Origin: Adhaeribacter aquaticus DSM 16391
GTDB taxonomy: Bacteria; Bacteroidota; Bacteroidia; Cytophagales; Hymenobacteraceae
Length of the DNA stretch: 64,000 nt
Reading direction: 5' to 3'
Assembly (NCBI RefSeq): GCF_000473365.1
Contig: NZ_KI421517.1
Span: 62,001 to 126,000, forward strand
Shown: positions 1 to 64,000 of the stretch, in pieces
Position numbering within the stretch: the first letter of the stretch is position 1
How the letters are laid out: every line of letters starts with the position of its first letter
Made by a program: the position numbers and the translations under genes
The notes under the pieces: generated by a model
Seen by the model: only the letters and a program-made list of their open reading frames with translations
What the model was told of the DNA's origin: nothing
Databases searched by the model: none

Positions 1-135
1 ATAAAATGTAAAAAGACTAAATCAGAAAACTGACCTAACCAAATTTACCGATACCAGCGGCCTAGTAAAATAGAGTTCAAATCGAGATAAGACGTTTTTT
101 ATAACAACGCATGCAGCCACTCCGCGCTAGACCTA

Positions 136-768
136 TTAAATATCAAAATTTATATTTAATTGTTCGCGTAGCATCTGCGCCACTTTACCATCAGGGTTAA
201 TGGGTTTAACTTTCTTCATTATGACCTTGCGGTAAGTGATAGAGAGCCTTCTTTCCCTATGTTTCACGTTGCCATCAACAATGTCTTTTTTTCTGGAAGG
301 AATGGAGTGATTCCATTTATACCTAGCCTCATCCTGCATAACATATACTGAACGTCTGGGAACCTCCACATCTACCACTACCCCTCCCTTAATTTCTATA
401 AATCGCATGATGCAACCACTGCCAAGATTAACACCGCAGATTTGGTTTTCGAAATAGTTTCTATCCTTATGAGGCCTGAGCCCCTCTCCCGGAGCGTACT
501 CATTAATAATGACCTGGTCTGGAAGGAGAGATACGATCTTCTTTTCTGTTATTTGCTCTGACAGTTTTTGAACCAGTGGAGGCATAGGAACTGGAATTTT
601 CACTAGCGCATACGGAGCTTCCAATTCATTCCTGTAACCATAATACTGCAACCTCCTGTTGTAATCCACAACCCATATTTGGCTGTCAATTTCCTTTATC
701 ACTTCCTCCTCCAATGATTCACTAATAAAATCATGGTATAGTAGCAACCCTGGTACTGCTGTTTCCAT
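136..768 (-). CDS. AlkB-like 2-oxoglutarate/Fe(II) dioxygenase
   Basis: This 210-residue protein has the AlkB fold signature. The HxD iron motif is H100 and D102 (in RPHKD), the distal iron ligand is H154 (in WNHSI), and the 2-oxoglutarate-binding arginine motif follows in RERRLSITYR. In this family such enzymes oxidatively remove alkyl groups from nucleic-acid bases or demethylate proteins; this sequence does not say which. It has no signal peptide, so it should act in the cytosol. The length matches short bacterial and eukaryote-like AlkB proteins (about 200 residues). It stands alone and is divergent from the hydrolase cluster to its right, so it is probably monocistronic. The fold assignment is strong and the substrate is unknown. 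Confidence 0.85.
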   Translation of the reverse strand: METAVPGLLLYHDFISESLEEEVIKEIDSQIWVVDYNRRLQYYGYRNELEAPYALVKIPVPMPPLVQKLSEQITEKKIVSLLPDQVIINEYAPGEGLRPHKDRNYFENQICGVNLGSGCIMRFIEIKGGVVVDVEVPRRSVYVMQDEARYKWNHSIPSRKKDIVDGNVKHRERRLSITYRKVIMKKVKPINPDGKVAQMLREQLNINFDI

Positions 769-1789
769 TTTAAAATTGTTTGGCGCTCGTGATAAAAAGG
801 CAATTGGTTAAAGATTTTTAAAGGCTAACGCATCCCTTTAAGTTATGTTTACCTTAGTGACCAACAACTTTTTAATTAGAAACAGCCATACAACCACAAA
901 CCAATAATTTAAAAATTTTTATTGTTCATGTTTACCCCCCTGCCTGGCTCATTTAGCTAAACCACTATTTAAACTATGTCTTAATGCCAACTTAACCCTC
1001 CTATTCAGATAGCGATAAAGTGACCAAAATAACTAACAAATCCTTTACAAGATTTAACAGGATCATTTCCTGCGTGGCTGGAAATTCCTAATCATGCGAA
1101 ATCAACAGACCCAGCACATCAACAAAATATTTATTTACAATATATTAGCCCATGACCAGGGCCGCCTGCCTGTTTTTCTTCCATTAGTTTCCGGCAAAAA
1201 ATTGACATGTAACACGACAATAGCAGCAAGCACCCATTATAGAAATTAGTGGGATCATATTTGGAAAGTAATCTTCCAATCATTTGGCGCTTTATACCTA
1301 GTCAGCTTAACGGGCTAAGGTTTCTGAATTTAGAAATGATATGATTGAAATTTACTTTATTTAAAAAGGCGAAAAAAAATCTACTACCTAGAACCTTCCT
1401 GAAAATTCATATTGACTTGCCTTCACCCCTGCTTCAAAAAATAAACAACAAGTATTTTAAAGGAGATATACCTTAATACAGCGCCCATGATGGTTTAGGG
1501 TTTGAAAATTTTTTAATTATAAAACTTCCATTACAGGTAAATGAGCGTGCTATTTAAATTGAGTTTTCTTTTATAAAACACTAGTATTTAATACCCTCCA
1601 AATTTTTTATGCATAAAATTTAAACAAAAGTTCTATTTCTAAAGATAATTGTTAATTTTACACTTATTAAAAATTTCATTTTAAACCGGTTAAAAGCCAT
1701 CAGGAAATAGAAATTTTTCAAAATAAAAACACTACCAAGGATTCTATAAATTTTAATTTGATAATGAACATAGGGTTGTAATTTTTAGT
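769..1789. other. 1 kb intergenic region between divergent genes
   Basis: This AT-rich stretch separates the AlkB-like gene from the hydrolase cluster and should hold both promoters. I could not recognise a clean TAnnTTTG box with a good upstream partner, and I see no credible short gene or repeat. Confidence 0.4.
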
Positions 1790-4156
1790 ATGATGAAAAA
1801 CAGCTTCTTATTATTTATTTTCTTTATTTGGACTGCCTCAGCTTGTTATGGCCAACAAGCCTTATCTCCCTTTCCCTTATCAGCTGTTCAAGTAGTAAAA
1901 GGGCCTTTTCTGGAAGCTCAAAAAACGGATTTAGCCTATATTTTAAAATTAGATCCTGATAGGTTATTAGCACCTTTTCTTAAAGAAGCAGGCATTGAAC
2001 CAAAAAAACCTAATTATGGGAATTGGGAAAACACGGGTTTGGATGGGCATATAGGCGGGCATTATTTATCAGCGCTTGCAAATATGTATGCCTCAACTGG
2101 CAATAAAGAAATCCACCAGCGACTCGGTTACATGATAGATTGGTTAGATTCCTGTCAAATAAAAAACGGGAATGGCTACATAAGTGGTGTGCCGGGTGGT
2201 AAAGCCATGTGGAATGAAATTGCGCAAGGAAAAATAAACGCAAACAGTTTTTCTTTAAACGATAAATGGGTACCTCTTTATAATCTGCATAAGTTATTAG
2301 CAGGTTTAATAGATGCCTATAGTATTGCCGGAAATGAAAAAGCCAGGCAAAGCTTAATTAAACTTTCCGATTGGTTTATTACTCTCACGCGCAACCTTTC
2401 TGAAGAGCAAATACAGCAAATGCTTAAAAGTGAACACGGTGGTATAAACGAAGTTCTGGCAGATGTAGCTGTTATTACTGGAAACCAGAAATATGTTGAA
2501 GCTGCTCGTAAATTTTCGCATCAGCATCTTCTTTCTCCTTTATTGCAAAATCAAGATGCTTTAACCGGTATGCATGCCAATACGCAAATACCAAAAGTAA
2601 TTGGGTTTAAACGTATTTCTGAAATTACCGGTGATACCCGATGGGAAAATGCAGCCGACTTTTTTTGGAAAACGGTAGTAAATAACCGTACGGTATCTAT
2701 TGGTGGAAACAGTGTCCGGGAGCATTTTCACCCGAGTTCTGACTTTACTTCCATGATAAATGATGTGCAAGGACCCGAAACCTGCAATACTTACAACATG
2801 GTGCATTTAACGAAGCAACTGTTCCTGACAAATCCCAAAAGAGAATATCTGGATTATTATGAACGGGCGTTGTACAACCATATATTGTCTTCGCAGCATC
2901 CCAATGGCGGCTTTGTATATTTTACCCCCATGCGGCCCCAACATTACCGGGTTTATTCTAGTCCGCAAGAAAGTTTTTGGTGTTGCGTTGGCTCAGGTTT
3001 AGAAAATCATGGAAAATATGCCGAATTAATTTACGCTCATAGTTCTCAGGATTTGTATGTCAATCTCTTTATGCCCTCCAAGCTGGAATGGAAAGAAAAA
3101 GGCCTTACCTTATTACAACAAACCAACTTCCCGAACGAAGAGACATCTTCTATAAAGTTAACCCTTAAAAAGCCGTTGTCCTTTGCGCTCCATATCCGCA
3201 AACCAGGTTGGGTAAGTGCCGGACAAATGCAAGTGCGGGTAAACGGGAAAGCTTGGAAAGCAACGACCAATGCAGCTGGCTTCACCGTGGTTAATAGAAC
3301 CTGGAAAACCGGCGATGTTATTGACGTAGTATTGCCTATGCAGGCTAAACTGGAATACCTGCCGGATGGCTCACCTTGGGCTAGCTTTATCTATGGACCA
3401 CTTGTATTAGCCGCTAAAACAGATACTTCTAATTTAACTGGTTTGTATGCTGATAATAGCAGAATGGGACATGTGGCCAATGGTAAACTGTATCCGATTT
3501 ACACTGCTCCGGTTATTGTTAAATCCAGCCAGGATCAGGATAATGCTATTAAATTAACACCTGTAAAAGGAAATACCTTAGCCTTTTCCGCCTCATCCGT
3601 TATTCAGCCTGCTGCTTTCCAAAATATAGTTCTGCAACCTTTCTACACAATTAATGATGCCCGGTATATGATTTATTGGCGCGTAACCGATAAAGAGGGA
3701 TTACAGCAGCTACAGGAAAATTTAAAGAAAAATGAAGCAGACAAAATAGCTCTGGAAGCCAGAACCGTGGACCACGTAGCTTTAGGAGAACAACAATCGG
3801 AAGTGGAGCATCAGTTTAAAGGAGAAAAAACCGAATCCGGAAGTTTGAACGATTGGCATTGGCGCAATACCACCAGCTGGATTAGCTATCAGCTAGACAA
3901 TAAAACCAGGGCAGGAAAAACTATTCGGATTAACCTTCATGAGGCCGACAAGCAAGTACCATTTACCTTATTAGTTAAGGGCAAGCCAATTCAAAAAAGT
4001 TTAACTCAGAATGGCAGCACAGCCAATGGTTTTGTAGTTGATTTTAATTTGCCAGCTGAATTTACCCAATCTTCTGACAACTCTTTAGATGTTAAAATTT
4101 TGGCTACAGGTAATTCGAAAACACCCAGAATATTTTCTATCTACTTATTGAAGTAA
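1790..4156 (+). CDS. GH127 beta-L-arabinofuranosidase-like glycoside hydrolase
   Basis: This 788-residue exported enzyme starts with a signal peptide ending near residue 22 (ACYGQ). The zinc-site residues typical of GH127 are visible: E330 and C332 in PETCNTYNM, and the adjacent cysteines C398-C399 in FWCCVGSG. In characterised GH127 beta-L-arabinofuranosidases these bind zinc, and one cysteine is the nucleophile. An (alpha/alpha) barrel should span roughly residues 40-430, followed by beta-sandwich domains. The last ~180 residues form an extra C-terminal domain common in Bacteroidota members. GH127 enzymes release beta-L-arabinofuranose from plant arabinans, pectin side chains or extensin-like glycoproteins. 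It leads the cluster but lies 294 bases from the next gene, so it may have its own transcript. Confidence 0.9.
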   Translation: MMKNSFLLFIFFIWTASACYGQQALSPFPLSAVQVVKGPFLEAQKTDLAYILKLDPDRLLAPFLKEAGIEPKKPNYGNWENTGLDGHIGGHYLSALANMYASTGNKEIHQRLGYMIDWLDSCQIKNGNGYISGVPGGKAMWNEIAQGKINANSFSLNDKWVPLYNLHKLLAGLIDAYSIAGNEKARQSLIKLSDWFITLTRNLSEEQIQQMLKSEHGGINEVLADVAVITGNQKYVEAARKFSHQHLLSPLLQNQDALTGMHANTQIPKVIGFKRISEITGDTRWENAADFFWKTVVNNRTVSIGGNSVREHFHPSSDFTSMINDVQGPETCNTYNMVHLTKQLFLTNPKREYLDYYERALYNHILSSQHPNGGFVYFTPMRPQHYRVYSSPQESFWCCVGSGLENHGKYAELIYAHSSQDLYVNLFMPSKLEWKEKGLTLLQQTNFPNEETSSIKLTLKKPLSFALHIRKPGWVSAGQMQVRVNGKAWKATTNAAGFTVVNRTWKTGDVIDVVLPMQAKLEYLPDGSPWASFIYGPLVLAAKTDTSNLTGLYADNSRMGHVANGKLYPIYTAPVIVKSSQDQDNAIKLTPVKGNTLAFSASSVIQPAAFQNIVLQPFYTINDARYMIYWRVTDKEGLQQLQENLKKNEADKIALEARTVDHVALGEQQSEVEHQFKGEKTESGSLNDWHWRNTTSWISYQLDNKTRAGKTIRINLHEADKQVPFTLLVKGKPIQKSLTQNGSTANGFVVDFNLPAEFTQSSDNSLDVKILATGNSKTPRIFSIYLLK

Positions 4157-4425
4157 GATTGATAAAGCTATATAAGTGCTACTAAATTTTTTTAATAGAA
4201 GAGCTTATTTTAATTTTTCAGAAATGAAAAATAACAAAAGAATGGAGATTATGTCTGGTACGAAAATAAGGTATAGCAAAATTTCCTGTACGCATAGAAG
4301 TAAAAAATATAGGGAGTAAAGTTTTAAATCCAGCTTATTACTTATTACAGCTTACAAAAAAGCATTATAAAAATTAACATAATTATAAGAAAAAGGAGGT
4401 AAAATCTCCGGTAAGTAAGATCCAG

Positions 4426-4433
4426 TAGTTTTG
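4426..4433 (+). promoter_or_regulatory. Possible -7 box (TAGTTTTG) upstream of the alcohol dehydrogenase
   Basis: The sequence fits the Bacteroidota -7 consensus TAnnTTTG and lies 17 bases before the ATG at 4451, within the 294-base gap after GH127. There is no convincing TTTG box at the expected upstream distance. A GGAGG string at 4395-4399 is too far from the start codon to be a ribosome site. Confidence 0.3.
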
Positions 4434-4450
4434 TTTTTAAGATTTTTTCT

Positions 4451-5467
4451 ATGAAGGTGTTAGTGTGCAGCAAACCAGGGGAACTGGAATATACTACAGG
4501 TGCAAAACCAAAGTTGGAACCAAATCGGGCCCTGCTGAAAATTAAACGCATTGGAATTTGCGGAACCGACTTGCATGCATTTGAAGGAACGCAACCTTTT
4601 TTTCAGTATCCCCGCGTATTGGGCCACGAATTAGCCGGTGAATTAGTAGATACTGGTGGTAACTCAGATTTTAAACCTGGAGAAAAAGCATGCTTCATCC
4701 CTTATTTTAATTGTGGCAATTGTATTGCTTGCCGCAATAGGAAACCTAATTGCTGCACGCAGATGCAGGTATGTGGTGTTCATGTAGATGGTGGTATGGT
4801 GGAGTACTTATCGGTGCCTTCATCTTCTTTATTACACGGTGAAGGTTTAAGTTATGATGAACTGGCTTTAGTGGAGCCATTGGCTATTGGGGCACATGGC
4901 GTACGTCGGGCTCAGGTACAACCCGAAGAATGGGTGTTGGTATTAGGGGCTGGGCCAATAGGTTTGGGCACCATGGAATTTGCCCGAATTGCCGGAGGCA
5001 GAGTAATTGCTCTGGATATAAACGAACAACGGTTACAGTTCTGCAAAGAGAAGTTAGGGGTAGCACATACCATAAACGCCCTGGCTCCCGATGTACTGGA
5101 AAGATTAAAGGAAATAACAAACGGCGATATGCCAACGGTGGTAATGGATGCTACTGGCAGCCAGAAAGCTATTAACAATGCTTTTCAATATATGGCCCAC
5201 GGAGCCCGGTTTGTTTTAATTGGTTTACAGAAAGGCGAGATTACCTTTAGTCATCCGGAATTTCATAAACGCGAAGGCACCTTAATGAGCAGCCGAAACG
5301 CCACCCGGGAGGATTTTGAACACGTTATTTCTTCGCTCAAAAATGGTTTAGTTAACCCCAAAACCTATATCACGCACCGGGTTCAGTTTGATCAGGTTAA
5401 AGAACAATTCGAAAGCTGGTTAAACCCGGAAACCGGAGTCATTAAAGCCATAGTGGAAATACCCTAA
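4451..5467 (+). CDS. Zinc-dependent medium-chain sugar/alcohol dehydrogenase
   Basis: This is a 338-residue cytosolic medium-chain dehydrogenase. Catalytic zinc ligands are C37 (GICGTDLH) with H59 and E60 (LGHELAG). The structural-zinc cysteines C88, C91, C94 and C102 follow with the usual 3-3-8 spacing. The NAD(P) Rossmann motif is LGAGPIGLG near residue 165. It resembles the RspB/L-gulonate 5-dehydrogenase and sorbitol-dehydrogenase-like branch. Between GH127 and GH95 (50 bases before the latter) it probably oxidises a monosaccharide released by the cluster, such as L-arabinose, L-fucose or L-galactose, or a derived acid. That substrate is an inference from context. Confidence 0.8.
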
Positions 5468-5517
5468 GACAAAGGATTATTAACCAGAATAGCCTACTAA
5501 GCTTAACTTATTATGAA

Positions 5518-7989
5518 ATGAATAAAGTATTCTTTGCCTTTTTGCTGTTGATCACCATAACTGGCTTCTCCCAAAGTAAACCGGGTTTAAAGTTATGGTA
5601 TAAAACGCCCTCTGGCAACACCTGGGAGAATGCTTTGCCTATTGGTAATGGCCGTTTGGGAGCAATGGTTTACGGCAACGTAGAAAAAGAAATTATACAG
5701 CTAAATGAACATACGGTATGGAGCGGTGGCCCGAATCGGAATGATAATCCACTGGCACTGGATTCATTAACTAAAATACGTCAGCTCATCTTTGCCGGTA
5801 AACAAAAGGACGCTGAGAAGCTAGCCAACAAAGCCATTATCACGAAAAAATCACACGGGCAAATGTTTCAGCCAGTAGGCAACCTGCAACTAAGCTTCAA
5901 TGGTCATGATAAATACACTAATTATAACCGGGAACTGGATATTGAAAAAGCTGTCACCAAAACCACTTATACCGTAAATGGAGTGACCTATACACGCGAA
6001 GCCTTGGCTTCCTTTCCGGACCGGGTAATAGTGATGCGCTTAACGGCCAGCAAACGGGGTAGTCTTTCCTTTCATGCATCCTTTACCAAGCCCTTGCCTA
6101 AAACCGTCGTTCAGACGACTGCCACTAAAGAGCTAACCACATCTGGGACTACCATGGATCACGAAACAGTAAAAGGTATGGTCAATTTTAAAGGTATTGC
6201 TAAAATAAAATTAGATGGCGGCACCCTTGCAGCCAATGATACCTCCCTCTTTATTAGAAATGCAAACACGGCCACCATTTATATCTCCATTGCTACCAAT
6301 TTTAATAATTACCAGGATGTAAGTGGCGATGCTGAAAAACGGGCAGCGGATTACTTAAATAAAGCCTATCCGAAATCTTTTGCCAATATTCTACCAGCGC
6401 ATGTTGCGGCGTACCAGAAATATTTCAAACGAGTGAAGTTGGACTTGGGCAGTACGGCTTCTGCCAATCTACCTACTGATGAACGCTTGAAGCAATTTGC
6501 ATCGGTGAATGACCCGCAGATGGTGACGCTTTATTACCAGTATGGTCGGTATTTATTGATTTCCTCCTCCCAACCGGGTGGGCAGCCTGCCAACCTACAA
6601 GGCATCTGGAACGATAAGGTGCGACCGCCCTGGGATAGTAAATACACCATTAACATCAACGCTCAGATGAATTACTGGCCAGCCGAAAAAACCAATTTGG
6701 CAGAACTGCACGAACCGTTTTTGCAAATGGTAAAAGAGTTAGCAGTTACCGGTCGGCAAACAGCTAAAGATATGTATGGTGCCGGAGGTTGGGCGGCACA
6801 CCATAATACCGATATCTGGCGAGCTACCGGAGCGGTTGATGGCGCTACCTGGGGCGTATGGAATGGCGCTGGTGGCTGGACAAGCCAGCATTTGTGGGAA
6901 CATTATTTATACAGCGGCGATAATGCTTTTTTGGCTTCGGTTTACCCGGTTTTAAAAGAGGCTTCTACTTTTTACGTTGATTTTTTAATCGAACACCCTA
7001 CCAAAAAATGGCTAGTTATTAATCCGGATATGTCTCCGGAAAATGCTCCCGCAGCCCACCAGGGCTCTTCTTTGGATGCCGGTACCACCATGACCAACCA
7101 GATTGTTTTTGATATTTTCAGCTCAACCATCAAGGCAGCCGAAGTACTAAAAAAAGACGCTGCCTTTATTGATACCTTAAAACAAATGCGGAAACGTTTG
7201 CCGCCAATGCAAATCGGGCAGCATGGTCAGTTGCAGGAGTGGTTAGATGATATTGATGACCCGAAAGATAATCACCGGCATATTTCGCATTTATACGGGT
7301 TGTTTCCTTCTAATCAGATTTCGCCTTACCGCACCCCTCAATTATACAGCGCTGCCAAAACTACTTTAACGCACCGCGGCGATATTTCTACGGGCTGGAG
7401 TATGGGGTGGAAAGTAAACTGGTGGGCCCGGATGCTGGATGGGAACCATGCATATAAATTAATTCAGAATCACCTTTCTCCGGTAAGCACAACGCGCGGA
7501 CGAGGTGGAGAAGGCGGAGGGACTTATAACAATCTTTTTGATGCGCATCCTCCCTTTCAAATCGACGGCAATTTCGGTTGTACGTCGGGTATTACCGAAA
7601 TGCTGATGCAAAGCGCCGACGGGGCCGTGCATTTACTTCCGGCGCTGCCCGATGTATGGCAGGCAAGCGGTAGTATTACAGGCTTACGGGCCATTGGCGG
7701 CTTTGAAATAGAGAGCCTGCAATGGAAGAATGGCAAACTGGTAAAAGCCGTTATCAAGTCCAGGTTGGGAGGTAACCTGCGTTTACGTGTGCCGAATTCT
7801 ATAACATTAGCCGGCGGTTCCTTAAAAAAAGCCACAGGCAACAATCTTAATCCCTTTTACCAGGTAGAGGAAACCCCGGCCGCTATTGTATCGGCTCAAG
7901 CCACTATAACCCCGGTAAATTTAAAAGAAACCTTGCTTTACGATGTACCAACCCAAGCTGGTAAAACCTATACAATTACTGCTTTATAA
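5518..7989 (+). CDS. GH95 alpha-L-fucosidase / alpha-L-galactosidase
   Basis: This 823-residue exported enzyme has a short signal peptide (residues 1-18, ending GFSQS). The N-terminal beta-sandwich carries the family signature [11 protein letters not shown]. The inverting GH95 active site is intact: the asparagine pair N379 and N381 ([11 protein letters not shown]), general acid E508 (PDMSPENAP) and D683 (FQIDGNFG). Known GH95 enzymes act on terminal alpha-1,2-fucose of xyloglucan or mucins, and some act on alpha-L-galactose in corn glucuronoarabinoxylan. The sequence alone does not choose between them. It lies 9 bases upstream of GH43, so the two are almost certainly cotranscribed. Confidence 0.93.
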
Positions 7990-7998
7990 CATATTAAA

Positions 7999-9741
7999 AT
8001 GAATAGCTTAAAATTTAACTTTTTACCTAAACGCACTTTTTTACTAGGTTTAGCTACCCTGCTAACATCTACTTTTGCATCAGCACAGGAAACTAAGAAA
8101 CCGGCGTTGAAAGATGCCCCAGTTTTTAGCCAGTTTACGTACCGCGGCGACGATCGAATTTACAAAGAAAATCCATTAGGGCCCGACGAGTTTTACACCC
8201 CTATTCTGCAAGGCTGTTATCCGGACCCAAGCATTACCCGCAAAGGAAACGATTACTACCTGGTAAATTCTTCTTTTGCCATGTTTCCGGGTGTACCCGT
8301 CTTTCACTCTAATGACCTGGTAAACTGGAAACAAATTGGTCACGTGCTCGACCGTACTTCCCAGTTAAAAGTGGAGACATCTGGTATATCAGCAGGTGTT
8401 TATGCGCCGGATATTAAGTACAATAAGAATAACGATACTTTTTACATGATCACCACACAGTTTTCGGGTGGCATGGGCAACATGGTGGTTAAAACAAAAG
8501 ATCCGGCAAAAGGCTGGAGCGATCCGGTAAAGTTGCAGTTTGATGGCATCGACCCTTCGCTTTATTTTGATGATAACGGGAAAGCTTATGTAGTACACAA
8601 TGATGCTCCGGCTAAAGGAAAAGCGCTTTACGAAGGCCACCGGGTTATCAAAATTTGGGAATATGATTTGCAAAATGATAAAGTAGTACCTGGCACTGAT
8701 AAAATAATTGTGGATGGCGGTACCGATATTAATGAAGAACCAATCTGGATTGAAGGTCCTCATATTTACAAGAAAAATAACCGCTACTACTTAATGTGTG
8801 CCCAGGGTGGTACCGGTGACAACCACACCGAAGTGATTTTTTCGAGCGACAATGTGATGGGACCATATGTGCCTGCCAGAAACAACCCTATTCTTACTCA
8901 ACGCTATTTCCCAAAAAAGAGAGTTAATAAAATGGATTGGACTGGGCACGCTGACTTAACGGAAGGGCCAGATGGCAGATATTATGCTGTATTTTTAGGT
9001 ATCCGTCCGAATGAAAAAGACCAGGTAAATGCAGGACGCGAAACCTTTCTACTGCCGGTGGACTGGAGTGGTGAATTTCCGGTATTTGAAAATGGCTTGG
9101 TTCCTTTAAAACCTAAATTAAAAACTCCAACTGGGGTAAAAAACCAAACTGGTCAAAACGGTTTCTTCCCGAACGGTAACTTCACATTTATAGATAATTT
9201 CGCCGCTAAAAAATTAGATTACCGCTGGATAGGGATGCGCGGCCCCCGCGAGGCGTTTATCACAACAGGTAAAAATGGATTGCAGATTACGCCTTTTGCC
9301 AAAAATGTTAAAGAAGTAGCGCCCATCTCCGCACTGTGGCACCGCCAGCAACACAATGCTTTTGAGTCTACAGTAACCATAAACTATACTCCCAAAACCG
9401 AAAAAGACCTGGCGGGGCTAGTTTGCTACCAGAGCGAAAAATTTAATTATGTTTTAGGCCTGACGAAAAAAGGCAACGACAGCTACCTGGTGTTGGCCCG
9501 GACTGAAAAGGGAAAAACCTCTATTGTAGCCAGCGAGAAAATAGATACCCGCAAACCTATCCAGTTACAGGTGGTGGCGCAGGGTAATGATTATAAATTT
9601 AATTACGCCACCGATAAGCAGAACTTCATAAATATTGGCGGTACGGTTCCCGGAGATATTCTTTCTACTAACGTAGCTGGGGGATTTACCGGTTCGCTGA
9701 TCGGGTTATATGCGACTTCTGCTAATGATATTCAACCATAA
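7999..9741 (+). CDS. GH43 beta-xylosidase / alpha-L-arabinofuranosidase with C-terminal beta-sandwich
   Basis: This 580-residue exported GH43 enzyme has a signal peptide ending near residue 30 (TFASAQ). The five-bladed propeller (about 45-360) shows the general base D76 (CYPDPSI), the pKa-modulating D185 (FDGIDPSL) and the general acid E252 (IWIEGPHIY). A concanavalin-like C-terminal module (about 390-575) is typical of xylan-acting GH43 subfamilies. It would release xylose or arabinose from arabinoxylan oligosaccharides. It starts 9 bases after GH95 and 64 bases before the first esterase, in one probable operon. Confidence 0.92.
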   Translation: MNSLKFNFLPKRTFLLGLATLLTSTFASAQETKKPALKDAPVFSQFTYRGDDRIYKENPLGPDEFYTPILQGCYPDPSITRKGNDYYLVNSSFAMFPGVPVFHSNDLVNWKQIGHVLDRTSQLKVETSGISAGVYAPDIKYNKNNDTFYMITTQFSGGMGNMVVKTKDPAKGWSDPVKLQFDGIDPSLYFDDNGKAYVVHNDAPAKGKALYEGHRVIKIWEYDLQNDKVVPGTDKIIVDGGTDINEEPIWIEGPHIYKKNNRYYLMCAQGGTGDNHTEVIFSSDNVMGPYVPARNNPILTQRYFPKKRVNKMDWTGHADLTEGPDGRYYAVFLGIRPNEKDQVNAGRETFLLPVDWSGEFPVFENGLVPLKPKLKTPTGVKNQTGQNGFFPNGNFTFIDNFAAKKLDYRWIGMRGPREAFITTGKNGLQITPFAKNVKEVAPISALWHRQQHNAFESTVTINYTPKTEKDLAGLVCYQSEKFNYVLGLTKKGNDSYLVLARTEKGKTSIVASEKIDTRKPIQLQVVAQGNDYKFNYATDKQNFINIGGTVPGDILSTNVAGGFTGSLIGLYATSANDIQP

Positions 9742-9805
9742 AAATAATACTTAATCAAAGACTTATTCATCTATTCAAATTTTTCCACCCCAATAAATTT
9801 AACCA

Positions 9806-11044
9806 ATGAAAAACAAACTTTTAACAACCTTATTTGCTACTGCTTTTACCAGTAGCATGGCCTTGGCACAGAGCCAACCGGCCGTAATAGAGGATTTTAA
9901 ACCATCTTCTTTTAACCAGCCTTTTCAGGATTATCCGCAGGTAAACTCCCAGGGCTATGCCCGCTTTCGTATTATGGCTCCCAATGCCGACAGCGTACGG
10001 GTAACGCTTGGCTTAGGTGGACAAGGCGGAACCAGATTGACAAAAGGAGCGGATGGTGCCTTTACCGGAACAACCGCCGGACCAATGGATGAAGGTTTCC
10101 ATTACTACCATCTGATCGTTGACCGTGGCATTTATAATGATCCGGGAACCGGAAACTTCTATGGCTCGCAGCGTTGGGAGAGTGGCATTGAAATACCGGC
10201 CAAAGACCAGGATTTTTATGCTTTGAAAGATGTGCCGCATGGCCATATGCAACAAGTGTTATTTCCTTCTAAAAGCACCAAAACTTCACGGGTTGCCAAT
10301 GTGTATACACCTCCTGGGTACGAAAAAGGCAGCACAAAATACCCAGTTTTATACCTGCAACACGGTTGGGGTGAAAATGAAACGTCCTGGGCTATCCAAG
10401 GCAAGACTAATTTGATTATGGATAACATGATTGCCCAAGGTAGAATAAAACCATTTATCGTGGTGATGACCTATGGTATGACTAATACAGGTGCTCCGAT
10501 AGGACGTCGTCCTGCAGCTCCTGCCAATGCAACCGCTGCGGCTGCGCCGGGTGCAACTCCTGCTGCTCCTGCTCCACGTCCTGCTATGGGTGCACCTGGC
10601 GTTGTGCCAAATGGCGTAACGGCCGGCGAACCTACTGGTGTTGGCGCTTTCCAAACTGTTTTACTTGATGAGTTAATACCTTATGTTGATTCTCATTTCC
10701 GGACAATTGCTACCAGAGATGGACGGGCCATGGCCGGACTTTCCATGGGTGGGTTTGAAACACACACCATTACCTTAAATAAACCAGAAGTTTTTGGTTA
10801 CTGGGGATTAATGAGTGGTGGTACCTATAATCCAGAAGAATTAAAAGGTAAAATGAAGCCGAAGTTGCTATATGTTACTTACGGTGCTAAAGAAACCAGA
10901 GGAGCTGAAGGGCTACCAAAAATGGAAGCTGATTTAAAAGCAGCTGGTTACAAAGTTGGTACTTATGTATCTCCGGGTACGGCTCACGAATTCCAAACCT
11001 GGCGCCGGAGCCTTTACCAAATGGCACCGCTTCTTTTCAAATAA
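9806..11044 (+). CDS. CE1-type esterase with N-terminal E-set/CBM48-like module
   Basis: This 412-residue exported esterase has a signal peptide ending near residue 22 (MALAQ). An early-set/CBM48-like beta-sandwich (about 35-130) precedes an alpha/beta-hydrolase domain of the carbohydrate esterase 1 / esterase D type. The nucleophile is S313 in GLSMGG and the histidine is in GTAHEF near the end. Residues about 229-275 form an alanine/proline-rich insertion between the core motif VVMTYGM and the segment before the nucleophile; its four downstream relatives lack it. CBM48-CE1 proteins are known as feruloyl or acetylxylan esterases. Position after GH43 supports de-esterification of arabinoxylan. 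Confidence 0.85.
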   Translation: MKNKLLTTLFATAFTSSMALAQSQPAVIEDFKPSSFNQPFQDYPQVNSQGYARFRIMAPNADSVRVTLGLGGQGGTRLTKGADGAFTGTTAGPMDEGFHYYHLIVDRGIYNDPGTGNFYGSQRWESGIEIPAKDQDFYALKDVPHGHMQQVLFPSKSTKTSRVANVYTPPGYEKGSTKYPVLYLQHGWGENETSWAIQGKTNLIMDNMIAQGRIKPFIVVMTYGMTNTGAPIGRRPAAPANATAAAAPGATPAAPAPRPAMGAPGVVPNGVTAGEPTGVGAFQTVLLDELIPYVDSHFRTIATRDGRAMAGLSMGGFETHTITLNKPEVFGYWGLMSGGTYNPEELKGKMKPKLLYVTYGAKETRGAEGLPKMEADLKAAGYKVGTYVSPGTAHEFQTWRRSLYQMAPLLFK

Positions 11045-11110
11045 TTAACTAAAATCCAGGCCAGTCCTATTATACCAAACTAATATTTTCAAGACAAATT
11101 CTTAGATAAA

Positions 11111-12043
11111 ATGAAAGTAATGCATACCCATAGTTTCCGGTTTTTGAAAAAGAAAATAGTGGCTGGCCTGGTATTATTAATAGGGGCCGGCTTTTCCGCC
11201 AGCGCCCAGGAAGTAATAGATTTGTATCCCGGTACAATACCAAATGCTAAGAAGCTGCCGGTTACTTATAAAAACATAGAAGGTAGTGGCATGATGCGGC
11301 GGGTGGTAAAACCAAGTTTAGAAGTTTATTTACCGGCTAAAGAAAATGCTTCCGGTGCTGCGGTGGTCATTTGTCCGGGGGGCTCTTATAAAGTAATTGT
11401 TTTCCAGGGCGAAGGGGTTTCTACCGCAAAAGAGTTTGCTAAAAATGGTATTGCCGCTTTTGTGCTTAAATACCGGTTGCCCAACGATACGCTTCAGACC
11501 GATAAAACAATTAGTCCTTTGCAGGATGCCCAACAAGCGATTAAGCTGGTTCGCGAAAACGCCACAAAATATGGCATTGATGCAAATAAAGTAGGCATTG
11601 TTGGTTTTTCCGCCGGTGGCCATTTGGCTTCTACGGCTGCTACCCATTTTGCCAAACCACTCATCGAAAATGCCAAAAACACCAATTTACGGCCTGATTT
11701 TCAGGTACTGGTGTACCCCGTTATTAGTATGCAGGAAAGATTAACCCATGCCGATTCCAAAACAAATTTATTAGGTAAAAATCCAACGAAAGAAGTAGAG
11801 GATCTTTATTCGAATGAATTACAAATTACCAATAATACCCCGCCTACCTATCTTACCCATGCTGCTGACGATAAACTGGTGGATGTAGATAATAGTATTG
11901 CTTATTTCCAAAAACTACGCCGTAACAACGTGGACGTGGAAATGCACATTTATCCGAAAGGTGGACATGGCTTTATTTTCCGGCAAAAAGATTGGACAGA
12001 TCCTTTGTTTGCATGGATGAAAAAGAATAAATGGACCAAGTAG
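11111..12043 (+). CDS. Exported alpha/beta hydrolase, BD-FAE-like acetylxylan/feruloyl esterase
   Basis: This 310-residue protein has a signal peptide ending near residue 33 (SASAQ) after a basic leader. It is a different esterase family from its neighbours. The oxyanion-hole region is VICPGGSY, the nucleophile S167 sits in VGFSAGGH, the acid is in ADDKLVD and the histidine in KGGHGF. This arrangement is typical of the BD-FAE/Aes-like esterases found in Bacteroidota xylan loci. It probably removes acetyl or hydroxycinnamoyl groups. It follows the first CE1 gene by 66 bases and precedes a hairpin that may end the upstream transcript. Confidence 0.85.
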   Translation: MKVMHTHSFRFLKKKIVAGLVLLIGAGFSASAQEVIDLYPGTIPNAKKLPVTYKNIEGSGMMRRVVKPSLEVYLPAKENASGAAVVICPGGSYKVIVFQGEGVSTAKEFAKNGIAAFVLKYRLPNDTLQTDKTISPLQDAQQAIKLVRENATKYGIDANKVGIVGFSAGGHLASTAATHFAKPLIENAKNTNLRPDFQVLVYPVISMQERLTHADSKTNLLGKNPTKEVEDLYSNELQITNNTPPTYLTHAADDKLVDVDNSIAYFQKLRRNNVDVEMHIYPKGGHGFIFRQKDWTDPLFAWMKKNKWTK

Positions 12044-12119
12044 TAAATTCTACTTACTACTAAGATTTGCCCTATAGAACAGGTAATTTTTAGTACTAGC
12101 ATGACTGCGTTAATTGTTT

Positions 12120-12141
12120 AAAGTGTTAAATTGACACTTTT
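12120..12141 (+). terminator. Hairpin after the BD-FAE-like esterase
   Basis: AAAGTGT and ACACTTT form a 7-bp stem with a 7-base loop. It lies in the 155-base gap between two esterase genes. The following tract is only TTAATTA, so it may be a weak terminator or an mRNA-stability structure that divides the cluster. Confidence 0.4.
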
Positions 12142-12198
12142 AATTAGGTAAATGAATAATATCATAAGAATACTTCCTTTTGCAAACTGTAAATTCCT

Positions 12199-13329
12199 AT
12201 GAATAAAAAAATACTTTTTAGCTTACTGTGCTGGGTAACGCTTAGCTGTTTACCTGGTTTAGTCTTTGGTCAGGGCCGGCCTGCACCACCCGTAGTGGTA
12301 TCGCCAGAGGTGCATGCTGATAATAAAGTTACGTTCCGCTTTCTGGCCCCATCGGCCAAAGAAGTAAAACTAAGTGCGCAATTTGATAAAGCGCCGGTAC
12401 CCATGACGAAAGAAGCGAATGGCATTTGGAGTGTAACGGTAGGCCCGGTTAAACCCGATATGTATCCTTATAGTTTTGTGGTAGATGGCATTTCGGTAGC
12501 CGATCCGAAGAATACGGCAATTTTCCCGAACGAAGGTTTCCAGAATAGCATGGTGGAAATAACCGGTAGTACTCCGCTAATCCACACCGTGCAGAATGTT
12601 CCGCATGGCACGCTTTCTTACCGCTATTACCATTCAAAAGAATTGGGCACCCGTCCGGTAGTGGTTTATACCCCACCCGGCTACGAAAAAGAAACAACTA
12701 AACAATACCCGGTCCTCTACCTCTTACACGGCAGCTCCGATACCGAAGAAACCTGGACCAAAGTAGGCCGGGCCAATATCATTTTGGATAACTTGATTGC
12801 CCAAGACAAAGCCAAGCCTATGGTTATTGTCATGCCATACGGACGGGCTTATCCGAAAATCAGCAAAGATGCCGGTAGCCTCCGGAACTGGGACAATTTA
12901 CAGGAGTTTAAGAAAGACTTTCTAACGTATTTAATGCCGTTTGTAGAGCAAAACTACCGGGTTAAAAAAGACAAAGACAGCCGGGCTATTGCTGGTTTTT
13001 CCGGTGGCGGCGGCGAAACCTTGTATTTGGGATTAAACAATCCCGAATTGTTTAGCTGGGTTTGCGGCTTTGCTCCTGGTATGCTGAAAGAAGAGTTCGA
13101 TCGCAACAATGCGGTGGCTTTCGCCAACCCTGCCAAAATGAATCAGCAATTAAAATTATTCTGGATTGGGGTTGGGAAGGAAGATTTTTTGCACCCGGTT
13201 ATCATGGATTACCGGAAAATATTGGACGAAAAGAAAATTAAACACGAATTTTTGCTTTCAGAGGGCGGCCATACTTGGATGAATTGCAAACTGTACTTAA
13301 CCACCATTGCGCAAAAGCTTTTTAAATAA
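12199..13329 (+). CDS. CE1-type esterase with N-terminal E-set/CBM48-like module
   Basis: This 376-residue protein has a signal peptide ending near residue 25 (GLVFGQ). The E-set module (about 30-120) is followed by a CE1 alpha/beta-hydrolase domain. The nucleophile is S268 in AGFSGGGGE, the acid is probably in VGKEDFL and the histidine in EGGHTWM. The sequence VPHGTLSYRYY linking the modules recurs in the next genes. Its N-terminal module is very similar, also at nucleotide level, to that of the gene at 13430, so the pair arose by recent tandem duplication. Substrate is inferred to be acetyl or feruloyl esters on hemicellulose. Confidence 0.85.
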   Translation: MNKKILFSLLCWVTLSCLPGLVFGQGRPAPPVVVSPEVHADNKVTFRFLAPSAKEVKLSAQFDKAPVPMTKEANGIWSVTVGPVKPDMYPYSFVVDGISVADPKNTAIFPNEGFQNSMVEITGSTPLIHTVQNVPHGTLSYRYYHSKELGTRPVVVYTPPGYEKETTKQYPVLYLLHGSSDTEETWTKVGRANIILDNLIAQDKAKPMVIVMPYGRAYPKISKDAGSLRNWDNLQEFKKDFLTYLMPFVEQNYRVKKDKDSRAIAGFSGGGGETLYLGLNNPELFSWVCGFAPGMLKEEFDRNNAVAFANPAKMNQQLKLFWIGVGKEDFLHPVIMDYRKILDEKKIKHEFLLSEGGHTWMNCKLYLTTIAQKLFK

Positions 13330-13429
13330 AACCGTTTTCTAGTAATGGTTAAGGCCAGTTGCAGGACACAGTGGTTGCTATAAATTAAAAATTTCCACCT
13401 AAATAATTATTTACCAAACTAATTACTCC

Positions 13430-15675
<2,246 letters not shown>

Positions 15676-15719
15676 GAAGTTGAAATTTTAGGATTTTGCC
15701 TGAAAAGCATCCTGAATAA

Positions 15720-17654
<1,935 letters not shown>

Positions 17655-18296
17655 CTATACTAAAAAGTACTTCTTATGCCGGAATTCAAGAGCAAAAATT
17701 TTAAATCTATTATAATCTAAAAGAAGTACCGCCTGATACATGTTTTATAATTAAGGAATAGTTGGTGTGTTATCCTTCGATAATTTTTACGCCAGGGGGA
17801 AATAGCAGTAGTGATCTAAGGCTGCTTATTAACCTTTGGATTGTTGCTATAAGGTTTAAATACTTACAACAAGTGAAAGTTATCGTTTATAATTATTAAC
17901 CTTATTTGGTGGTTAAAGCCATCGGCTTTTAAACAGCCTTAGAGGCTTTAGGTTAGGCATACGTAGAGTAGGTAAAACCTAAGATCAGCCCCTTTAAGAA
18001 TTAAGTTAGAGGTCGATGGTACTTCTTTAAGTTACGGATTAAAAAAGCAACTATGTGTAAAGAGTAATAACCAAGTATAAATGTTTAACAATTGTCGATA
18101 AAATTTGGAACAGAAATCAGGCATGTTAGTATGCAGTAATAGTCCAAACGTACAAGTAAGTCAAAAGAAAAACAGACAGGAGAACGGAAATCAGTCTTAA
18201 AACCACAGAACCGGATTTGCAAATAATTATAAACATTTAGATTGCCAATATACGCCTTCAGGCATTAGTCGTAAACAGTAAGTCAATAACGAAACT
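17655..18296. other. 640-base gap, no gene seen
   Basis: I find no credible coding frame here. AGTACTTCTT near 17665 and AAGAAGTACC near 17720 form an inverted repeat with a long spacer, just after the esterase operon. The second half should contain the promoter of the following dehydrogenase. Confidence 0.35.
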
Positions 18297-19100
18297 ATGG
18301 GAATACAAGAAAGAAATCAAACAGTTTTAGTAACCGGTGCCAGCTCCGGTATTGGCCAGGGTATAGCTATTGCATTCGGGCAAAAAAAGGCTAACGTAAT
18401 TATTAATTACCATAGCGATGAAGAAGGTGCCAACCATACCTTAGAAATGATTAAAAAAAGTGGCGGCAATGGATTTATTCATAAAGCCGATGTGGGCAAT
18501 GAAGAAGAAGTAATTACCATGTTTCAGAGAGCTATCGCAGAATATAAAGGTGTTGATGTATTAGTCAGCAATGCCGGAATTCAAAAAGATAATTCCTTCG
18601 CTGAAATGACCCTGGAGCAATGGAACAAAGTAATGAATACGAATCTGACTGGCTATTTTTTATGTGCCCGGGAAGCAATTAAACATTTCACCCAAAAAGA
18701 AGCTAACAATCCTGATGCTAAAGCAATAGGCAATATTATATTTATGAGCTCGGTGCACGATATTATTCCCTGGGCTGGCCATGTAAACTATGCTTCTTCC
18801 AAAGGAGGTATTTTGATGCTAATGAAGTCACTGGCTTTAGAGGTAGCCCCTAAAAAAATCAGGGTAAATGCTATCTCGCCGGGGGCAATTGCCACCGATA
18901 TCAACGATGATGTTTGGAAAGACGAAGAAAAGTTAAAAGAATTAATGAAACTCATTCCTTACAAACGAATTGGCCAGCCTGAAGATGTTGCCAAGGTAGC
19001 GGTATGGTTAGCTTCCGAAGAAAGCGATTACGTAACTGGCACCACTATTTACGTAGATGGCGGCATGACTTTATATCCAGGTTTTGTTGATAATGGTTGA
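18297..19100 (+). CDS. Short-chain dehydrogenase, glucose 1-dehydrogenase-like
   Basis: This 267-residue cytosolic classical SDR shows the cofactor motif TGASSGIG, the NAG motif (SNAGIQ) and the active-site YASSK with a serine in FMSSVHD. The C-terminal DGGMTLYPGF is typical of SDRs annotated as glucose 1-dehydrogenase (EC 1.1.1.47). It would oxidise glucose or a related sugar with NAD(P). It is monocistronic, with a strong terminator 105 bases downstream. Family assignment is secure, but the exact sugar is not fixed by sequence. Confidence 0.85.
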   Translation: MGIQERNQTVLVTGASSGIGQGIAIAFGQKKANVIINYHSDEEGANHTLEMIKKSGGNGFIHKADVGNEEEVITMFQRAIAEYKGVDVLVSNAGIQKDNSFAEMTLEQWNKVMNTNLTGYFLCAREAIKHFTQKEANNPDAKAIGNIIFMSSVHDIIPWAGHVNYASSKGGILMLMKSLALEVAPKKIRVNAISPGAIATDINDDVWKDEEKLKELMKLIPYKRIGQPEDVAKVAVWLASEESDYVTGTTIYVDGGMTLYPGFVDNG

Positions 19101-19205
19101 TATTGTTCTACTTGTAACTAACTTTTCCTAAATCCTTTATCTAGTTTCTTTTCATTTTTTAATGATTAGTTTCCTTGATACCTGCCTAAGTTATCCCGCT
19201 CCAGG

Positions 19206-19252
19206 AAAATAAACGAAGCTTCCACTTTTTAATTGGAGGCTTCGTTTATTTT
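19206..19252 (+). terminator. Strong intrinsic terminator after the SDR gene
   Basis: A near-perfect 19-bp stem (AAAATAAACGAAGCTTCCA with its complement, one G-T pair) encloses a 9-base loop. The stem ends in a T-rich arm. The symmetrical A- and T-rich ends could work in both directions. Confidence 0.85.
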
Positions 19253-19452
19253 CTAAAAAGTAAAATTCCTTTAGCAATTAAGTAAATACTTATCTACAAG
19301 TGATTTCACCTTGATTACCAATAATTACACTTGAATAAAATGGTTACCTTACTGGTAAGGACCTTATAAATTGGCAACTTACTTGTGTCTGTGCGCAAGA
19401 CCTGAAATTTAACTTTAATAGGAATTGAAAGATTATTGAATGATATTGCGGA

Positions 19453-19596
19453 ATGTGGAAAATATTAGATGCCTTTATGGCTTGGGTAGTAGCTCCCAAA
19501 GAAGAATCTCCCTCTTTTAGTAACAATGATTTTGTAGTTTTTTATGGCGTATTAGTTTTATTAGCGTCTTTAATGATTGGATCAACCTTAGAATAA
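19453..19596 (+). CDS. Possible 47-residue membrane protein
   Basis: A 48-codon frame encodes a protein starting MWKILDAFMAWV, with a polar stretch (PKEESPSFSNND), then one hydrophobic segment of about 18 residues (FVVFYGVLVLLASLMIG). This gives a single transmembrane helix with a short amphipathic start. No ribosome site is visible, which is normal for this phylum. It lies between a terminator and a histidine kinase gene. I recognise no family. It could be a chance frame, but the composition is protein-like. Confidence 0.4.
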   Translation: MWKILDAFMAWVVAPKEESPSFSNNDFVVFYGVLVLLASLMIGSTLE

Positions 19597-19865
19597 CAAT
19601 ATCTTTCTCATTTAAATACCTTCCACTTCCATTACCCTAATAATATTTCCACCTTTTTTTTGTGGTTTAGGTTATCATAAATTACAGAGTATCTGGTACC
19701 TCCATTACCAGTAATTCTTGTTTCCGAAGGTAGGAGGTAAAATAAAATATTCAAATTTTTAATCTTTCCGTATCTAACCTGAAAAACGCCTTTTTTAATC
19801 TTTGGCCGCAATGAAATAAGCTATTACCCTGTCTCATATTCAAATTCCTTTAAATATTTAACTAA

Positions 19866-21095
19866 ATGAATAATATGAATTCCCCATTGGATAGCCTTAA
19901 TATATTGGAAGCAGAAAATGAGGTGTTACGCAATGAAAATAAACAATTACGTGCGGATATGGCGGCAACAATCTTTAAACTTGAAAAGCAGATAGCTATA
20001 GAGAAAAAGTACGAAGAAAGCCAGTCCAGATTTGAAACCATCTTTTACAAATCTAAACACGGCAATAAAATCATTGCCCCGGATTTACGGATTATTCAGA
20101 TTAATGAGGTTTTCCGGGATATGTTAGGTTATACCGAAGAAGAAATAATAGGAACCAAGGTTATTGCCTTCGCACACCCTGACTTTATAAATCATTGGCA
20201 CGAATTGCAGGAAAATCTTTGGACCAAACAAATTCCTTCTTTTCAAATTGATACCTGCTTAGTCAGAAAAGATGGTTCCACCTTATGGGTACAAGTCACC
20301 AGTATTATTTTTAGAGACAACAATATATCTTTAGGCTACACCATCGTAGAAGATATTTCGCAGAGGAAGACACTGGAGTTAAATTTAAAAGAACTCTATG
20401 ATAATCAGGAAACTTTAATGCACATGGTAGCGCATGACCTGAAGAACCCACTTTACAACATTAAAGCTGCCAGTGAATTTTTAAAGGAGGATATTGCAGA
20501 AATACCCGTTCTGCAGAATGTTAATAAACAAGAAAGTCTAAACCTCATCCAGATCATATCAGATGTTTCTGATCAGGCGCTGGATATAATCCGGGATTTA
20601 CTTATCATAGGTGAATTAGAGAAATCTTACAACACCCTGGAAAAAACGGACCTTCGGAATTTTATCCAGTCTCAGCTGGCTAAACTTAAGGTGAGGGCCC
20701 AGAAGAAAGATATTGATATTACCTTCTTGTCTCCTGAGGAACCCGTATTTGCGGCCATCCATCAGAGCAAATTTATCAGAGTTTTAGAAAATCTTATTTC
20801 AAATGCCGTAAAATTCACCAATAAAGGTGGGCAGGTAACCATCTCTTTAAAAAGCAAAGATCAAAGTGCGGTGTTACAGATAACTGACAATGGAATAGGC
20901 ATCCCAGAAAAGCTGCTACCCACTATATTTAATAAATTTACCAGAGCAAACCGCAATGGTACAGAGCGTGAAACTACAACCGGATTGGGCCTATATATTG
21001 TGAAGTTAATTGTTGAAAAACACCATGGCAAAATATGGGTGGAAAGCAAAGAAAATGAAGGTACTTCATTTTTCGTGGAGCTTAAGCAAGCGTAA
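19866..21095 (+). CDS. PAS-domain sensor histidine kinase
   Basis: This 409-residue kinase has no membrane segment. An N-terminal coiled coil (about 8-55) is followed by one PAS domain (about 55-170). The dimerisation/phosphoacceptor helix carries H190 in VAHDLKNP. The ATPase domain has an N box (ENLISNAVKF), a G1 box (DNGIGIP) and a G2 box (TTGLGLYIV). It should autophosphorylate in response to an intracellular signal, but no response regulator is adjacent. It converges on kaiB, 475 bases away. Unlike cyanobacterial SasA it has no KaiB-like sensor domain, so any link to the Kai proteins is positional inference. Confidence 0.9.
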   Translation: MNNMNSPLDSLNILEAENEVLRNENKQLRADMAATIFKLEKQIAIEKKYEESQSRFETIFYKSKHGNKIIAPDLRIIQINEVFRDMLGYTEEEIIGTKVIAFAHPDFINHWHELQENLWTKQIPSFQIDTCLVRKDGSTLWVQVTSIIFRDNNISLGYTIVEDISQRKTLELNLKELYDNQETLMHMVAHDLKNPLYNIKAASEFLKEDIAEIPVLQNVNKQESLNLIQIISDVSDQALDIIRDLLIIGELEKSYNTLEKTDLRNFIQSQLAKLKVRAQKKDIDITFLSPEEPVFAAIHQSKFIRVLENLISNAVKFTNKGGQVTISLKSKDQSAVLQITDNGIGIPEKLLPTIFNKFTRANRNGTERETTTGLGLYIVKLIVEKHHGKIWVESKENEGTSFFVELKQA

Positions 21096-21570
21096 ACTAT
21101 GTACTAACTAAATGGCAAAATCTGTCATCTTTTACAGGATGCAATCATAAAAAATTAAATAAAAGAAACAGATCTTTAGCCTTTATAGACAAGTAATAAT
21201 TTCCAGGCAGATGGCTTAAAAATGGAATTGTTCTGCCTGCTAAAGTGCTTGTTTAATAACCAGGCTCGAAACTTAAACTTTCTTAACCCTGGCTGAAATT
21301 TGTTATTTTATGGTGCTGTTTTCGCCCCCAACCAACGATTATTTCAATATAGTTTACCAGCACCAAGCATAGAGAAGGGGCAGCCCTTTATCAGTTTTTT
21401 TTCACCATATCCCCACTAAGTTATCTGGCGATAAAGATTGGAGTATGGTATCTCCTAAAAGCTACTCTTAACGCTTTTAAATCTTGTGGATTATCAGAAA
21501 AAAATTAAAATTTAGTAGCTATAACCCTTGCTTATTTACGAATCCACTAAACTTTTTTAAAATCTTTACC
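21096..21570. other. Convergent gap between histidine kinase and kaiB
   Basis: No gene is seen in this 475-base stretch. At 21204-21239 CAGGCAGA and TCTGCCTG make an 8-bp stem with a 20-base loop. It lacks a T tract and is at best a weak terminator for the kinase gene. Confidence 0.35.
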
Positions 21571-21855
21571 TTATTTATCCTCCTGAACCACAATACCCAA
21601 GCCTGTAAGCACTCTTGTTTGAAGGGTTAATGCACCAATAAGCCGAACTTCGGGTTTCGGCCATTTCCGAATTAAAGTGGGTATTGCTAAAATGCCTGCT
21701 TCTTCTGTTTTTTCCGGGTTTTCCTGAATGTCAATAATTTCTAGTTGATAATCTCCAGGAAAATATTTTTTAAGAATAGCATTTAAATTTTCTTCAGCAC
21801 CCACTGAAGTTGGACTGTTCCTATTTATAAATAATTGTATCCAGTAGTTTGTCAT
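21571..21855 (-). CDS. kaiB: KaiB-like clock protein
   Basis: This 94-residue protein matches KaiB along its length. It starts YWIQLFINRNSPTS, equivalent to the first strand and helix of the KaiB thioredoxin-like fold, and continues with IDIQENPEKTEEAGILAIP, which contains the conserved NP and the I-A-x-PT motif. In cyanobacteria KaiB switches fold and binds the KaiC CI ring during the night phase. It is downstream of kaiC by 88 bases on the same strand, so the two are probably cotranscribed. No KaiA gene is present in the window. KaiBC pairs outside cyanobacteria are often linked to stress or redox responses rather than true oscillators. Confidence 0.9.
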   Translation of the reverse strand: MTNYWIQLFINRNSPTSVGAEENLNAILKKYFPGDYQLEIIDIQENPEKTEEAGILAIPTLIRKWPKPEVRLIGALTLQTRVLTGLGIVVQEDK

Positions 21856-21943
21856 TATAATTTCACCAGGGTCAATGCTTTTATCTTATTGCAAGCCATT
21901 ATTTTCATTGTTTGCAAAACTTATTTTTAATTAATATCCTCTT

Positions 21944-23398
21944 TTACTTTGTAACCTTGGGGTTATTGGAAAGGATGCCGCTGATCCCGGTAAATGGTTC
22001 TCCAATCTGCATACCCGTCTGATTAATAGTGAGGCGCCGGATAGAAGATTCATGATTTGATCCCCGCATTTTTAGCACCATAATACTGCGTTGCATTTCA
22101 CCCATCATTTCTACATAGCGTAATAAAATGATTGCATCTGTAATGGATGCAATATTTCCTTCGGGAACCGAGGCATCGCCGGTTAACATATGGGTGGTTG
22201 CTGTAAACATACTGGTAACTTGCTCGTGTTTTAAAAAATTACTAAGTGCTACTACAAATTCCTGAAAGCCTCTTTCTGATGGATTACGCGTTAAAGCAGA
22301 TATACTATCAATAGCAACCCGGTCTGGTTTAAAGGCTACAACCAATTCCTGGATGTTAATGAGGTGATCTTCCAGGGAGCTTACTTCCGGGTAAAGACAA
22401 ACAACTTTCAGATAGCCTTCCGCTTCCAGTTGAGCTAAATCCATTCCCCAGGTTTTAGCATTCCTAAAAAGCTGTTCTTTACTTTCTTCAAAGGCAAGTA
22501 AAAGAGCCCGCTCTTGTTTTTGTTTTACTCCGTTCAAAAAATTTGCCACCAGCAAAGTTTTACCGGTGCCCGTTGCTCCCGAAACTAAAACAATGGAATT
22601 TTTAAAAAAACCACCGCCACACATGTCATCTAATTTAGGTAAACCTGAGTAAAGGCGTTCACTCGAAGCTTTCTGATTTAAGGTCATTGCCGAAATAGGC
22701 ACAATCATAATAGCCTTCATGGGAATAATAGTAAAAGGGTTCTCTCCTTTCACATGGCTGCTTCCGCGAAATTTTAATATTTCCAGGGTCCGGCGGCGTC
22801 TTTCATTCGCCAGAACATTACGCAATATAATAACATTATCTGTTAGGAATTCTTCCACCCCATACCGGGAAATAGGCCCGTATTCTTCCGAACGTTCCGT
22901 TGTTATAATGGCTGTTACTTTAAGCCGGCGTAGCGTCATGGATACCTTTGACATTTCCCGCCGGATTATATTATGTTCCGGAAAATGGGTAAAAATGCTG
23001 CCAATAGAATCAATAACCACCCGCTGCGCATTTATTTTATTTATCGCCAGTTCCAGCCTGATCCGAAAGGCACTCAAATCAAATTCACCAATAGTAATTA
23101 TATCTTCTTCTTTAGCCGAGGCATCAATGAATTTCCATTTACCTTCGGCTTCCCATTTTTCTATTTCCCAACCAAAGCTTTGTAAATCTTTCCTGATATC
23201 ATCTACCTGCTCCTCAAACGTAACAAAAACGCCCGGTTGATCATACAGGAGTATCCCCATGGCCAAAAACTGCGCTCCAAATAAAGTTTTAGCACTGCCC
23301 GAGCTTCCGGCCAATAAGGTTGTACGGCCGGCTGGTAACCCACCGTCAGAAATAAGATCAAAGGCAGGAATACCAGTTTTTAGCTTTTGAATATTCAT
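21944..23398 (-). CDS. kaiC: KaiC-like two-domain ATPase with altered phosphosite
   Basis: This 484-residue protein has tandem RecA-like KaiC domains. CI (about 1-240) has P-loop G31-T38 (GSSGSAKT, with Ala where Gly is usual) and the catalytic glutamate pair in VTFEEQ. CII (about 245-484) has GATGTGKT and AFEESKEQ. The CII region ITDAIILLRYVE...KMRGSNHE matches cyanobacterial KaiC closely. Aligned from memory to S431-T432 of Synechococcus KaiC, the phosphosite here is A417-S418 (NIASITD), so one of the two phosphorylatable residues is lost. The C-terminal tail that binds KaiA is short, and KaiA is absent. It may be a phosphorylation-modified ATPase/kinase for stress timing rather than a full clock. 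Confidence 0.93.
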   Translation of the reverse strand: MNIQKLKTGIPAFDLISDGGLPAGRTTLLAGSSGSAKTLFGAQFLAMGILLYDQPGVFVTFEEQVDDIRKDLQSFGWEIEKWEAEGKWKFIDASAKEEDIITIGEFDLSAFRIRLELAINKINAQRVVIDSIGSIFTHFPEHNIIRREMSKVSMTLRRLKVTAIITTERSEEYGPISRYGVEEFLTDNVIILRNVLANERRRRTLEILKFRGSSHVKGENPFTIIPMKAIMIVPISAMTLNQKASSERLYSGLPKLDDMCGGGFFKNSIVLVSGATGTGKTLLVANFLNGVKQKQERALLLAFEESKEQLFRNAKTWGMDLAQLEAEGYLKVVCLYPEVSSLEDHLINIQELVVAFKPDRVAIDSISALTRNPSERGFQEFVVALSNFLKHEQVTSMFTATTHMLTGDASVPEGNIASITDAIILLRYVEMMGEMQRSIMVLKMRGSNHESSIRRLTINQTGMQIGEPFTGISGILSNNPKVTK

Positions 23399-23760
23399 AT
23401 AATTATACCGCTAGGTGAAATAAGGGTAAATGCTTGATTTATGAAAAGAAAGAGAATAGCTGAGCCTGATTAACTAGGAACGCTCGTTTAAACAACTTGT
23501 CTTCCCTAATGTTATTAGCATCAAAAGTAGCAATAAATTAGTAAAATTATATTTTTATAATTAAGTTTTATTCTTGTGCAATAGCCTCTAACCTTAACAA
23601 CTCTCACCTGAATAATAAAGAAGCATTTAAACTACTGTCTAATAACTTTGTACAAAATACCCTTTCCTACTTTTACTGCCCCAGCTAAATAAACATTTTG
23701 CCTATCTAGAAATTACGGTTAATTTCGTCCAATATTACCTCCAGATTAACCGTACTGATT
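23399..23760. promoter_or_regulatory. Divergent promoter region of kaiC and the KAS III gene
   Basis: This 362-base region lies between divergent starts. TAACTTTG at 23643-23650 is a perfect TAnnTTTG box facing the KAS III gene, which would give a leader of about 100 bases. The kaiC-facing promoter was not identified. Confidence 0.4.
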
Positions 23761-24837
23761 ATGCATCTTTATTCCGTTATCACGGGAACCGGCAACTACC
23801 TTCCGGAAACAGTTATTTCAAACCAGGATTTTAAAGACAAAGTGTTTTATGATTCTAATGGAGAAAAGCTTTCTAAACCAACCTCAGAAATAGTAGACAA
23901 ATTTGAGCAGATAACGGATATAAAGGAAAGACGACATGTTTCAGATAACCTGGTAACGTCTGACATTGCCACCCTGGCAGCGCAGCAGGCTCTTGATTCT
24001 TCTAACACAGATAAAGAGCAGTTAGATTATATAATTGTGGCCCATAATTTTGGGGATGTTAAGGCAGGTAATAGAAAATCAGATTTAGTACCTAGTCTGG
24101 CAGCCCGGGTTAAATATAATTTAAGAATTGAAAATCCATTTACAATTGCCTACGATTTACCCTTTGGTTGTGCTGGTTGGTTGCAAGGGCTAATTCAAGC
24201 CGATTATTACCTTAAATCAGGCGATGCCAAAAAGATTCTGGTTATAGGCGCAGAGGTTTTATCCCGCATATCTGATCCCCACGATAGAGACAGTATGTTA
24301 TACGCGGATGGTGCCGGAGCGGTGATAATGGAGGCCCGGGAAAGTGAAGAGTCTGTGGGCATATTAGCGCATCTTACCCGATCTGATACCTTGGAATGCG
24401 CGCACCTGCTGCGGATGGATAAGTCTAACAATAAAGCATTTGATAGCCAGGAATTGTTTTTAAAGATGGAAGGGCGTAAGCTTTATGAATATGCTCTAAA
24501 AACGGTACCGCAAGCTATTAAACAATGCCTCGAAAAAGCTAAACTACCTATTGAGTGCGTTAGTAAAGTGTTAATTCATCAGGCAAATGGCAAAATGGAT
24601 GATGCCATTCTGAAACGACTGTTTGGTTTATATGAAAAAGTAGAAATACCCGAAAATATTATGCCCATGACAATCTCCTGGCTGGGGAATACATCTGTGG
24701 CAACGGTTCCTACTTTACTTGACCTGCTGTTGAAAGGTGAATTGGAAAACCAGGAAGTAAAATCCGGTGATATTATTGTGTTTGCCTCGGTTGGGGCTGG
24801 CATGAATATAAATGCCGTTGTTTATAAAATACCTTGA
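23761..24837 (+). CDS. 3-oxoacyl-ACP synthase III (KAS III)-like condensing enzyme
   Basis: This 358-residue thiolase-fold enzyme has the full KAS III triad: C137 (PFGCAGWLQG), H273 (IHQANGK) and N310 (LGNTSVATVP). KAS III condenses an acyl-CoA starter with malonyl-ACP. The gene is not next to plsX, fabD or acpP, so it is probably an accessory copy rather than the housekeeping FabH. It is divergent from kaiC. An insert after residue 30 (FYDSNGEKLSKPTSEIVDKF) is longer than in E. coli FabH and typical of Bacteroidota accessory paralogues. Starter specificity is unknown. Confidence 0.85.
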   Translation: MHLYSVITGTGNYLPETVISNQDFKDKVFYDSNGEKLSKPTSEIVDKFEQITDIKERRHVSDNLVTSDIATLAAQQALDSSNTDKEQLDYIIVAHNFGDVKAGNRKSDLVPSLAARVKYNLRIENPFTIAYDLPFGCAGWLQGLIQADYYLKSGDAKKILVIGAEVLSRISDPHDRDSMLYADGAGAVIMEARESEESVGILAHLTRSDTLECAHLLRMDKSNNKAFDSQELFLKMEGRKLYEYALKTVPQAIKQCLEKAKLPIECVSKVLIHQANGKMDDAILKRLFGLYEKVEIPENIMPMTISWLGNTSVATVPTLLDLLLKGELENQEVKSGDIIVFASVGAGMNINAVVYKIP

Positions 24838-25135
24838 AAAATTTATAAAGGCCACAAACTATCTGTACAGCTTAGCCACCTCTCCTTCTGTTTGGAATAA
24901 AGGGTTCATAAACCAAAAAATTTAAGGAGGCAATTATAGGGACTCCTTACTAATTTACTTTATCCTGAAAGAAAAGTATAGTAATTCTCTTTATTTTACT
25001 TCAACAGATTTAACTTCTAAAAATCACGAAATAGGTAGGCTTAAGATTTAATAAGAACCTGTCTTTAATCAGAATCATGTATGCCCGGAAAATTTTCTTA
25101 TTCTACCATGACCGTGCAAAGCCAGCAGCAAAAAT

Positions 25136-25396
25136 TTAATATGCTATCGCTTTTAAGTAGTTTAAGCCTTTCTGCGTAATCACATATTTCTCCTGGCGGG
25201 CACTACGTTTCTCTAAATAGTTAGTCTTCAGGTATCGTTGTGCCAGTAACTGCTCAATATACTTGGCAGAATTAACGGACAGGCCTGATATAAGAAAATG
25301 TTCCAGAATAGCCGTTCGGCATTGTGCCTGTAAACAGAATTCTAACATTTCTTTTTTGACATCCTCTAAGGAGATAAATTCTTTTCCTGTTATCAT
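25136..25396 (-). CDS. Small winged-helix-like protein
   Basis: This 86-residue protein is mostly helical and ends with a pattern (EQLLAQRYLKTNYLEKRSARQEKYVITQKGLNYLKAI) resembling the recognition helix and wing of MarR/PadR-type folds, split here into two remarks: a helix EQLLAQRYL and a basic wing EKRSARQEKYVIT. It may bind DNA or act as a small transcription regulator. I do not recognise a named family. It has its own AT-rich upstream region and no operon partner. Confidence 0.5.
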   Translation of the reverse strand: MITGKEFISLEDVKKEMLEFCLQAQCRTAILEHFLISGLSVNSAKYIEQLLAQRYLKTNYLEKRSARQEKYVITQKGLNYLKAIAY

Positions 25397-25577
25397 ATTT
25401 TTGAAGTAATCCGGTTCTTAAATATTTGGATGGTAAACAATAGCAGGAAGCAAATAGAAAGATCTTACTAATAAAAAATAATTTTAACCTCCGTTTATCT
25501 AAATAAATGCAAAAGGAGATTAATAATTAGCCATAACAGTAAGATCTTTCTTTAATTAAATGTTTTCGGTTCTGGAC
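25397..25577. other. Short spacer between two small minus-strand genes
   Basis: AT-rich spacer in which I see no feature beyond room for the upstream gene's promoter. Confidence 0.3.
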
Positions 25578-25805
25578 CTAGTACTGAAACACAAAATTTG
25601 TGCCGTTACGTATCCACTTCTCATAAAAAGAGTTGTCGTTGAACTCGCCAGAAATCAATTTAAAATCTTCTTTATTCTTATCCGGACGGGAGTCCATAAA
25701 GCTTTTTAAAGATTTTTGGTTGTTATCTACCCAATCCTGCCCTTTTTTTAAGGCTACACATAAGTACTCATGGGTGGTAGTATCGACTAAATATTTTCTG
25801 TTCAT
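25578..25805 (-). CDS. Hypothetical 75-residue protein
   Basis: The protein begins MNRKYLVDTTTHEYLCVALKK and ends WIRNGTNFVFQY. It is hydrophilic, lysine- and asparagine-rich, and has no signal peptide or membrane segment. No family is recognised. It is on the same strand as the downstream winged-helix-like gene and the upstream cold-shock gene, but a terminator at 25876-25904 separates it from the latter. Codon use resembles its neighbours, so I accept it as a probable gene. Confidence 0.5.
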   Translation of the reverse strand: MNRKYLVDTTTHEYLCVALKKGQDWVDNNQKSLKSFMDSRPDKNKEDFKLISGEFNDNSFYEKWIRNGTNFVFQY

Positions 25806-25875
25806 CTGATTGATAAGAAATGATTGATTATTTTTCCAACCGGGCCGAATAGTTTTATCCTTTTCCGGTATGTCA

Positions 25876-25904
25876 ATAAAAAAGCCTTACTAGAAGTAAG
25901 GCTT
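25876..25904 (-). terminator. Intrinsic terminator of the cold-shock gene
   Basis: AAGCCTTAC and GTAAGGCTT form a perfect 9-bp stem with a 5-base loop, 24 bases past the cold-shock stop codon. Read on the minus strand it is followed by a run of six or more T. Confidence 0.85.
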
Positions 25905-25927
25905 AATTGGAATTATTATTTTAAAAA

Positions 25928-26119
25928 CTAAGCGAGTTTAACGTTAATCGCATTTAGTCCTTTTCTTCCTTCTTGCAGGTCAAAAGTTACCTGGTCATTT
26001 TCTCTGATGTTATCTATTAAACCAGATAAATGTACAAAGTAATCCTGATCTGAATTTGCTTCTTTAATAAACCCGAACCCTTTCAGGTCATTAAAGAATT
26101 TTACTGTTCCGTTATTCAT
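25928..26119 (-). CDS. cspA: CspA-family cold-shock protein
   Basis: This 63-residue OB-fold protein carries RNP1 (KGFGFI) and RNP2 (DYFVHLSG). It binds single-stranded RNA and DNA and acts as an RNA chaperone. The length is near the family norm of about 65-70. A terminator follows directly and the leader upstream is AT-rich, so it is a single-gene unit, probably abundant during growth shifts. Confidence 0.95.
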   Translation of the reverse strand: MNNGTVKFFNDLKGFGFIKEANSDQDYFVHLSGLIDNIRENDQVTFDLQEGRKGLNAINVKLA

Positions 26120-26607
26120 ATTGTGTTGTTATTATATACCTACTACATAAGTAGCGGCATATATGTTCCATTTTTTTACAATATAGACTAAATAATTTAC
26201 AATTCTAAATTTTTCAGCAATAGGCAATCATAATTTTAAGCTTAAGAAATGCTCTTTGGGTATTACTGGCTCGTGAATTTATCGGAAGCTCAACCTTATA
26301 TTTAGTAGTTTAAAGGAGGCATGAAACAGGCATGCCGGTAGTTAATTGGTCAGGAAGTAAAAAAATAGCAGATGGATAAATGTAAGATGCGAAACAAACA
26401 CCTCTCCTTTAAAATCCTTTTTAAAGCTTCTAAATTGTCTTTTATTGCATAATAGGTTACCAGTCACTTTTGAGAAATTGGGCTGGTGTGGATTTTAGTT
26501 GTATTAGCTTTTTCCTAGCCGACCACTAGATTTGGGCCGGCTAGGAAAATCTGTTTCCATTGGCAAACGCCTGTCAAAATAAAAATTTGCTTGAAGTAAA
26601 CTAAGGT
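26120..26607. other. Gap between the cold-shock and NADH dehydrogenase genes
   Basis: It contains the cold-shock leader and an inverted repeat at 26510-26549 described separately. No gene is seen in the rest. Confidence 0.4.
26510..26549 (-). terminator. Inverted repeat after the type II NADH dehydrogenase gene
   Basis: TTTTCCTAGCCG and CGGCTAGGAAAA form a 12-bp stem with a 16-base loop, about 60 bases beyond the stop. Neither side has a long T tail, so it may end transcription by stem strength or need a factor. Confidence 0.45.
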
Positions 26608-27978
26608 TTACTCCGTTTCATATTTATCAATAAACCTTCGTTTTGCCACATCACCCTTCCGGATGAACGGACGAATAATGAGGCGTGTGCTATTTTCATA
26701 GGTAAAGAATTTATAAATCCAGTTACTCAGCACCACCACCTTATTCCTGAAACCAATTAAATACATAATGTGCACGAACAACCAGATAACCCAAGCCAGG
26801 AAGCCGCCTAAATGCACTTTTTTAGACAAGTCCGCCACTGCTTTGTTACGGCCTATAATGGCAAGAGAGCCTTTGTCAAAATACTCGAAAGGTTCTAGTT
26901 CCTGCCCAGCAATAAGGCGCTTTAAATTTTTAGCTAATAATTTACCCTGTTGTATAGCGGGCTGTGCTACGCCAGGATGCCCTTTAGGCCATTTCTCAGT
27001 TTTCATAAAGGCAATATCGCCTATAGCAAAAATATTATTGAAGCCCAGTACTTGGTTATAATGATTTACCAATATACGACCTCTTTCAATAGATGCAGCC
27101 GGTAAGCCATCAATTAAAGCCCCCTGTACTCCAGCAGCCCACACCAAGGTTTGCGTCGGAATCTGTTCACCTCCTTTTATGGTTGCTAAATAGCCATCAT
27201 AAGTTTCTACTAAGGCATTCAGCTTTACTATAATATTTAATTCCTGCAGGTATTTTAATGCTTTGGCACTTGCCTCCTGCGACATTGGTGGCAGTACCCG
27301 ATCCATACCCTCAATCAGGTATATATTCATTTTGCTAAAATCTACATCCGGGTAATCTGTTGGCAGAATATGCTTACGCATTTCGGCCAGGGCACCAGCT
27401 GTTTCTACCCCGGTAGGACCACCTCCAACGATTACAAAGTTCAGCAAGCTTTGCCGCAACACAGGGTCTTTGGTCATACTTGCCTGCTCAAAGCATTGCA
27501 GCAACTGGCTGCGGAGGTTCAGGGCGTGCGGGATCTGCTTTAATGGGAAAGCATTTTTTTTCACCTGTTCATTTCCAAAGTAATTTGATTTTGTACCAGT
27601 GGCAATAATCAGGTAATCATAAGCCAACTCCCCAATAACCGTTTGTACTGTTTTAGTAGCAGGATTGATACCCGTAACTTTTACCAGCCTAAAATGAAAG
27701 TCCTCGTACTTATCGCCGCCAAACATTTTCCGCAGAGGCTCTGCTATGGCATCAGGTTCCAGACCGGCAGTGGCAACCTGGTATAAAAGTGGCCAAAACC
27801 CATGGTAGTTCTGTCTGTCGAACATAACAATCTGAAAATCTTTGCACTGTAGTTTTTTCGCTACATTTACGCCCCCAAATCCACCTCCTATAATAACAAC
27901 GCGGGGCTTAGTGGTATCCGGAATATTAAGTGAAAGGGTATCAATTGTCTTTATATTATCCATATTGTTAGTCCTCAT
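26608..27978 (-). CDS. Type II NADH dehydrogenase (NDH-2)-like flavoprotein
   Basis: This 456-residue FAD enzyme has an N-terminal FAD Rossmann motif (IIGGGFGG), a second NAD(P) motif (VGGGPTGVETAG) and the FAD-anchoring segment IFAIGDIA. Near the C terminus a hydrophobic segment (WVIWLFVHIMYLIGF) and an amphipathic tail should attach it to the inner face of the membrane. NDH-2 passes electrons from NADH to menaquinone without pumping protons. The annotated start has a second methionine 5 residues in, and either could be used. It is monocistronic. Confidence 0.9.
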   Translation of the reverse strand: MRTNNMDNIKTIDTLSLNIPDTTKPRVVIIGGGFGGVNVAKKLQCKDFQIVMFDRQNYHGFWPLLYQVATAGLEPDAIAEPLRKMFGGDKYEDFHFRLVKVTGINPATKTVQTVIGELAYDYLIIATGTKSNYFGNEQVKKNAFPLKQIPHALNLRSQLLQCFEQASMTKDPVLRQSLLNFVIVGGGPTGVETAGALAEMRKHILPTDYPDVDFSKMNIYLIEGMDRVLPPMSQEASAKALKYLQELNIIVKLNALVETYDGYLATIKGGEQIPTQTLVWAAGVQGALIDGLPAASIERGRILVNHYNQVLGFNNIFAIGDIAFMKTEKWPKGHPGVAQPAIQQGKLLAKNLKRLIAGQELEPFEYFDKGSLAIIGRNKAVADLSKKVHLGGFLAWVIWLFVHIMYLIGFRNKVVVLSNWIYKFFTYENSTRLIIRPFIRKGDVAKRRFIDKYETE

Positions 27979-28322
27979 ATGTTTATTAACAGGAGTAAGC
28001 CTCCTCTGACTCTCCTAAAAAGTGTCTTTCCTCCTATCCTACTTTAATTTTAATATAGAGTTTTATTGATTTAAAACTTTCTTGTTCTTTTGCTTACAAG
28101 AAAGGTGAATTTATATGCTTCGGGGTTTACTTAAGGCTTGGTAATTCTATTATAAAACCAACACTACCGGCGCTCAAGAAGATACCAGCTAAACTTATAT
28201 ATCCGGCTTAACCCACTCCCATTAGAACACCACTCAAGAATAAGGTATTGAAATAATTGCAAGTATTTTATTTTACTTTTTTTAACTGTATAATTGACAT
28301 TTAATTATTTTATCCACTACTT

Positions 28323-28427
28323 ATGTCTTCTTCTTCTCCCTTTGTAAAGTTAATTTTCACCATACTTTGGATTTCCTTTAGTCTAATAGCTACTGCACAA
28401 AAGCTTCAGTTGCCAAACCCCTTTTAA
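28323..28427 (+). pseudogene. Orphan signal-peptide fragment
   Basis: A 34-codon frame starts MSSSSPFVKLIFTILWIS and ends in a clear signal-peptidase pattern (SLIATAQ), followed by only eight residues (KLQLPNPF) before TAA. This looks like the 5' end of an exported-protein gene whose body has been lost or frameshifted. I cannot name the parent. Confidence 0.35.
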
Positions 28428-28711
28428 TTGGCTAGTATGGGGGAACAGGTTACGTGGGGATTAGTTGCTCCGGCAAAGCTTCATTTTAAAGTTAGATGAT
28501 AGCGGTAACGGTATAATGTTGAGAATAACAATGCAAAAAATAAAAAGCATTAATAACCTTCTTTTTTTAAGAATTATAGAATACAAAAAAATACGGTCCC
28601 GAGGGTTTTACTTTCCCAAAGCCTAATAAAGGTACCAATGTCTATATTTGAGCCTATTCTATTAGTAATATTTAAATGTCTGCCAATGCTGGGAGTTAGA
28701 TATAAAGTTTT

Positions 28712-28962
28712 CTAAATATTGGTGCCGTTATCTTCGTAAAAGTGAGTAAGCCTTTGACCAAAAAACCAGGTTGGTAGGTTGGGGAATTTTATAGAATAAT
28801 GAAAATTTAGTTTATACTCAAGTATGAATTGAACAAAAGAATTTAATTGTGAGGAACCGTAACCAATATTAAAGCCAAGGTTGCTTTTTTTTGTTATATC
28901 TCTATTAAACCTATATGGATCAAATCTAGTAACCCAACTCCAAGCGCTGCTTCCCATTTTCT
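28712..28962 (-). pseudogene. Decayed outer-membrane beta-barrel protein gene (C-terminal part)
   Basis: Two overlapping frames together read like the end of a small beta-barrel protein. One frame gives WEAALGVGLLDLIHIGL, and after a shift near 28910 the other gives ITKKSNLGFNIGYG, a strand region (LEYKLNFHYSIKF) and a tail TWFFGQRLTHFYEDNG. Alternating hydrophobic residues suit beta strands. The upstream part has stops in all relevant frames. It is most likely a frameshifted remnant. Confidence 0.45.
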
Positions 28963-29145
28963 ATTTTGGGTAAAAGCACCATTATTAAACATTAGTAAAA
29001 ATTATTTAACCTTAGTAAAAATGCAATCATAAATGGTCTTTTCATTTTAAACAGATTTTTCTTTAATATAAATGAGAACTAACTGTAAGCGATTTAATAT
29101 GGCTTACTTACTTTTATACTTTCTTCCATGCTTCTTTCTAAAAAA

Positions 29146-30024
29146 TTAGAAACCGGCGACCTTCAGATATTCCTGTTTGTATTTCAAAGGTGAAGTTCCG
29201 GTGAAATCTTTAAATTGTTTGTTAAAGTTAGATAAGGTATTAAAGCCGCATTCGTAACAAATCTGGGCTATGGAGTCTTTATCTTCCATCAATAATTTAC
29301 AGGCAAAGCTTATCCGGAGCTCACTTAAAAAAGCTGAAAATGGTTTATTGGTCCGGCTTTTAAAATATCTACTGAATGCCGTTGGGGACATATTGGCCAG
29401 ATCGGCCACTTCTTCCAGCATAATATCCCGCTTAAAATTTTTCATAATAAAATTATACACCTCCCGCATCCGGTCATTATCTTTCTCATTGCCCGAATTG
29501 ATGTATCCCACGCTTGAAATAAAGTTAAAGTCTTTAGCTTCCGCTAACTGATGCAGAATGGCAAGCAACTGAATAATACCCTCCACCCCTTTTAACTCAA
29601 TCAAATCCCACATCATTTGGGTAACGGCTGGCACAGTTTGTCCTTTAAAGCTAAGCCCTCTTTTCGCTTTCTCAAATAATTGATGGATCTCCAACATTTC
29701 CTCCTTATGGAGTAAGCTATCCGAAAGAAGGTGTTCCGGAAAATAAATAACAATGCCTTTTACCCGCAACTTATTTTCCCGGTTAAAATAAAAATCATCG
29801 TTGCGCCACAAGTGAGGTACATGCGGACCAGTAAAAACCAAATCTCCTTCCTGAAAATGACTAATATTGTCACCAATAAAACGGGTGCCGGTTCCCTGCA
29901 AAACCACAAATAATTGGTATTCGGAATGCGCATGCCAGTTGGTGTCAAAAAAGGGGTCATCCAAGTAATTGATAATATACGCTTTTGAGGCCGGAATCTC
30001 TGATTTGTGTAAAGCGCTGCGCAT
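29146..30024 (-). CDS. AraC-family transcription regulator
   Basis: This 292-residue regulator has an N-terminal cupin sensor domain (the HxHxE-like WHAHSEYQ at about 31-38, and VFTGPHVPHLW) and a C-terminal double helix-turn-helix (about 190-285) with MSPTAFSRYFKSRT and the second-helix signature CYECGFNTLSNFNKQFK. It is divergent from the ThuA-dehydrogenase fusion gene, with 134 bases between starts. It is therefore the likely regulator of that cluster, perhaps responding to a sugar. That link is inferred from position. Confidence 0.9.
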   Translation of the reverse strand: MRSALHKSEIPASKAYIINYLDDPFFDTNWHAHSEYQLFVVLQGTGTRFIGDNISHFQEGDLVFTGPHVPHLWRNDDFYFNRENKLRVKGIVIYFPEHLLSDSLLHKEEMLEIHQLFEKAKRGLSFKGQTVPAVTQMMWDLIELKGVEGIIQLLAILHQLAEAKDFNFISSVGYINSGNEKDNDRMREVYNFIMKNFKRDIMLEEVADLANMSPTAFSRYFKSRTNKPFSAFLSELRISFACKLLMEDKDSIAQICYECGFNTLSNFNKQFKDFTGTSPLKYKQEYLKVAGF

Positions 30025-30158
30025 TTCTCCTAAATAATAATATAAAATCTAAATTTCCAACTAAAATATATCAAAAAACAGTCAGAAATAGTAAATAAGC
30101 AGAAAGATTTTTAAAATAAAAACGTGCAAACTTGTAATAACATCCACCACCATAGTTA

Positions 30159-33100
30159 TTGTACATGAAAAAGTTTGCATCTTTTGGTTTAATCGTTATC
30201 GGCCTCCTGGCCAATGGTTGCACCAAACTATCTTCCTCTAAAACACCCGACGATACTGGCTCCGCCAGTGGGCCGCGTCGCATCGAAGTTTTATTCCTGG
30301 GGCACGAAAGTGAGCATCATAATTCTAATAAATATGCGCCAGGTTTAGCTAATGCTTTGTTCAGCCGGGGGATTAACATTACCTATACCACCAATCCGAC
30401 CGATTTAAATTCCCAAAACTTAAAGAAATATGATGGCCTGGTAATATATGCCAACCATGACAAAATGGAACCGGCACAGGATAAGGCTTTAACAGAGTTC
30501 GTAGAAAGTGGAAAAGGCTTGATCCCAATTCATAGCGCCTCTTTTTGCTTCCGCAACTCCCCTGCTTATGTAAAAATGGTAGGGGGTCAATTCAAAAGTC
30601 ATAAGACCGGCACCTTTACCACTGAAATAGTTAATGCTAAGCACCCCACCATGCAAGGTATGGCTCCATTTGAAACCTGGGATGAAACGTATGTGCATTC
30701 CCAATTGCAACCGGACAATGAAGTACTTATGGTACGGGACGAAGAAGGCCGGAAAGAACCCTGGACCTGGACCAGAACCCAAGGCAAAGGACGCGTTTTT
30801 TATACCGCTTATGGCCACGACGAACGCACCTGGAATAACCCATCTTTCCAGCAATTAGTTGGTAATGGCATTTTGTGGGCGGTAGGCGAAAAGCCAAATA
30901 AGTTATTAGCAAAATATGCCCCGCCTGCCTTAACCTATAACGATGGCCATGAAATTCCAAATTACGAAAAACGCAATCCTGCTCCCAAATTCCAGAACCC
31001 GCTCTCCACAGCCCAGTCGCAGAAATTAATTCAGGTTCCGACTGACTTTGAAGTAGAATTATTTGCGGCAGAACCAGATGTTGTAAATCCTATTTCTATG
31101 GCCTGGGACGAAAGAGGTAGGTTGTGGGTTATAGAAACAGTTGATTATCCGAATGAGGTGCGGGATGAAGATGGTATAGGAGACGACCGTATTAAGATTT
31201 GTGAAGATACCAACGGGGATGGCAAGGCCGATAAGTTTACCATCTTCGCAGATAAATTGAATATCCCGACCAGTTTAGTATTTGCCAACGGGGGCGTTAT
31301 TATTTCGCAGGCACCGGTATTCCTGTTTTTAAAAGACACAAACGGCGATGATAAAGCCGATGTGCGAGAAACCATTATTACCGGCTGGGGTAAATCCGAT
31401 ACTCATGCCGGGCCTTCTAATTTAAAATACGGCTTAGATAATAAAATTTATGGTACAGTTGGGTATGCTGCTTTCAATGGCAAAGAAGGTGACCGCAATA
31501 TTCAATTCAGCCAGGCCCTCTACCGGTTTAACAAAGATGGAAAAAGCCTGGAGCACCTGGCTAAAACCAGCAACAATACCTGGGGCTTAGGCTTCACCGA
31601 GAATTTTGATATTTTCGTATCTACCGCGAATAACACCCACAGCGCCTTTTATTATATGCCTGATAAATATACCAGGCGGGTATTGGCACCAGCCAACCAA
31701 CCAATAGCGCAAGCCAATGCAGTAGTTACCAACACTTCCAATACGCCAGCACCGGCCGCTAACCCGGTAGTGCAGGGTATTAAGAAAATAGATGGCCACT
31801 ACGCCATGCATACCATGACCCATAACCTGCGCCAGGTTGATGTACACGGTGGTTTTACTGCGGCTGCGGGACATAATTTTTACACCGCCCGTAATTTTCC
31901 AAAAGAATACTGGAACCGCATTGCCTTTGTTTGCGAACCAACCGGTCGCTTAGTACACCAGGCCATTCTGGAACCAAGTGGCGCAGGTTATGGAGAAAAA
32001 GATGGATGGAACTTCTTTGCCTCCAGCGACGATTGGGTAGGCCCGGTACATGCCGAAGTAGGACCAGACGGAGCGGTTTGGGTAGCCGATTGGTATGACT
32101 TTATCATCCAGCACAACCCAACGCCTTCTCCGCAAAATGGAGGTTACCAGGCACAAAATGGAAAAGGAAACGCTTACGTAAATCCGCTCCGTGACCGCCA
32201 ACGGGGACGCATTTATCGGGTAAAATATAAAGGCGCTAAGTCTTCCACCCCAGTTAAACTGGATGTTACTAAACCAGAAACTTTAGTAGCTGCCTTGCAA
32301 AATGACAATATGTTCTGGCGGACTTCTGCCCAGCGCTTGATTGTAGAAAATAAAATAACAGCCGTTATACCCGAATTAATAAAAATAGCCGCTAACCAAA
32401 GCGTAGATGAAATTGGCATTAATGCGCCTGCCGTACACGCCCTGTGGACCTTGCATGGCTTAGGTGCTTTAGATGGCAACAATGCCGGTGCTTTACAAGT
32501 AGCTATGCAGGCACTTAAACATCCGGCAGCGGGGGTTCGAAGAAATGCATTACAGGTTTTACCAAAAACTCAGTTGGTTCAGGAGGCTATTTTAAAAGCC
32601 AATTTACTAACTGATTCGGATCTGAATACCCGCTTAATATCCTTGTTAGCCTTAGCTGAAATGCCAACTTCCGCCCAAACCGGCGAGGCGTTAGCCATGG
32701 CTAGTATGGTGGCCGAAAATGAAAAAGATCCTGCTTTAGCTCAGGCTTTATTCGTAGCAGTTGGCCGGCATCAAGCTGGATTTAAAGCCGCCATGACGCA
32801 ACATAGCCACCACCAGATGGCCGGTAATTCCGGAACATTGATGGCCCGTATTATGGAGAGTCTGGATCGGGATGTGCGCGTATTAGATAAATGGTCCACC
32901 ATTCCAGCCAACCAGGCTCCAAATGTAAACGGCAAAGAAATAAATATACGGGCAGCCATTATAAAACCAAGGACGGGTGCCTTATCGGGTGTAGTGGCAG
33001 CACAGGGAAACCAGGAGAATGGCTACGGGATATATGTAGCTGACGAAAAAATCAACCTGTTAGTAAAGCAAAAAGGTAAAGCCTATTCCATTGCGGCTCC

Positions 33101-33788
33101 TGTTCCGGATGCCAACCGATTCCAGGTAGAAGGTGTGCTGCAAAAAAATGGCAATATGCTTTTGCTGGTAGATGGTAAAGAAGTAGCCAAAGGAAAAGCA
33201 CCAGGAGCTTTTCAAACTGCCTTACCGGCCAATTTAGTAGTTGGCTTTGATGGCAAATCAGGAGAGAAATTTGGCCCTTATGCCGATAACTTTAACCTGA
33301 CCGGCAATATCGCGAATGGTTTTGTTGAGGTTAGCAATGGGTCTACCAAAGTGGGCCAGGTTGCCGAAAAAGCCGATGTTACTGTTACAATTAAGGTAGT
33401 GAAAGACCAGATGCAGTTTGATAAGAAAACTTTCTCGGTTAAAGCCGGACAAGTAGTAGAATTAATTCTGGAGAATACCGATTTCATGCTGCATAACTGG
33501 GTACTTACCCAAATGGGGGCCATGAATAAAGTAGGCGCGGCGGCCGACAAAATGGCCAGCGATCCGAAAGGTTCTGAGAAAAATTATATACCGAAAATGC
33601 CGGAAGTTTTAGCTGCTACCGAACTGGTAAACCCAGAAACCAGAACAGTAATTCGTTTTAAAGCACCCGAAAAAACAGGTGACTATCCGTATGTATGTAC
33701 GTTCCCGGGACACTGGCGAATCATGAACGGAACAATGAAAGTAGAGAAAGCAATTCTACCCGAAAAGTCAGCCAGTATTACGCGGTAA
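30159..33788 (+). CDS. ThuA - PVC-type dehydrogenase - HEAT - cupredoxin fusion lipoprotein
   Basis: This 1209-residue protein starts with a lipoprotein signal (LLANGCTKL). A ThuA-like glutamine-amidotransferase-fold domain (about 44-240) comes first. A PVC-type membrane-bound dehydrogenase propeller (about 290-690) has calcium-like loops DTNGDGKAD and DTNGDDKAD. HEAT-like helices (about 700-900) and a LamG-like sandwich (about 920-1080) follow. The C terminus (about 1085-1200) is a blue-copper domain with H1112, C1180, H1185 and M1189; the string CTFPGHWRIM has azurin spacing. No CxxCH heme motif is present, so copper replaces the usual cytochrome c as electron acceptor. It probably oxidises a sugar outside the cytosol. 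Confidence 0.85.
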   Translation: MYMKKFASFGLIVIGLLANGCTKLSSSKTPDDTGSASGPRRIEVLFLGHESEHHNSNKYAPGLANALFSRGINITYTTNPTDLNSQNLKKYDGLVIYANHDKMEPAQDKALTEFVESGKGLIPIHSASFCFRNSPAYVKMVGGQFKSHKTGTFTTEIVNAKHPTMQGMAPFETWDETYVHSQLQPDNEVLMVRDEEGRKEPWTWTRTQGKGRVFYTAYGHDERTWNNPSFQQLVGNGILWAVGEKPNKLLAKYAPPALTYNDGHEIPNYEKRNPAPKFQNPLSTAQSQKLIQVPTDFEVELFAAEPDVVNPISMAWDERGRLWVIETVDYPNEVRDEDGIGDDRIKICEDTNGDGKADKFTIFADKLNIPTSLVFANGGVIISQAPVFLFLKDTNGDDKADVRETIITGWGKSDTHAGPSNLKYGLDNKIYGTVGYAAFNGKEGDRNIQFSQALYRFNKDGKSLEHLAKTSNNTWGLGFTENFDIFVSTANNTHSAFYYMPDKYTRRVLAPANQPIAQANAVVTNTSNTPAPAANPVVQGIKKIDGHYAMHTMTHNLRQVDVHGGFTAAAGHNFYTARNFPKEYWNRIAFVCEPTGRLVHQAILEPSGAGYGEKDGWNFFASSDDWVGPVHAEVGPDGAVWVADWYDFIIQHNPTPSPQNGGYQAQNGKGNAYVNPLRDRQRGRIYRVKYKGAKSSTPVKLDVTKPETLVAALQNDNMFWRTSAQRLIVENKITAVIPELIKIAANQSVDEIGINAPAVHALWTLHGLGALDGNNAGALQVAMQALKHPAAGVRRNALQVLPKTQLVQEAILKANLLTDSDLNTRLISLLALAEMPTSAQTGEALAMASMVAENEKDPALAQALFVAVGRHQAGFKAAMTQHSHHQMAGNSGTLMARIMESLDRDVRVLDKWSTIPANQAPNVNGKEINIRAAIIKPRTGALSGVVAAQGNQENGYGIYVADEKINLLVKQKGKAYSIAAPVPDANRFQVEGVLQKNGNMLLLVDGKEVAKGKAPGAFQTALPANLVVGFDGKSGEKFGPYADNFNLTGNIANGFVEVSNGSTKVGQVAEKADVTVTIKVVKDQMQFDKKTFSVKAGQVVELILENTDFMLHNWVLTQMGAMNKVGAAADKMASDPKGSEKNYIPKMPEVLAATELVNPETRTVIRFKAPEKTGDYPYVCTFPGHWRIMNGTMKVEKAILPEKSASITR

Positions 33789-33909
33789 ACCTTAAGAAAT
33801 AATACCAAGAAAGCCCGGTGCAGGAGATACAATAAAAGTAGGCTCCTGTCCAGGCACTTAAGCAGTACCCTCTAATCAATAATTATTTAAAAGAAGCTGT
33901 ATTACTATT

Positions 33910-34815
33910 ATGCCTTTAGATATAACCTTTGGAGTAAGCACCTGGCTCTGGACTTCTCCATTCTCTACTGAATCCATTTCGTTGTTTCCCAAAATTAAAG
34001 CTATGGGCTACGACAAAGTAGAAATTGCCGTAGAAGATCCGGCTTTGATAGATACTAAAGTGGTAAAACGGGCTTTAGACGAAATCGGGCTGGGCGTGCT
34101 TGTTTGCGGGGCCTTTGGCCCTACCCGCGATTTAACCAGTGCGGACGAAACTTTAAGGCAAAATAGCTTAAACTATATAGAAGCCTGCCTGGATATTTGT
34201 GTAGAACTAGGTGCCCCTTTTTTTGCCGGACCTATGTATTCCGCAGTGGGAAAAGCCCGACAGGTATCGCCGGAGCAAAAACAAACAGAATGGCATTTAG
34301 CCGTTACTAACCTGCAAAAAGCCTGCGATATGGCTCAAGCCCGTAACCTTTATTTGGCACTGGAACCACTAAACCGGTTCGAATCGGACTTAGTTAATAC
34401 GGCCGAAGATGTAACCCGATTAGTAAAAGATATCAACCATCCAGCTGCTAAAATTATACTGGATGGATTCCACATGAACATTGAGGAACCGGATATAGAA
34501 GAAGCCATAATAACTGCTGGTAAAAATTTAATTCACTTGCAGGTTTCTGAAAATTACCGGGGCACACCTGGAACAGGCCAAACACGCTGGGACGCCTTTA
34601 AAAAGGGTTTAAAAGCCATTAATTACACCGGCACAGTTTCCATTGAAAGCTTTACCCCGGCTAATAAAGAACTGGCCGGTGCCGTATGTATCTGGAAGCC
34701 ATTGGCCTCAAGCCAGGATTCTTTTGCCGCCGAAGGCATTAAATTCCTAAAGAATTGGGCTGGAGAAAAAGACAAAAAGCCTGCTCCTGCCAGTGCTTCC
34801 TTTATCGAATTATAA
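33910..34815 (+). CDS. Sugar epimerase/isomerase, D-tagatose/D-psicose 3-epimerase-like
   Basis: This 301-residue TIM-barrel protein belongs to the xylose-isomerase-like family. Metal-binding residues are seen in LEPLNRFE, the hallmark LDGFHMNIEE, HLQVSENYRG and SIESF. The FHMNIEE motif is typical of D-tagatose/D-psicose 3-epimerases and related keto-sugar epimerases. It is cytosolic and 121 bases after the ThuA fusion gene, and it is followed at once by a Gfo/Idh/MocA gene. The trio suggests oxidation of a sugar followed by epimerisation and reduction. Confidence 0.85.
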   Translation: MPLDITFGVSTWLWTSPFSTESISLFPKIKAMGYDKVEIAVEDPALIDTKVVKRALDEIGLGVLVCGAFGPTRDLTSADETLRQNSLNYIEACLDICVELGAPFFAGPMYSAVGKARQVSPEQKQTEWHLAVTNLQKACDMAQARNLYLALEPLNRFESDLVNTAEDVTRLVKDINHPAAKIILDGFHMNIEEPDIEEAIITAGKNLIHLQVSENYRGTPGTGQTRWDAFKKGLKAINYTGTVSIESFTPANKELAGAVCIWKPLASSQDSFAAEGIKFLKNWAGEKDKKPAPASASFIEL

Positions 34816-34834
34816 CCACCAAATAATTACTTCC

Positions 34835-35983
34835 ATGAAAAAAGAGAAAATTAATATTGCCATTGTGGGCTTAGGATTTGGCGCGGAATTTATTCCTATT
34901 TATCAAAAACATCCTTTAGCCAACATGTATGCTATTTGCCAGCGCAACGAAGATAAATTAAATGAAATTGGTGCAGCTTTTGGTATCGCGAAGCGGTACA
35001 CCGATTACGATGCCCTTTTACAGGATCCGGAAGTAGATGCTGTTCATATTAATACGCCTATCCAGAACCATGCAGAACAATCTTTAAAAGCACTCTATGC
35101 CGGTAAACACGTAGCCTGTACCGTACCCATGGCTACTACTGTGGAGGAATGCCGACAAATTGTAGAAGCCGTGGAGAAAACCGGTAAAACCTACATGATG
35201 ATGGAAACGGTAATCTACAGTCGCGAATTTTTATTCGTGAAAGAAATGTACGAAAAGGGGGAGTTGGGCAAACTACAGTTTATCCGGGCTTCGCATCAGC
35301 AGGAAATGGCTGGTTGGCCAGGTTATTGGGAAGGGCTGCCACCAATGCACTATGCCACTCACTGCGTAGGACCAGTATTGGCTTTACCCAGAGCGCAGGC
35401 CGAATATGTTTCCTGCTTTGGCTCTGGCCGCATCGACGAAAACCTGATCCCGAAATACGGGTCGCCTTTTGCCATTGAAACCTGCCACATCAAATTAAAG
35501 GACTCGGATTTAGCGGCCGAAGTTACCCGGTCATTATTTAACACCGCGCGTCAGTACCGCGAAAGCTTTGATGTGTATGGTTCTAAAAAATCATTTGAAT
35601 GGACGGCCATTGAACACGAAGACCATGTCATTCATACCGGCGAAACGCCCTCCAAAGTACAGACGCCGGATTATGCACATTTACTACCAGAGGAAATCAG
35701 ATCTTTTACTACCCAAGGCGTTTACGATACTGACGATAATCAGCACTTATCTTTTATTCAAGGTTCCGGTCACGGCGGATCGCACCCACACCTGGTACAC
35801 GAATTTTTAACAGCCTTGGCCGAAAATCGGGAACCGTATCCAAATGCTCAACAATCGGCTAATATTACTTGTGTAGGAATTCTGGCGCATGAGTCAGCCA
35901 TGAAGGGTGGCGAACTAATTCGCTTACCGGAATTTACATTGGCTACCCTTCAAACAGAAGCTCAAACCTTGGTAACAGGCTAA
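34835..35983 (+). CDS. Gfo/Idh/MocA-family oxidoreductase
   Basis: I chose the ATG at 34835, which gives 382 residues starting MKKEKINIAIVGLGFGAEF. An upstream in-frame start at 34793 overlaps the epimerase gene and adds an unlikely leader. The N-terminal Rossmann motif is VGLGFG, and the family signature appears as HVACTVPMATTVEEC, with Val-Pro-Met where the usual EKP lysine motif would be. That departs from typical active sites, so the enzyme may be an unusual dehydrogenase. The end of the epimerase and this start are 19 bases apart, and a strong terminator follows. Confidence 0.85.
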   Translation: MKKEKINIAIVGLGFGAEFIPIYQKHPLANMYAICQRNEDKLNEIGAAFGIAKRYTDYDALLQDPEVDAVHINTPIQNHAEQSLKALYAGKHVACTVPMATTVEECRQIVEAVEKTGKTYMMMETVIYSREFLFVKEMYEKGELGKLQFIRASHQQEMAGWPGYWEGLPPMHYATHCVGPVLALPRAQAEYVSCFGSGRIDENLIPKYGSPFAIETCHIKLKDSDLAAEVTRSLFNTARQYRESFDVYGSKKSFEWTAIEHEDHVIHTGETPSKVQTPDYAHLLPEEIRSFTTQGVYDTDDNQHLSFIQGSGHGGSHPHLVHEFLTALAENREPYPNAQQSANITCVGILAHESAMKGGELIRLPEFTLATLQTEAQTLVTG

Positions 35984-36094
35984 CATTTTTTACCACCTAA
36001 AAAAGGAATCCGGCTTTATTTGTTTTTGCCTAGGCAACGATCAAAATAAAAGCCCCTCTCCTTAGCTGCAGGACAGTAAGGAATAATTTATTCG

Positions 36095-36130
36095 GGGAGG
36101 TGTCCAGAACTATTTGGACACCTCCCTTTT
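36095..36130 (+). terminator. Strong intrinsic terminator of the ThuA-epimerase-oxidoreductase operon
   Basis: GGGAGGTGTCCA and TGGACACCTCCC form a perfect 12-bp GC-rich stem with an 8-base loop and a TTTT tail. It lies 111 bases beyond the oxidoreductase stop codon. Confidence 0.9.
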
Positions 36131-36373
36131 CTTTTCCCTTTTTATTGGATTCCGTCCTAACTTTTCAAATAATAAGAAAAGAAACCTACTATCTAGCTTA
36201 TATCATAGGTTAATAAGGTTTGATTACTACTCCAGGGCTTTTCTTTACTATTTAATAAATTATAAATAAAATATAAGAAACTCTTATGGCTTTAACAGGT
36301 TGAAAGGAAGCCAGGTTAATTGTTTTACAGATAATAAATCAAAAATAAAAAGAATATTGATTATACATCCCAA
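36131..36373. other. Gap between convergent genes
   Basis: AT-rich and without a visible gene or clear hairpin for the minus-strand neighbour. Confidence 0.3.
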
Positions 36374-37129
36374 CTACCTTAAAGTTAATAACAAACCTGC
36401 GTAACAAGCACTTCCTAATAAAAAAGCCCAAAACCGGCTTTCTCTTTCTTCGGGTAACTCTTCTTTCATGACATTAAGAATTACACCACCACCAATAAAG
36501 GCCAAAATCATCATTAATACTTCTTCTGGTACTTTCCAGAAAAATCCAATACTCCAACCAAGTGTTAAGGAAAGAACCAGCACCCAACGTCCCTTTTTAT
36601 CATATGTATTTTGATGTTTTTCTTGCAAACCATAGTCATTCACGATGAAGTGTAGCGCCATAGCCAAAGAGAATAAAATTAAATCCCGAACCTGCCCTTT
36701 TTCCTCTAAAAAAAGGGTATACCCAATTAGCGCATTATATATAGCAAACGATCCAATATGTACCCAGAAAATACCAGAACCATAACCTGCTTTCTTCTCT
36801 TCCTCCAGCTCTGGTTTTCTGCTCTTAGAATTTATTACAAACCGTTCCAGCCCGTAAAAAAAGACAAGCCCAAATAAGGCCAAAAGGTAAATATGGTGTT
36901 CCAGGAAAAACAAGGCCGGAATAGCTTTTTCGACTTGCTCCTGCCCTTCCTGAAACTCAGGAAACAAATGCAGGAAAATATAAGAAACAGATACCCCCCC
37001 GGCTGCAGAAAGCCAGATACTACGGGGTGTACCACCTAAAAACCTTAATTTGCCTACATTTAAATGAACCAGCGCTAAAATTAAAATAGGTAAAAAGGCC
37101 ATATTACCAGAATATAAAATTCTAAACAA
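36374..37129 (-). CDS. ZIP-like polytopic membrane protein
   Basis: This 251-residue protein has about seven or eight hydrophobic segments. The motif SYIFLHLFPEFQEGQ places histidine and glutamate in a helix, like the HxxPE metal-site signatures of ZIP (zinc/iron permease) proteins. EHHIYLLALFGLVFF and ALHFIVNDYGLQ add further possible metal ligands within membrane helices. ZIP proteins bring divalent metals into the cytosol. The assignment is moderate because the family has diverged here. It is a lone gene. Confidence 0.6.
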   Translation of the reverse strand: MFRILYSGNMAFLPILILALVHLNVGKLRFLGGTPRSIWLSAAGGVSVSYIFLHLFPEFQEGQEQVEKAIPALFFLEHHIYLLALFGLVFFYGLERFVINSKSRKPELEEEKKAGYGSGIFWVHIGSFAIYNALIGYTLFLEEKGQVRDLILFSLAMALHFIVNDYGLQEKHQNTYDKKGRWVLVLSLTLGWSIGFFWKVPEEVLMMILAFIGGGVILNVMKEELPEERESRFWAFLLGSACYAGLLLTLR

Positions 37130-37589
37130 ATAAGATTCAGCTTAGTATACGAGAATCATTTTATATTTTGTCCTGCCTGGTAAATATTGTTTCCGGTTAA
37201 AATAACAAGGATAAAGATGAGGATAAGGAAAATGATTTAATAGAATTGCAGGCTAGCTCTTTATTTTACCTTCAATGGCCATTCACCGCAACATTAGGGA
37301 ATATAATATGTCTGGTCTGATTATAAATTGGTTTCAACTTAATGGGCTCTGCCCCCTCATAGAATTTAATTCTAAATATCACGATTCTACTAGCGCGGGC
37401 TTTAGAAGAAGAACCTTAAACAGAGCCTCTATTGCTAATAAGTTGCCAAAATAATATTAATACAGCACCTGAAACATTACCAATATACACCTTAGATATA
37501 CCTGTGAAAAAAGAAGTTTAGTAAATAGTGTACCTGTTAAAGTTATTCAAAAAGTTTACATAAATATGGAACAAGCAATTCTAATGTTT
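37130..37589. other. 460-base gap, no confident gene
   Basis: A 59-codon plus-strand frame at 37275-37454 exists but has no recognisable features. I otherwise see only AT-rich sequence. Confidence 0.3.
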
Positions 37590-37922
37590 TTAATATTTTA
37601 AAGATTGTTCTTTTTGCTTCTTGATTGCTTTCAGGAGAACATCATGGACTTTGTTTATAGTTTGTTTAGAGTATTCCGGGAAATAATCTATAGCTACTAT
37701 AGTCTTATCTAAATTTAATTTATAGCCGTAATGAAAGGCAAAAATATGCCCCTCCTGGTTTTCGTAAAAAGCAATTTTCCCCATACTGTCGGAAGAGGCA
37801 AAAAGGGATAAGGTTTTACAAAAAACCTCCATTTCTTCCGTAACATATCCGCCTGCTAAAACCTGAACATTCTCCAATTCAGCATCTAATTCTGCTAGCG
37901 AAGTATTAGTTTTTAAAATCAT
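37590..37922 (-). CDS. Hypothetical 110-residue protein
   Basis: The protein is cytosolic and mixed alpha/beta in pattern (EVFCKTLSLFASSDSMGKIAFY and HIFAFHYGYKLNLDKTIVAI). It ends with a lysine-rich helix (KAIKKQKEQSLKY). No family is recognised. It is a single gene flanked by gaps on both sides, and its codon use fits the neighbourhood, so I think it is real. Confidence 0.55.
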   Translation of the reverse strand: MILKTNTSLAELDAELENVQVLAGGYVTEEMEVFCKTLSLFASSDSMGKIAFYENQEGHIFAFHYGYKLNLDKTIVAIDYFPEYSKQTINKVHDVLLKAIKKQKEQSLKY

Positions 37923-38464
37923 ATGCTATCTGGTTTAAGTTTAAATATAATTCAAACTTACTTTAGGTCAGCATTATCAAATTGTTAAGAATTTCCAGGA
38001 TTGCTATACCTCTCGATATAAGTTTGTTTCGGAGAGTACACCTGTGATACATTCATTCGTGAAGCCTTACTCTAGAAGCTTATTAATTGGAGAAATTTTC
38101 AGCTATGTAATCTTTTTTCTTGGTTACCAAGCTTTAAAGTTCCAAACCTATATTTAAACAATAGTAGTTTTAATATAAGTGGTTCTTTGGCCAGAATAAG
38201 TTACGATTGAATTTACCCGTTTAAGGGTGTTTCAACATTCAGATTAAATTTTCATTTTAAATTAATAGGTTCCTCCTTTTCCTATTTATCCTGTCAGTTC
38301 AAATTTATCAGGTAAACCGAGTAAAAGCAGGCAAAACTGAAAGGAGTTTACCGGGTAAAAGGGGATCTTTAACAGGTTTAGTTATAGGTTTAGCTAAATA
38401 TATACTAGTGCTATATTCTATGCAGTACTTTTGAATATCAACTAAGACAAAAAGCATTAGCGAT
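37923..38464. promoter_or_regulatory. Gap with a TAnnTTTG promoter box at 38426-38433
   Basis: TACTTTTG at 38426-38433 is a perfect -7 consensus, 31 bases before the ATG of the small secreted protein. The paralogous gene near 61.5 kb has the same box at a similar distance, which supports it. The rest of the gap holds nothing I recognise. Confidence 0.5.
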
Positions 38465-38842
38465 ATGAAAAAGCACTTCCTACTTCTGGCCTTCACCCTG
38501 ATCCTTTCTACTGTAACTTTTGCCAATGGGGCAAAAGATCAGCAACGGTTTGATGCTGCTCTGGAACAGACAGCCCGTGTAGAAGTTCGTCACTTGCAGG
38601 AGTTGCTTCGCTTTAACGAGTATGAATACATCCAGATCAAGAAGTTAACTGAAACGCAGTTAGCGGATGTGCAAGCAGTACAGAAAACCATGCAAGCCGG
38701 TTCAGTAGAACTGCATGTAAAACTACAACAGATACAGGAAACTTATACTGCTAAAGTAGTAGCCTTACTAAACCAGAACCAACAGAAAGCTTTCGCTGCT
38801 TACTTAGCTGCTAAACAAGCTAACTTACTGGCTACTCTTTAA
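38465..38842 (+). CDS. Small secreted alpha-helical protein, paralogue of the gene at 61108
   Basis: This 125-residue protein has a signal peptide cleaved near residue 20 (STVTFANG). The mature part is helical and glutamine/alanine-rich with the conserved core RFNEYEYIQIKKLTE. The gene at 61108-61479 encodes a paralogue with RFNEFEYIQIKKLTG and the same layout. The pattern of an N-terminal signal, a helix with a Glu/Tyr-rich patch, and a lysine-leucine repeat resembles small periplasmic Spy/CpxP-like helical proteins, but I cannot assign it. A promoter box lies just upstream and a terminator just downstream, so it is a single-gene unit. Confidence 0.75.
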   Translation: MKKHFLLLAFTLILSTVTFANGAKDQQRFDAALEQTARVEVRHLQELLRFNEYEYIQIKKLTETQLADVQAVQKTMQAGSVELHVKLQQIQETYTAKVVALLNQNQQKAFAAYLAAKQANLLATL

Positions 38843-38914
38843 CCTTTACTACTTTTTAACCTTTACCTAATACCAGTTACCCTTTACTTTACCTACCACT
38901 TAATCCACTAAGCC

Positions 38915-38936
38915 AGCCTAACCGCAGGCTTTTTTT
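38915..38936 (+). terminator. Intrinsic terminator of the small secreted protein gene
   Basis: AGCCT and AGGCT form a short stem with a 6-base loop followed by TTTTTTT, 73 bases after the stop codon. Confidence 0.7.
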
Positions 38937-39277
38937 ATTACAAAAATTTCTCATATTGGACAGCGGGATAATTTGTTAAATTAACTATATTTAATCCAAC
39001 TGTTTTTTAGTCACACCTATACATCCGGAACCAACGCCCCCTTTCCGGAAATACGGTGCTTAAGGTAGTTACTTTAAACTTGCACGACAGTAAGTTTGGC
39101 TATTGGAACAAACCGGCTACAGACCAACAGGTGAAAAGAGTTTGGGTACAAATATGCTCACATGATGTACAACCTGAACAGCCTTGTTTACCCTGTAGTA
39201 GTAACCAATACACCAGTCATTGCCCATTAATCTTTTTGTTAAAAGAAAAAATCACCATGATATAAAATACTTAACAA
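38937..39277. other. Promoter gap before the exported redox cluster
   Basis: This 340-base region lies between a terminator and the dehydrogenase/cytochrome gene. A short frame at 39056-39265 runs through it but looks like chance. No clear promoter box was found. Confidence 0.35.
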
Positions 39278-41092
39278 ATGATTACAACACCAGGACCAGT
39301 TGGTAAAACAAAAAAGAAATACAAAATCAAGCTCCGAAAACCTTCCTTCCTGAGCCGGTTCTTGTTTGGTAGCTTGTTAATCTGTCTGGCCTTTATTGGT
39401 TTTATTCAATGTAAAAGCACCAGAAACATTTCTGCTTTACCTGCCGGCGACTCCGACAACGGCGGCTTATTTCTGCCCGGTGATTTTGAGGCCATAGCCG
39501 TAGTAGATAGTTTGAAAGGAGCAGCCCGACACCTGACCGTAAATAACAATGGGGACATTTATGTAAAACTACGGTTCCCGGATTCAGAAGGAGGCAATGC
39601 TGCTTTACGCGATACCAATGGGGATGGGAAAGCTGACATCATCCAGCATTTTGACGACTACCTGGATAAAAGCAGTTACGGCACAGAAATGCGCATTCAT
39701 AACGGATATTTATGGTTTAGCTCCGTAACTAAAATTTACCGGCAAAAGCTTACCGGCGATTTGGTGCCTACTTCTGAAATGGAGTTGATGCTGACCGATA
39801 CGCAGCCGCTTCGCCAGCACGATACAAAACCATTAGCCTTTGATAAAGAGGGAAATTTTTATACTGCTTTTGGTGCGCCTTCGGATGCTTGCCAGGTAAA
39901 CGACCGGGCACCAGGCTCTCCGGGGCAAGATCCTTGTCCTATTTTGGAATTGCGTGGCAGCATCTGGCGATTTGATGCCAATAAAAAGAACCAGTTTCAG
40001 CAAGACGGACATAAATTTGCTACCGGCTTGCGCAGCGTAGTAGGATTAACCTGGAACAATCAGGACAATAACTTATATGCCGTAGTACATGGCCGCGATT
40101 ACCTGCACAATACCTGGCCCGACTATTTTAGCGCCTGGCAGGGAGCTGTATTACCTTCAGAAGTTTTTGTAAAACTGAAAGATGGCGCGGATGCCGGGTG
40201 GCCGTACCATTATTACGACCAGATACAAAAAAAATATTTCCTGAACCCAGAGTACGGCGGCGATGGCAAAAAGCAAGGCGATGTAAGTAAATTGGTAGAA
40301 CCTACCGTTGGTTTTCCGGGCCATTTTGCCCCTAACGATATTATATTTTATACCGGTAATCAGTTTCCGGAACGGTATAAAAACGGAGCTTTTGTTGCCT
40401 TCCACGGCTCCACCAGCAGTGCTCCTTTTCCGCAATCCGGATACTTTGTAGGTTTTATACCTTTTAAAAATGGCGCTCCCGCTGGTCCCTGGGAAGTGTT
40501 TGCCGATGGCTTTGCCGGCGTAGATACGGTGGTAAACACCAGCAATGCGAAGTATCGGCCAATGGGCTTAGCCATGGGACCTGATGGGTCCTTGTATGTG
40601 TCCGATTCCGAGAAAGGTAAAATCTGGCGTATCATGTACAAAGGTGAAAAGAGCAGATTTGGGACATCGCAATTAGTAGCCATGGAAAAAAGGAAGAATG
40701 AAGCACCCAATATTAAAACGCCTAATCAGGAAGATGAGGCTCGCATTGAAAAAAGAAAGCTAGCGGCTGGAGCACAACTTTTCAACAACAATTGCGGGGC
40801 CTGCCACCAAACCAACGGCCAGGGCAACGACCGGTTTCCGCCATTAAATGAATCGGAGTGGGTAAACGGCGATAAAACCAGGTTAATAAGTATAGTATTG
40901 AAAGGCCTAGAAGGTGAAATAAAAGTAAAAGGCAAATCGTATAACAATGTAATGCCTAAACTAGATCATATTAATAATGAGAATATTGCCAAAATTTTAA
41001 CTTACGTGAGACAAAACTTTGGCAACAAGGCTAATGCCATTACAGCTAACGAAGTAGATGTTGTTAGAAGAAGTTTAAATCAGCCAAAGTAG
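39278..41092 (+). CDS. Sorbosone-dehydrogenase-like propeller fused to cytochrome c
   Basis: This 604-residue exported protein has a basic leader and one hydrophobic segment (FLFGSLLICLAFIGFIQC), either a membrane anchor or an atypical lipoprotein signal. A PQQ/L-sorbosone-dehydrogenase-type beta-propeller (about 55-460) includes DTNGDGKAD and the signature GLAMGPDGSLYVSD. A C-terminal cytochrome c domain (about 495-590) has heme ligands C506-C509-H510 (CGACHQ) and a likely axial methionine in NVMPKL. It should oxidise a sugar or aldose in the periplasm and pass electrons through its own heme. It opens the exported cluster that continues with RidA. Confidence 0.87.
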   Translation: MITTPGPVGKTKKKYKIKLRKPSFLSRFLFGSLLICLAFIGFIQCKSTRNISALPAGDSDNGGLFLPGDFEAIAVVDSLKGAARHLTVNNNGDIYVKLRFPDSEGGNAALRDTNGDGKADIIQHFDDYLDKSSYGTEMRIHNGYLWFSSVTKIYRQKLTGDLVPTSEMELMLTDTQPLRQHDTKPLAFDKEGNFYTAFGAPSDACQVNDRAPGSPGQDPCPILELRGSIWRFDANKKNQFQQDGHKFATGLRSVVGLTWNNQDNNLYAVVHGRDYLHNTWPDYFSAWQGAVLPSEVFVKLKDGADAGWPYHYYDQIQKKYFLNPEYGGDGKKQGDVSKLVEPTVGFPGHFAPNDIIFYTGNQFPERYKNGAFVAFHGSTSSAPFPQSGYFVGFIPFKNGAPAGPWEVFADGFAGVDTVVNTSNAKYRPMGLAMGPDGSLYVSDSEKGKIWRIMYKGEKSRFGTSQLVAMEKRKNEAPNIKTPNQEDEARIEKRKLAAGAQLFNNNCGACHQTNGQGNDRFPPLNESEWVNGDKTRLISIVLKGLEGEIKVKGKSYNNVMPKLDHINNENIAKILTYVRQNFGNKANAITANEVDVVRRSLNQPK

Positions 41093-41446
41093 ACTCCACT
41101 AAAGAGAAATATCTGCAGGACTTGCAAAACTTTTGGATTTTAAAGCGCTGCAGGTATTTTTATTTAAAACCTGTTTCTCCAATTCCACCATATTACCCTA
41201 TGTGTTGCTCCTGCTGTAACTTACCGGCAACCCAAATTTTAACCTACAAAAAACCCGGTAATTGTGGTAAAATAGTATAAAAAGGATGCTTAACGCCGGG
41301 ATTAAAAATAAGCATTAGATTATGAAAATAAATTGAGGTATTTAGTTATCTTGATTGATAAAAGGTTACAAAGGCATTACATCTCTAAGAAGAAGCTTAA
41401 AAGAGGAATTGTACAGATCTAAAATAAATTATTTAAAACTGCTACC
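41093..41446. other. 354-base gap before ridA
   Basis: AT-rich with no gene seen. GCAGGACTTGC and GCGCTGCAGG near 41113-41156 could pair loosely, but no convincing terminator is present. Confidence 0.3.
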
Positions 41447-41911
41447 ATGGAAAAAACACAAAGACGATCTATTTTAAAAAGAATATTTGCCTCTGTTGCT
41501 GGCATAACGGGTTTAGGTTTTGCTGCCAAAGCCAAAGGCCTGGCCAGTGAAGAAAAAGAAGCTTTCAACGTCACTACCTTCCAAAATACACCTTTATTCT
41601 CTGGATCTACCCGACATGGCAACCTGATTTTTGTTGCCGGTAAAGGGGCCCATGTTGAACCTTTCGAAATTAAAGCCCACACCGAAATTGTGCTGAAAGA
41701 ACTGGAAGCAGAATTAAAAAAAGCCGGTTCTTCCATGGAAAAAGTTTTGAAAGTTAACGTGTACCTGGCAGACTTAAACGATTACAAAGCCATGAACGAA
41801 GTTTATAAAGGCCGTTTCGGGGCTAAACCTCCGGTTCGGACTACGGTGGCTACTTACGGCGGGGTGCCAGGCAATTCCTTAGTAGAAATGGACTGCATTG
41901 CCTATGTTTAA
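41447..41911 (+). CDS. ridA: Tat-exported RidA-family enamine/imine deaminase
   Basis: This 154-residue protein is a RidA/YjgF homologue with an added N-terminal Tat signal (RRSILKRIFAS, then a hydrophobic stretch to AAKAKG). In the RidA domain (about 40-154) the ligand-binding arginine in PPVRTTVA and the conserved glutamate in LVEMDCIA are both present, so activity is plausible. RidA hydrolyses reactive enamines and imines released by PLP enzymes and is normally cytosolic. A Tat-exported PLP enzyme is encoded 5 kb downstream at 46764, which suggests both work outside the cytosol. Confidence 0.88.
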   Translation: MEKTQRRSILKRIFASVAGITGLGFAAKAKGLASEEKEAFNVTTFQNTPLFSGSTRHGNLIFVAGKGAHVEPFEIKAHTEIVLKELEAELKKAGSSMEKVLKVNVYLADLNDYKAMNEVYKGRFGAKPPVRTTVATYGGVPGNSLVEMDCIAYV

Positions 41912-42593
41912 ATAGCCTTCTTCACCTAATGAGTACAATTCTTCTTTTTTATTAATTTATTTATATACGCTACGCAGAAGAAATTATTATAAAGGTTATC
42001 TTCTATTCCTGATTTAAGAGGTTTAGCTGATAGTTCCCTTTATAGATTAGACTGTAAGTATAGGTAACATGGCTACCGACGTAACGGTAAAACAATTGCT
42101 TAACTATACCCCTACCCGGCATATTGCCTGAGGTAAAACAAAATAAAAACTATCAGTCAGAAAATACAAATACGGCTGCGTTACGGTAATCCTTCTATTG
42201 AAGCAGGTGGAGGTAATTCAGAAAATTATAATTTTAATGTAGCTGTGCGGATGAAATCCGGCCAAGAGAAAATGGTGGCAAAACACCTTAAAAGGACCAT
42301 TGAAGGCAATTATCTGAAAACGCAGCCTGCGTTAATAAAATTAAAAGTATTTCAAACAGCTTCTTTTTCTGCGAGTCTTCTTTTTTAAAAGGCTGCTAAT
42401 TGAAAGCTCAAACGAATACTTAAGTTTCTTTTTGAATACATAAATAAAAGGGTAATCCAAACTAATAATTTATCCATTAAGGACGGTATTACCCAAAACG
42501 CATTTTCTTATTTCCGCCGGATAAAATCTTTCCCGGCAGGAAGCAACTAAATATTCACCAGGTAATTTTTAATCATTAAAAACTTAAACGATT
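41912..42593. other. 680-base gap with a possible gene fragment
   Basis: An open stretch at 42137-42388 (+) has protein-like text (IRLRYGNPSIEAGGG and FNVAVRMKSGQEKMVAKHLK) but no normal start codon before an internal ATG. I do not recognise it and treat it as a possible remnant. The downstream part should hold the promoter of the amidohydrolase gene. Confidence 0.3.
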
Positions 42594-43892
42594 ATGCGTA
42601 GAATATTCTCTTTATTATTCCTCCTCATTTGTTTAGGGGTTATAACCGTTCAGGGCCAAACCTATAGCATTGTCATCAAGGGCGGGCATGTTATTGATCC
42701 TAAAAATAATCTAAATGGCTTGATGGATGTGGCCATTACGGATAATAAAATAGCTGCCGTAGCCAAAAACATCGATGAAAAACTAGGCAAACAAGTAGTA
42801 AATGCCAAAGGCTTATATGTTATGCCGGGTTTACTGGATATCCATAGCCATAACTTTTGGGGAACCAATATGGACCAGACCTACATGAATGGCCCCAATG
42901 CCTTACCTCCCGATGGCTTTACCTTCCGCAATGGCGTAACCACAGTTGTTGATGCTGGCAGTCCTGGCTGGCGTACATTCCCGGATTATAAAAAACAAAC
43001 CATCGATGCCTCTAAAACCCGTGTGTTGGCCTTCCTGAATATTTCGGGAGAAGGTATGCGTGGCGGTAACTACGAGCAAAACACCAATGATATGGATGCT
43101 AAACTATCCGCTAATGTAGCCAGACAGTATCGTAATCATATTGTTGGTTTTAAAGTAGCTCACTTCGAAGGTCCGGAGTGGACACCGGTGGATCGGGCAG
43201 TAGAAGCCGGCAAATTAGCCGGTGGTCTTCCGGTGATGATTGATTTTGGAGGCAGCAACCCTCCTCTTTCCATTGAAGAGTTATTTTTTAAGCACCTACG
43301 CCCCGGTGATATATTTACCCATGCCTACGGTCAGTTAGCTAGCCGCGAAGCCATCGTAGATACAAAAACTAATAAAGTAAAACCCTTTGTTTGGGAAGCG
43401 CAAAAACGCGGAATTGTTTTTGATGTGGGATACGGGGGAATCAGCTTTGCCTTCTCTCAGGCCTTACCAGCCGTTAAACAAGGCTTTTACCCCACCACCA
43501 TCAGCACCGATATCCACACGGGTAGTATGAATGATGCCATGAAAGATATGCTGACAACCATGTCTAAATTTTTAGCCATGGGCATGGATTTACAAAATGT
43601 TATCAAAGCCAGTACCTGGGTGCCCGCGCAGGTAATTAAACATGAAGAGCTTGGACATTTATCGGTAGGTGCCGTAGCTGATGTGGCTATATTGGGCATG
43701 CGCAAAGGGAACTTTGGTTTATTTGATTACACTGGTTATAGAATTGAAACTGATAAAAAGCTGGAATGTGAAATGACCCTTCGGGAAGGCAAAGTTGTGT
43801 ACAACCTGAACGGCATTATTTCGCCAATGGTACTGCCAAGAACCGCTTCTGGCTCTGGTTCTAATAACCAGGCAGCTGCGCACACGCACTAA
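42594..43892 (+). CDS. Exported EF_0837-type amidohydrolase/deacetylase
   Basis: This 432-residue metallohydrolase carries a signal peptide ending near residue 22 (TVQGQ). The metal-binding HxH is H84-H86 (DIHSHNF). A likely carbamylated lysine lies in GFKVAH, further ligands lie in FTHAYGQ, and the catalytic aspartate lies in STDIHTG. It resembles the amidohydrolase family typified by EF_0837/Atu3266, which I recall as often encoded beside a SelA-related PLP enzyme, as here. Members remove acyl groups from small N- or O-acylated compounds. Export is unusual for the family. A terminator follows. Confidence 0.85.
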   Translation: MRRIFSLLFLLICLGVITVQGQTYSIVIKGGHVIDPKNNLNGLMDVAITDNKIAAVAKNIDEKLGKQVVNAKGLYVMPGLLDIHSHNFWGTNMDQTYMNGPNALPPDGFTFRNGVTTVVDAGSPGWRTFPDYKKQTIDASKTRVLAFLNISGEGMRGGNYEQNTNDMDAKLSANVARQYRNHIVGFKVAHFEGPEWTPVDRAVEAGKLAGGLPVMIDFGGSNPPLSIEELFFKHLRPGDIFTHAYGQLASREAIVDTKTNKVKPFVWEAQKRGIVFDVGYGGISFAFSQALPAVKQGFYPTTISTDIHTGSMNDAMKDMLTTMSKFLAMGMDLQNVIKASTWVPAQVIKHEELGHLSVGAVADVAILGMRKGNFGLFDYTGYRIETDKKLECEMTLREGKVVYNLNGIISPMVLPRTASGSGSNNQAAAHTH

Positions 43893-43941
43893 AAGCAATC
43901 ATGCTTTATACAGCTCAAAAATTTTTGTTTAATACCATTAA

Positions 43942-43997
43942 AAAAAGCCTATGCCAACACTAGAAAAGAATCAGGGAGGATCAGGCATTGGCTTTTT
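43942..43997 (+). terminator. Intrinsic terminator after the amidohydrolase gene
   Basis: AAAAAGCCTATGCC pairs with GGCATTGGCTTTTT (one mismatch), with a loop of about 28 bases. The stem closes on A and T tracts, so it may work in both directions. Confidence 0.65.
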
Positions 43998-44420
43998 ACT
44001 TTATAATTTACAAGTCGTACGAGGCGGTAGATATAGCATTTTGCTACCTTGATAACCAGAACTTAACTACTAGTAATAGTGCAGGTATACCTGAACTTGG
44101 TTATTGTTTAAAAATAAATAACCACAGTTTAGCCTGCTTTTTTTCAACAATTTTTTTTACCTCTTTCACCCGGCGACGAACCAGTTAATGTTTCCTTTTT
44201 AGCAACAAGGGCTTAAAACTCTTTACCTGTACAAAAGAAATGAGCCCATTTTATAAGCCAGGTAAGATTTTAATATTTTACTTTATAGACATTGTATAAC
44301 ACTATAAGTGAATTGCTTTAACCATATTTTGTAACAAATAAAAAGAGGGGAATTTTTACGAAGGTGAGCAGAAATTTTAGTAACTTTTAATTCGCAACCA
44401 CCTACACCAATTGTTTTATT
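43998..44420. other. Gap before the PQQ dehydrogenase gene
   Basis: A short frame at 43988-44188 overlaps the terminator and is not credible. Nothing else is recognised, but the promoter of the following gene must lie here. Confidence 0.3.
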
Positions 44421-46661
44421 ATGGGTAACACCACCGCCTTTATTTACAGCTTCCTGAAAAAAAAATACAGGTGGTTTATTCCTTCTTTGGCTGTAATTAC
44501 CTGTGCTGGTTGTCATTTTTTTGTTTCCTCTAAAGAAGTAATTACGGATACCGATCGAACCTGGAGTATTTATAAAGCAGATGCCGCCAGTTCCAGTTAT
44601 TCCAAACTGAAACAGATAAATTTAAAAAATGTAAATCAACTTACGGTGGCTTGGTCCTTCCCTTTTCAGGATGCTCCTGAGGGTAGCCGGGGCGCACGAA
44701 GCGAATGCAACCCTATTATCATAGATGGAGTGCTTTATGCCACTTCGGCCCGGCACCGGGTTTATGCTCTAAATGCCAGTACCGGCGATCAAATCTGGAC
44801 TTTCGATCCGTTTAATGGTGCCCAGGGCGGTGGTGTAAATCGGGGTGTTACTTATTGGGAAAAAGGTGAGGATAAACGTATTTTATTTACCGCCGGTGAT
44901 AACCTGTTTGCAGTGGATGCCCGCACCGGTAAGCTAATTCTTTCTTTCGGAAAAGAAGGCAAAATTAGCCTGAACGAGGGCATGCGCGATCCGGCCGAAT
45001 CTATTTCGGTAATTCCTACTTCTCCCGGAATTATCTATGAAGACTATATTATTATAGGCAGTGAGGTTTCGGAATTGTACGGCGCCCAGCCGGGGTATAT
45101 CCGGGCTTACAACGTAAAAACTGGTCAATTGGAATGGACCTTCCACACCGTTCCACTGCCGGGCGAACCCGGTTATGAGACCTGGCCTAAAGATGCCTGG
45201 AAATATGCCGGAGGCGTTAACGATTGGGCTGGCATGAGCTTAGACCAGCAACGCGGCCTGGTTTTCCTCGCCTTAGGCTCCCCCTCTTACGACTTTTATG
45301 GCGCTGACCGGAAAGGCCAAAACTTGTATGGAAATTGCATTGTGGCACTGGATGCTAAAACCGGAAAACCAAAATGGCATTTTCAAACCATTCACCACGA
45401 TTTGTGGGACTACGATTTACCAGCCCCTCCTAATCTGGTAACTGTGGAGCGCGATGGGAAAAAGATTGATGCGGTGGCTCAAACTTCTAAAGTGGGATTT
45501 TTATATGTCTTAAATCGCGAAACAGGAGAATCGCTATTCCCGATTGAAGAACGGAAAGTACCCGCCTCTTTAGTGCCTGGCGAAGAGGCCTGGCCTACCC
45601 AGCCTTTCCCGCTTAAGCCAAAGCCCTACGCCCGGCAACTTATAACCAAGGATGACCTGAACCATTATTCGGATGCTTCTTATGATACCATTCTGAAAAG
45701 ATTTAACTCTTTCCGCTACGAAGGTTTGTTTACCCCACCCGATACCCGGGGCACGTTAATGGTACCTGGCAGCCGGGGCGGAGCGGAATGGGGTGGCGCC
45801 GCTTTTGATCCGGCCACTGGGATAATTTACGTGCGTTCAAATGATTCCCCTGAAATAGATATTCTGAAAAAATTAGAACAGGATCCCGAATCGGGCAGCC
45901 AAACGGTTTTCGACAAAGGGAAAGCCTTTTACACAAACTATTGCCAGAGTTGCCACGGGGCAGATAAAAATGGGGATGAACCCAATTACCCTTCCCTGGT
46001 AGGTTTAAATTCTAAATTAAAAAAAGAAGATGCCTTAAATAAAATAAAAAAAGGAGGCGGTAAAATGCCTGCTTTTGCCAGTATTTTAAAAGGTCAGGAA
46101 GAAGCCATTATCTCTTTTTTGTACGAAAAGCCACCCGCTAAAATCTCTAAATCTGATCAGGCCTTACTGGATGAAATAAAGGTTAACCAGGCTGCCCAGA
46201 AGAAAGCTGTCGCCGAAGATCCGGCTACCGGCGATCGATACCTGAATATAACAGCTTATGGGTATTTTACTGATCCACAAGGCCGTCCGGCCATAAAACC
46301 TCCCTGGGGCACCTTAAATGCCATAAATGTAAGTACCGGCGAATATGCCTGGACCATTCCATTGGGAAATAACCCGGATCTTCAACAAAAAGGAACTCCT
46401 CCTACGGGCCTGGAGGGCATGCCCGGACCTATAGCAACTGCCGGTGGTTTAATTTTTATAGCCGGTACCCGCGATAATAAATTGCATGCTTATGATAAGA
46501 AAACGGGTAAGCTGGTATGGGAAACTAATTTACCCGCCATTGGTTCGGCTACACCCTGTACCTATATGAGCAAGGGCAAGCAATATGTAGCCATTTCAGT
46601 AGCCGGAGACAAAAATAATCCGGCAGGTTATATTATGGCTTTTGCCTTACCCGACAACTAA
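44421..46661 (+). CDS. PQQ-dependent dehydrogenase with inserted cytochrome c
   Basis: This 746-residue exported quinoprotein has an N-terminal hydrophobic leader ending ITCAGC, a possible lipoprotein site. An eight-bladed PQQ propeller (about 50-490 and 590-746) shows repeats such as ALNASTGDQIWTF and ALDAKTGKPKWHF. A cytochrome c module is inserted at about 495-580 with C508-C511-H512 (CQSCHG) and a likely axial methionine in KMPAFA. It resembles membrane-bound glucose/polyol dehydrogenases. It would oxidise sugars in the periplasm, with intramolecular electron transfer to heme. It lies between the amidohydrolase and the SelA-like gene, 102 bases before the latter. Confidence 0.9.
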   Translation: MGNTTAFIYSFLKKKYRWFIPSLAVITCAGCHFFVSSKEVITDTDRTWSIYKADAASSSYSKLKQINLKNVNQLTVAWSFPFQDAPEGSRGARSECNPIIIDGVLYATSARHRVYALNASTGDQIWTFDPFNGAQGGGVNRGVTYWEKGEDKRILFTAGDNLFAVDARTGKLILSFGKEGKISLNEGMRDPAESISVIPTSPGIIYEDYIIIGSEVSELYGAQPGYIRAYNVKTGQLEWTFHTVPLPGEPGYETWPKDAWKYAGGVNDWAGMSLDQQRGLVFLALGSPSYDFYGADRKGQNLYGNCIVALDAKTGKPKWHFQTIHHDLWDYDLPAPPNLVTVERDGKKIDAVAQTSKVGFLYVLNRETGESLFPIEERKVPASLVPGEEAWPTQPFPLKPKPYARQLITKDDLNHYSDASYDTILKRFNSFRYEGLFTPPDTRGTLMVPGSRGGAEWGGAAFDPATGIIYVRSNDSPEIDILKKLEQDPESGSQTVFDKGKAFYTNYCQSCHGADKNGDEPNYPSLVGLNSKLKKEDALNKIKKGGGKMPAFASILKGQEEAIISFLYEKPPAKISKSDQALLDEIKVNQAAQKKAVAEDPATGDRYLNITAYGYFTDPQGRPAIKPPWGTLNAINVSTGEYAWTIPLGNNPDLQQKGTPPTGLEGMPGPIATAGGLIFIAGTRDNKLHAYDKKTGKLVWETNLPAIGSATPCTYMSKGKQYVAISVAGDKNNPAGYIMAFALPDN

Positions 46662-46763
46662 AAGGCATTATGCTTCTGGAAGAATAAATAACTTTTCTGA
46701 TTCCATTAATACTATAAATACCTGACCAAACTAAAAAAGAATACTCTATTCAAACTTAAGCAT

Positions 46764-48443
46764 ATGAAACGCAGAGATGTTATAAAAGGCTTATCTATTC
46801 TTCCAATTGGAGGAGTAGTTGGTGCCAGCCAGGCAGCCACGGCCGCTCCGGCCAATGATTTCGATTACCCCTCGTTTCTGGGAACTACTGAAACATTACA
46901 TACCATGACCGGTCCCCTTAAAGCCGGACCAGAAGTATACCAATCTATCGGAGTTGAACCCATAATAAACTGCCGTGGCACTTTTACCATTATTGGGGCC
47001 TCTGTTGAATTGCCTGAAGTTCGGGCTGCCATGGAATATGCGTGTCGTTACTTTGTACAGCTGGATGAACTGGCTTTAGGGGTAGGTAAACGATTATCCG
47101 AGATTACGGGTGCTGAATGGGGCATGGTATCTTCGGGGTGTGCGGCCGGCATGAAACATGTAACCGCCGCTTGTGTAACGGGAGGCAATCCAGAAAAACT
47201 TATCCGCATTCCGGACTTATCCGGCTTCGAAAAAACTGAAGTTATCATACCAAGATCTTCCCGAAATGTTTACGACCATGCCCTGCGTAATATCGGCGTA
47301 AAAATAATTACCGTTGATTCTATTGAAGAACTGGAAAAGGCAATCAGCTCCCGAACCGCCATGATTTATTTGATGTCCCATGATAATCCAGGTCCTGACC
47401 CCATGTCGGTGGAGAATATAGCTAAAATTGCCAAACCTAAAAATGTACCTATTCTGGTAGATGCGGCCGCGGAAATTTTAACCATCCCTAACGTGCATTT
47501 GCAAAAAGGTGCTACTGTAGTGGCCTACAGTGGCGGAAAAGCTATCCGGGGCCCGCAATGTGCCGGTTTATTATTGGGCGATAAAAATTTATTAATGTCG
47601 GCGTGGCAGGCTAGTGCCCCTCACCACGGGCCCGGGCGCGATAACAAAGTAGGACGGGAAGAAGTAATGGGCATGCTGGCCGCTGTTGAAACCTGGGTAA
47701 AACGAGATCATCAGTCCGAATACAAAACCTGGTTAAGTTACCTGGATACAATTAAAAAACGAGTAACCAAAATAAATGGGGTTCAAACTACTTTACGTGA
47801 GCCAACCGGGTTAGGTAATCGTACTCCAGTGCTGACTGTTTCCTGGGATCCGGCCAAATTAAATATTATTGGGCAGGAAGTGGCCAACGAACTGGCCCAA
47901 ACCAAACCTCGAATCGCCATGAGCGTGGGAGGCCCTAGAAGTGGAGCCCCGGATCAAAATTTTACCTCCGTTTCTATTAGTTCCTGGATGATGCAACCCG
48001 GCAACGACAAAGTTGTGGCCGACCGGCTTTACGAAGTATTGGCCCGTAAAAGAAGTCCCCGGGCAACTACTATGAAAGCACCAGTTACGGATATTACTGG
48101 TCGTTGGGATGCCACCATTGAGTTTTTTAATAGTACAAGCAGCCACACTTTAAATATTGAAAAACAAGATGGCAATTGGCTGCAAGGTTCGCATAAAGGC
48201 GATTTTGCGGTTAGAGATATGGCAGGCTCCATTGAAGGTGACCAAATAAAATTCCGGAGCACCTATCGGGCTACCGCCGATGGCATCACATTTACGTTTT
48301 CAGGTAAAGTTTACGGCGATACGATGACCGGAGATATTCATATGGGCGAATATTTAACCGCTAAATTTACAGCTAAAAAATACACCTACCCTACCATGCA
48401 CGAACCCATTATGGTACCGGTTGGCCCTCCATTATCCAGTTAA
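46764..48443 (+). CDS. Tat-exported SelA/DgaE-like PLP enzyme with lipocalin-like tail
   Basis: This 559-residue protein starts with a Tat signal (MKRRDVIKGLSIL, then AAATAAPA-like sequence). The fold-type I PLP domain (about 50-440) has the phosphate/aldimine region LVDAAAEIL and the Schiff-base lysine K259 in AYSGGKAIRGPQ. It is closest to SelA-related proteins and DgaE-type D-glucosaminate-6-phosphate ammonia-lyases. A C-terminal beta-rich lipocalin-like domain (about 447-545) binds an unknown ligand. PLP enzymes outside the cytosol are rare. With the exported RidA and PQQ dehydrogenase, it may deaminate an oxidised amino sugar. Confidence 0.85.
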   Translation: MKRRDVIKGLSILPIGGVVGASQAATAAPANDFDYPSFLGTTETLHTMTGPLKAGPEVYQSIGVEPIINCRGTFTIIGASVELPEVRAAMEYACRYFVQLDELALGVGKRLSEITGAEWGMVSSGCAAGMKHVTAACVTGGNPEKLIRIPDLSGFEKTEVIIPRSSRNVYDHALRNIGVKIITVDSIEELEKAISSRTAMIYLMSHDNPGPDPMSVENIAKIAKPKNVPILVDAAAEILTIPNVHLQKGATVVAYSGGKAIRGPQCAGLLLGDKNLLMSAWQASAPHHGPGRDNKVGREEVMGMLAAVETWVKRDHQSEYKTWLSYLDTIKKRVTKINGVQTTLREPTGLGNRTPVLTVSWDPAKLNIIGQEVANELAQTKPRIAMSVGGPRSGAPDQNFTSVSISSWMMQPGNDKVVADRLYEVLARKRSPRATTMKAPVTDITGRWDATIEFFNSTSSHTLNIEKQDGNWLQGSHKGDFAVRDMAGSIEGDQIKFRSTYRATADGITFTFSGKVYGDTMTGDIHMGEYLTAKFTAKKYTYPTMHEPIMVPVGPPLSS

Positions 48444-48595
48444 TTAAGAGTACAAATATTTACCTCGTTTTACTTTAACAAAACTATAGCCCTATGCTAA
48501 GGCAGCTTAGGGTAGGGCAATTAAATAGTTTGAACTCAGGGATAGAAAAAAGTATCCTTTATACAAGCCACCCTTAAATAAGCCACTGGTTCAAC

Positions 48596-49330
48596 ATGTT
48601 TTATAAGCCATTTTATGCTGCAATTTTGATATGGTTATTAAGTGCTAATATCGTCTATGGCCAGAAAAACGATTCATCACAATTGGTGATCAAAAAAACC
48701 ACGGACTTTACAGTAAGTGGCGAGGGCAAGGCTGCTAACTGGGCAACTACCAGGTGGGTTACCTTACCCGTTCAGGAATCAGCCGGCGGAACCATGAAAA
48801 CCAAAGCAAAAATACTTTATTCCGAAACGGGTATCTATTTCTTGTTTAACTGCGAAGACCAGAAAATTACTGCCACCTACGAAGAAGATTTTAAACCGCT
48901 ATACCGGGAAGATGTGGTAGAAGTTTTTCTATGGCCTGATACTACTATACCGGCATATTTAGAGTATGAGTTATCGCCTTTAAATTATGAACTGGTGCTA
49001 ATGATCCTGAATAAAAATGGCAAGTTTAGCGGTTGGCGCCCCAGTGGCTATGCCGGGAAACGCCAAGTGCAACATGCCACCAGTGTGCAGGGTGGTGAAA
49101 AAAAGAGCCAGGCCACCATTAAAAGCTGGAAAGGGGAAATATTCATTCCTTTTGATCTGATGCAGCCCTTAACCATGGGAGCTCCCAAATCAGGAAGCCA
49201 ATGGCGGGCGAACTTTTACCGGATTGATTACGATAATGGCTACACCACCGGATCCTGGCAAAAAACCACGCCAAATAAATCTGCCAATTTCCATGAATAC
49301 AATAAGTTCGGCACATTCGTATTTGAGTAA
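48596..49330 (+). CDS. Exported CBM9-like sugar-binding domain protein
   Basis: This 244-residue protein has a signal peptide to about residue 22 (NIVYGQ). The rest is a family 9 carbohydrate-binding-module-like beta-sandwich. It contains the conserved pattern of strands around IYFLFNCED and EDVVEVFLWPD, the calcium-site-like and aromatic segments, and WRANFYRIDY near the end. CBM9-like domains bind sugar reducing ends and often accompany oxidative sugar enzymes. It follows the SelA-like gene by 152 bases and is the last exported gene of the cluster. Catalysis is not expected. Confidence 0.75.
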   Translation: MFYKPFYAAILIWLLSANIVYGQKNDSSQLVIKKTTDFTVSGEGKAANWATTRWVTLPVQESAGGTMKTKAKILYSETGIYFLFNCEDQKITATYEEDFKPLYREDVVEVFLWPDTTIPAYLEYELSPLNYELVLMILNKNGKFSGWRPSGYAGKRQVQHATSVQGGEKKSQATIKSWKGEIFIPFDLMQPLTMGAPKSGSQWRANFYRIDYDNGYTTGSWQKTTPNKSANFHEYNKFGTFVFE

Positions 49331-49455
49331 TCAAACATAAGGAGCGACCCAAAAATTAAATTATAATCCCGATTCCGGATATTTTTAAAATCATCCCTTA
49401 TTTAAGGACCACATCTACTAATTCCAATTAAAAATCCAGATTATTTATTAAGTAT

Positions 49456-49617
49456 ATGGCTCGATTAAATTTAATAGAAGAGACGAGATACGAGAAGTTA
49501 CCGGTGCGGGTATATCCGGATCAGCATATAGCTTCTAAACAGGTAGCTGGTCGTATAGCCCAGCTCATCCACAAAAAGCAGACCCAGGGGCAGCCAGCTG
49601 TTTTAGGTTTATTATGA
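49456..49617 (+). pseudogene. nagB: Truncated glucosamine-6-phosphate deaminase (nagB) N terminus
   Basis: The first 53 codons read MARLNLIEETRYEKLPVRVY and continue to AVLGLL before a TGA. This matches the start of Bacteroidota NagB proteins, which continue GLATG... for a total of more than 250 residues. Nothing matching the rest follows. The break falls where the conserved ATG motif of the sugar-phosphate isomerase fold should begin. It is therefore a remnant, left beside a GH18 gene where a chitin or GlcNAc pathway may once have been. Confidence 0.8.
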
Positions 49618-49860
49618 AGCCATTGAAGCTTTTGTCAAATGAAAGTTTTAAGAAGTATTCAAGACAGAAAGCAGATTAATCTTACCATGAATATTAGTCA
49701 CCAATAAATTTCATCTAATAATTATTTATATAATATTATAATTTATTGAATATATTAAAGCCGACAATTAGGGGGAATTAATTTGGTTAAACCACCAATA
49801 TGTTCCTTTACATTCTGCCTGGAATTTAAAAACTTTATATCTAACCTAAAGCATACAAAA

Positions 49861-50982
49861 ATGGTAAAGAACCTATTGCTCTTGATCTTTTGCTTTTTTA
49901 GTATTTCTGCTGGATATAGTCAGGCCAAAATCTCCGGACCCAAAAAGTATAAGGTTACAGGTTATGTGGGTGGTTACCGGGGATTGGTTCGGACAGAAGA
50001 TATAGATGCCGAAAAACTTACTCATATTATTTATGCGTTTGTTAATTGTAAGGACAGCATGGCAGTATTAACCAACCTGTCCACCGATTCTACTAATTTC
50101 CGCAAGCTTAACCTGCTGAAACAGAAGAATCCTGATTTAAAAATATTGATATCAGTAGGTGGCTGGAGCTGGAGCGATTTTTTTTCGGACGCTGCCCTTA
50201 CTCCTACTTCCCGAACTTTGTTTGCTAAAACCAGCGTGGATATTGTTCGGCAATACCAATTGGATGGTGTGGATATTGATTGGGAATATCCTGGTATGCC
50301 CGGAGAAGAAGGCAATGTGGTACGTCCGGAAGACAAGCAAAACTATACCCTGCTGCTGCAAGCCATCCGGGCCGAACTGAATAAACTACAACAGGAAACG
50401 GGCAAAAAATATGAGTTAACGGCGGCTGTGGGAGGCTCGCAATCTTTTATCGACCATACTGAAATGGATAAGGTGGCACAAATCTTAGATTACGTTTACC
50501 TGATGACTTATGATTATTCGGGCAGAAACAAAACCGTTAGTCACCATACCAACTTGTTTCCCACTAAAAAAGAAGGCTCATCTGCACATCAATCAGTTAA
50601 GAACTTTATGGCCGCCGGCGTGCCCAAAGAAAAATTGGGTTTAGGTGCAGCTTTCTACGGCAAAGGATTTGAAGCAGCTTCCACAGAAAATTACGGCTTG
50701 CACCAGCCACAAGTAAAAACAGCTAAAGGCGGCGGCTACACCGAAATAAAAGATAACCTGATCGGCCAGCAAGGCTACAAACGCTACTGGGACAAAAAAG
50801 CCAAAGCTCCTTATCTTTTCAATGACAACACCAAAGTATTTATTACTTACGAGGATGAAAAATCTATTAAAGCAAAGTGCCGGTATATTCGCAAAAATAA
50901 CCTGGCCGGGATATTCTTCTGGGAGTATTTTAATGACCCAAAAGAGTATTTAATAAACGCTATTCACCAGCATCTACCTTAA
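49861..50982 (+). CDS. GH18 chitinase-like glycoside hydrolase
   Basis: I chose the ATG at 49861, which gives 373 residues and a clean signal peptide ending near residue 20 (SAGYSQ). The upstream in-frame start at 49783 is a TTG that would bury the signal. The GH18 catalytic motif is intact (LDGVDIDWEYPG, general acid E142). YLMTYDYSG and AAFYGKGF are the other family signatures, and FFWEYFNDP closes the barrel. It hydrolyses chitin or GlcNAc-linked glycans outside the cell. Its neighbour upstream is a truncated nagB. Confidence 0.93.
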   Translation: MVKNLLLLIFCFFSISAGYSQAKISGPKKYKVTGYVGGYRGLVRTEDIDAEKLTHIIYAFVNCKDSMAVLTNLSTDSTNFRKLNLLKQKNPDLKILISVGGWSWSDFFSDAALTPTSRTLFAKTSVDIVRQYQLDGVDIDWEYPGMPGEEGNVVRPEDKQNYTLLLQAIRAELNKLQQETGKKYELTAAVGGSQSFIDHTEMDKVAQILDYVYLMTYDYSGRNKTVSHHTNLFPTKKEGSSAHQSVKNFMAAGVPKEKLGLGAAFYGKGFEAASTENYGLHQPQVKTAKGGGYTEIKDNLIGQQGYKRYWDKKAKAPYLFNDNTKVFITYEDEKSIKAKCRYIRKNNLAGIFFWEYFNDPKEYLINAIHQHLP

Positions 50983-51183
50983 TTAAGGCTTTCGACTTTT
51001 GTACCTATTTACTCCCCGTTATTCACCTGCTAACGCCTTGTGGGATCTTTATAAACAGAAAATACAAGTCAAAGTTTATTCCAGCTAAGTCAACTGGTTG
51101 GGATAGAAGTTATTTCCTATAACGCGAAACAGTATTCACCTGGTCAACTGTTAGGCGCTTACCAAAAACTAAAATCATACTTT
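50983..51183. other. Gap between GH18 and the broken lactonase gene
   Basis: About 200 bases with no recognised gene or terminator. Confidence 0.3.
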
Positions 51184-51522
51184 ATGAAAAAAAGCATGCT
51201 CAAATGTATTGGAGTATTATGGGCGGGCTGTATGGCAACTTGAGCGCAAAAATCAGGTGGTAAAGAAATAATTTACGCTGGTACTTTTTCCAATAAAGGC
51301 AGCAAAGGCCTCTACATGTTAAATTTAGATCAGGCTACCGGAAAACTAACCGAATTAGAAACAGTTGCAGACGGCAAAAGCCCTGATTATTTAGAGATTC
51401 CCCCAACTGGGAAAAACCTTTATGCTGTTTACGACGAAGGTGCCACCCCTTCCCCAGAAAGGGAAGGTGCTGTAATGGCTTATCAAATTAATCCCAAAAC
51501 TGTACTTTACCCGCCAAGCTAA
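51184..51522 (+). pseudogene. Broken 6-phosphogluconolactonase/lactonase-family gene
   Basis: The frame starts MKKSMLKCIGVLWAGCMAT, then hits TGA at 51241-51243 within the signal peptide just before AQKSGG. Reading on in the same frame gives IIYAGTFSNKGSKGLYML and LEIPPTGKNLYAVYDEG, the first blades of a lactonase-type propeller (family normally about 350-400 residues). It then runs out of homology at NPKTVLYPPS. One nonsense mutation plus a 3' truncation make it a clear pseudogene. It may once have hydrolysed sugar lactones, which sugar dehydrogenases would produce. Confidence 0.75.
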
Positions 51523-52251
51523 TCTTAATCCAGTAATAATCTGTACACCTTTTAAAAGACACTACTCTGTCCAGCTCCATTGTCAGAACTAAGAGTAAAA
51601 ATAGAATTGCGCTGCTGTTTTAAGATTGGAAGCCCAAAAGCCTTCCTTTTTATATGAAACAGGTACTTGTAGGGTTTCTATAACTGGCGTCTATAAAAAA
51701 AGAAGAGGGCAGTTAATTAAATTACCCTCTTTCACCAATCACTAAATTCATCCTACACCCCTATAGGCTCTTTTTCCACCATCAATTTTTGCTAAAAGAA
51801 GACAGTAGTTATATTTTTATTTATTATTTCCGCTTTTACAGTATTAAGATACCAAACAGAAATTAAGGGGTGAAACAGGATAAAACTTTGTTAACTAATT
51901 TTTTCAAATGAGCTATTCATTTAGGTAAACCCATGGTACAATTGAATATCGCTTTTATGTATTCAATAAGCTTCTCCTGAGTTTATTGCTAGTCCTACAT
52001 TATGGATTTTTTATACTCGCATTTAAACTGGTGCGCTCGTAGTTATAAACCGACTGTAATTGCTGGGCCTTAACAGGAAAGTACTTGGCTTTAATGGTTT
52101 TTTATTCACCAGAGAGGCTGTTAATTCTTTACCAAAACGAATTCGCTTTTCCTGACTGACCTCCACAATTTTGTTTCTGATATCGTAACTCCTTAAGAAT
52201 ATTTAAAACTTTACAATTTGTTAAAACCTTTAAATCAATTAATTACTAGTA
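51523..52251. other. 730-base gap with a possible minus-strand remnant
   Basis: A minus-strand open stretch at 52023-52202 reads like protein (IVEVSQEKRIRFGKELTA and PLKPSTFLLRPSN) but has no start codon, so it may be the tail of a lost gene. Near 51703-51730 AAGAGGG and CCCTCTT make a small hairpin that might have ended the lactonase transcript. Nothing else is recognised. Confidence 0.3.
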
Positions 52252-52440
52252 ATGAATATATTAGTGTGTTTTTTTAATATAACTATGGAGTTAGATGCGC
52301 TTGATATATTGGGTATAGCCTTGATTGTTCTTTCTATTGGGGCAATTACAATGGTAGTAATAAAAGAAATTAAAACCGCTAAAATGCGTACGCAAATGAT
52401 GTACGGCAAAAAACGGAAACGGCAAAAGAAAACCACCTAA
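52252..52440 (+). CDS. Possible small membrane protein
   Basis: The frame gives 62 residues from 52252, or 51 if translation begins at the ATG at 52285, which I prefer because it gives a cleaner layout (MELDALDILGIALIVLSIGAI... then a basic tail). There is one transmembrane helix and a C terminus of mostly Lys and Arg (YGKKRKRQKKTT). The layout is shared with the 52-residue protein at 60646. The family is unknown. Confidence 0.45.
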   Translation: MNILVCFFNITMELDALDILGIALIVLSIGAITMVVIKEIKTAKMRTQMMYGKKRKRQKKTT

Positions 52441-52790
52441 CAGTTTTATTTTGGTACCGGTTATTTTGCCTAAGTTTACCTTTTAAGTGGTTATTTCCTT
52501 CAGCTGTACATTCACCCTTCGCACTTTTTTATCATTCCTGTAACGCTAGCAGATTCTATTCGCTACTTAAATGGCAATAGCATATCACTCAGTATTCTAC
52601 GGTTCTCCCCAGCTTTACTAAATCAACTTAGCTTTCGTCTCCTTTTTACTACAGATTAGAAGTGTAATTATAAAAGTGATAATCAGTTTTACATACTTAT
52701 AAATAATGCTGTGGCATTAGTACCAGCTTTATTTTAAATACGGCCTTTTATTCTGGTATTAGTAACTTCTTTAATAAACTTAGAAGAAGG
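52441..52790. other. 350-base gap, nothing recognised
   Basis: AT-rich spacer between convergent genes without an obvious hairpin or frame. Confidence 0.3.
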
Positions 52791-53987
52791 TTAGTTTCTA
52801 TAAATTAAACAACAATAGGCTGCCAGGGTACAACCCCACATCATCAGCATCATGGGGTAAGCTGTATTGTTATGTAACAAACTTAATAAAGAAGTAAAAA
52901 TAAAGGCTGATAAATAACTCATGGAGCCAATAAGTGCAGAGGCAGATCCATTATAAAGCGGAACAGCAACCAGATAAAGGGCAGTAGCATTGGGTAAAAT
53001 TAGCCCCAGCATGCTTAAAAAAAGAAATAACACACCCAGCAGCAGAATTACAGGCCCCTTAAAATATAAAATAAGTACCCCCACTAATCCGGCTACTATT
53101 TGCACCAAAACAGCTCCCTTTGTTATTATTTTTACCTGAAAGTATTTAAGTAGCACAGCATTAGCAAAACCAGCAATTATAATACCCACAGCGAAACCAG
53201 AAAATATAAAACTAAAACGCTTTTTATCTATGGCAAACAATTGGGTAAATACAAATGGAGACGCCGTAACAAAACAAAAGGCAGCGCTATTGCTGATAGC
53301 CCGAACCAAAGCATAATTAACAAAGGCTTTATTTTTTATAGCCTCTTGATAGCCAGATCGAATATCCGAAAAATTAACACTTAGGTTTTTAACCGGTGCT
53401 TTGCCTGTTGGCATAATGGTTAAACAGCTAATAAGGCCAATTCCCGAAATCAAGGCCATGATTAAAAAAAGGTATTTCCAGGTACTCTCATCTGAGAAGT
53501 ACCCACCTATAATAGGTGCCAGAATGGGCGAAACACCCATAATAATCTGAAGCCAGGTAAAAACATGAGCGGCCTTTTTATCTCCGTACAGGTCATTTAC
53601 CAAAGCCCGCGATATAACCTGACAGGAACTCCCGGCCAGCCCCTGGATAAATCGGACTAGTAAAAACAATTCAAAATTATTGGTAACTATGCTACAGCCA
53701 GCACAAATAATATAGATTATTAAACCTATTTTCAAAGGACGCATTCTTCCCCATACATCGGATAAGGGCCCGATAAATAGTTGACCAAGTCCCATTCCAA
53801 ACAAAAATGCGGTAACGGTGTTTTCGATGCTGACAATAGGCACCCCAAAATAATTAGCTAATGCCGGAAACGCCGGGAGGTAAATATCAATGGAGATAGA
53901 GCCTATTGCCGTCAGGACACCTAAGGTAAGAATGATTAGGAGGGTAAATTTGCCCGTATCAGGTTGTGCAGTTTGGTTGTTTATCAA
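52791..53987 (-). CDS. Bcr/CflA-type MFS drug-efflux transporter
   Basis: This 398-residue protein has about 12 transmembrane helices. Near the N terminus it carries ISIDIYLPAFPAL, a hallmark of the Bcr/CflA branch of DHA1 multidrug transporters. The A-motif follows as GQLFIGPLSDVWGRMRPL. Such proteins export drugs or other small molecules using the proton gradient. A hairpin at 54057-54093 separates it from the alpha-amylase gene upstream on the same strand, so it is probably not the sugar transporter of the GH65 operon. Confidence 0.88.
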   Translation of the reverse strand: MINNQTAQPDTGKFTLLIILTLGVLTAIGSISIDIYLPAFPALANYFGVPIVSIENTVTAFLFGMGLGQLFIGPLSDVWGRMRPLKIGLIIYIICAGCSIVTNNFELFLLVRFIQGLAGSSCQVISRALVNDLYGDKKAAHVFTWLQIIMGVSPILAPIIGGYFSDESTWKYLFLIMALISGIGLISCLTIMPTGKAPVKNLSVNFSDIRSGYQEAIKNKAFVNYALVRAISNSAAFCFVTASPFVFTQLFAIDKKRFSFIFSGFAVGIIIAGFANAVLLKYFQVKIITKGAVLVQIVAGLVGVLILYFKGPVILLLGVLFLFLSMLGLILPNATALYLVAVPLYNGSASALIGSMSYLSAFIFTSLLSLLHNNTAYPMMLMMWGCTLAAYCCLIYRN

Positions 53988-54056
53988 GCTAAAATAGGTA
54001 CTTAAATAGGTCCTTCCTTAAGTTAAACAATCTGAAATCTGGATAAATAAAAACTA

Positions 54057-54100
54057 AATAGGTTGCTTAGGCTTTAGTCCTAAACAACCTATTTTTTCTG
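54057..54100 (-). terminator. Hairpin ending the pgmB-GH65-GH13 operon
   Basis: AATAGGTTGCTTAGG and CCTAAACAACCTATT pair over 15 positions with one mismatch and a 7-base loop. On the plus strand it is followed by TTTTTT; on the minus strand it is followed by TTTAGTTTTT. It may work in both directions. Confidence 0.65.
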
Positions 54101-54220
54101 TTGCAAAATAAATTAGGCATAGCTAACCTTTAAGCGCTGGTTCAGGACCGACATAACCAAGAGGTAAGCTTTACCAGCATGTTTCACCTAGAAAGCAATC
54201 AACATGCAGAATCTTCTGAA

Positions 54221-55960
54221 TTAAAAAGTTAAAATACAAGCCTTTGATGGCGCTACTTTTACCGGTATACCCTGGTCCAGGTTTTGCGCCTCCCCTGATT
54301 CTCCAGTTAAGACATTGTCAAAAAATAGTGGTTGTTCTTCTCCTAATGCCAAGGCTTCTTTTACATCCTGGGGCAGATAAATCCAGGTTTCCAGGGTTTG
54401 GTAACGGTCGAAGTTAGCTACCACCAGCACTCTTTCTGTATTGGTAAAGCGGAGAAAGGCATACTGCTTGTGGTTAAACCCAGGCAGATTTGGCAGTTCA
54501 TAAAACTTTCCTGAACGAATGGCCTGATTACAGGCACAAAAGTTTAGAAGAATCTGGTAGAATAGCCGAAGCTTTTTCTGATCCTCGCTTAAACCGCCGC
54601 CGTCAAACAAGCCATTGTTCATCCATTTCTGGTGCTCAGGCACGCCCCAATAATCAAAAATAGTAGTGCGGTTGTCTTCCCCGCCAAAACCTTCTTCTCC
54701 TTTTGCAGGCTCTCCTACTTCCTGACCAAAGTAAATCATAACCGGACCAGAAGATAACGTAGCTGAGACCACCATAGCCGGTATGGCATACCAGGGATCC
54801 CGGGCAAAGCCTTCTGAAGCAACCCGTTCTTCGTCGTGGTTCTCCAGAAACCTGACCATGCGGGAAGAAAAACCCTGGCTTTCCTGGCTCCAGACGTACC
54901 GGATCCTTTCTGTATTACCGTGGTATTCGTCTTTTATCAACGGTTTCAGGACATCATACAAGCCTACTTTGTCGTAGAGAAAATCAAATTTACCAGTTGT
55001 AAAGTATCGGGTATATTCCTGAGGGTTGTAGGATTCGGCGATAAAAATAATCTCAGGATTTACTTTCTTTACTTCCGGGATAACCCAGCTCCAAAACTCT
55101 ACCGGTACCATTTCGGCCATGTCGCACCGGAAACCGTCTATGTCTTTTTGGGCCCAAAAAACCAAGATATCGCGCATCTTTAACCACACTGGTGGCACCG
55201 GATCAAAATAGGTTTGGTAATTATTCTGGTAGTCTACGCCATAGTTCAGTTTTATAGTTTCGTACCAATCGTCCAGGCCTGGCGTGGCAGAAAATACATT
55301 ATTACCCGTGGCCTTGGCAGGAAATTCGTGGAAATGATAATCCTTTAGTGGGTGCTGCCAGGCAGGGCCACCGGCATTGGTACCGTAAGGCACTTTAAAA
55401 GGAACTCCGGGTATGTAATAAAAATCGTTCTGCGGACTAAAGGCTTTGGTTACATCATCTTCTTCGCCAAAATCTTTTACTCCTGCCGGTTTTGCATCCG
55501 AGATATAGGTGCGGGCCACATGGTTGGGTACAAAATCAATAATTACTTTCAACCCGTTTTGATGCGTCCGGGAAACCAAATTCTGGAATTCCTGCATCCG
55601 GTTGGGAACATTTACGGCCAAATCCGGATCAATATCATAATAATCTTTAACGGCATACGGTGAGCCAGCCCGTCCTTTTACCACATCCGGATCGTCCATT
55701 GAAATGCCATATGAAGAGTAATCGGTCATGGTGGCGTGTTCCAGAATGCCAGTATACCATATGTGCGAAGCACCCAGTTTTTTTAATTCCTGTAAAGCCA
55801 GATCGGTTATGTCATCAAATTTGCCTACCCCGTTTTCCTCCAGCGTACCGTGCGTTTTATTGGTGGTATTTTTATTTCCAAACAGTCGCACCATCATCTG
55901 GTAAATAATAATTTTATTATCAATTATTTCTTCCTCGGTGGTATTGGCCGGATTTAGCAT
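54221..55960 (-). CDS. GH13 alpha-amylase-family enzyme
   Basis: This 579-residue protein has the GH13 signatures in order: VIDFVPNH (region I), DGFRCDMAE with the nucleophile aspartate (region II), IFIAESYNP with the acid/base glutamate (region III) and FLENHDEER with the transition-state aspartate (region IV). I see no signal peptide, so it should be intracellular. It lies 76 bases after the GH65 gene in a three-gene operon. It probably cleaves maltodextrins or a similar alpha-glucan to disaccharides for GH65. The exact linkage preference is not fixed by the sequence. Confidence 0.9.
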   Translation of the reverse strand: MLNPANTTEEEIIDNKIIIYQMMVRLFGNKNTTNKTHGTLEENGVGKFDDITDLALQELKKLGASHIWYTGILEHATMTDYSSYGISMDDPDVVKGRAGSPYAVKDYYDIDPDLAVNVPNRMQEFQNLVSRTHQNGLKVIIDFVPNHVARTYISDAKPAGVKDFGEEDDVTKAFSPQNDFYYIPGVPFKVPYGTNAGGPAWQHPLKDYHFHEFPAKATGNNVFSATPGLDDWYETIKLNYGVDYQNNYQTYFDPVPPVWLKMRDILVFWAQKDIDGFRCDMAEMVPVEFWSWVIPEVKKVNPEIIFIAESYNPQEYTRYFTTGKFDFLYDKVGLYDVLKPLIKDEYHGNTERIRYVWSQESQGFSSRMVRFLENHDEERVASEGFARDPWYAIPAMVVSATLSSGPVMIYFGQEVGEPAKGEEGFGGEDNRTTIFDYWGVPEHQKWMNNGLFDGGGLSEDQKKLRLFYQILLNFCACNQAIRSGKFYELPNLPGFNHKQYAFLRFTNTERVLVVANFDRYQTLETWIYLPQDVKEALALGEEQPLFFDNVLTGESGEAQNLDQGIPVKVAPSKACILTF

Positions 55961-56036
55961 CGTATGTATCTTAGTTGTATTAGATTAAAAGTACTTTGTA
56001 CGGTTGATTAGAGCGAAGCGGTGGTATAACCTTTTT

Positions 56037-58346
56037 TTAAGATGTGACCGTTATTTCGCCTTGCCCTTCTATGTGATAGGGTTTATCGTATACCAAAACG
56101 GTTACGGCTTTGGGACTTTGATTAATTATCTGTATTCCTTTTCTGCTCACCTTAACTTTTAGCAACCTTGCCCTAAAATTGATTTTAAACGAGAAGGACT
56201 CCCATTTAGCCGGCAAAAACGGACTAAAACTTAATGTATCCTGTTTTACCCGCATACCGCCAAATCCTTCCACCACACTCATCCAGGTACCAGCCATAGA
56301 AGTTATATGGCAGCCATCTTCAGTATCGTTATTGTAATCATCCAAGTCCAGACGGGCGGTGCGCAGGTAAAACTGGTAAGCTCTTTCTCCATCGCCTAAT
56401 TTGGCAGCCAGAATGGCGTGCACACACGGCGATAAAGAACTTTCATGGACAGTACGGGGTTCGTAGTAATCGAAATTGCGGCGGATAGTTTCCAGATCAA
56501 AGCGATCTTCCAGAAAGTATAAGCCTTGTAATACATCAGCTTGTTTGATGAACGGTGAACGCAAAATACGATCCCAGCTCCACTTCTGGTTTAAAGGTCT
56601 ATCTTCCGGCCGTAGATCTTTTACCAGTAATTGTTCTTTATCGAGGTAACCATCTTGTTGCAAGAAAATACCTTTTTCAGTATCCTCCGGCAAGTACATG
56701 TTTTCCAAAATATGTTGCCACTGATCCGTTTCTTCCTCTTCCTTAAAACGGGCTTTACTTACTAAAGCTGCATAAGCATCCGGAGCATGGCTTTTTACAT
56801 AGGCAACTACTTCTAAAGCATATTCCAGGCACCAAATGGCCATACTGCTGGTATACCAGTTATTGTTCACGTTATTCTCGTACTCATTAGGTCCGGTAAC
56901 ACCTAGCATTACATATTGTTTTTTGGCTTCACTCCAGTTTACCCGCTGGGCCCAAAACCGGGCAATACCCAACAGTACTTCCAGTCCGTAATCGTTCAGG
57001 TAATTGGTATCGCCGGTGTAGCGAACATAATTATAAATAGCAAAAGCAATAGCTGCATTTCTATGAATTTCTTCGAAGGTAATTTCCCATTCGTTGTGGC
57101 ATTCTTCCCCATTCATGGTTACCATAGGATAAAGCGCTGCCCCATTACTAAACCCAAGTTTTTCAGCGTTTTCAATAGCTTTTTGTAAATGCTTGTACCG
57201 GTATATCAATAAGTTTCGGGTTACCTGCGGATCGGCAGTGGCCAAATAAAAAGGCACACAATACGCTTCGGTATCCCAATAAGTTGATCCACCATACTTC
57301 TCGCCGGTGAAACCTTTAGGTCCGATGTTTAAGCGGGCATCTTCTCCGGTGTAAGTCTGGTTTAACTGGAAAATGTTAAACCTGATACCCTGCTGCGCTG
57401 CGGCATCGCCTGAAATTATTATATCGCTTTCCAGCCATTTATTGGCCCAGGCTTGCGCCTGTTCCTGCAACATTTGCTTAAAGCCTTTGGCTGTTACAAG
57501 GGCCATTAATTTCTGGCAGGCCGCCAATAATTCGTCTTTAGGGTAATTTTCAGAAGATACATTAGCGGCGTATTTGTAAATTATTGTTTCCTGGTTTGCC
57601 GCAACCGGTACTTTTATTTCACAGGCCACCAATTTTTCCCGCTGCACCGACCGGGAAGCAACCGGTAAAACCTGACCACCCTGTACAATTTGAAACTGCA
57701 TACCCGTACACACTTCAAAAGCTGTTTTCTTGGTGCGCATGATTAAATAAGCGGAATCCAGGTTAACCTCCTGCTGCACCTCGTCCCAGAATTTCTCGTC
57801 GTAATTGGCGTCCTGGTTCTTGATATCGCCATCAATAAAAGGAGTAATGGTAACCTCACCCTCAAAATTTAGTGGGGTAATACTATACCGGATAGCACCT
57901 GCTTCATCATCCACAATGCTGCAGAAACGCTGGGCTACTACCTTAACCTGCTTACCACTTCTAAGGGTAGCCGTAAATGTGCGCAACAAATAACCTTCCT
58001 GCATATTCAGCACGCGCCGGAAATCAGTTACCGTGCAATGGTTTAAATCCAGCACCTCCTCCCCCAACTTAATAGTAATTCCTATCCAGTTGGCAGCATT
58101 TAAAACTTTAGCAAAATATTCCGGATAGCCATTTTTCCACCAGCCTACCCGGGTTTTATCGGGGTAATAAACACCGGCTACGTAATTCCCAAGTAAACTT
58201 TCGCCGGAATAAGTTTCCTCAAAATTAGCGCGTTGCCCCATGCGGCCATTGCCTAAGCTAAATATGCTTTCGGAAATCTTATTCAGGTGCGGATCAAAGC
58301 CTTCTTCAATGATATTCCACTCGTCTATTTTGATATAATCTTTCAT
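56037..58346 (-). CDS. GH65 disaccharide phosphorylase (maltose phosphorylase-like)
   Basis: This 769-residue enzyme has the GH65 layout of an N-terminal beta-sandwich, an (alpha/alpha)6 barrel and a C-terminal beta-sheet. The general acid E488 sits in VTGPNEYENN, essentially the position of the catalytic glutamate in maltose phosphorylases. KYGGSTYWDTEAY and LSPCVHAILA are further family motifs near the phosphate and sugar sites. It has no signal peptide. It splits an alpha-linked glucose disaccharide with phosphate into glucose and beta-glucose 1-phosphate. The adjacent pgmB supports this strongly. Trehalose or kojibiose as substrate cannot be excluded. Confidence 0.92.
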   Translation of the reverse strand: MKDYIKIDEWNIIEEGFDPHLNKISESIFSLGNGRMGQRANFEETYSGESLLGNYVAGVYYPDKTRVGWWKNGYPEYFAKVLNAANWIGITIKLGEEVLDLNHCTVTDFRRVLNMQEGYLLRTFTATLRSGKQVKVVAQRFCSIVDDEAGAIRYSITPLNFEGEVTITPFIDGDIKNQDANYDEKFWDEVQQEVNLDSAYLIMRTKKTAFEVCTGMQFQIVQGGQVLPVASRSVQREKLVACEIKVPVAANQETIIYKYAANVSSENYPKDELLAACQKLMALVTAKGFKQMLQEQAQAWANKWLESDIIISGDAAAQQGIRFNIFQLNQTYTGEDARLNIGPKGFTGEKYGGSTYWDTEAYCVPFYLATADPQVTRNLLIYRYKHLQKAIENAEKLGFSNGAALYPMVTMNGEECHNEWEITFEEIHRNAAIAFAIYNYVRYTGDTNYLNDYGLEVLLGIARFWAQRVNWSEAKKQYVMLGVTGPNEYENNVNNNWYTSSMAIWCLEYALEVVAYVKSHAPDAYAALVSKARFKEEEETDQWQHILENMYLPEDTEKGIFLQQDGYLDKEQLLVKDLRPEDRPLNQKWSWDRILRSPFIKQADVLQGLYFLEDRFDLETIRRNFDYYEPRTVHESSLSPCVHAILAAKLGDGERAYQFYLRTARLDLDDYNNDTEDGCHITSMAGTWMSVVEGFGGMRVKQDTLSFSPFLPAKWESFSFKINFRARLLKVKVSRKGIQIINQSPKAVTVLVYDKPYHIEGQGEITVTS

Positions 58347-58438
58347 AAAGTGTACTTACTTAAAACTGGCTTCCTTTTTCCGGCCAGCTGCCGTGCTTTT
58401 TTATTATCCGAAACAGTTAATAATATGATAAAGATAAG

Positions 58439-59098
58439 TTAGCTGCGATTAAGTGCCGCTAATTTTTCCAGGCTCATAACGTGTAAGCCAGGAATCACTA
58501 TATCGGCCTCTTTCAAAACCTCTGGCACCCCAATTCCCACCACTTTCATTCTGCCAGCTTTTGCGGCCTCCACGCCTGCAATAGCATCTTCAAACACTAC
58601 ACATGCTTCTGGTGCAACACCTAAAGCTTCAGCACCCTTTAAAAAAACCTCCGGATCTGGTTTGGAAGCAGTAACCGAATTCCCATCTATTACAGCATCA
58701 AACAGGTCAGCTAAACCTACTTTTTCCAAAATTATTCCGGAATTTTTACTTGCTGAACCTAAGGCTGTTTTATAGCCGGCTCCTTTGAGTATCGTAAGAA
58801 ATTCTCGGACACCCGGCAAAATTTCTTCTGGCTTCATTTGGGTAATCATTTCCACGTACCAATTATTTTTCCGGGTTGCTAAATCCAACTTTTCTGCTTC
58901 GGATATTGTAACTCCACCCCAGCCTAAAATCAGTTCCAGGGAATCCATACGGCTTATGCCTTTTAACTGCTCGTTCTGCTGTTCAGAGAAATCAAATCTT
59001 AATTCATTTGCTAGTCTTTTCCAAGCTTTATAATGGTAAACAGCGGTATCCACAATCACCCCATCCAAATCAAAAAGACAGGCTTGTAATTTCGTCAT
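58439..59098 (-). CDS. pgmB: Beta-phosphoglucomutase
   Basis: This 219-residue HAD-fold enzyme has the nucleophile motif FDLDGVIVDTA (first aspartate near residue 9), a cap domain with GISRMDSLELIL, motif II in LGSASKNSG and motif IV in VFEDAIAGVEAAK. It converts beta-glucose 1-phosphate to glucose 6-phosphate, the direct use of the GH65 product. It is the first gene of the operon on the minus strand, 92 bases before GH65. It is cytosolic. Confidence 0.93.
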   Translation of the reverse strand: MTKLQACLFDLDGVIVDTAVYHYKAWKRLANELRFDFSEQQNEQLKGISRMDSLELILGWGGVTISEAEKLDLATRKNNWYVEMITQMKPEEILPGVREFLTILKGAGYKTALGSASKNSGIILEKVGLADLFDAVIDGNSVTASKPDPEVFLKGAEALGVAPEACVVFEDAIAGVEAAKAGRMKVVGIGVPEVLKEADIVIPGLHVMSLEKLAALNRS

Positions 59099-59611
59099 AT
59101 ATATTGAATATTATTAAAAGGAATCAAACCAGGGTTTAGGCCACAAAAATGCTTTTTCTTGTTTTTTATTTCCACCTTATACTTTTGAAAAGACTTAAAA
59201 AACTGAGAGAATAACAAGAAAAAATAAATACCTCTTTCCCTTATTTAAATATTATTCTTTAATGTTTTGGCAGGAATAGGAGCTAAATAAAAAAATAAAA
59301 ACTAAGTATTATGGTGATATACCTTTTTTAAACAACTAAGTTATTTGCCTTTGCTATATAAATGTAAATAAGCAGCTAATAATTTATTAAATGGGATAAG
59401 TAGATTATAATTTATCAGAAATGCACTAAGGGAATATAAGGGCAGAACAGGAAATGTATAAAGGTGGGTATATTGCTTGGTAATATTAGCCTGGCAAGGC
59501 TTTCATTATTTTACCTGGTCACGGCTTTACACCCAAGCTCTCCTTATCTTGGAGAGTTATCTAAGATTATTTTATCTTTTTTTAATGCAGAGAATATAAT
59601 TCCTGAAATGA
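59099..59611. other. 510-base gap upstream of pgmB
   Basis: AT-rich. It should contain the pgmB operon promoter, but no clear box or regulator-binding palindrome is seen. CCAAGCTCTC and GGAGAGTT near 59532-59556 make a weak hairpin. Confidence 0.35.
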
Positions 59612-59806
59612 TCAGGATTTAGCATTCATCCATTTTACTTTTGAAGCTTGGGATCTGATTTCAATATCGTTTTGTCCCATTCTTCTTTTCCGAAGTTTTC
59701 TTTCGTACAAAAGAGAATCTACAATTTTAGCAACAGCAAAAAGAAGGGCGGCTAATGTTACTAAAACAAAAAATATAAATAGCCAATCTGTTTCTTGTGT
59801 TTTCAT
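59612..59806 (-). CDS. Small single-pass membrane protein
   Basis: This 64-residue protein has one transmembrane helix (WLFIFFVLVTLAALLFAVAK) followed by a basic, cytosolic-type tail with ERKLRKRRMGQ. It has the same layout as the small proteins at 52252 and 60646: a short N terminus, one helix, and a basic R/K-rich C terminus. No family is recognised. Its codon use and clear topology make it likely to be real. Confidence 0.55.
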   Translation of the reverse strand: MKTQETDWLFIFFVLVTLAALLFAVAKIVDSLLYERKLRKRRMGQNDIEIRSQASKVKWMNAKS

Positions 59807-60007
59807 ACAATAATTTATTAAAACGAAAGTTATAAAATATTTTACATTTATGAAAAAATCCTTTTCAAAATGTGAAGTAATTGAACCCTCAGGTTTAAAC
59901 CACTCTTAAGAATACAAAAGAAACATCTTTTAAGTATTAATTAACGAATAGATAATCAACAGGTTATTTCATTTAACATATAATTCTAGTACATACTGTC
60001 AATAAAT

Positions 60008-60193
60008 TTGGAGATGACATCCCGTTATTACCCCAGAAGGCAGAAATATTATTTAGGAAGAACATTAACAGACTTTCCTAAACATAAATTTATAGCTAAA
60101 CCGCCTATTGTTTTAGAAAACGTAGTTGAAAAAACTTATTTTCTTGTGCAGCAATTTTACCAGACAAATAATATTTCAATTTCCTCTTTTTAG
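60008..60193 (+). CDS. Hypothetical 61-residue protein
   Basis: The sequence begins MEMTSRYYPRRQKYYLGRTL and is basic and aromatic without a signal or membrane segment. No family is recognised. It may be a real small protein or a chance frame in AT-rich sequence. Confidence 0.3.
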   Translation: MEMTSRYYPRRQKYYLGRTLTDFPKHKFIAKPPIVLENVVEKTYFLVQQFYQTNNISISSF

Positions 60194-60618
60194 GAAGGGC
60201 ACTATGGTGAGTAGAAATGAAATAGATTTTTATTAGGATTTAGATTTTAACCGGTTAAAACACCTTTAAAGAAAAGGGATAAAATAAAATTTAATATATC
60301 TCGCTTCCAGCCTTTTATATACTCAAAGCCTCTACTTAACTCAGGCTAAGAATAATGGGATATTAAACGAAACCCAAACTTATTATTTTATCCTTTACAG
60401 CAAATAATGAAGAGCATATTAACCAAATTGTATGACATTTTACAGGTTAGATGATACTCCTACCCTTGCGGGGTTTTCTCAACAGCCAATGGTTAGGGAG
60501 AATTTAATTAGACTTGGTTGTGGCAAAAACTCCATTAGCGTCTATATTTCATAAAATAGCAACACCAAATAACTTTAATAATTACTTATATATACAATTA
60601 GCTTTCCTGATAAAAAGA
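60194..60618. other. 425-base gap, nothing recognised
   Basis: AT-rich spacer between a doubtful small gene and a terminator. No convincing frame or repeat is seen. Confidence 0.3.
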
Positions 60619-60644
60619 AAAAAGCTCCCAAATGAGAGCTTTTT
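60619..60644 (-). terminator. Bidirectional-looking terminator next to a small membrane protein gene
   Basis: AAAAGCTC and GAGCTTTT form an 8-bp stem (extended by an A-T pair) with an 8-base loop, directly after the stop of the small minus-strand gene. It supports that short gene being real. Confidence 0.75.
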
Positions 60645-60645
60645 A

Positions 60646-60804
60646 TTAATGGTAATTTTTAATTCCTTTTCGTTTTCCTCCCCGCATTAGCAGCTTTCGC
60701 TCATTGGCTTCTTTCAAACTTTTTAAAAAAATAACTAAAATAAAACTAAAACAACTAATAAGGGCAACAAAAACAACAACATCAAATATAGGAAAACCCA
60801 TCAT
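60646..60804 (-). CDS. 52-residue single-pass membrane protein
   Basis: On the minus strand a 53-codon frame starts with two methionines (MMGFPIFDVVVFVALISCF), continues as one long hydrophobic helix to about residue 27, and ends in a basic tail (KEANERKLLMRGGKRKGIKN). A terminator hairpin lies immediately past the stop codon, which is strong support for a real transcript. The helix plus R/K-rich tail layout is shared with the genes at 52252 and 59612. Function is unknown. Confidence 0.6.
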   Translation of the reverse strand: MMGFPIFDVVVFVALISCFSFILVIFLKSLKEANERKLLMRGGKRKGIKNYH

Positions 60805-61107
60805 AACTGGATATTTTTTAAACTTTATTTACTAATACTATAGTATTAACTAAAAAAATTTAAAAGGGTTACCTATATAGTCATTTAAAACTTAAAACCT
60901 GCTGGTTTATATATATTTAATATTTTTAAAAAGTAAAAATGGCAACTAAATTACCTGCTCAATAAATTTGGAAATATATACCGGCATTTGCACTTTTATA
61001 CTTATCCCGAATAAACATTTTAATTAAGCCTGGGAATACACGAAGCTGAGATTAATTACTTCCTACTAACCATTGCGGCAGTATATTGAACCTGATTAAG
61101 CAAACTA
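60805..61107. other. 300-base gap, nothing recognised
   Basis: AT-rich. No terminator is evident for the small secreted protein gene that ends at 61108. Confidence 0.3.
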
Positions 61108-61479
61108 CTACTTAGCAGCTAACAGGCTCTGGAGCGAATGGGCAGCAGCATAAGTAGTAAAAGCCTGCTTTTGTACCTCTGTCAGCATTCCTGCTATAGC
61201 AGTTTTATAAGCAGCTTCTAGCTGAGCTAGTCTTTCCGGCTGATCTGCTGCTGTAGTTTGTTTTACTTGTTGTACGGCCGCTAAATAAGCGCCTGTTAAT
61301 TTCTTGATCTGGATATACTCAAACTCATTGAACCGGATAGATTCCTGCATCTGCCGAACCTGCACACGGGCAGCCTGCTCGATAGAAACCTGTAACTGAT
61401 GCTGACCGGTTAAGCTATGGGCAAATCCTGTTACGGTTACTACTAGGGTTAAGGCTAATGTGATAATGCTGCTTTTCAT
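61108..61479 (-). CDS. Small secreted alpha-helical protein, paralogue of the gene at 38465
   Basis: This 123-residue exported protein has a signal peptide ending near residue 20 (VTGFAHS). The mature helical part carries RFNEFEYIQIKKLTG, nearly identical to RFNEYEYIQIKKLTE in the paralogue 23 kb away, and a matching Q/A-rich C terminus. Conservation is concentrated in that core, which suggests a functional site, while the flanks have diverged. A TAnnTTTG box lies 24 bases upstream, as in the paralogue. Function is unknown; a small periplasmic helical chaperone or stress protein is one possibility. Confidence 0.75.
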   Translation of the reverse strand: MKSSIITLALTLVVTVTGFAHSLTGQHQLQVSIEQAARVQVRQMQESIRFNEFEYIQIKKLTGAYLAAVQQVKQTTAADQPERLAQLEAAYKTAIAGMLTEVQKQAFTTYAAAHSLQSLLAAK

Positions 61480-61502
61480 ATCCTGGTTGTTTTAAGTATA
61501 CC

Positions 61503-61510
61503 CAAAGATA
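61503..61510 (-). promoter_or_regulatory. -7 box TATCTTTG of the small secreted protein gene
   Basis: On the minus strand this is a perfect TAnnTTTG element, 24 bases before the start codon. The paralogue at 38465 has an equivalent box (TACTTTTG) at a similar spacing. An upstream TTTG partner is not evident. Confidence 0.5.
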
Positions 61511-62211
61511 CGCTACCTAATATAGCCCGTTACTATATTTCGTTTAACCTATGCCTTAACCAGACAAACTACCTCCAACAGGCGATAAACCTAAATTTCA
61601 AAAGCATTAGATTAAACCTCTTTATAGATAACTCTAATAATGGGCAATTTTATCTTAATGGGTTCAAAATCTTATTAGGTACTATAGAAGGAATAAAACT
61701 TAACACTTTTGATAGATTCTTTTGAGAGAATAATCCTTTTCAATCGCAGCACCTATATGTTTCAAGAAAGGTTACAGCATCTAAGAAAATTCATATTTAT
61801 AAACAAACTTATTATATCTCCATTTTCATACTTTACTACACCCACAACAATCAAAACTAAATTGCACTATTTTCAACAAACATTCTAATAACTTCTTTAA
61901 ATATTATATTTTTTTATAAATAACCATTAAATATATTTGCATTAAGATTATTACAGGGCACAAGAGTACAATACTGCAACAATCTGAATTATTTAATTTT
62001 TGTGTTTTTTAGGCATTAAACATTTTTACAAGCACCTATAAAAATTTAAAAAATTAATAATAAAATGCAATTTTATTATATTACATAAGCTTTGTTTTTT
62101 AATATTTTAAAGCTTAACAAAACAATTTATAAACGTTGCATTTTTAAAGAAGAACAAAAAAAGCAGCTTGATTAATTTTTAGAAACCATTTAGTTAAAAC
62201 AAAAAAACAAC
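61511..62211. other. 700-base very AT-rich region
   Basis: This is the most AT-rich part of the window, with long runs of A and T. I see no gene. It could be a long leader or regulatory region of the small gene at 62212. Confidence 0.35.
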
Positions 62212-62439
62212 ATGAATAACACCGACTACGCTACTTTATGGGAATTTTGCGATGGCGCTACCACCTGGGGAGAAGGACAAGCTGAATTTGAATCTTTCAA
62301 AAACGAAGTTAATTCAGATATTAAAGCATATGCACAACCTTCCGGCTTTTTGTACCCACAACTAAAAAACTATGCTAAAACTATTTTAGGTTCAGTATTT
62401 AAAAGTAAAATCAGAAGCATGGAAGCCACTGCTGCTTAA
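62212..62439 (+). CDS. Hypothetical 75-residue protein
   Basis: The protein begins MNNTDYATLWEFCDGATTWG and is hydrophilic with a mixed helical pattern (EFESFKNEVNSDIKAYA) and no signal. Codon use is sharply less AT-rich than its surroundings, which supports a real coding sequence. No family is recognised. No neighbour gives context. Confidence 0.6.
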   Translation: MNNTDYATLWEFCDGATTWGEGQAEFESFKNEVNSDIKAYAQPSGFLYPQLKNYAKTILGSVFKSKIRSMEATAA

Positions 62440-62927
62440 CCATTTCGACTGCATAAACAGAAATAAACCAAATGAGCCTGCCTTAGCGGAAAATTCTCCT
62501 GAGGAAATATCTACAGTAAAAGGAAACTATATAATCCTTTTTGGTCATTTAAGTTAGAAAACATTGAGGAAGTAATTGGGTCACGGCTTTGGGCAGCAGG
62601 CACCTAACTAGCTTAGTATCGCCCCAAATGTTGGGCGGCACAGCTATTAAATAGTTCGTTTGGCCTTATATTAAGAGATTACTTCCTGGTTGCTCATCAG
62701 GCATATGCTTCAGATACTTTATATTTTAAATGGACTATGAAAAATTTCTTTAGCTTAAACCCAACTGTACCTGTTTATCAATTGTAAAAAGAACAGCTAA
62801 GTTCGTCCAAGGGAAAAACGCAAATCAATTACTAAATAAACTAATCATAATGTCGCTAATATGGTGGTTCCCCATAACAAATCTTGCGGAATTTGAGCCT
62901 GGCGATCGTAGTAAACTTATTTTATTT
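62440..62927. other. 490-base gap, nothing recognised
   Basis: Convergent spacer between the small hypothetical gene and the GNAT fragment. No clear hairpin is seen. Confidence 0.3.
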
Positions 62928-63224
62928 TCAAATCCATTCTAATTTATTCGCAGCTATAGTTTCTGACGCTAACTTACTATTTGGCTGTACCACGAAATCA
63001 TTTTTCAGGTAAAATTTTAATGGTGATCTATAATACTCCTGGTTTTGTTTTAAGTAACAACCATGATTAATTACCCAACCGCTAAATTTTGTTTCCTGTT
63101 CTTTAAACTTTAACAAAAGCTTAGAACCGTAACCTTGACCGTGCAGACTACCATCCAAAATAAGCACAAACCAGTTTTCCAAATTCCTCTTAAAAACGCA
63201 CCCCCAGGTAACTGGAAGCCTCTT
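62928..63224 (-). pseudogene. Truncated GNAT acetyltransferase (C-terminal part)
   Basis: Reading from 63224 gives KRLPVTWGCVFKRNLENWFV and then the GNAT acetyl-CoA motif LHGQGYGSKLLLKFK. The C-terminal pattern with SPLKFYLKNDF follows, as in Bacteroidota GNAT proteins. The N-terminal half of the domain, about 100 residues, is missing and a TGA stands just upstream. The only start is a TTG at 63182. It is most likely a remnant, with only 20 bases between its frame and the neighbouring carboxypeptidase gene. Confidence 0.6.
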
Positions 63225-63246
63225 TCAAAAGCTAAGAAATTTCCTG

Positions 63247-64000
63247 TTAATACTTCTCATGTATTTCAGTTATTATCCGTTCCATTTCATCCCTGATAAC
63301 CGAGGAAGCCACTTTATAATTATTATTCATAAAACTAAAGAGTAAAGTTTTGCCGCTCTTAGTAAGCAGGTAGCCACTGTGGTTATGCACATGAGCCAAG
63401 GTTCCGGATTTACCAAAAACAAAGGGAACCGGAGCTTTATAAATATTCCGGAAGGTACCAGGCCGACCACCGGTAGCCAACAGAGGAAGCAGCCGGTTAT
63501 GGGAACGTTCATTTTGCAGCTTCTGCAACAAGGCTATGATGGTACGGGGAGTACATAAATTTATGGTAGATAGCCCAGAGCCATCTACCCAAACAGGAGC
63601 ATCAGGTAAATCAGCTAAATAAGTTTTTAAGGCAAACTGAATGCCTTTTTCTACCGAAAGCGTGTCTGATTTAGTTCCCGAACTTAAGACCATTAACTGC
63701 TCCGCAAATAAGTTGTCACTTACCTGCAACATGCGCTTATAAACTGAATCGGCCGGTAAACCCAAAAGTACTTTCCCTCCTTTAGGAACTGTTCTTTTTA
63801 CCAATTTTACCGGTCGCTTTAGGGTATCTGCCAAAAGTTTTACTGTAAGTTCAGCAGAAGTAATAAAAGGTACTTCCATAGAAAAATCAGGGGCAGCAGA
63901 TTTTGGGAAATAAGTGAAATTATTAGTCCGCCAATCCCGTAAAATAGCGGTTTGACTAGTTTGCTGACCTGCTACTACGCTGACATTACTTTTGAAGGTT
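63247..64000 (-). CDS. dacB: PBP4-type D-alanyl-D-alanine carboxypeptidase, C-terminal part (runs off the edge)
   Basis: About 250 residues are visible and the frame stays open through the right edge, so the true N terminus lies outside. The family S13 motifs seen are the SxN-like DGSGLSTIN and the KTG equivalent in FGKSGTLAH. The SxxK nucleophile motif should be upstream of the window. PBP4 proteins trim or crosslink-edit peptidoglycan in the periplasm and can act as endopeptidases. The ATG at 63879 is internal; upstream codons read ILRDWRTNNFTYFPKSAAPD in the same frame. Confidence 0.85.
   Translation of the reverse strand, partial: TFKSNVSVVAGQQTSQTAILRDWRTNNFTYFPKSAAPDFSMEVPFITSAELTVKLLADTLKRPVKLVKRTVPKGGKVLLGLPADSVYKRMLQVSDNLFAEQLMVLSSGTKSDTLSVEKGIQFALKTYLADLPDAPVWVDGSGLSTINLCTPRTIIALLQKLQNERSHNRLLPLLATGGRPGTFRNIYKAPVPFVFGKSGTLAHVHNHSGYLLTKSGKTLLFSFMNNNYKVASSVIRDEMERIITEIHEKY

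Follow-up and report, generated by a model that had tools for sequence, protein, structure and literature searches.

A gene set for exported-looking RidA, SelA-like and amidohydrolase proteins in Adhaeribacter aquaticus: a candidate extracytoplasmic route for amino-sugar acids

The window analysed here is a 64,000-nucleotide stretch of Adhaeribacter aquaticus DSM 16391 (contig NZ_KI421517.1). The original prediction placed in it six consecutive plus-strand genes with export-type N-termini; the open reading frames lie where they were described and a hydrophobic N-terminal stretch is present in 6/6 (Table 1). Relatives of the CBM9-like protein occur in three other SelA/RidA loci (L018, L023, L136), GH18 genes adjoin two loci within the genus, and in one genus relative (L137) a RidA-SelA pair is followed by GH18, as in the window. 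The intergenic gaps of the window locus are large, and promoter and terminator scans gave no excess over shuffles.

Table 1. Features of the locus (window positions)
Feature	Position	Strand	Evidence
GSDH-type quinoprotein domain fused to cytochrome c, exported or anchored	39278..41092	+	PF07995, 31.9 bits; PF00034, 44.8 bits
RidA-family protein, Tat-type signal QRRSILKR	41447..41911	+	PF01042, 70.4 bits
Short-form SelA-like relic, C-terminal ~55 codons, between RidA and amidohydrolase	42137..42301	+	tblastn
Exported-looking amidohydrolase/deacetylase, PRK09237 type	42594..43892	+	NF006689, 455.8 bits (cut-off 371)
PQQ dehydrogenase-type propeller with cytochrome c domain	44421..46661	+	PF01011, 657 bits; TIGR03074, 465 bits (below cut-off 832.65)
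Long-form SelA/DgaE-related fold-type I PLP protein, Tat-type signal KRRDVIKG, PLP lysine K259	46764..48443	+	
Predicted eight-stranded beta-barrel, C-terminal part of long-form SelA (residues ~446-539)	48099..48380	+	AF2
Exported-looking CBM9-like protein	48596..49330	+	PF06452, 35.6 bits
nagB-PIG-L type gene fragment (glucosamine-6-phosphate deaminase-like), 53 codons	49456..49617	+	via intact paralogue
Exported-looking GH18 protein, chitinase type	49783..50982	+	PF00704, 276 bits
Seven-bladed beta-propeller lactonase relic, N-terminal part only	51244..51522	+	PF10282, 55.7 bits; tblastn

Remnants of further genes lie between and beyond the intact ones. The SelA-like relic matches the SelA-like protein of L137 (45% identity over 55 residues, E 2e-9, tblastn) and was not seen in the corresponding gaps of four genus relatives; a DNA alignment of the RidA-amidohydrolase gap with these four yielded no conserved element common to the window. 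The lactonase relic covers positions 2-72 of the 344 in the PF10282 profile. The nagB fragment has no match in the PDB or in Pfam and was identified through an intact 644-aa ORF elsewhere in the genome, to which it is 92% identical over 52 residues and which itself scores 1062.6 bits with NF002557 (cut-off 384). A second amidohydrolase relic upstream of position 39278, suggested by a weak match (E 0.008) and a 35-nt partial repeat, is not claimed. With its two relics and the nagB fragment, the window locus is a reduced, partly decayed version. These remnants, the GH18 gene directly after them and the C-terminal barrel of SelA did not figure in the original prediction. The partner of the window RidA may have been the short-form SelA-like protein that is now lost.

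RidA (N-terminus QRRSILKR) and the long-form SelA-like protein (MKRRDVIKG) carry the Tat-type motifs that had been predicted, and TatC is encoded in the genome. The twin arginines are invariant in 14/14 aligned SelA-like proteins, and among proteins with complete starts a home-made Tat motif test was passed by 99/116 SelA-like and 27/34 RidA proteins, as against 75/785 background ORFs. Tat-like or hydrophobic N-termini were likewise found in 82/88 amidohydrolases, 16/18 RraA proteins and 15/16 SMP-30 proteins. In the light of these three observations it seems very improbable that the N-termini fail to work in export and that the enzymes act in the cytoplasm, even though a simple hydrophobicity test is also passed by 317/785 background ORFs. 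The products of all six genes look exported, and their N-termini suggest an extracytoplasmic location. In the literature consulted on RidA and on SelA/DgaE-type proteins, none is described as exported, and keyword searches in PMC4433059 and PMC12017989 gave nothing on export.

RidA and SelA-like genes of the exported type are found together more often than chance would allow. Of 395 genomes from the phylum of the window, the same eight contain matches to RidA (E<=1e-25) and to the SelA-like protein (E<=1e-20), and for 11/11 RidA matches the distance to a SelA-like match is at most 5.4 kb. The predicted linkage holds when viewed from RidA. It is one-sided, however: viewed from SelA, RidA is present in 17 of 80 GTDB loci (22 when a second Rid family is counted). 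This tally is biased, as it covers the best 80 of 549 confirmed relatives, in which the long form of SelA predominates and short contigs are frequent; phyla were assigned from record titles. SelA, RidA and amidohydrolase genes with export-type N-termini occur together in Bacteroidota loci, in the Acidobacteriota (L094 and Granulicella) and in Streptomyces niveus, suggesting that comparable exported-type partnerships exist in at least three bacterial phyla. Two long-form proteins from Chloroflexota (L081, L105) are without signal, and their stretches are without RidA or amidohydrolase.

It had been proposed that the locus lacks an aldolase and that quinoproteins take its place. This substitution is rejected on account of the relatives' loci, which contain an exported-looking RraA-type aldolase as well as an SMP-30 lactonase, a second Rid protein and a carrier of the SBF family, and of the genome itself, which has seven RraA matches, five of them strong and away from the window locus. 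Based on both observations, the aldolase is displaced and not replaced. In the same genome, RraA, SBF and a SnoaL/DUF4440-type gene also stand with SusCD and with Tat-type enolase-superfamily proteins, of which the two scanned are both closest to galactonate/gluconate dehydratases, at scores below cut-off; this association fits a 2-keto-3-deoxy acid as product. In S. niveus, the other strand about 2.3 kb further on encodes a kinase and an MFS carrier. The kinase scores best with the KDG/KDGal kinase model (205.8 bits, below the cut-off of 400), the carrier with the model for the D-galactonate transporter (281.3 bits, below the cut-off of 395).

The SelA-like protein falls far short of the curated DgaE models (NF047797, 140.6 bits against 600; TIGR01437, 156.4 against 385.3). 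By the fold of its AF2 model (pLDDT 83.8), it falls within the SelA-related fold-type I PLP enzymes: the top Foldseek match is DgaE (7lc0, TMt 0.85), and SelA itself (3w1h) is more distant (TMt 0.56-0.62). The assignment of K259 as the PLP lysine, part of the original prediction, is borne out by its alignment with lysine 213 of the characterised DgaE chain 7lc0_A, and this lysine is kept in 122/122 SelA-like proteins. The C-terminal barrel (pLDDT 89.2) has no Pfam match, and Foldseek returned only weak matches for it (CRBP, wilavidin, PvdP; best E 1.4e-3). The fold of Cap15 (8t7j_A) is as near as that of DgaE (TMt 0.87, with a slightly weaker Foldseek E-value), and Cap15 acts on a beta-hydroxy-alpha-amino acid; moreover, PvdN is a fold-type I PLP enzyme exported by Tat, as described in the available parts of PMC7497351 and PMC6085387. 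The SelA-like protein could hence be an oxygen-dependent PLP oxidase or decarboxylase acting outside the cytoplasm on a 3-hydroxy-2-amino acid, with RidA clearing the imine. We regard this as improbable given that the sequence is nearer to DgaE (118.9 versus 88 bits) and that RraA, SBF, KDG-kinase-like and aldonate-carrier-like neighbours fit a keto-deoxy acid product.

Other functional residues of DgaE are kept in a minority of this branch. The phosphate-site residues Arg-301, Arg-332 and Arg-346 are retained in 14, 2 and 1 of 122 proteins, respectively; at position 301 the window protein has Val. The residue proposed to bind the carboxylate in DgaE, Arg-226, is Arg in 41/122 and Asp (D273) in the window protein. 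At the position of the proton donor His-163, a histidine is found in 2/122 proteins, in a loop of uncertain alignment. According to the available part of PMC9529869, H163A DgaE is still active and frees the enamine; the frequent absence of this histidine suggests release of a free enamine, which would give RidA a job. This reading is weakened by the window protein itself, one of 14/122 with some histidine within the loop: phmmer places its H206 on H162 and D207 on H163, whereas MAFFT aligns D207 and N208 there. Furthermore, a Rhizobium relative keeps both histidines and is without signal, yet has a Rid-family neighbour, so that the Rid linkage is not due to loss of His-163 alone.

RidA belongs to its family by PF01042 (70.4 against 27.3 bits) and misses the narrower TIGR00004 (65.6 against 106.25). 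Its R131, which we take to be the catalytic arginine (Arg-105 in RidA numbering), sits in a PVR motif present in 28/29 RidA proteins. The amidohydrolase, whose PDB relatives are 8je0, 2ogj and 2ics, does not reach the EF_0837 model TIGR03583 (229.9 against 432.15 bits); its HxH, K, H and D motifs were located at H84, H86, K187, H243 and D306, presumably the metal ligands.

The quinoproteins had been assigned the oxidation of the amino sugar, which is not borne out in the form given. Among the best 80 of 549 GTDB relatives, the PQQ dehydrogenase is a rare neighbour of SelA (2/80 loci) and the GSDH-cytochrome family a commoner one (18/80). A PqqE profile found nothing over cut-off in this genome or in 14 controls, and a PqqC search was silent in the genome and equally in all controls. 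A lytic polysaccharide monooxygenase as supplier of oxidised chitin was dropped, as the genome has no LPMO_10 match. The rarity of the PQQ enzyme, the wide gaps and the SelA, lactonase and nagB remnants within them would all fit a decaying carbohydrate locus of which the six genes are leftovers, RidA, SelA and amidohydrolase alone belonging together and the quinoproteins serving other sugars. We consider this unlikely, while giving it real weight: the frequency of GSDH-cytochrome argues against it, as does purifying selection (dN 0.10-0.16, dS at least 1.5) on the four genes examined, those for RidA, amidohydrolase, SelA and CBM9. For RidA against three genus relatives, dN is 0.10-0.13 and dS at least 1.6.

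From the computed genes, motif-based signals, linkage, residue pattern and selection on four genes, we infer a location, a substrate, a series of reactions and an action of RidA on the enamine. What stands of the earlier pathway is the exported-looking RidA/SelA/amidohydrolase module and its amino-sugar-acid direction. Our working hypothesis, in which we place about even confidence, is an extracytoplasmic breakdown of N-acylated 2-amino-2-deoxy-aldonic acids, most likely N-acetyl-D-glucosaminate derived from chitin-type sugars. Oxidation of the sugar at C1 would fall to an exported enzyme, the GSDH-cytochrome protein and in this locus the PQQ enzyme as well, or in Granulicella a flavoprotein of the BBE family. 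A lactonase would open the lactone and the metal-dependent amidohydrolase would take off the acetyl group. The Tat-exported SelA-like enzyme would then act on the 2-amino acid by eliminating its 3-OH, and without the DgaE histidine the product would leave as a free enamine, which Tat-exported RidA would hydrolyse, as enamine or imine, to 2-keto-3-deoxygluconate and ammonia. Finally, an exported RraA-type aldolase, encoded within the locus in relatives and elsewhere in the genome here, would yield pyruvate and glyceraldehyde, or the keto acid would be taken up by an SBF or MFS carrier.

The same exported PLP/RidA chemistry might instead serve a different 2-amino-2-deoxy acid, such as galactosaminate or mannosaminate, or D-3-hydroxy amino acids in free form. 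A single locus can have as many as three SelA-like and six amidohydrolase matches, paralogues that would then be epimer specialists; the carboxylate arginine of DgaE is not conserved, and OngC deaminates D-serine and D-threonine too (PMC9537276, in the part available). Nevertheless, GH18, polysaccharide deacetylase and the nagB fragment point to GlcNAc-type sugars, and lactonases and sugar oxidases are linked, leaving another substrate a minority prospect, in our estimate about one that would prove right in a quarter of such cases.

RidA proteins are known as intracellular scavengers of reactive enamines. We propose, tentatively and with less confidence than in the N-acetylglucosaminate route, that in several phyla, with one monoderm among the bacteria concerned, deamination of amino-sugar acids takes place outside the cytoplasm, where a Tat-exported PLP ammonia-lyase that has lost its internal proton donor frees a PLP-poisoning enamine and a co-evolved Tat-exported RidA finishes the reaction. 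The absence of the DgaE histidine provides the sequence-based prediction that enamine release is to be expected. If this is true, export would spare phosphorylation and shield cytosolic PLP enzymes from the toxic enamine, and a RidA working with such a lyase would be a genuine pathway enzyme outside the cytoplasm, beyond damage control. The range of oxidative amino-sugar use would also widen, via different deacetylase and PLP enzymes, to the Bacteroidota, the Acidobacteriota and at least one Streptomyces.

The closest known system is the Ong cluster (OngB, OngC, OngD, KdgK) of Pseudoalteromonas prydzensis, in which, according to the available part of PMC9537276, GlcNAc1A is turned into KDG with the help of a deacetylase, a PLP deaminase and a RidA that is essential but whose role is called unknown there. 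The likeness lies in the clustering of these three functions, in the proposed route from N-acetylglucosaminate via glucosaminate to KDG and in TonB-type uptake genes, found here in relatives' loci. However, the catabolic enzymes of the Ong cluster are assigned to the cytoplasm whereas those described here have Tat/Sec-type signals, OngB is nearest to D-aminoacylases and not of the PRK09237 type, and KdgK has no counterpart in the window locus. OngC is of fold type III, not a SelA/DgaE-related fold-type I enzyme, which leaves the functional likeness untouched. By analogy, and with the scales again about level, our reading would be the extracytoplasmic counterpart of the Ong route, with other families at the deacetylase and PLP steps. 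On the more tentative proposal above, in which RidA finishes the reaction, the essentiality of OngD would be accounted for as well, a point that becomes directly testable.

The Salmonella DgaE/DgaF D-glucosaminate-6-phosphate pathway (DGL; PMC9529869, PDB 7lc0), as far as described in the part available, shares a SelA-related PLP enzyme with the same fold and PLP lysine, and the SelA-like protein is proposed to have beta-elimination of an amino-sugar acid in common with DgaE. The present system differs in its exported-looking proteins, the unphosphorylated substrate expected, the scarcity of the proton-donor histidine and phosphate arginines, the RidA partner, an RraA-type aldolase in DgaF's stead and the extra C-terminal barrel. 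PvdN, a precedent for Tat export of such an enzyme, serves pyoverdine maturation with different chemistry, and Cap15, alike in its SelA-like fold and type of substrate, is an oxygen-dependent monooxygenase-decarboxylase of antibiotic biosynthesis. Lastly, chitinase clusters of Natrarchaeobius haloarchaea combine chitinase and glucose dehydrogenase with a protein resembling DgaE and with RutC, whose name is one used in the Rid family; in the available part of PMC12343721, the authors take RutC as a repressor and propose a phosphorylated route, but conversion of GlcN to glucosaminate is proposed for these archaea as in our reading.

The six plus-strand genes that the original prediction had joined into an exported pathway are all found in the window with open reading frames, and each could be assigned to a family by profile search (see table). 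Selection was estimated for four of them, and the values against same-genus genomes (dN 0.10-0.16, dS at least 1.5) were obtained with three relatives per gene for RidA, the amidohydrolase and SelA and with one relative for CBM9. We consider that these genes represent a real, conserved gene module and that its proteins are apparently exported. Upstream, the window has a further cluster of sugar-oxidation type, comprising, in this order, a ThuA-DUF7133-cupredoxin protein (1209 aa), a xylose-isomerase-like TIM barrel and a Gfo/Idh/MocA oxidoreductase.

Coordinates of the features discussed (L-numbers are the locus stretches compared)
Feature	Location	Strand	Remark
Sugar-oxidation-type cluster	window 30159-35983		upstream
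GSDH-cytochrome c fusion	window 39278-41092	plus
RidA	window 41447-41911	plus
Amidohydrolase	window 42594-43892	plus	PRK09237, 455.8 bits (cut-off 371)
PQQ dehydrogenase with cytochrome c	window 44421-46661	plus
SelA/DgaE-related PLP protein	window 46764-48443	plus	long-form
CBM9-like protein	window 48596-49330	plus
nagB fragment	window 49456-49617		53 codons
GH18 gene	window, starts 49783		downstream of the six-gene row
RraA-rich stretch, window's genome	L138 3027-19900, L139 214-18309		G000:C1:2066000-2105900
Second PQQ dehydrogenase and neighbors, window's genome	L140 9452-14152
RidA-amidohydrolase gaps, genus relatives	L133 2983-3697, L134 15472-16100, L136 3705-4426
SelA-like gene and neighbors, Sinorhizobium meliloti pMl1	L144 2228-8318

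The proposed linkage of exported-type RidA and SelA-like genes extends to other genomes of the phylum. At cut-offs of our choosing (E<=1e-20 for SelA-like proteins; E<=1e-25 for RidA, which excludes ordinary RidA proteins), the same 8 of 395 genomes contain both, and none of the 11 RidA matches is more than 5.4 kb away from a SelA-like match. A RidA-bearing cluster surrounds 13 of the 14 SelA-like matches, the exception (G203:C53) being close to a contig end. Within the window's family, 5 of 120 genomes have a SelA-like match, all five from the window's genus, three further listed genomes of which are without one. Among the best 80 of 549 confirmed SelA relatives in a GTDB scan, whose stretches mostly hold the long-form SelA with its extra C-terminal barrel, the amidohydrolase is present in 40, the GSDH-cytochrome in 18, RidA in 17 (22 counting a second Rid family), RraA in 9, SMP-30 in 8 and SBF in 7. 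At least one of amidohydrolase, Rid and GSDH occurs in 41/51 of the Bacteroidota stretches in this set versus 5/22 of the Acidobacteriota ones. RidA therefore predicts SelA far better than long-form SelA predicts RidA. Directly after long-form SelA, five Bacteroidota stretches (L047, L049, L050, L059, L095) carry one protein family, whose scanned member (L049) is of DUF362/FlgD type with twin arginines near the N-terminus.

Twin arginines are found without exception in 14 aligned SelA-like proteins, and a Tat motif test written as a home-made script was passed by 99/116 SelA-like and 27/34 RidA proteins versus 75/785 background ORFs. The same script detected Tat-like or hydrophobic N-termini in amidohydrolases (82/88), RraA (16/18), SMP-30 (15/16) and the second Rid family (11/11), the hydrophobicity test alone being passed also by 317/785 background ORFs. 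In Streptomyces niveus, SelA, RidA and the amidohydrolase have exported-looking N-termini and RraA does not. For two Chloroflexota long-form SelA proteins (L081, L105), no signal was seen, nor was RidA or amidohydrolase seen in their stretches.

The AlphaFold2 model of the window SelA-like protein (pLDDT 83.8, with residues 1-48 below 50) has DgaE (7lc0, TMt 0.85) and Cap15 (8t7j chain A, TMt 0.87) as its top Foldseek matches. An eight-stranded barrel is predicted within the last 120 residues (pLDDT 89.2), for which Foldseek returned weak avidin-like and lipocalin-like matches, none at E<=0.001. The PLP lysine, the alignment of which the original prediction depended on, is conserved in 122/122 aligned proteins; we take the catalytic Lys-217 of DgaE (PMC9529869) as position 213 in the chain numbering used here. 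The DgaE residues Arg-301, Arg-332 and Arg-346 are present in 14, 2 and 1 of the 122, respectively. In the MAFFT alignment, only 2/122 proteins (L078 and a signal-less Rhizobium plasmid protein) have a histidine at DgaE position 163, a loop that is hard to align (phmmer places window H206-D207 at positions 162/163, MAFFT D207-N208) and that contains some histidine in 14/122. H163A DgaE was reported to remain active, to release the free enamine and to lose stereospecific protonation, and attention was drawn to RidA, which is known to remove enamines of this kind (PMC9529869). Our main new observation is an exported-looking SelA branch that appears mostly to lack His-163 and to be tied to RidA. 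A simple rule equating His-163 loss with Rid linkage is at odds with the Rhizobium relative, which keeps both histidines and yet has a Rid-family neighbor, by its N-terminus closer to the second Rid type. The SelA-like gene of S. meliloti pMl1, with a C-terminal extension, adjoins phosphoenolpyruvate mutase, cytidylyltransferase and CDP-alcohol phosphatidyltransferase genes, a setting that suggests a function of another SelA-like branch in phosphonate or lipid metabolism.

Parts of the window locus have decayed. RidA and the amidohydrolase are separated by 682 bp in which the C-terminal part of a short-form SelA gene survives (45% identity over 55 residues, E 2e-9). Downstream, the nagB fragment, 92% identical at the protein level over 52 residues to an intact nagB-PIG-L gene (644 aa) elsewhere in the genome, is probably a recent partial duplication, and a beta-propeller lactonase retains its N-terminal part (PF10282). 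Judging from these remnants, the row now seen in the window was once larger and has been reduced. In four genus relatives (G397, G402, G406, G420), a single row comprises SusC (truncated where each stretch ends), SusD, RidA, amidohydrolase, a GSDH-like gene (confirmed with Pfam in L133 only), a gene whose sequence reads as a probable ECF sigma factor, and long-form SelA. In three genus relatives (L133, L134, L136), the RidA-amidohydrolase gaps have a palindromic stretch (GTTCTTTTTGTCTTGA.ACAAAAAGAACC) in common, which is absent from the window.

Additional genes in the loci of relatives encode an RraA-like aldolase, an SMP-30/gluconolactonase, an SBF carrier and another protein of the Rid type. 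In Granulicella, a plasmid has an uninterrupted series of RraA, SelA, RidA, SelA, amidohydrolase, lactonase and BBE flavoprotein genes, and the first six products have export-type N-termini, read by eye. About 2.3 kb from the SelA/RidA/amidohydrolase trio of S. niveus, on the opposite strand, are a kinase closest to KDG/KDGal kinase and a carrier closest to D-galactonate transporters, both under the curated cut-offs. In the haloarchaeon Natrononativus, a signal-less SelA-like gene is one gene apart from an annotated D-aminoacylase, with an annotated GH20 further on. The window's genome has five strong RraA matches, all outside the locus; four, exported-looking, fall in one stretch (L138/L139) with ten ORFs sharing near-identical twin-arginine N-termini and one other Tat-type ORF. 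About ten of these Tat-type proteins are enolase-superfamily-like, and the two scanned are nearest to galactonate/gluconate dehydratases, under cut-off. With SBF, a SnoaL/DUF4440-type gene, SusCD, an FAA hydrolase and two aldehyde-dehydrogenase-like ORFs (one scanned), this is apparently another extracytoplasmic sugar-acid locus. RraA and SBF accompany aldonate dehydratases as well as SelA-type lyases, which suggests that both kinds of enzyme yield a product of one type, a 2-keto-3-deoxy acid. At another place in the window's genome, a second PQQ dehydrogenase has an RraA aldolase and a cupin protein in its vicinity (L140). The original prediction had quinoproteins replacing a missing aldolase in amino-sugar-acid breakdown; the direction stands, and the replacement does not, given the RraA genes in relatives' loci and elsewhere in this genome. 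The part assigned to the quinoproteins also has to be revised, the PQQ type being present in 2 of the 80 stretches of the GTDB scan (best 80 of 549 confirmed relatives).

We infer for the module a new version of amino-sugar-acid catabolism, in which N-acetylglucosaminate would be converted via glucosaminate to 2-keto-3-deoxygluconate (KDG), with RidA clearing the enamine from the SelA-like enzyme. The Ong cluster converts N-acetylglucosaminate to KDG with a deacetylase and a PLP deaminase (PMC9537276), and the proposed chemistry is therefore already known. Our literature search did not find this chemistry with an extracytoplasmic location, with these PLP and deacetylase families or with an exported RidA. 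Growth requires OngD, the RidA of the Ong cluster, whose role is called unknown there (PMC9537276). A DgaE-like gene is paired with the Rid-family name RutC in Natrarchaeobius chitinase clusters (PMC12343721), and Tat export of a PLP enzyme has a precedent in PvdN (PMC6085387, PMC7497351). Whereas the Ong enzymes are regarded as cytoplasmic (PMC9537276), the window module has export-type N-termini and draws on other PLP and deacetylase families.
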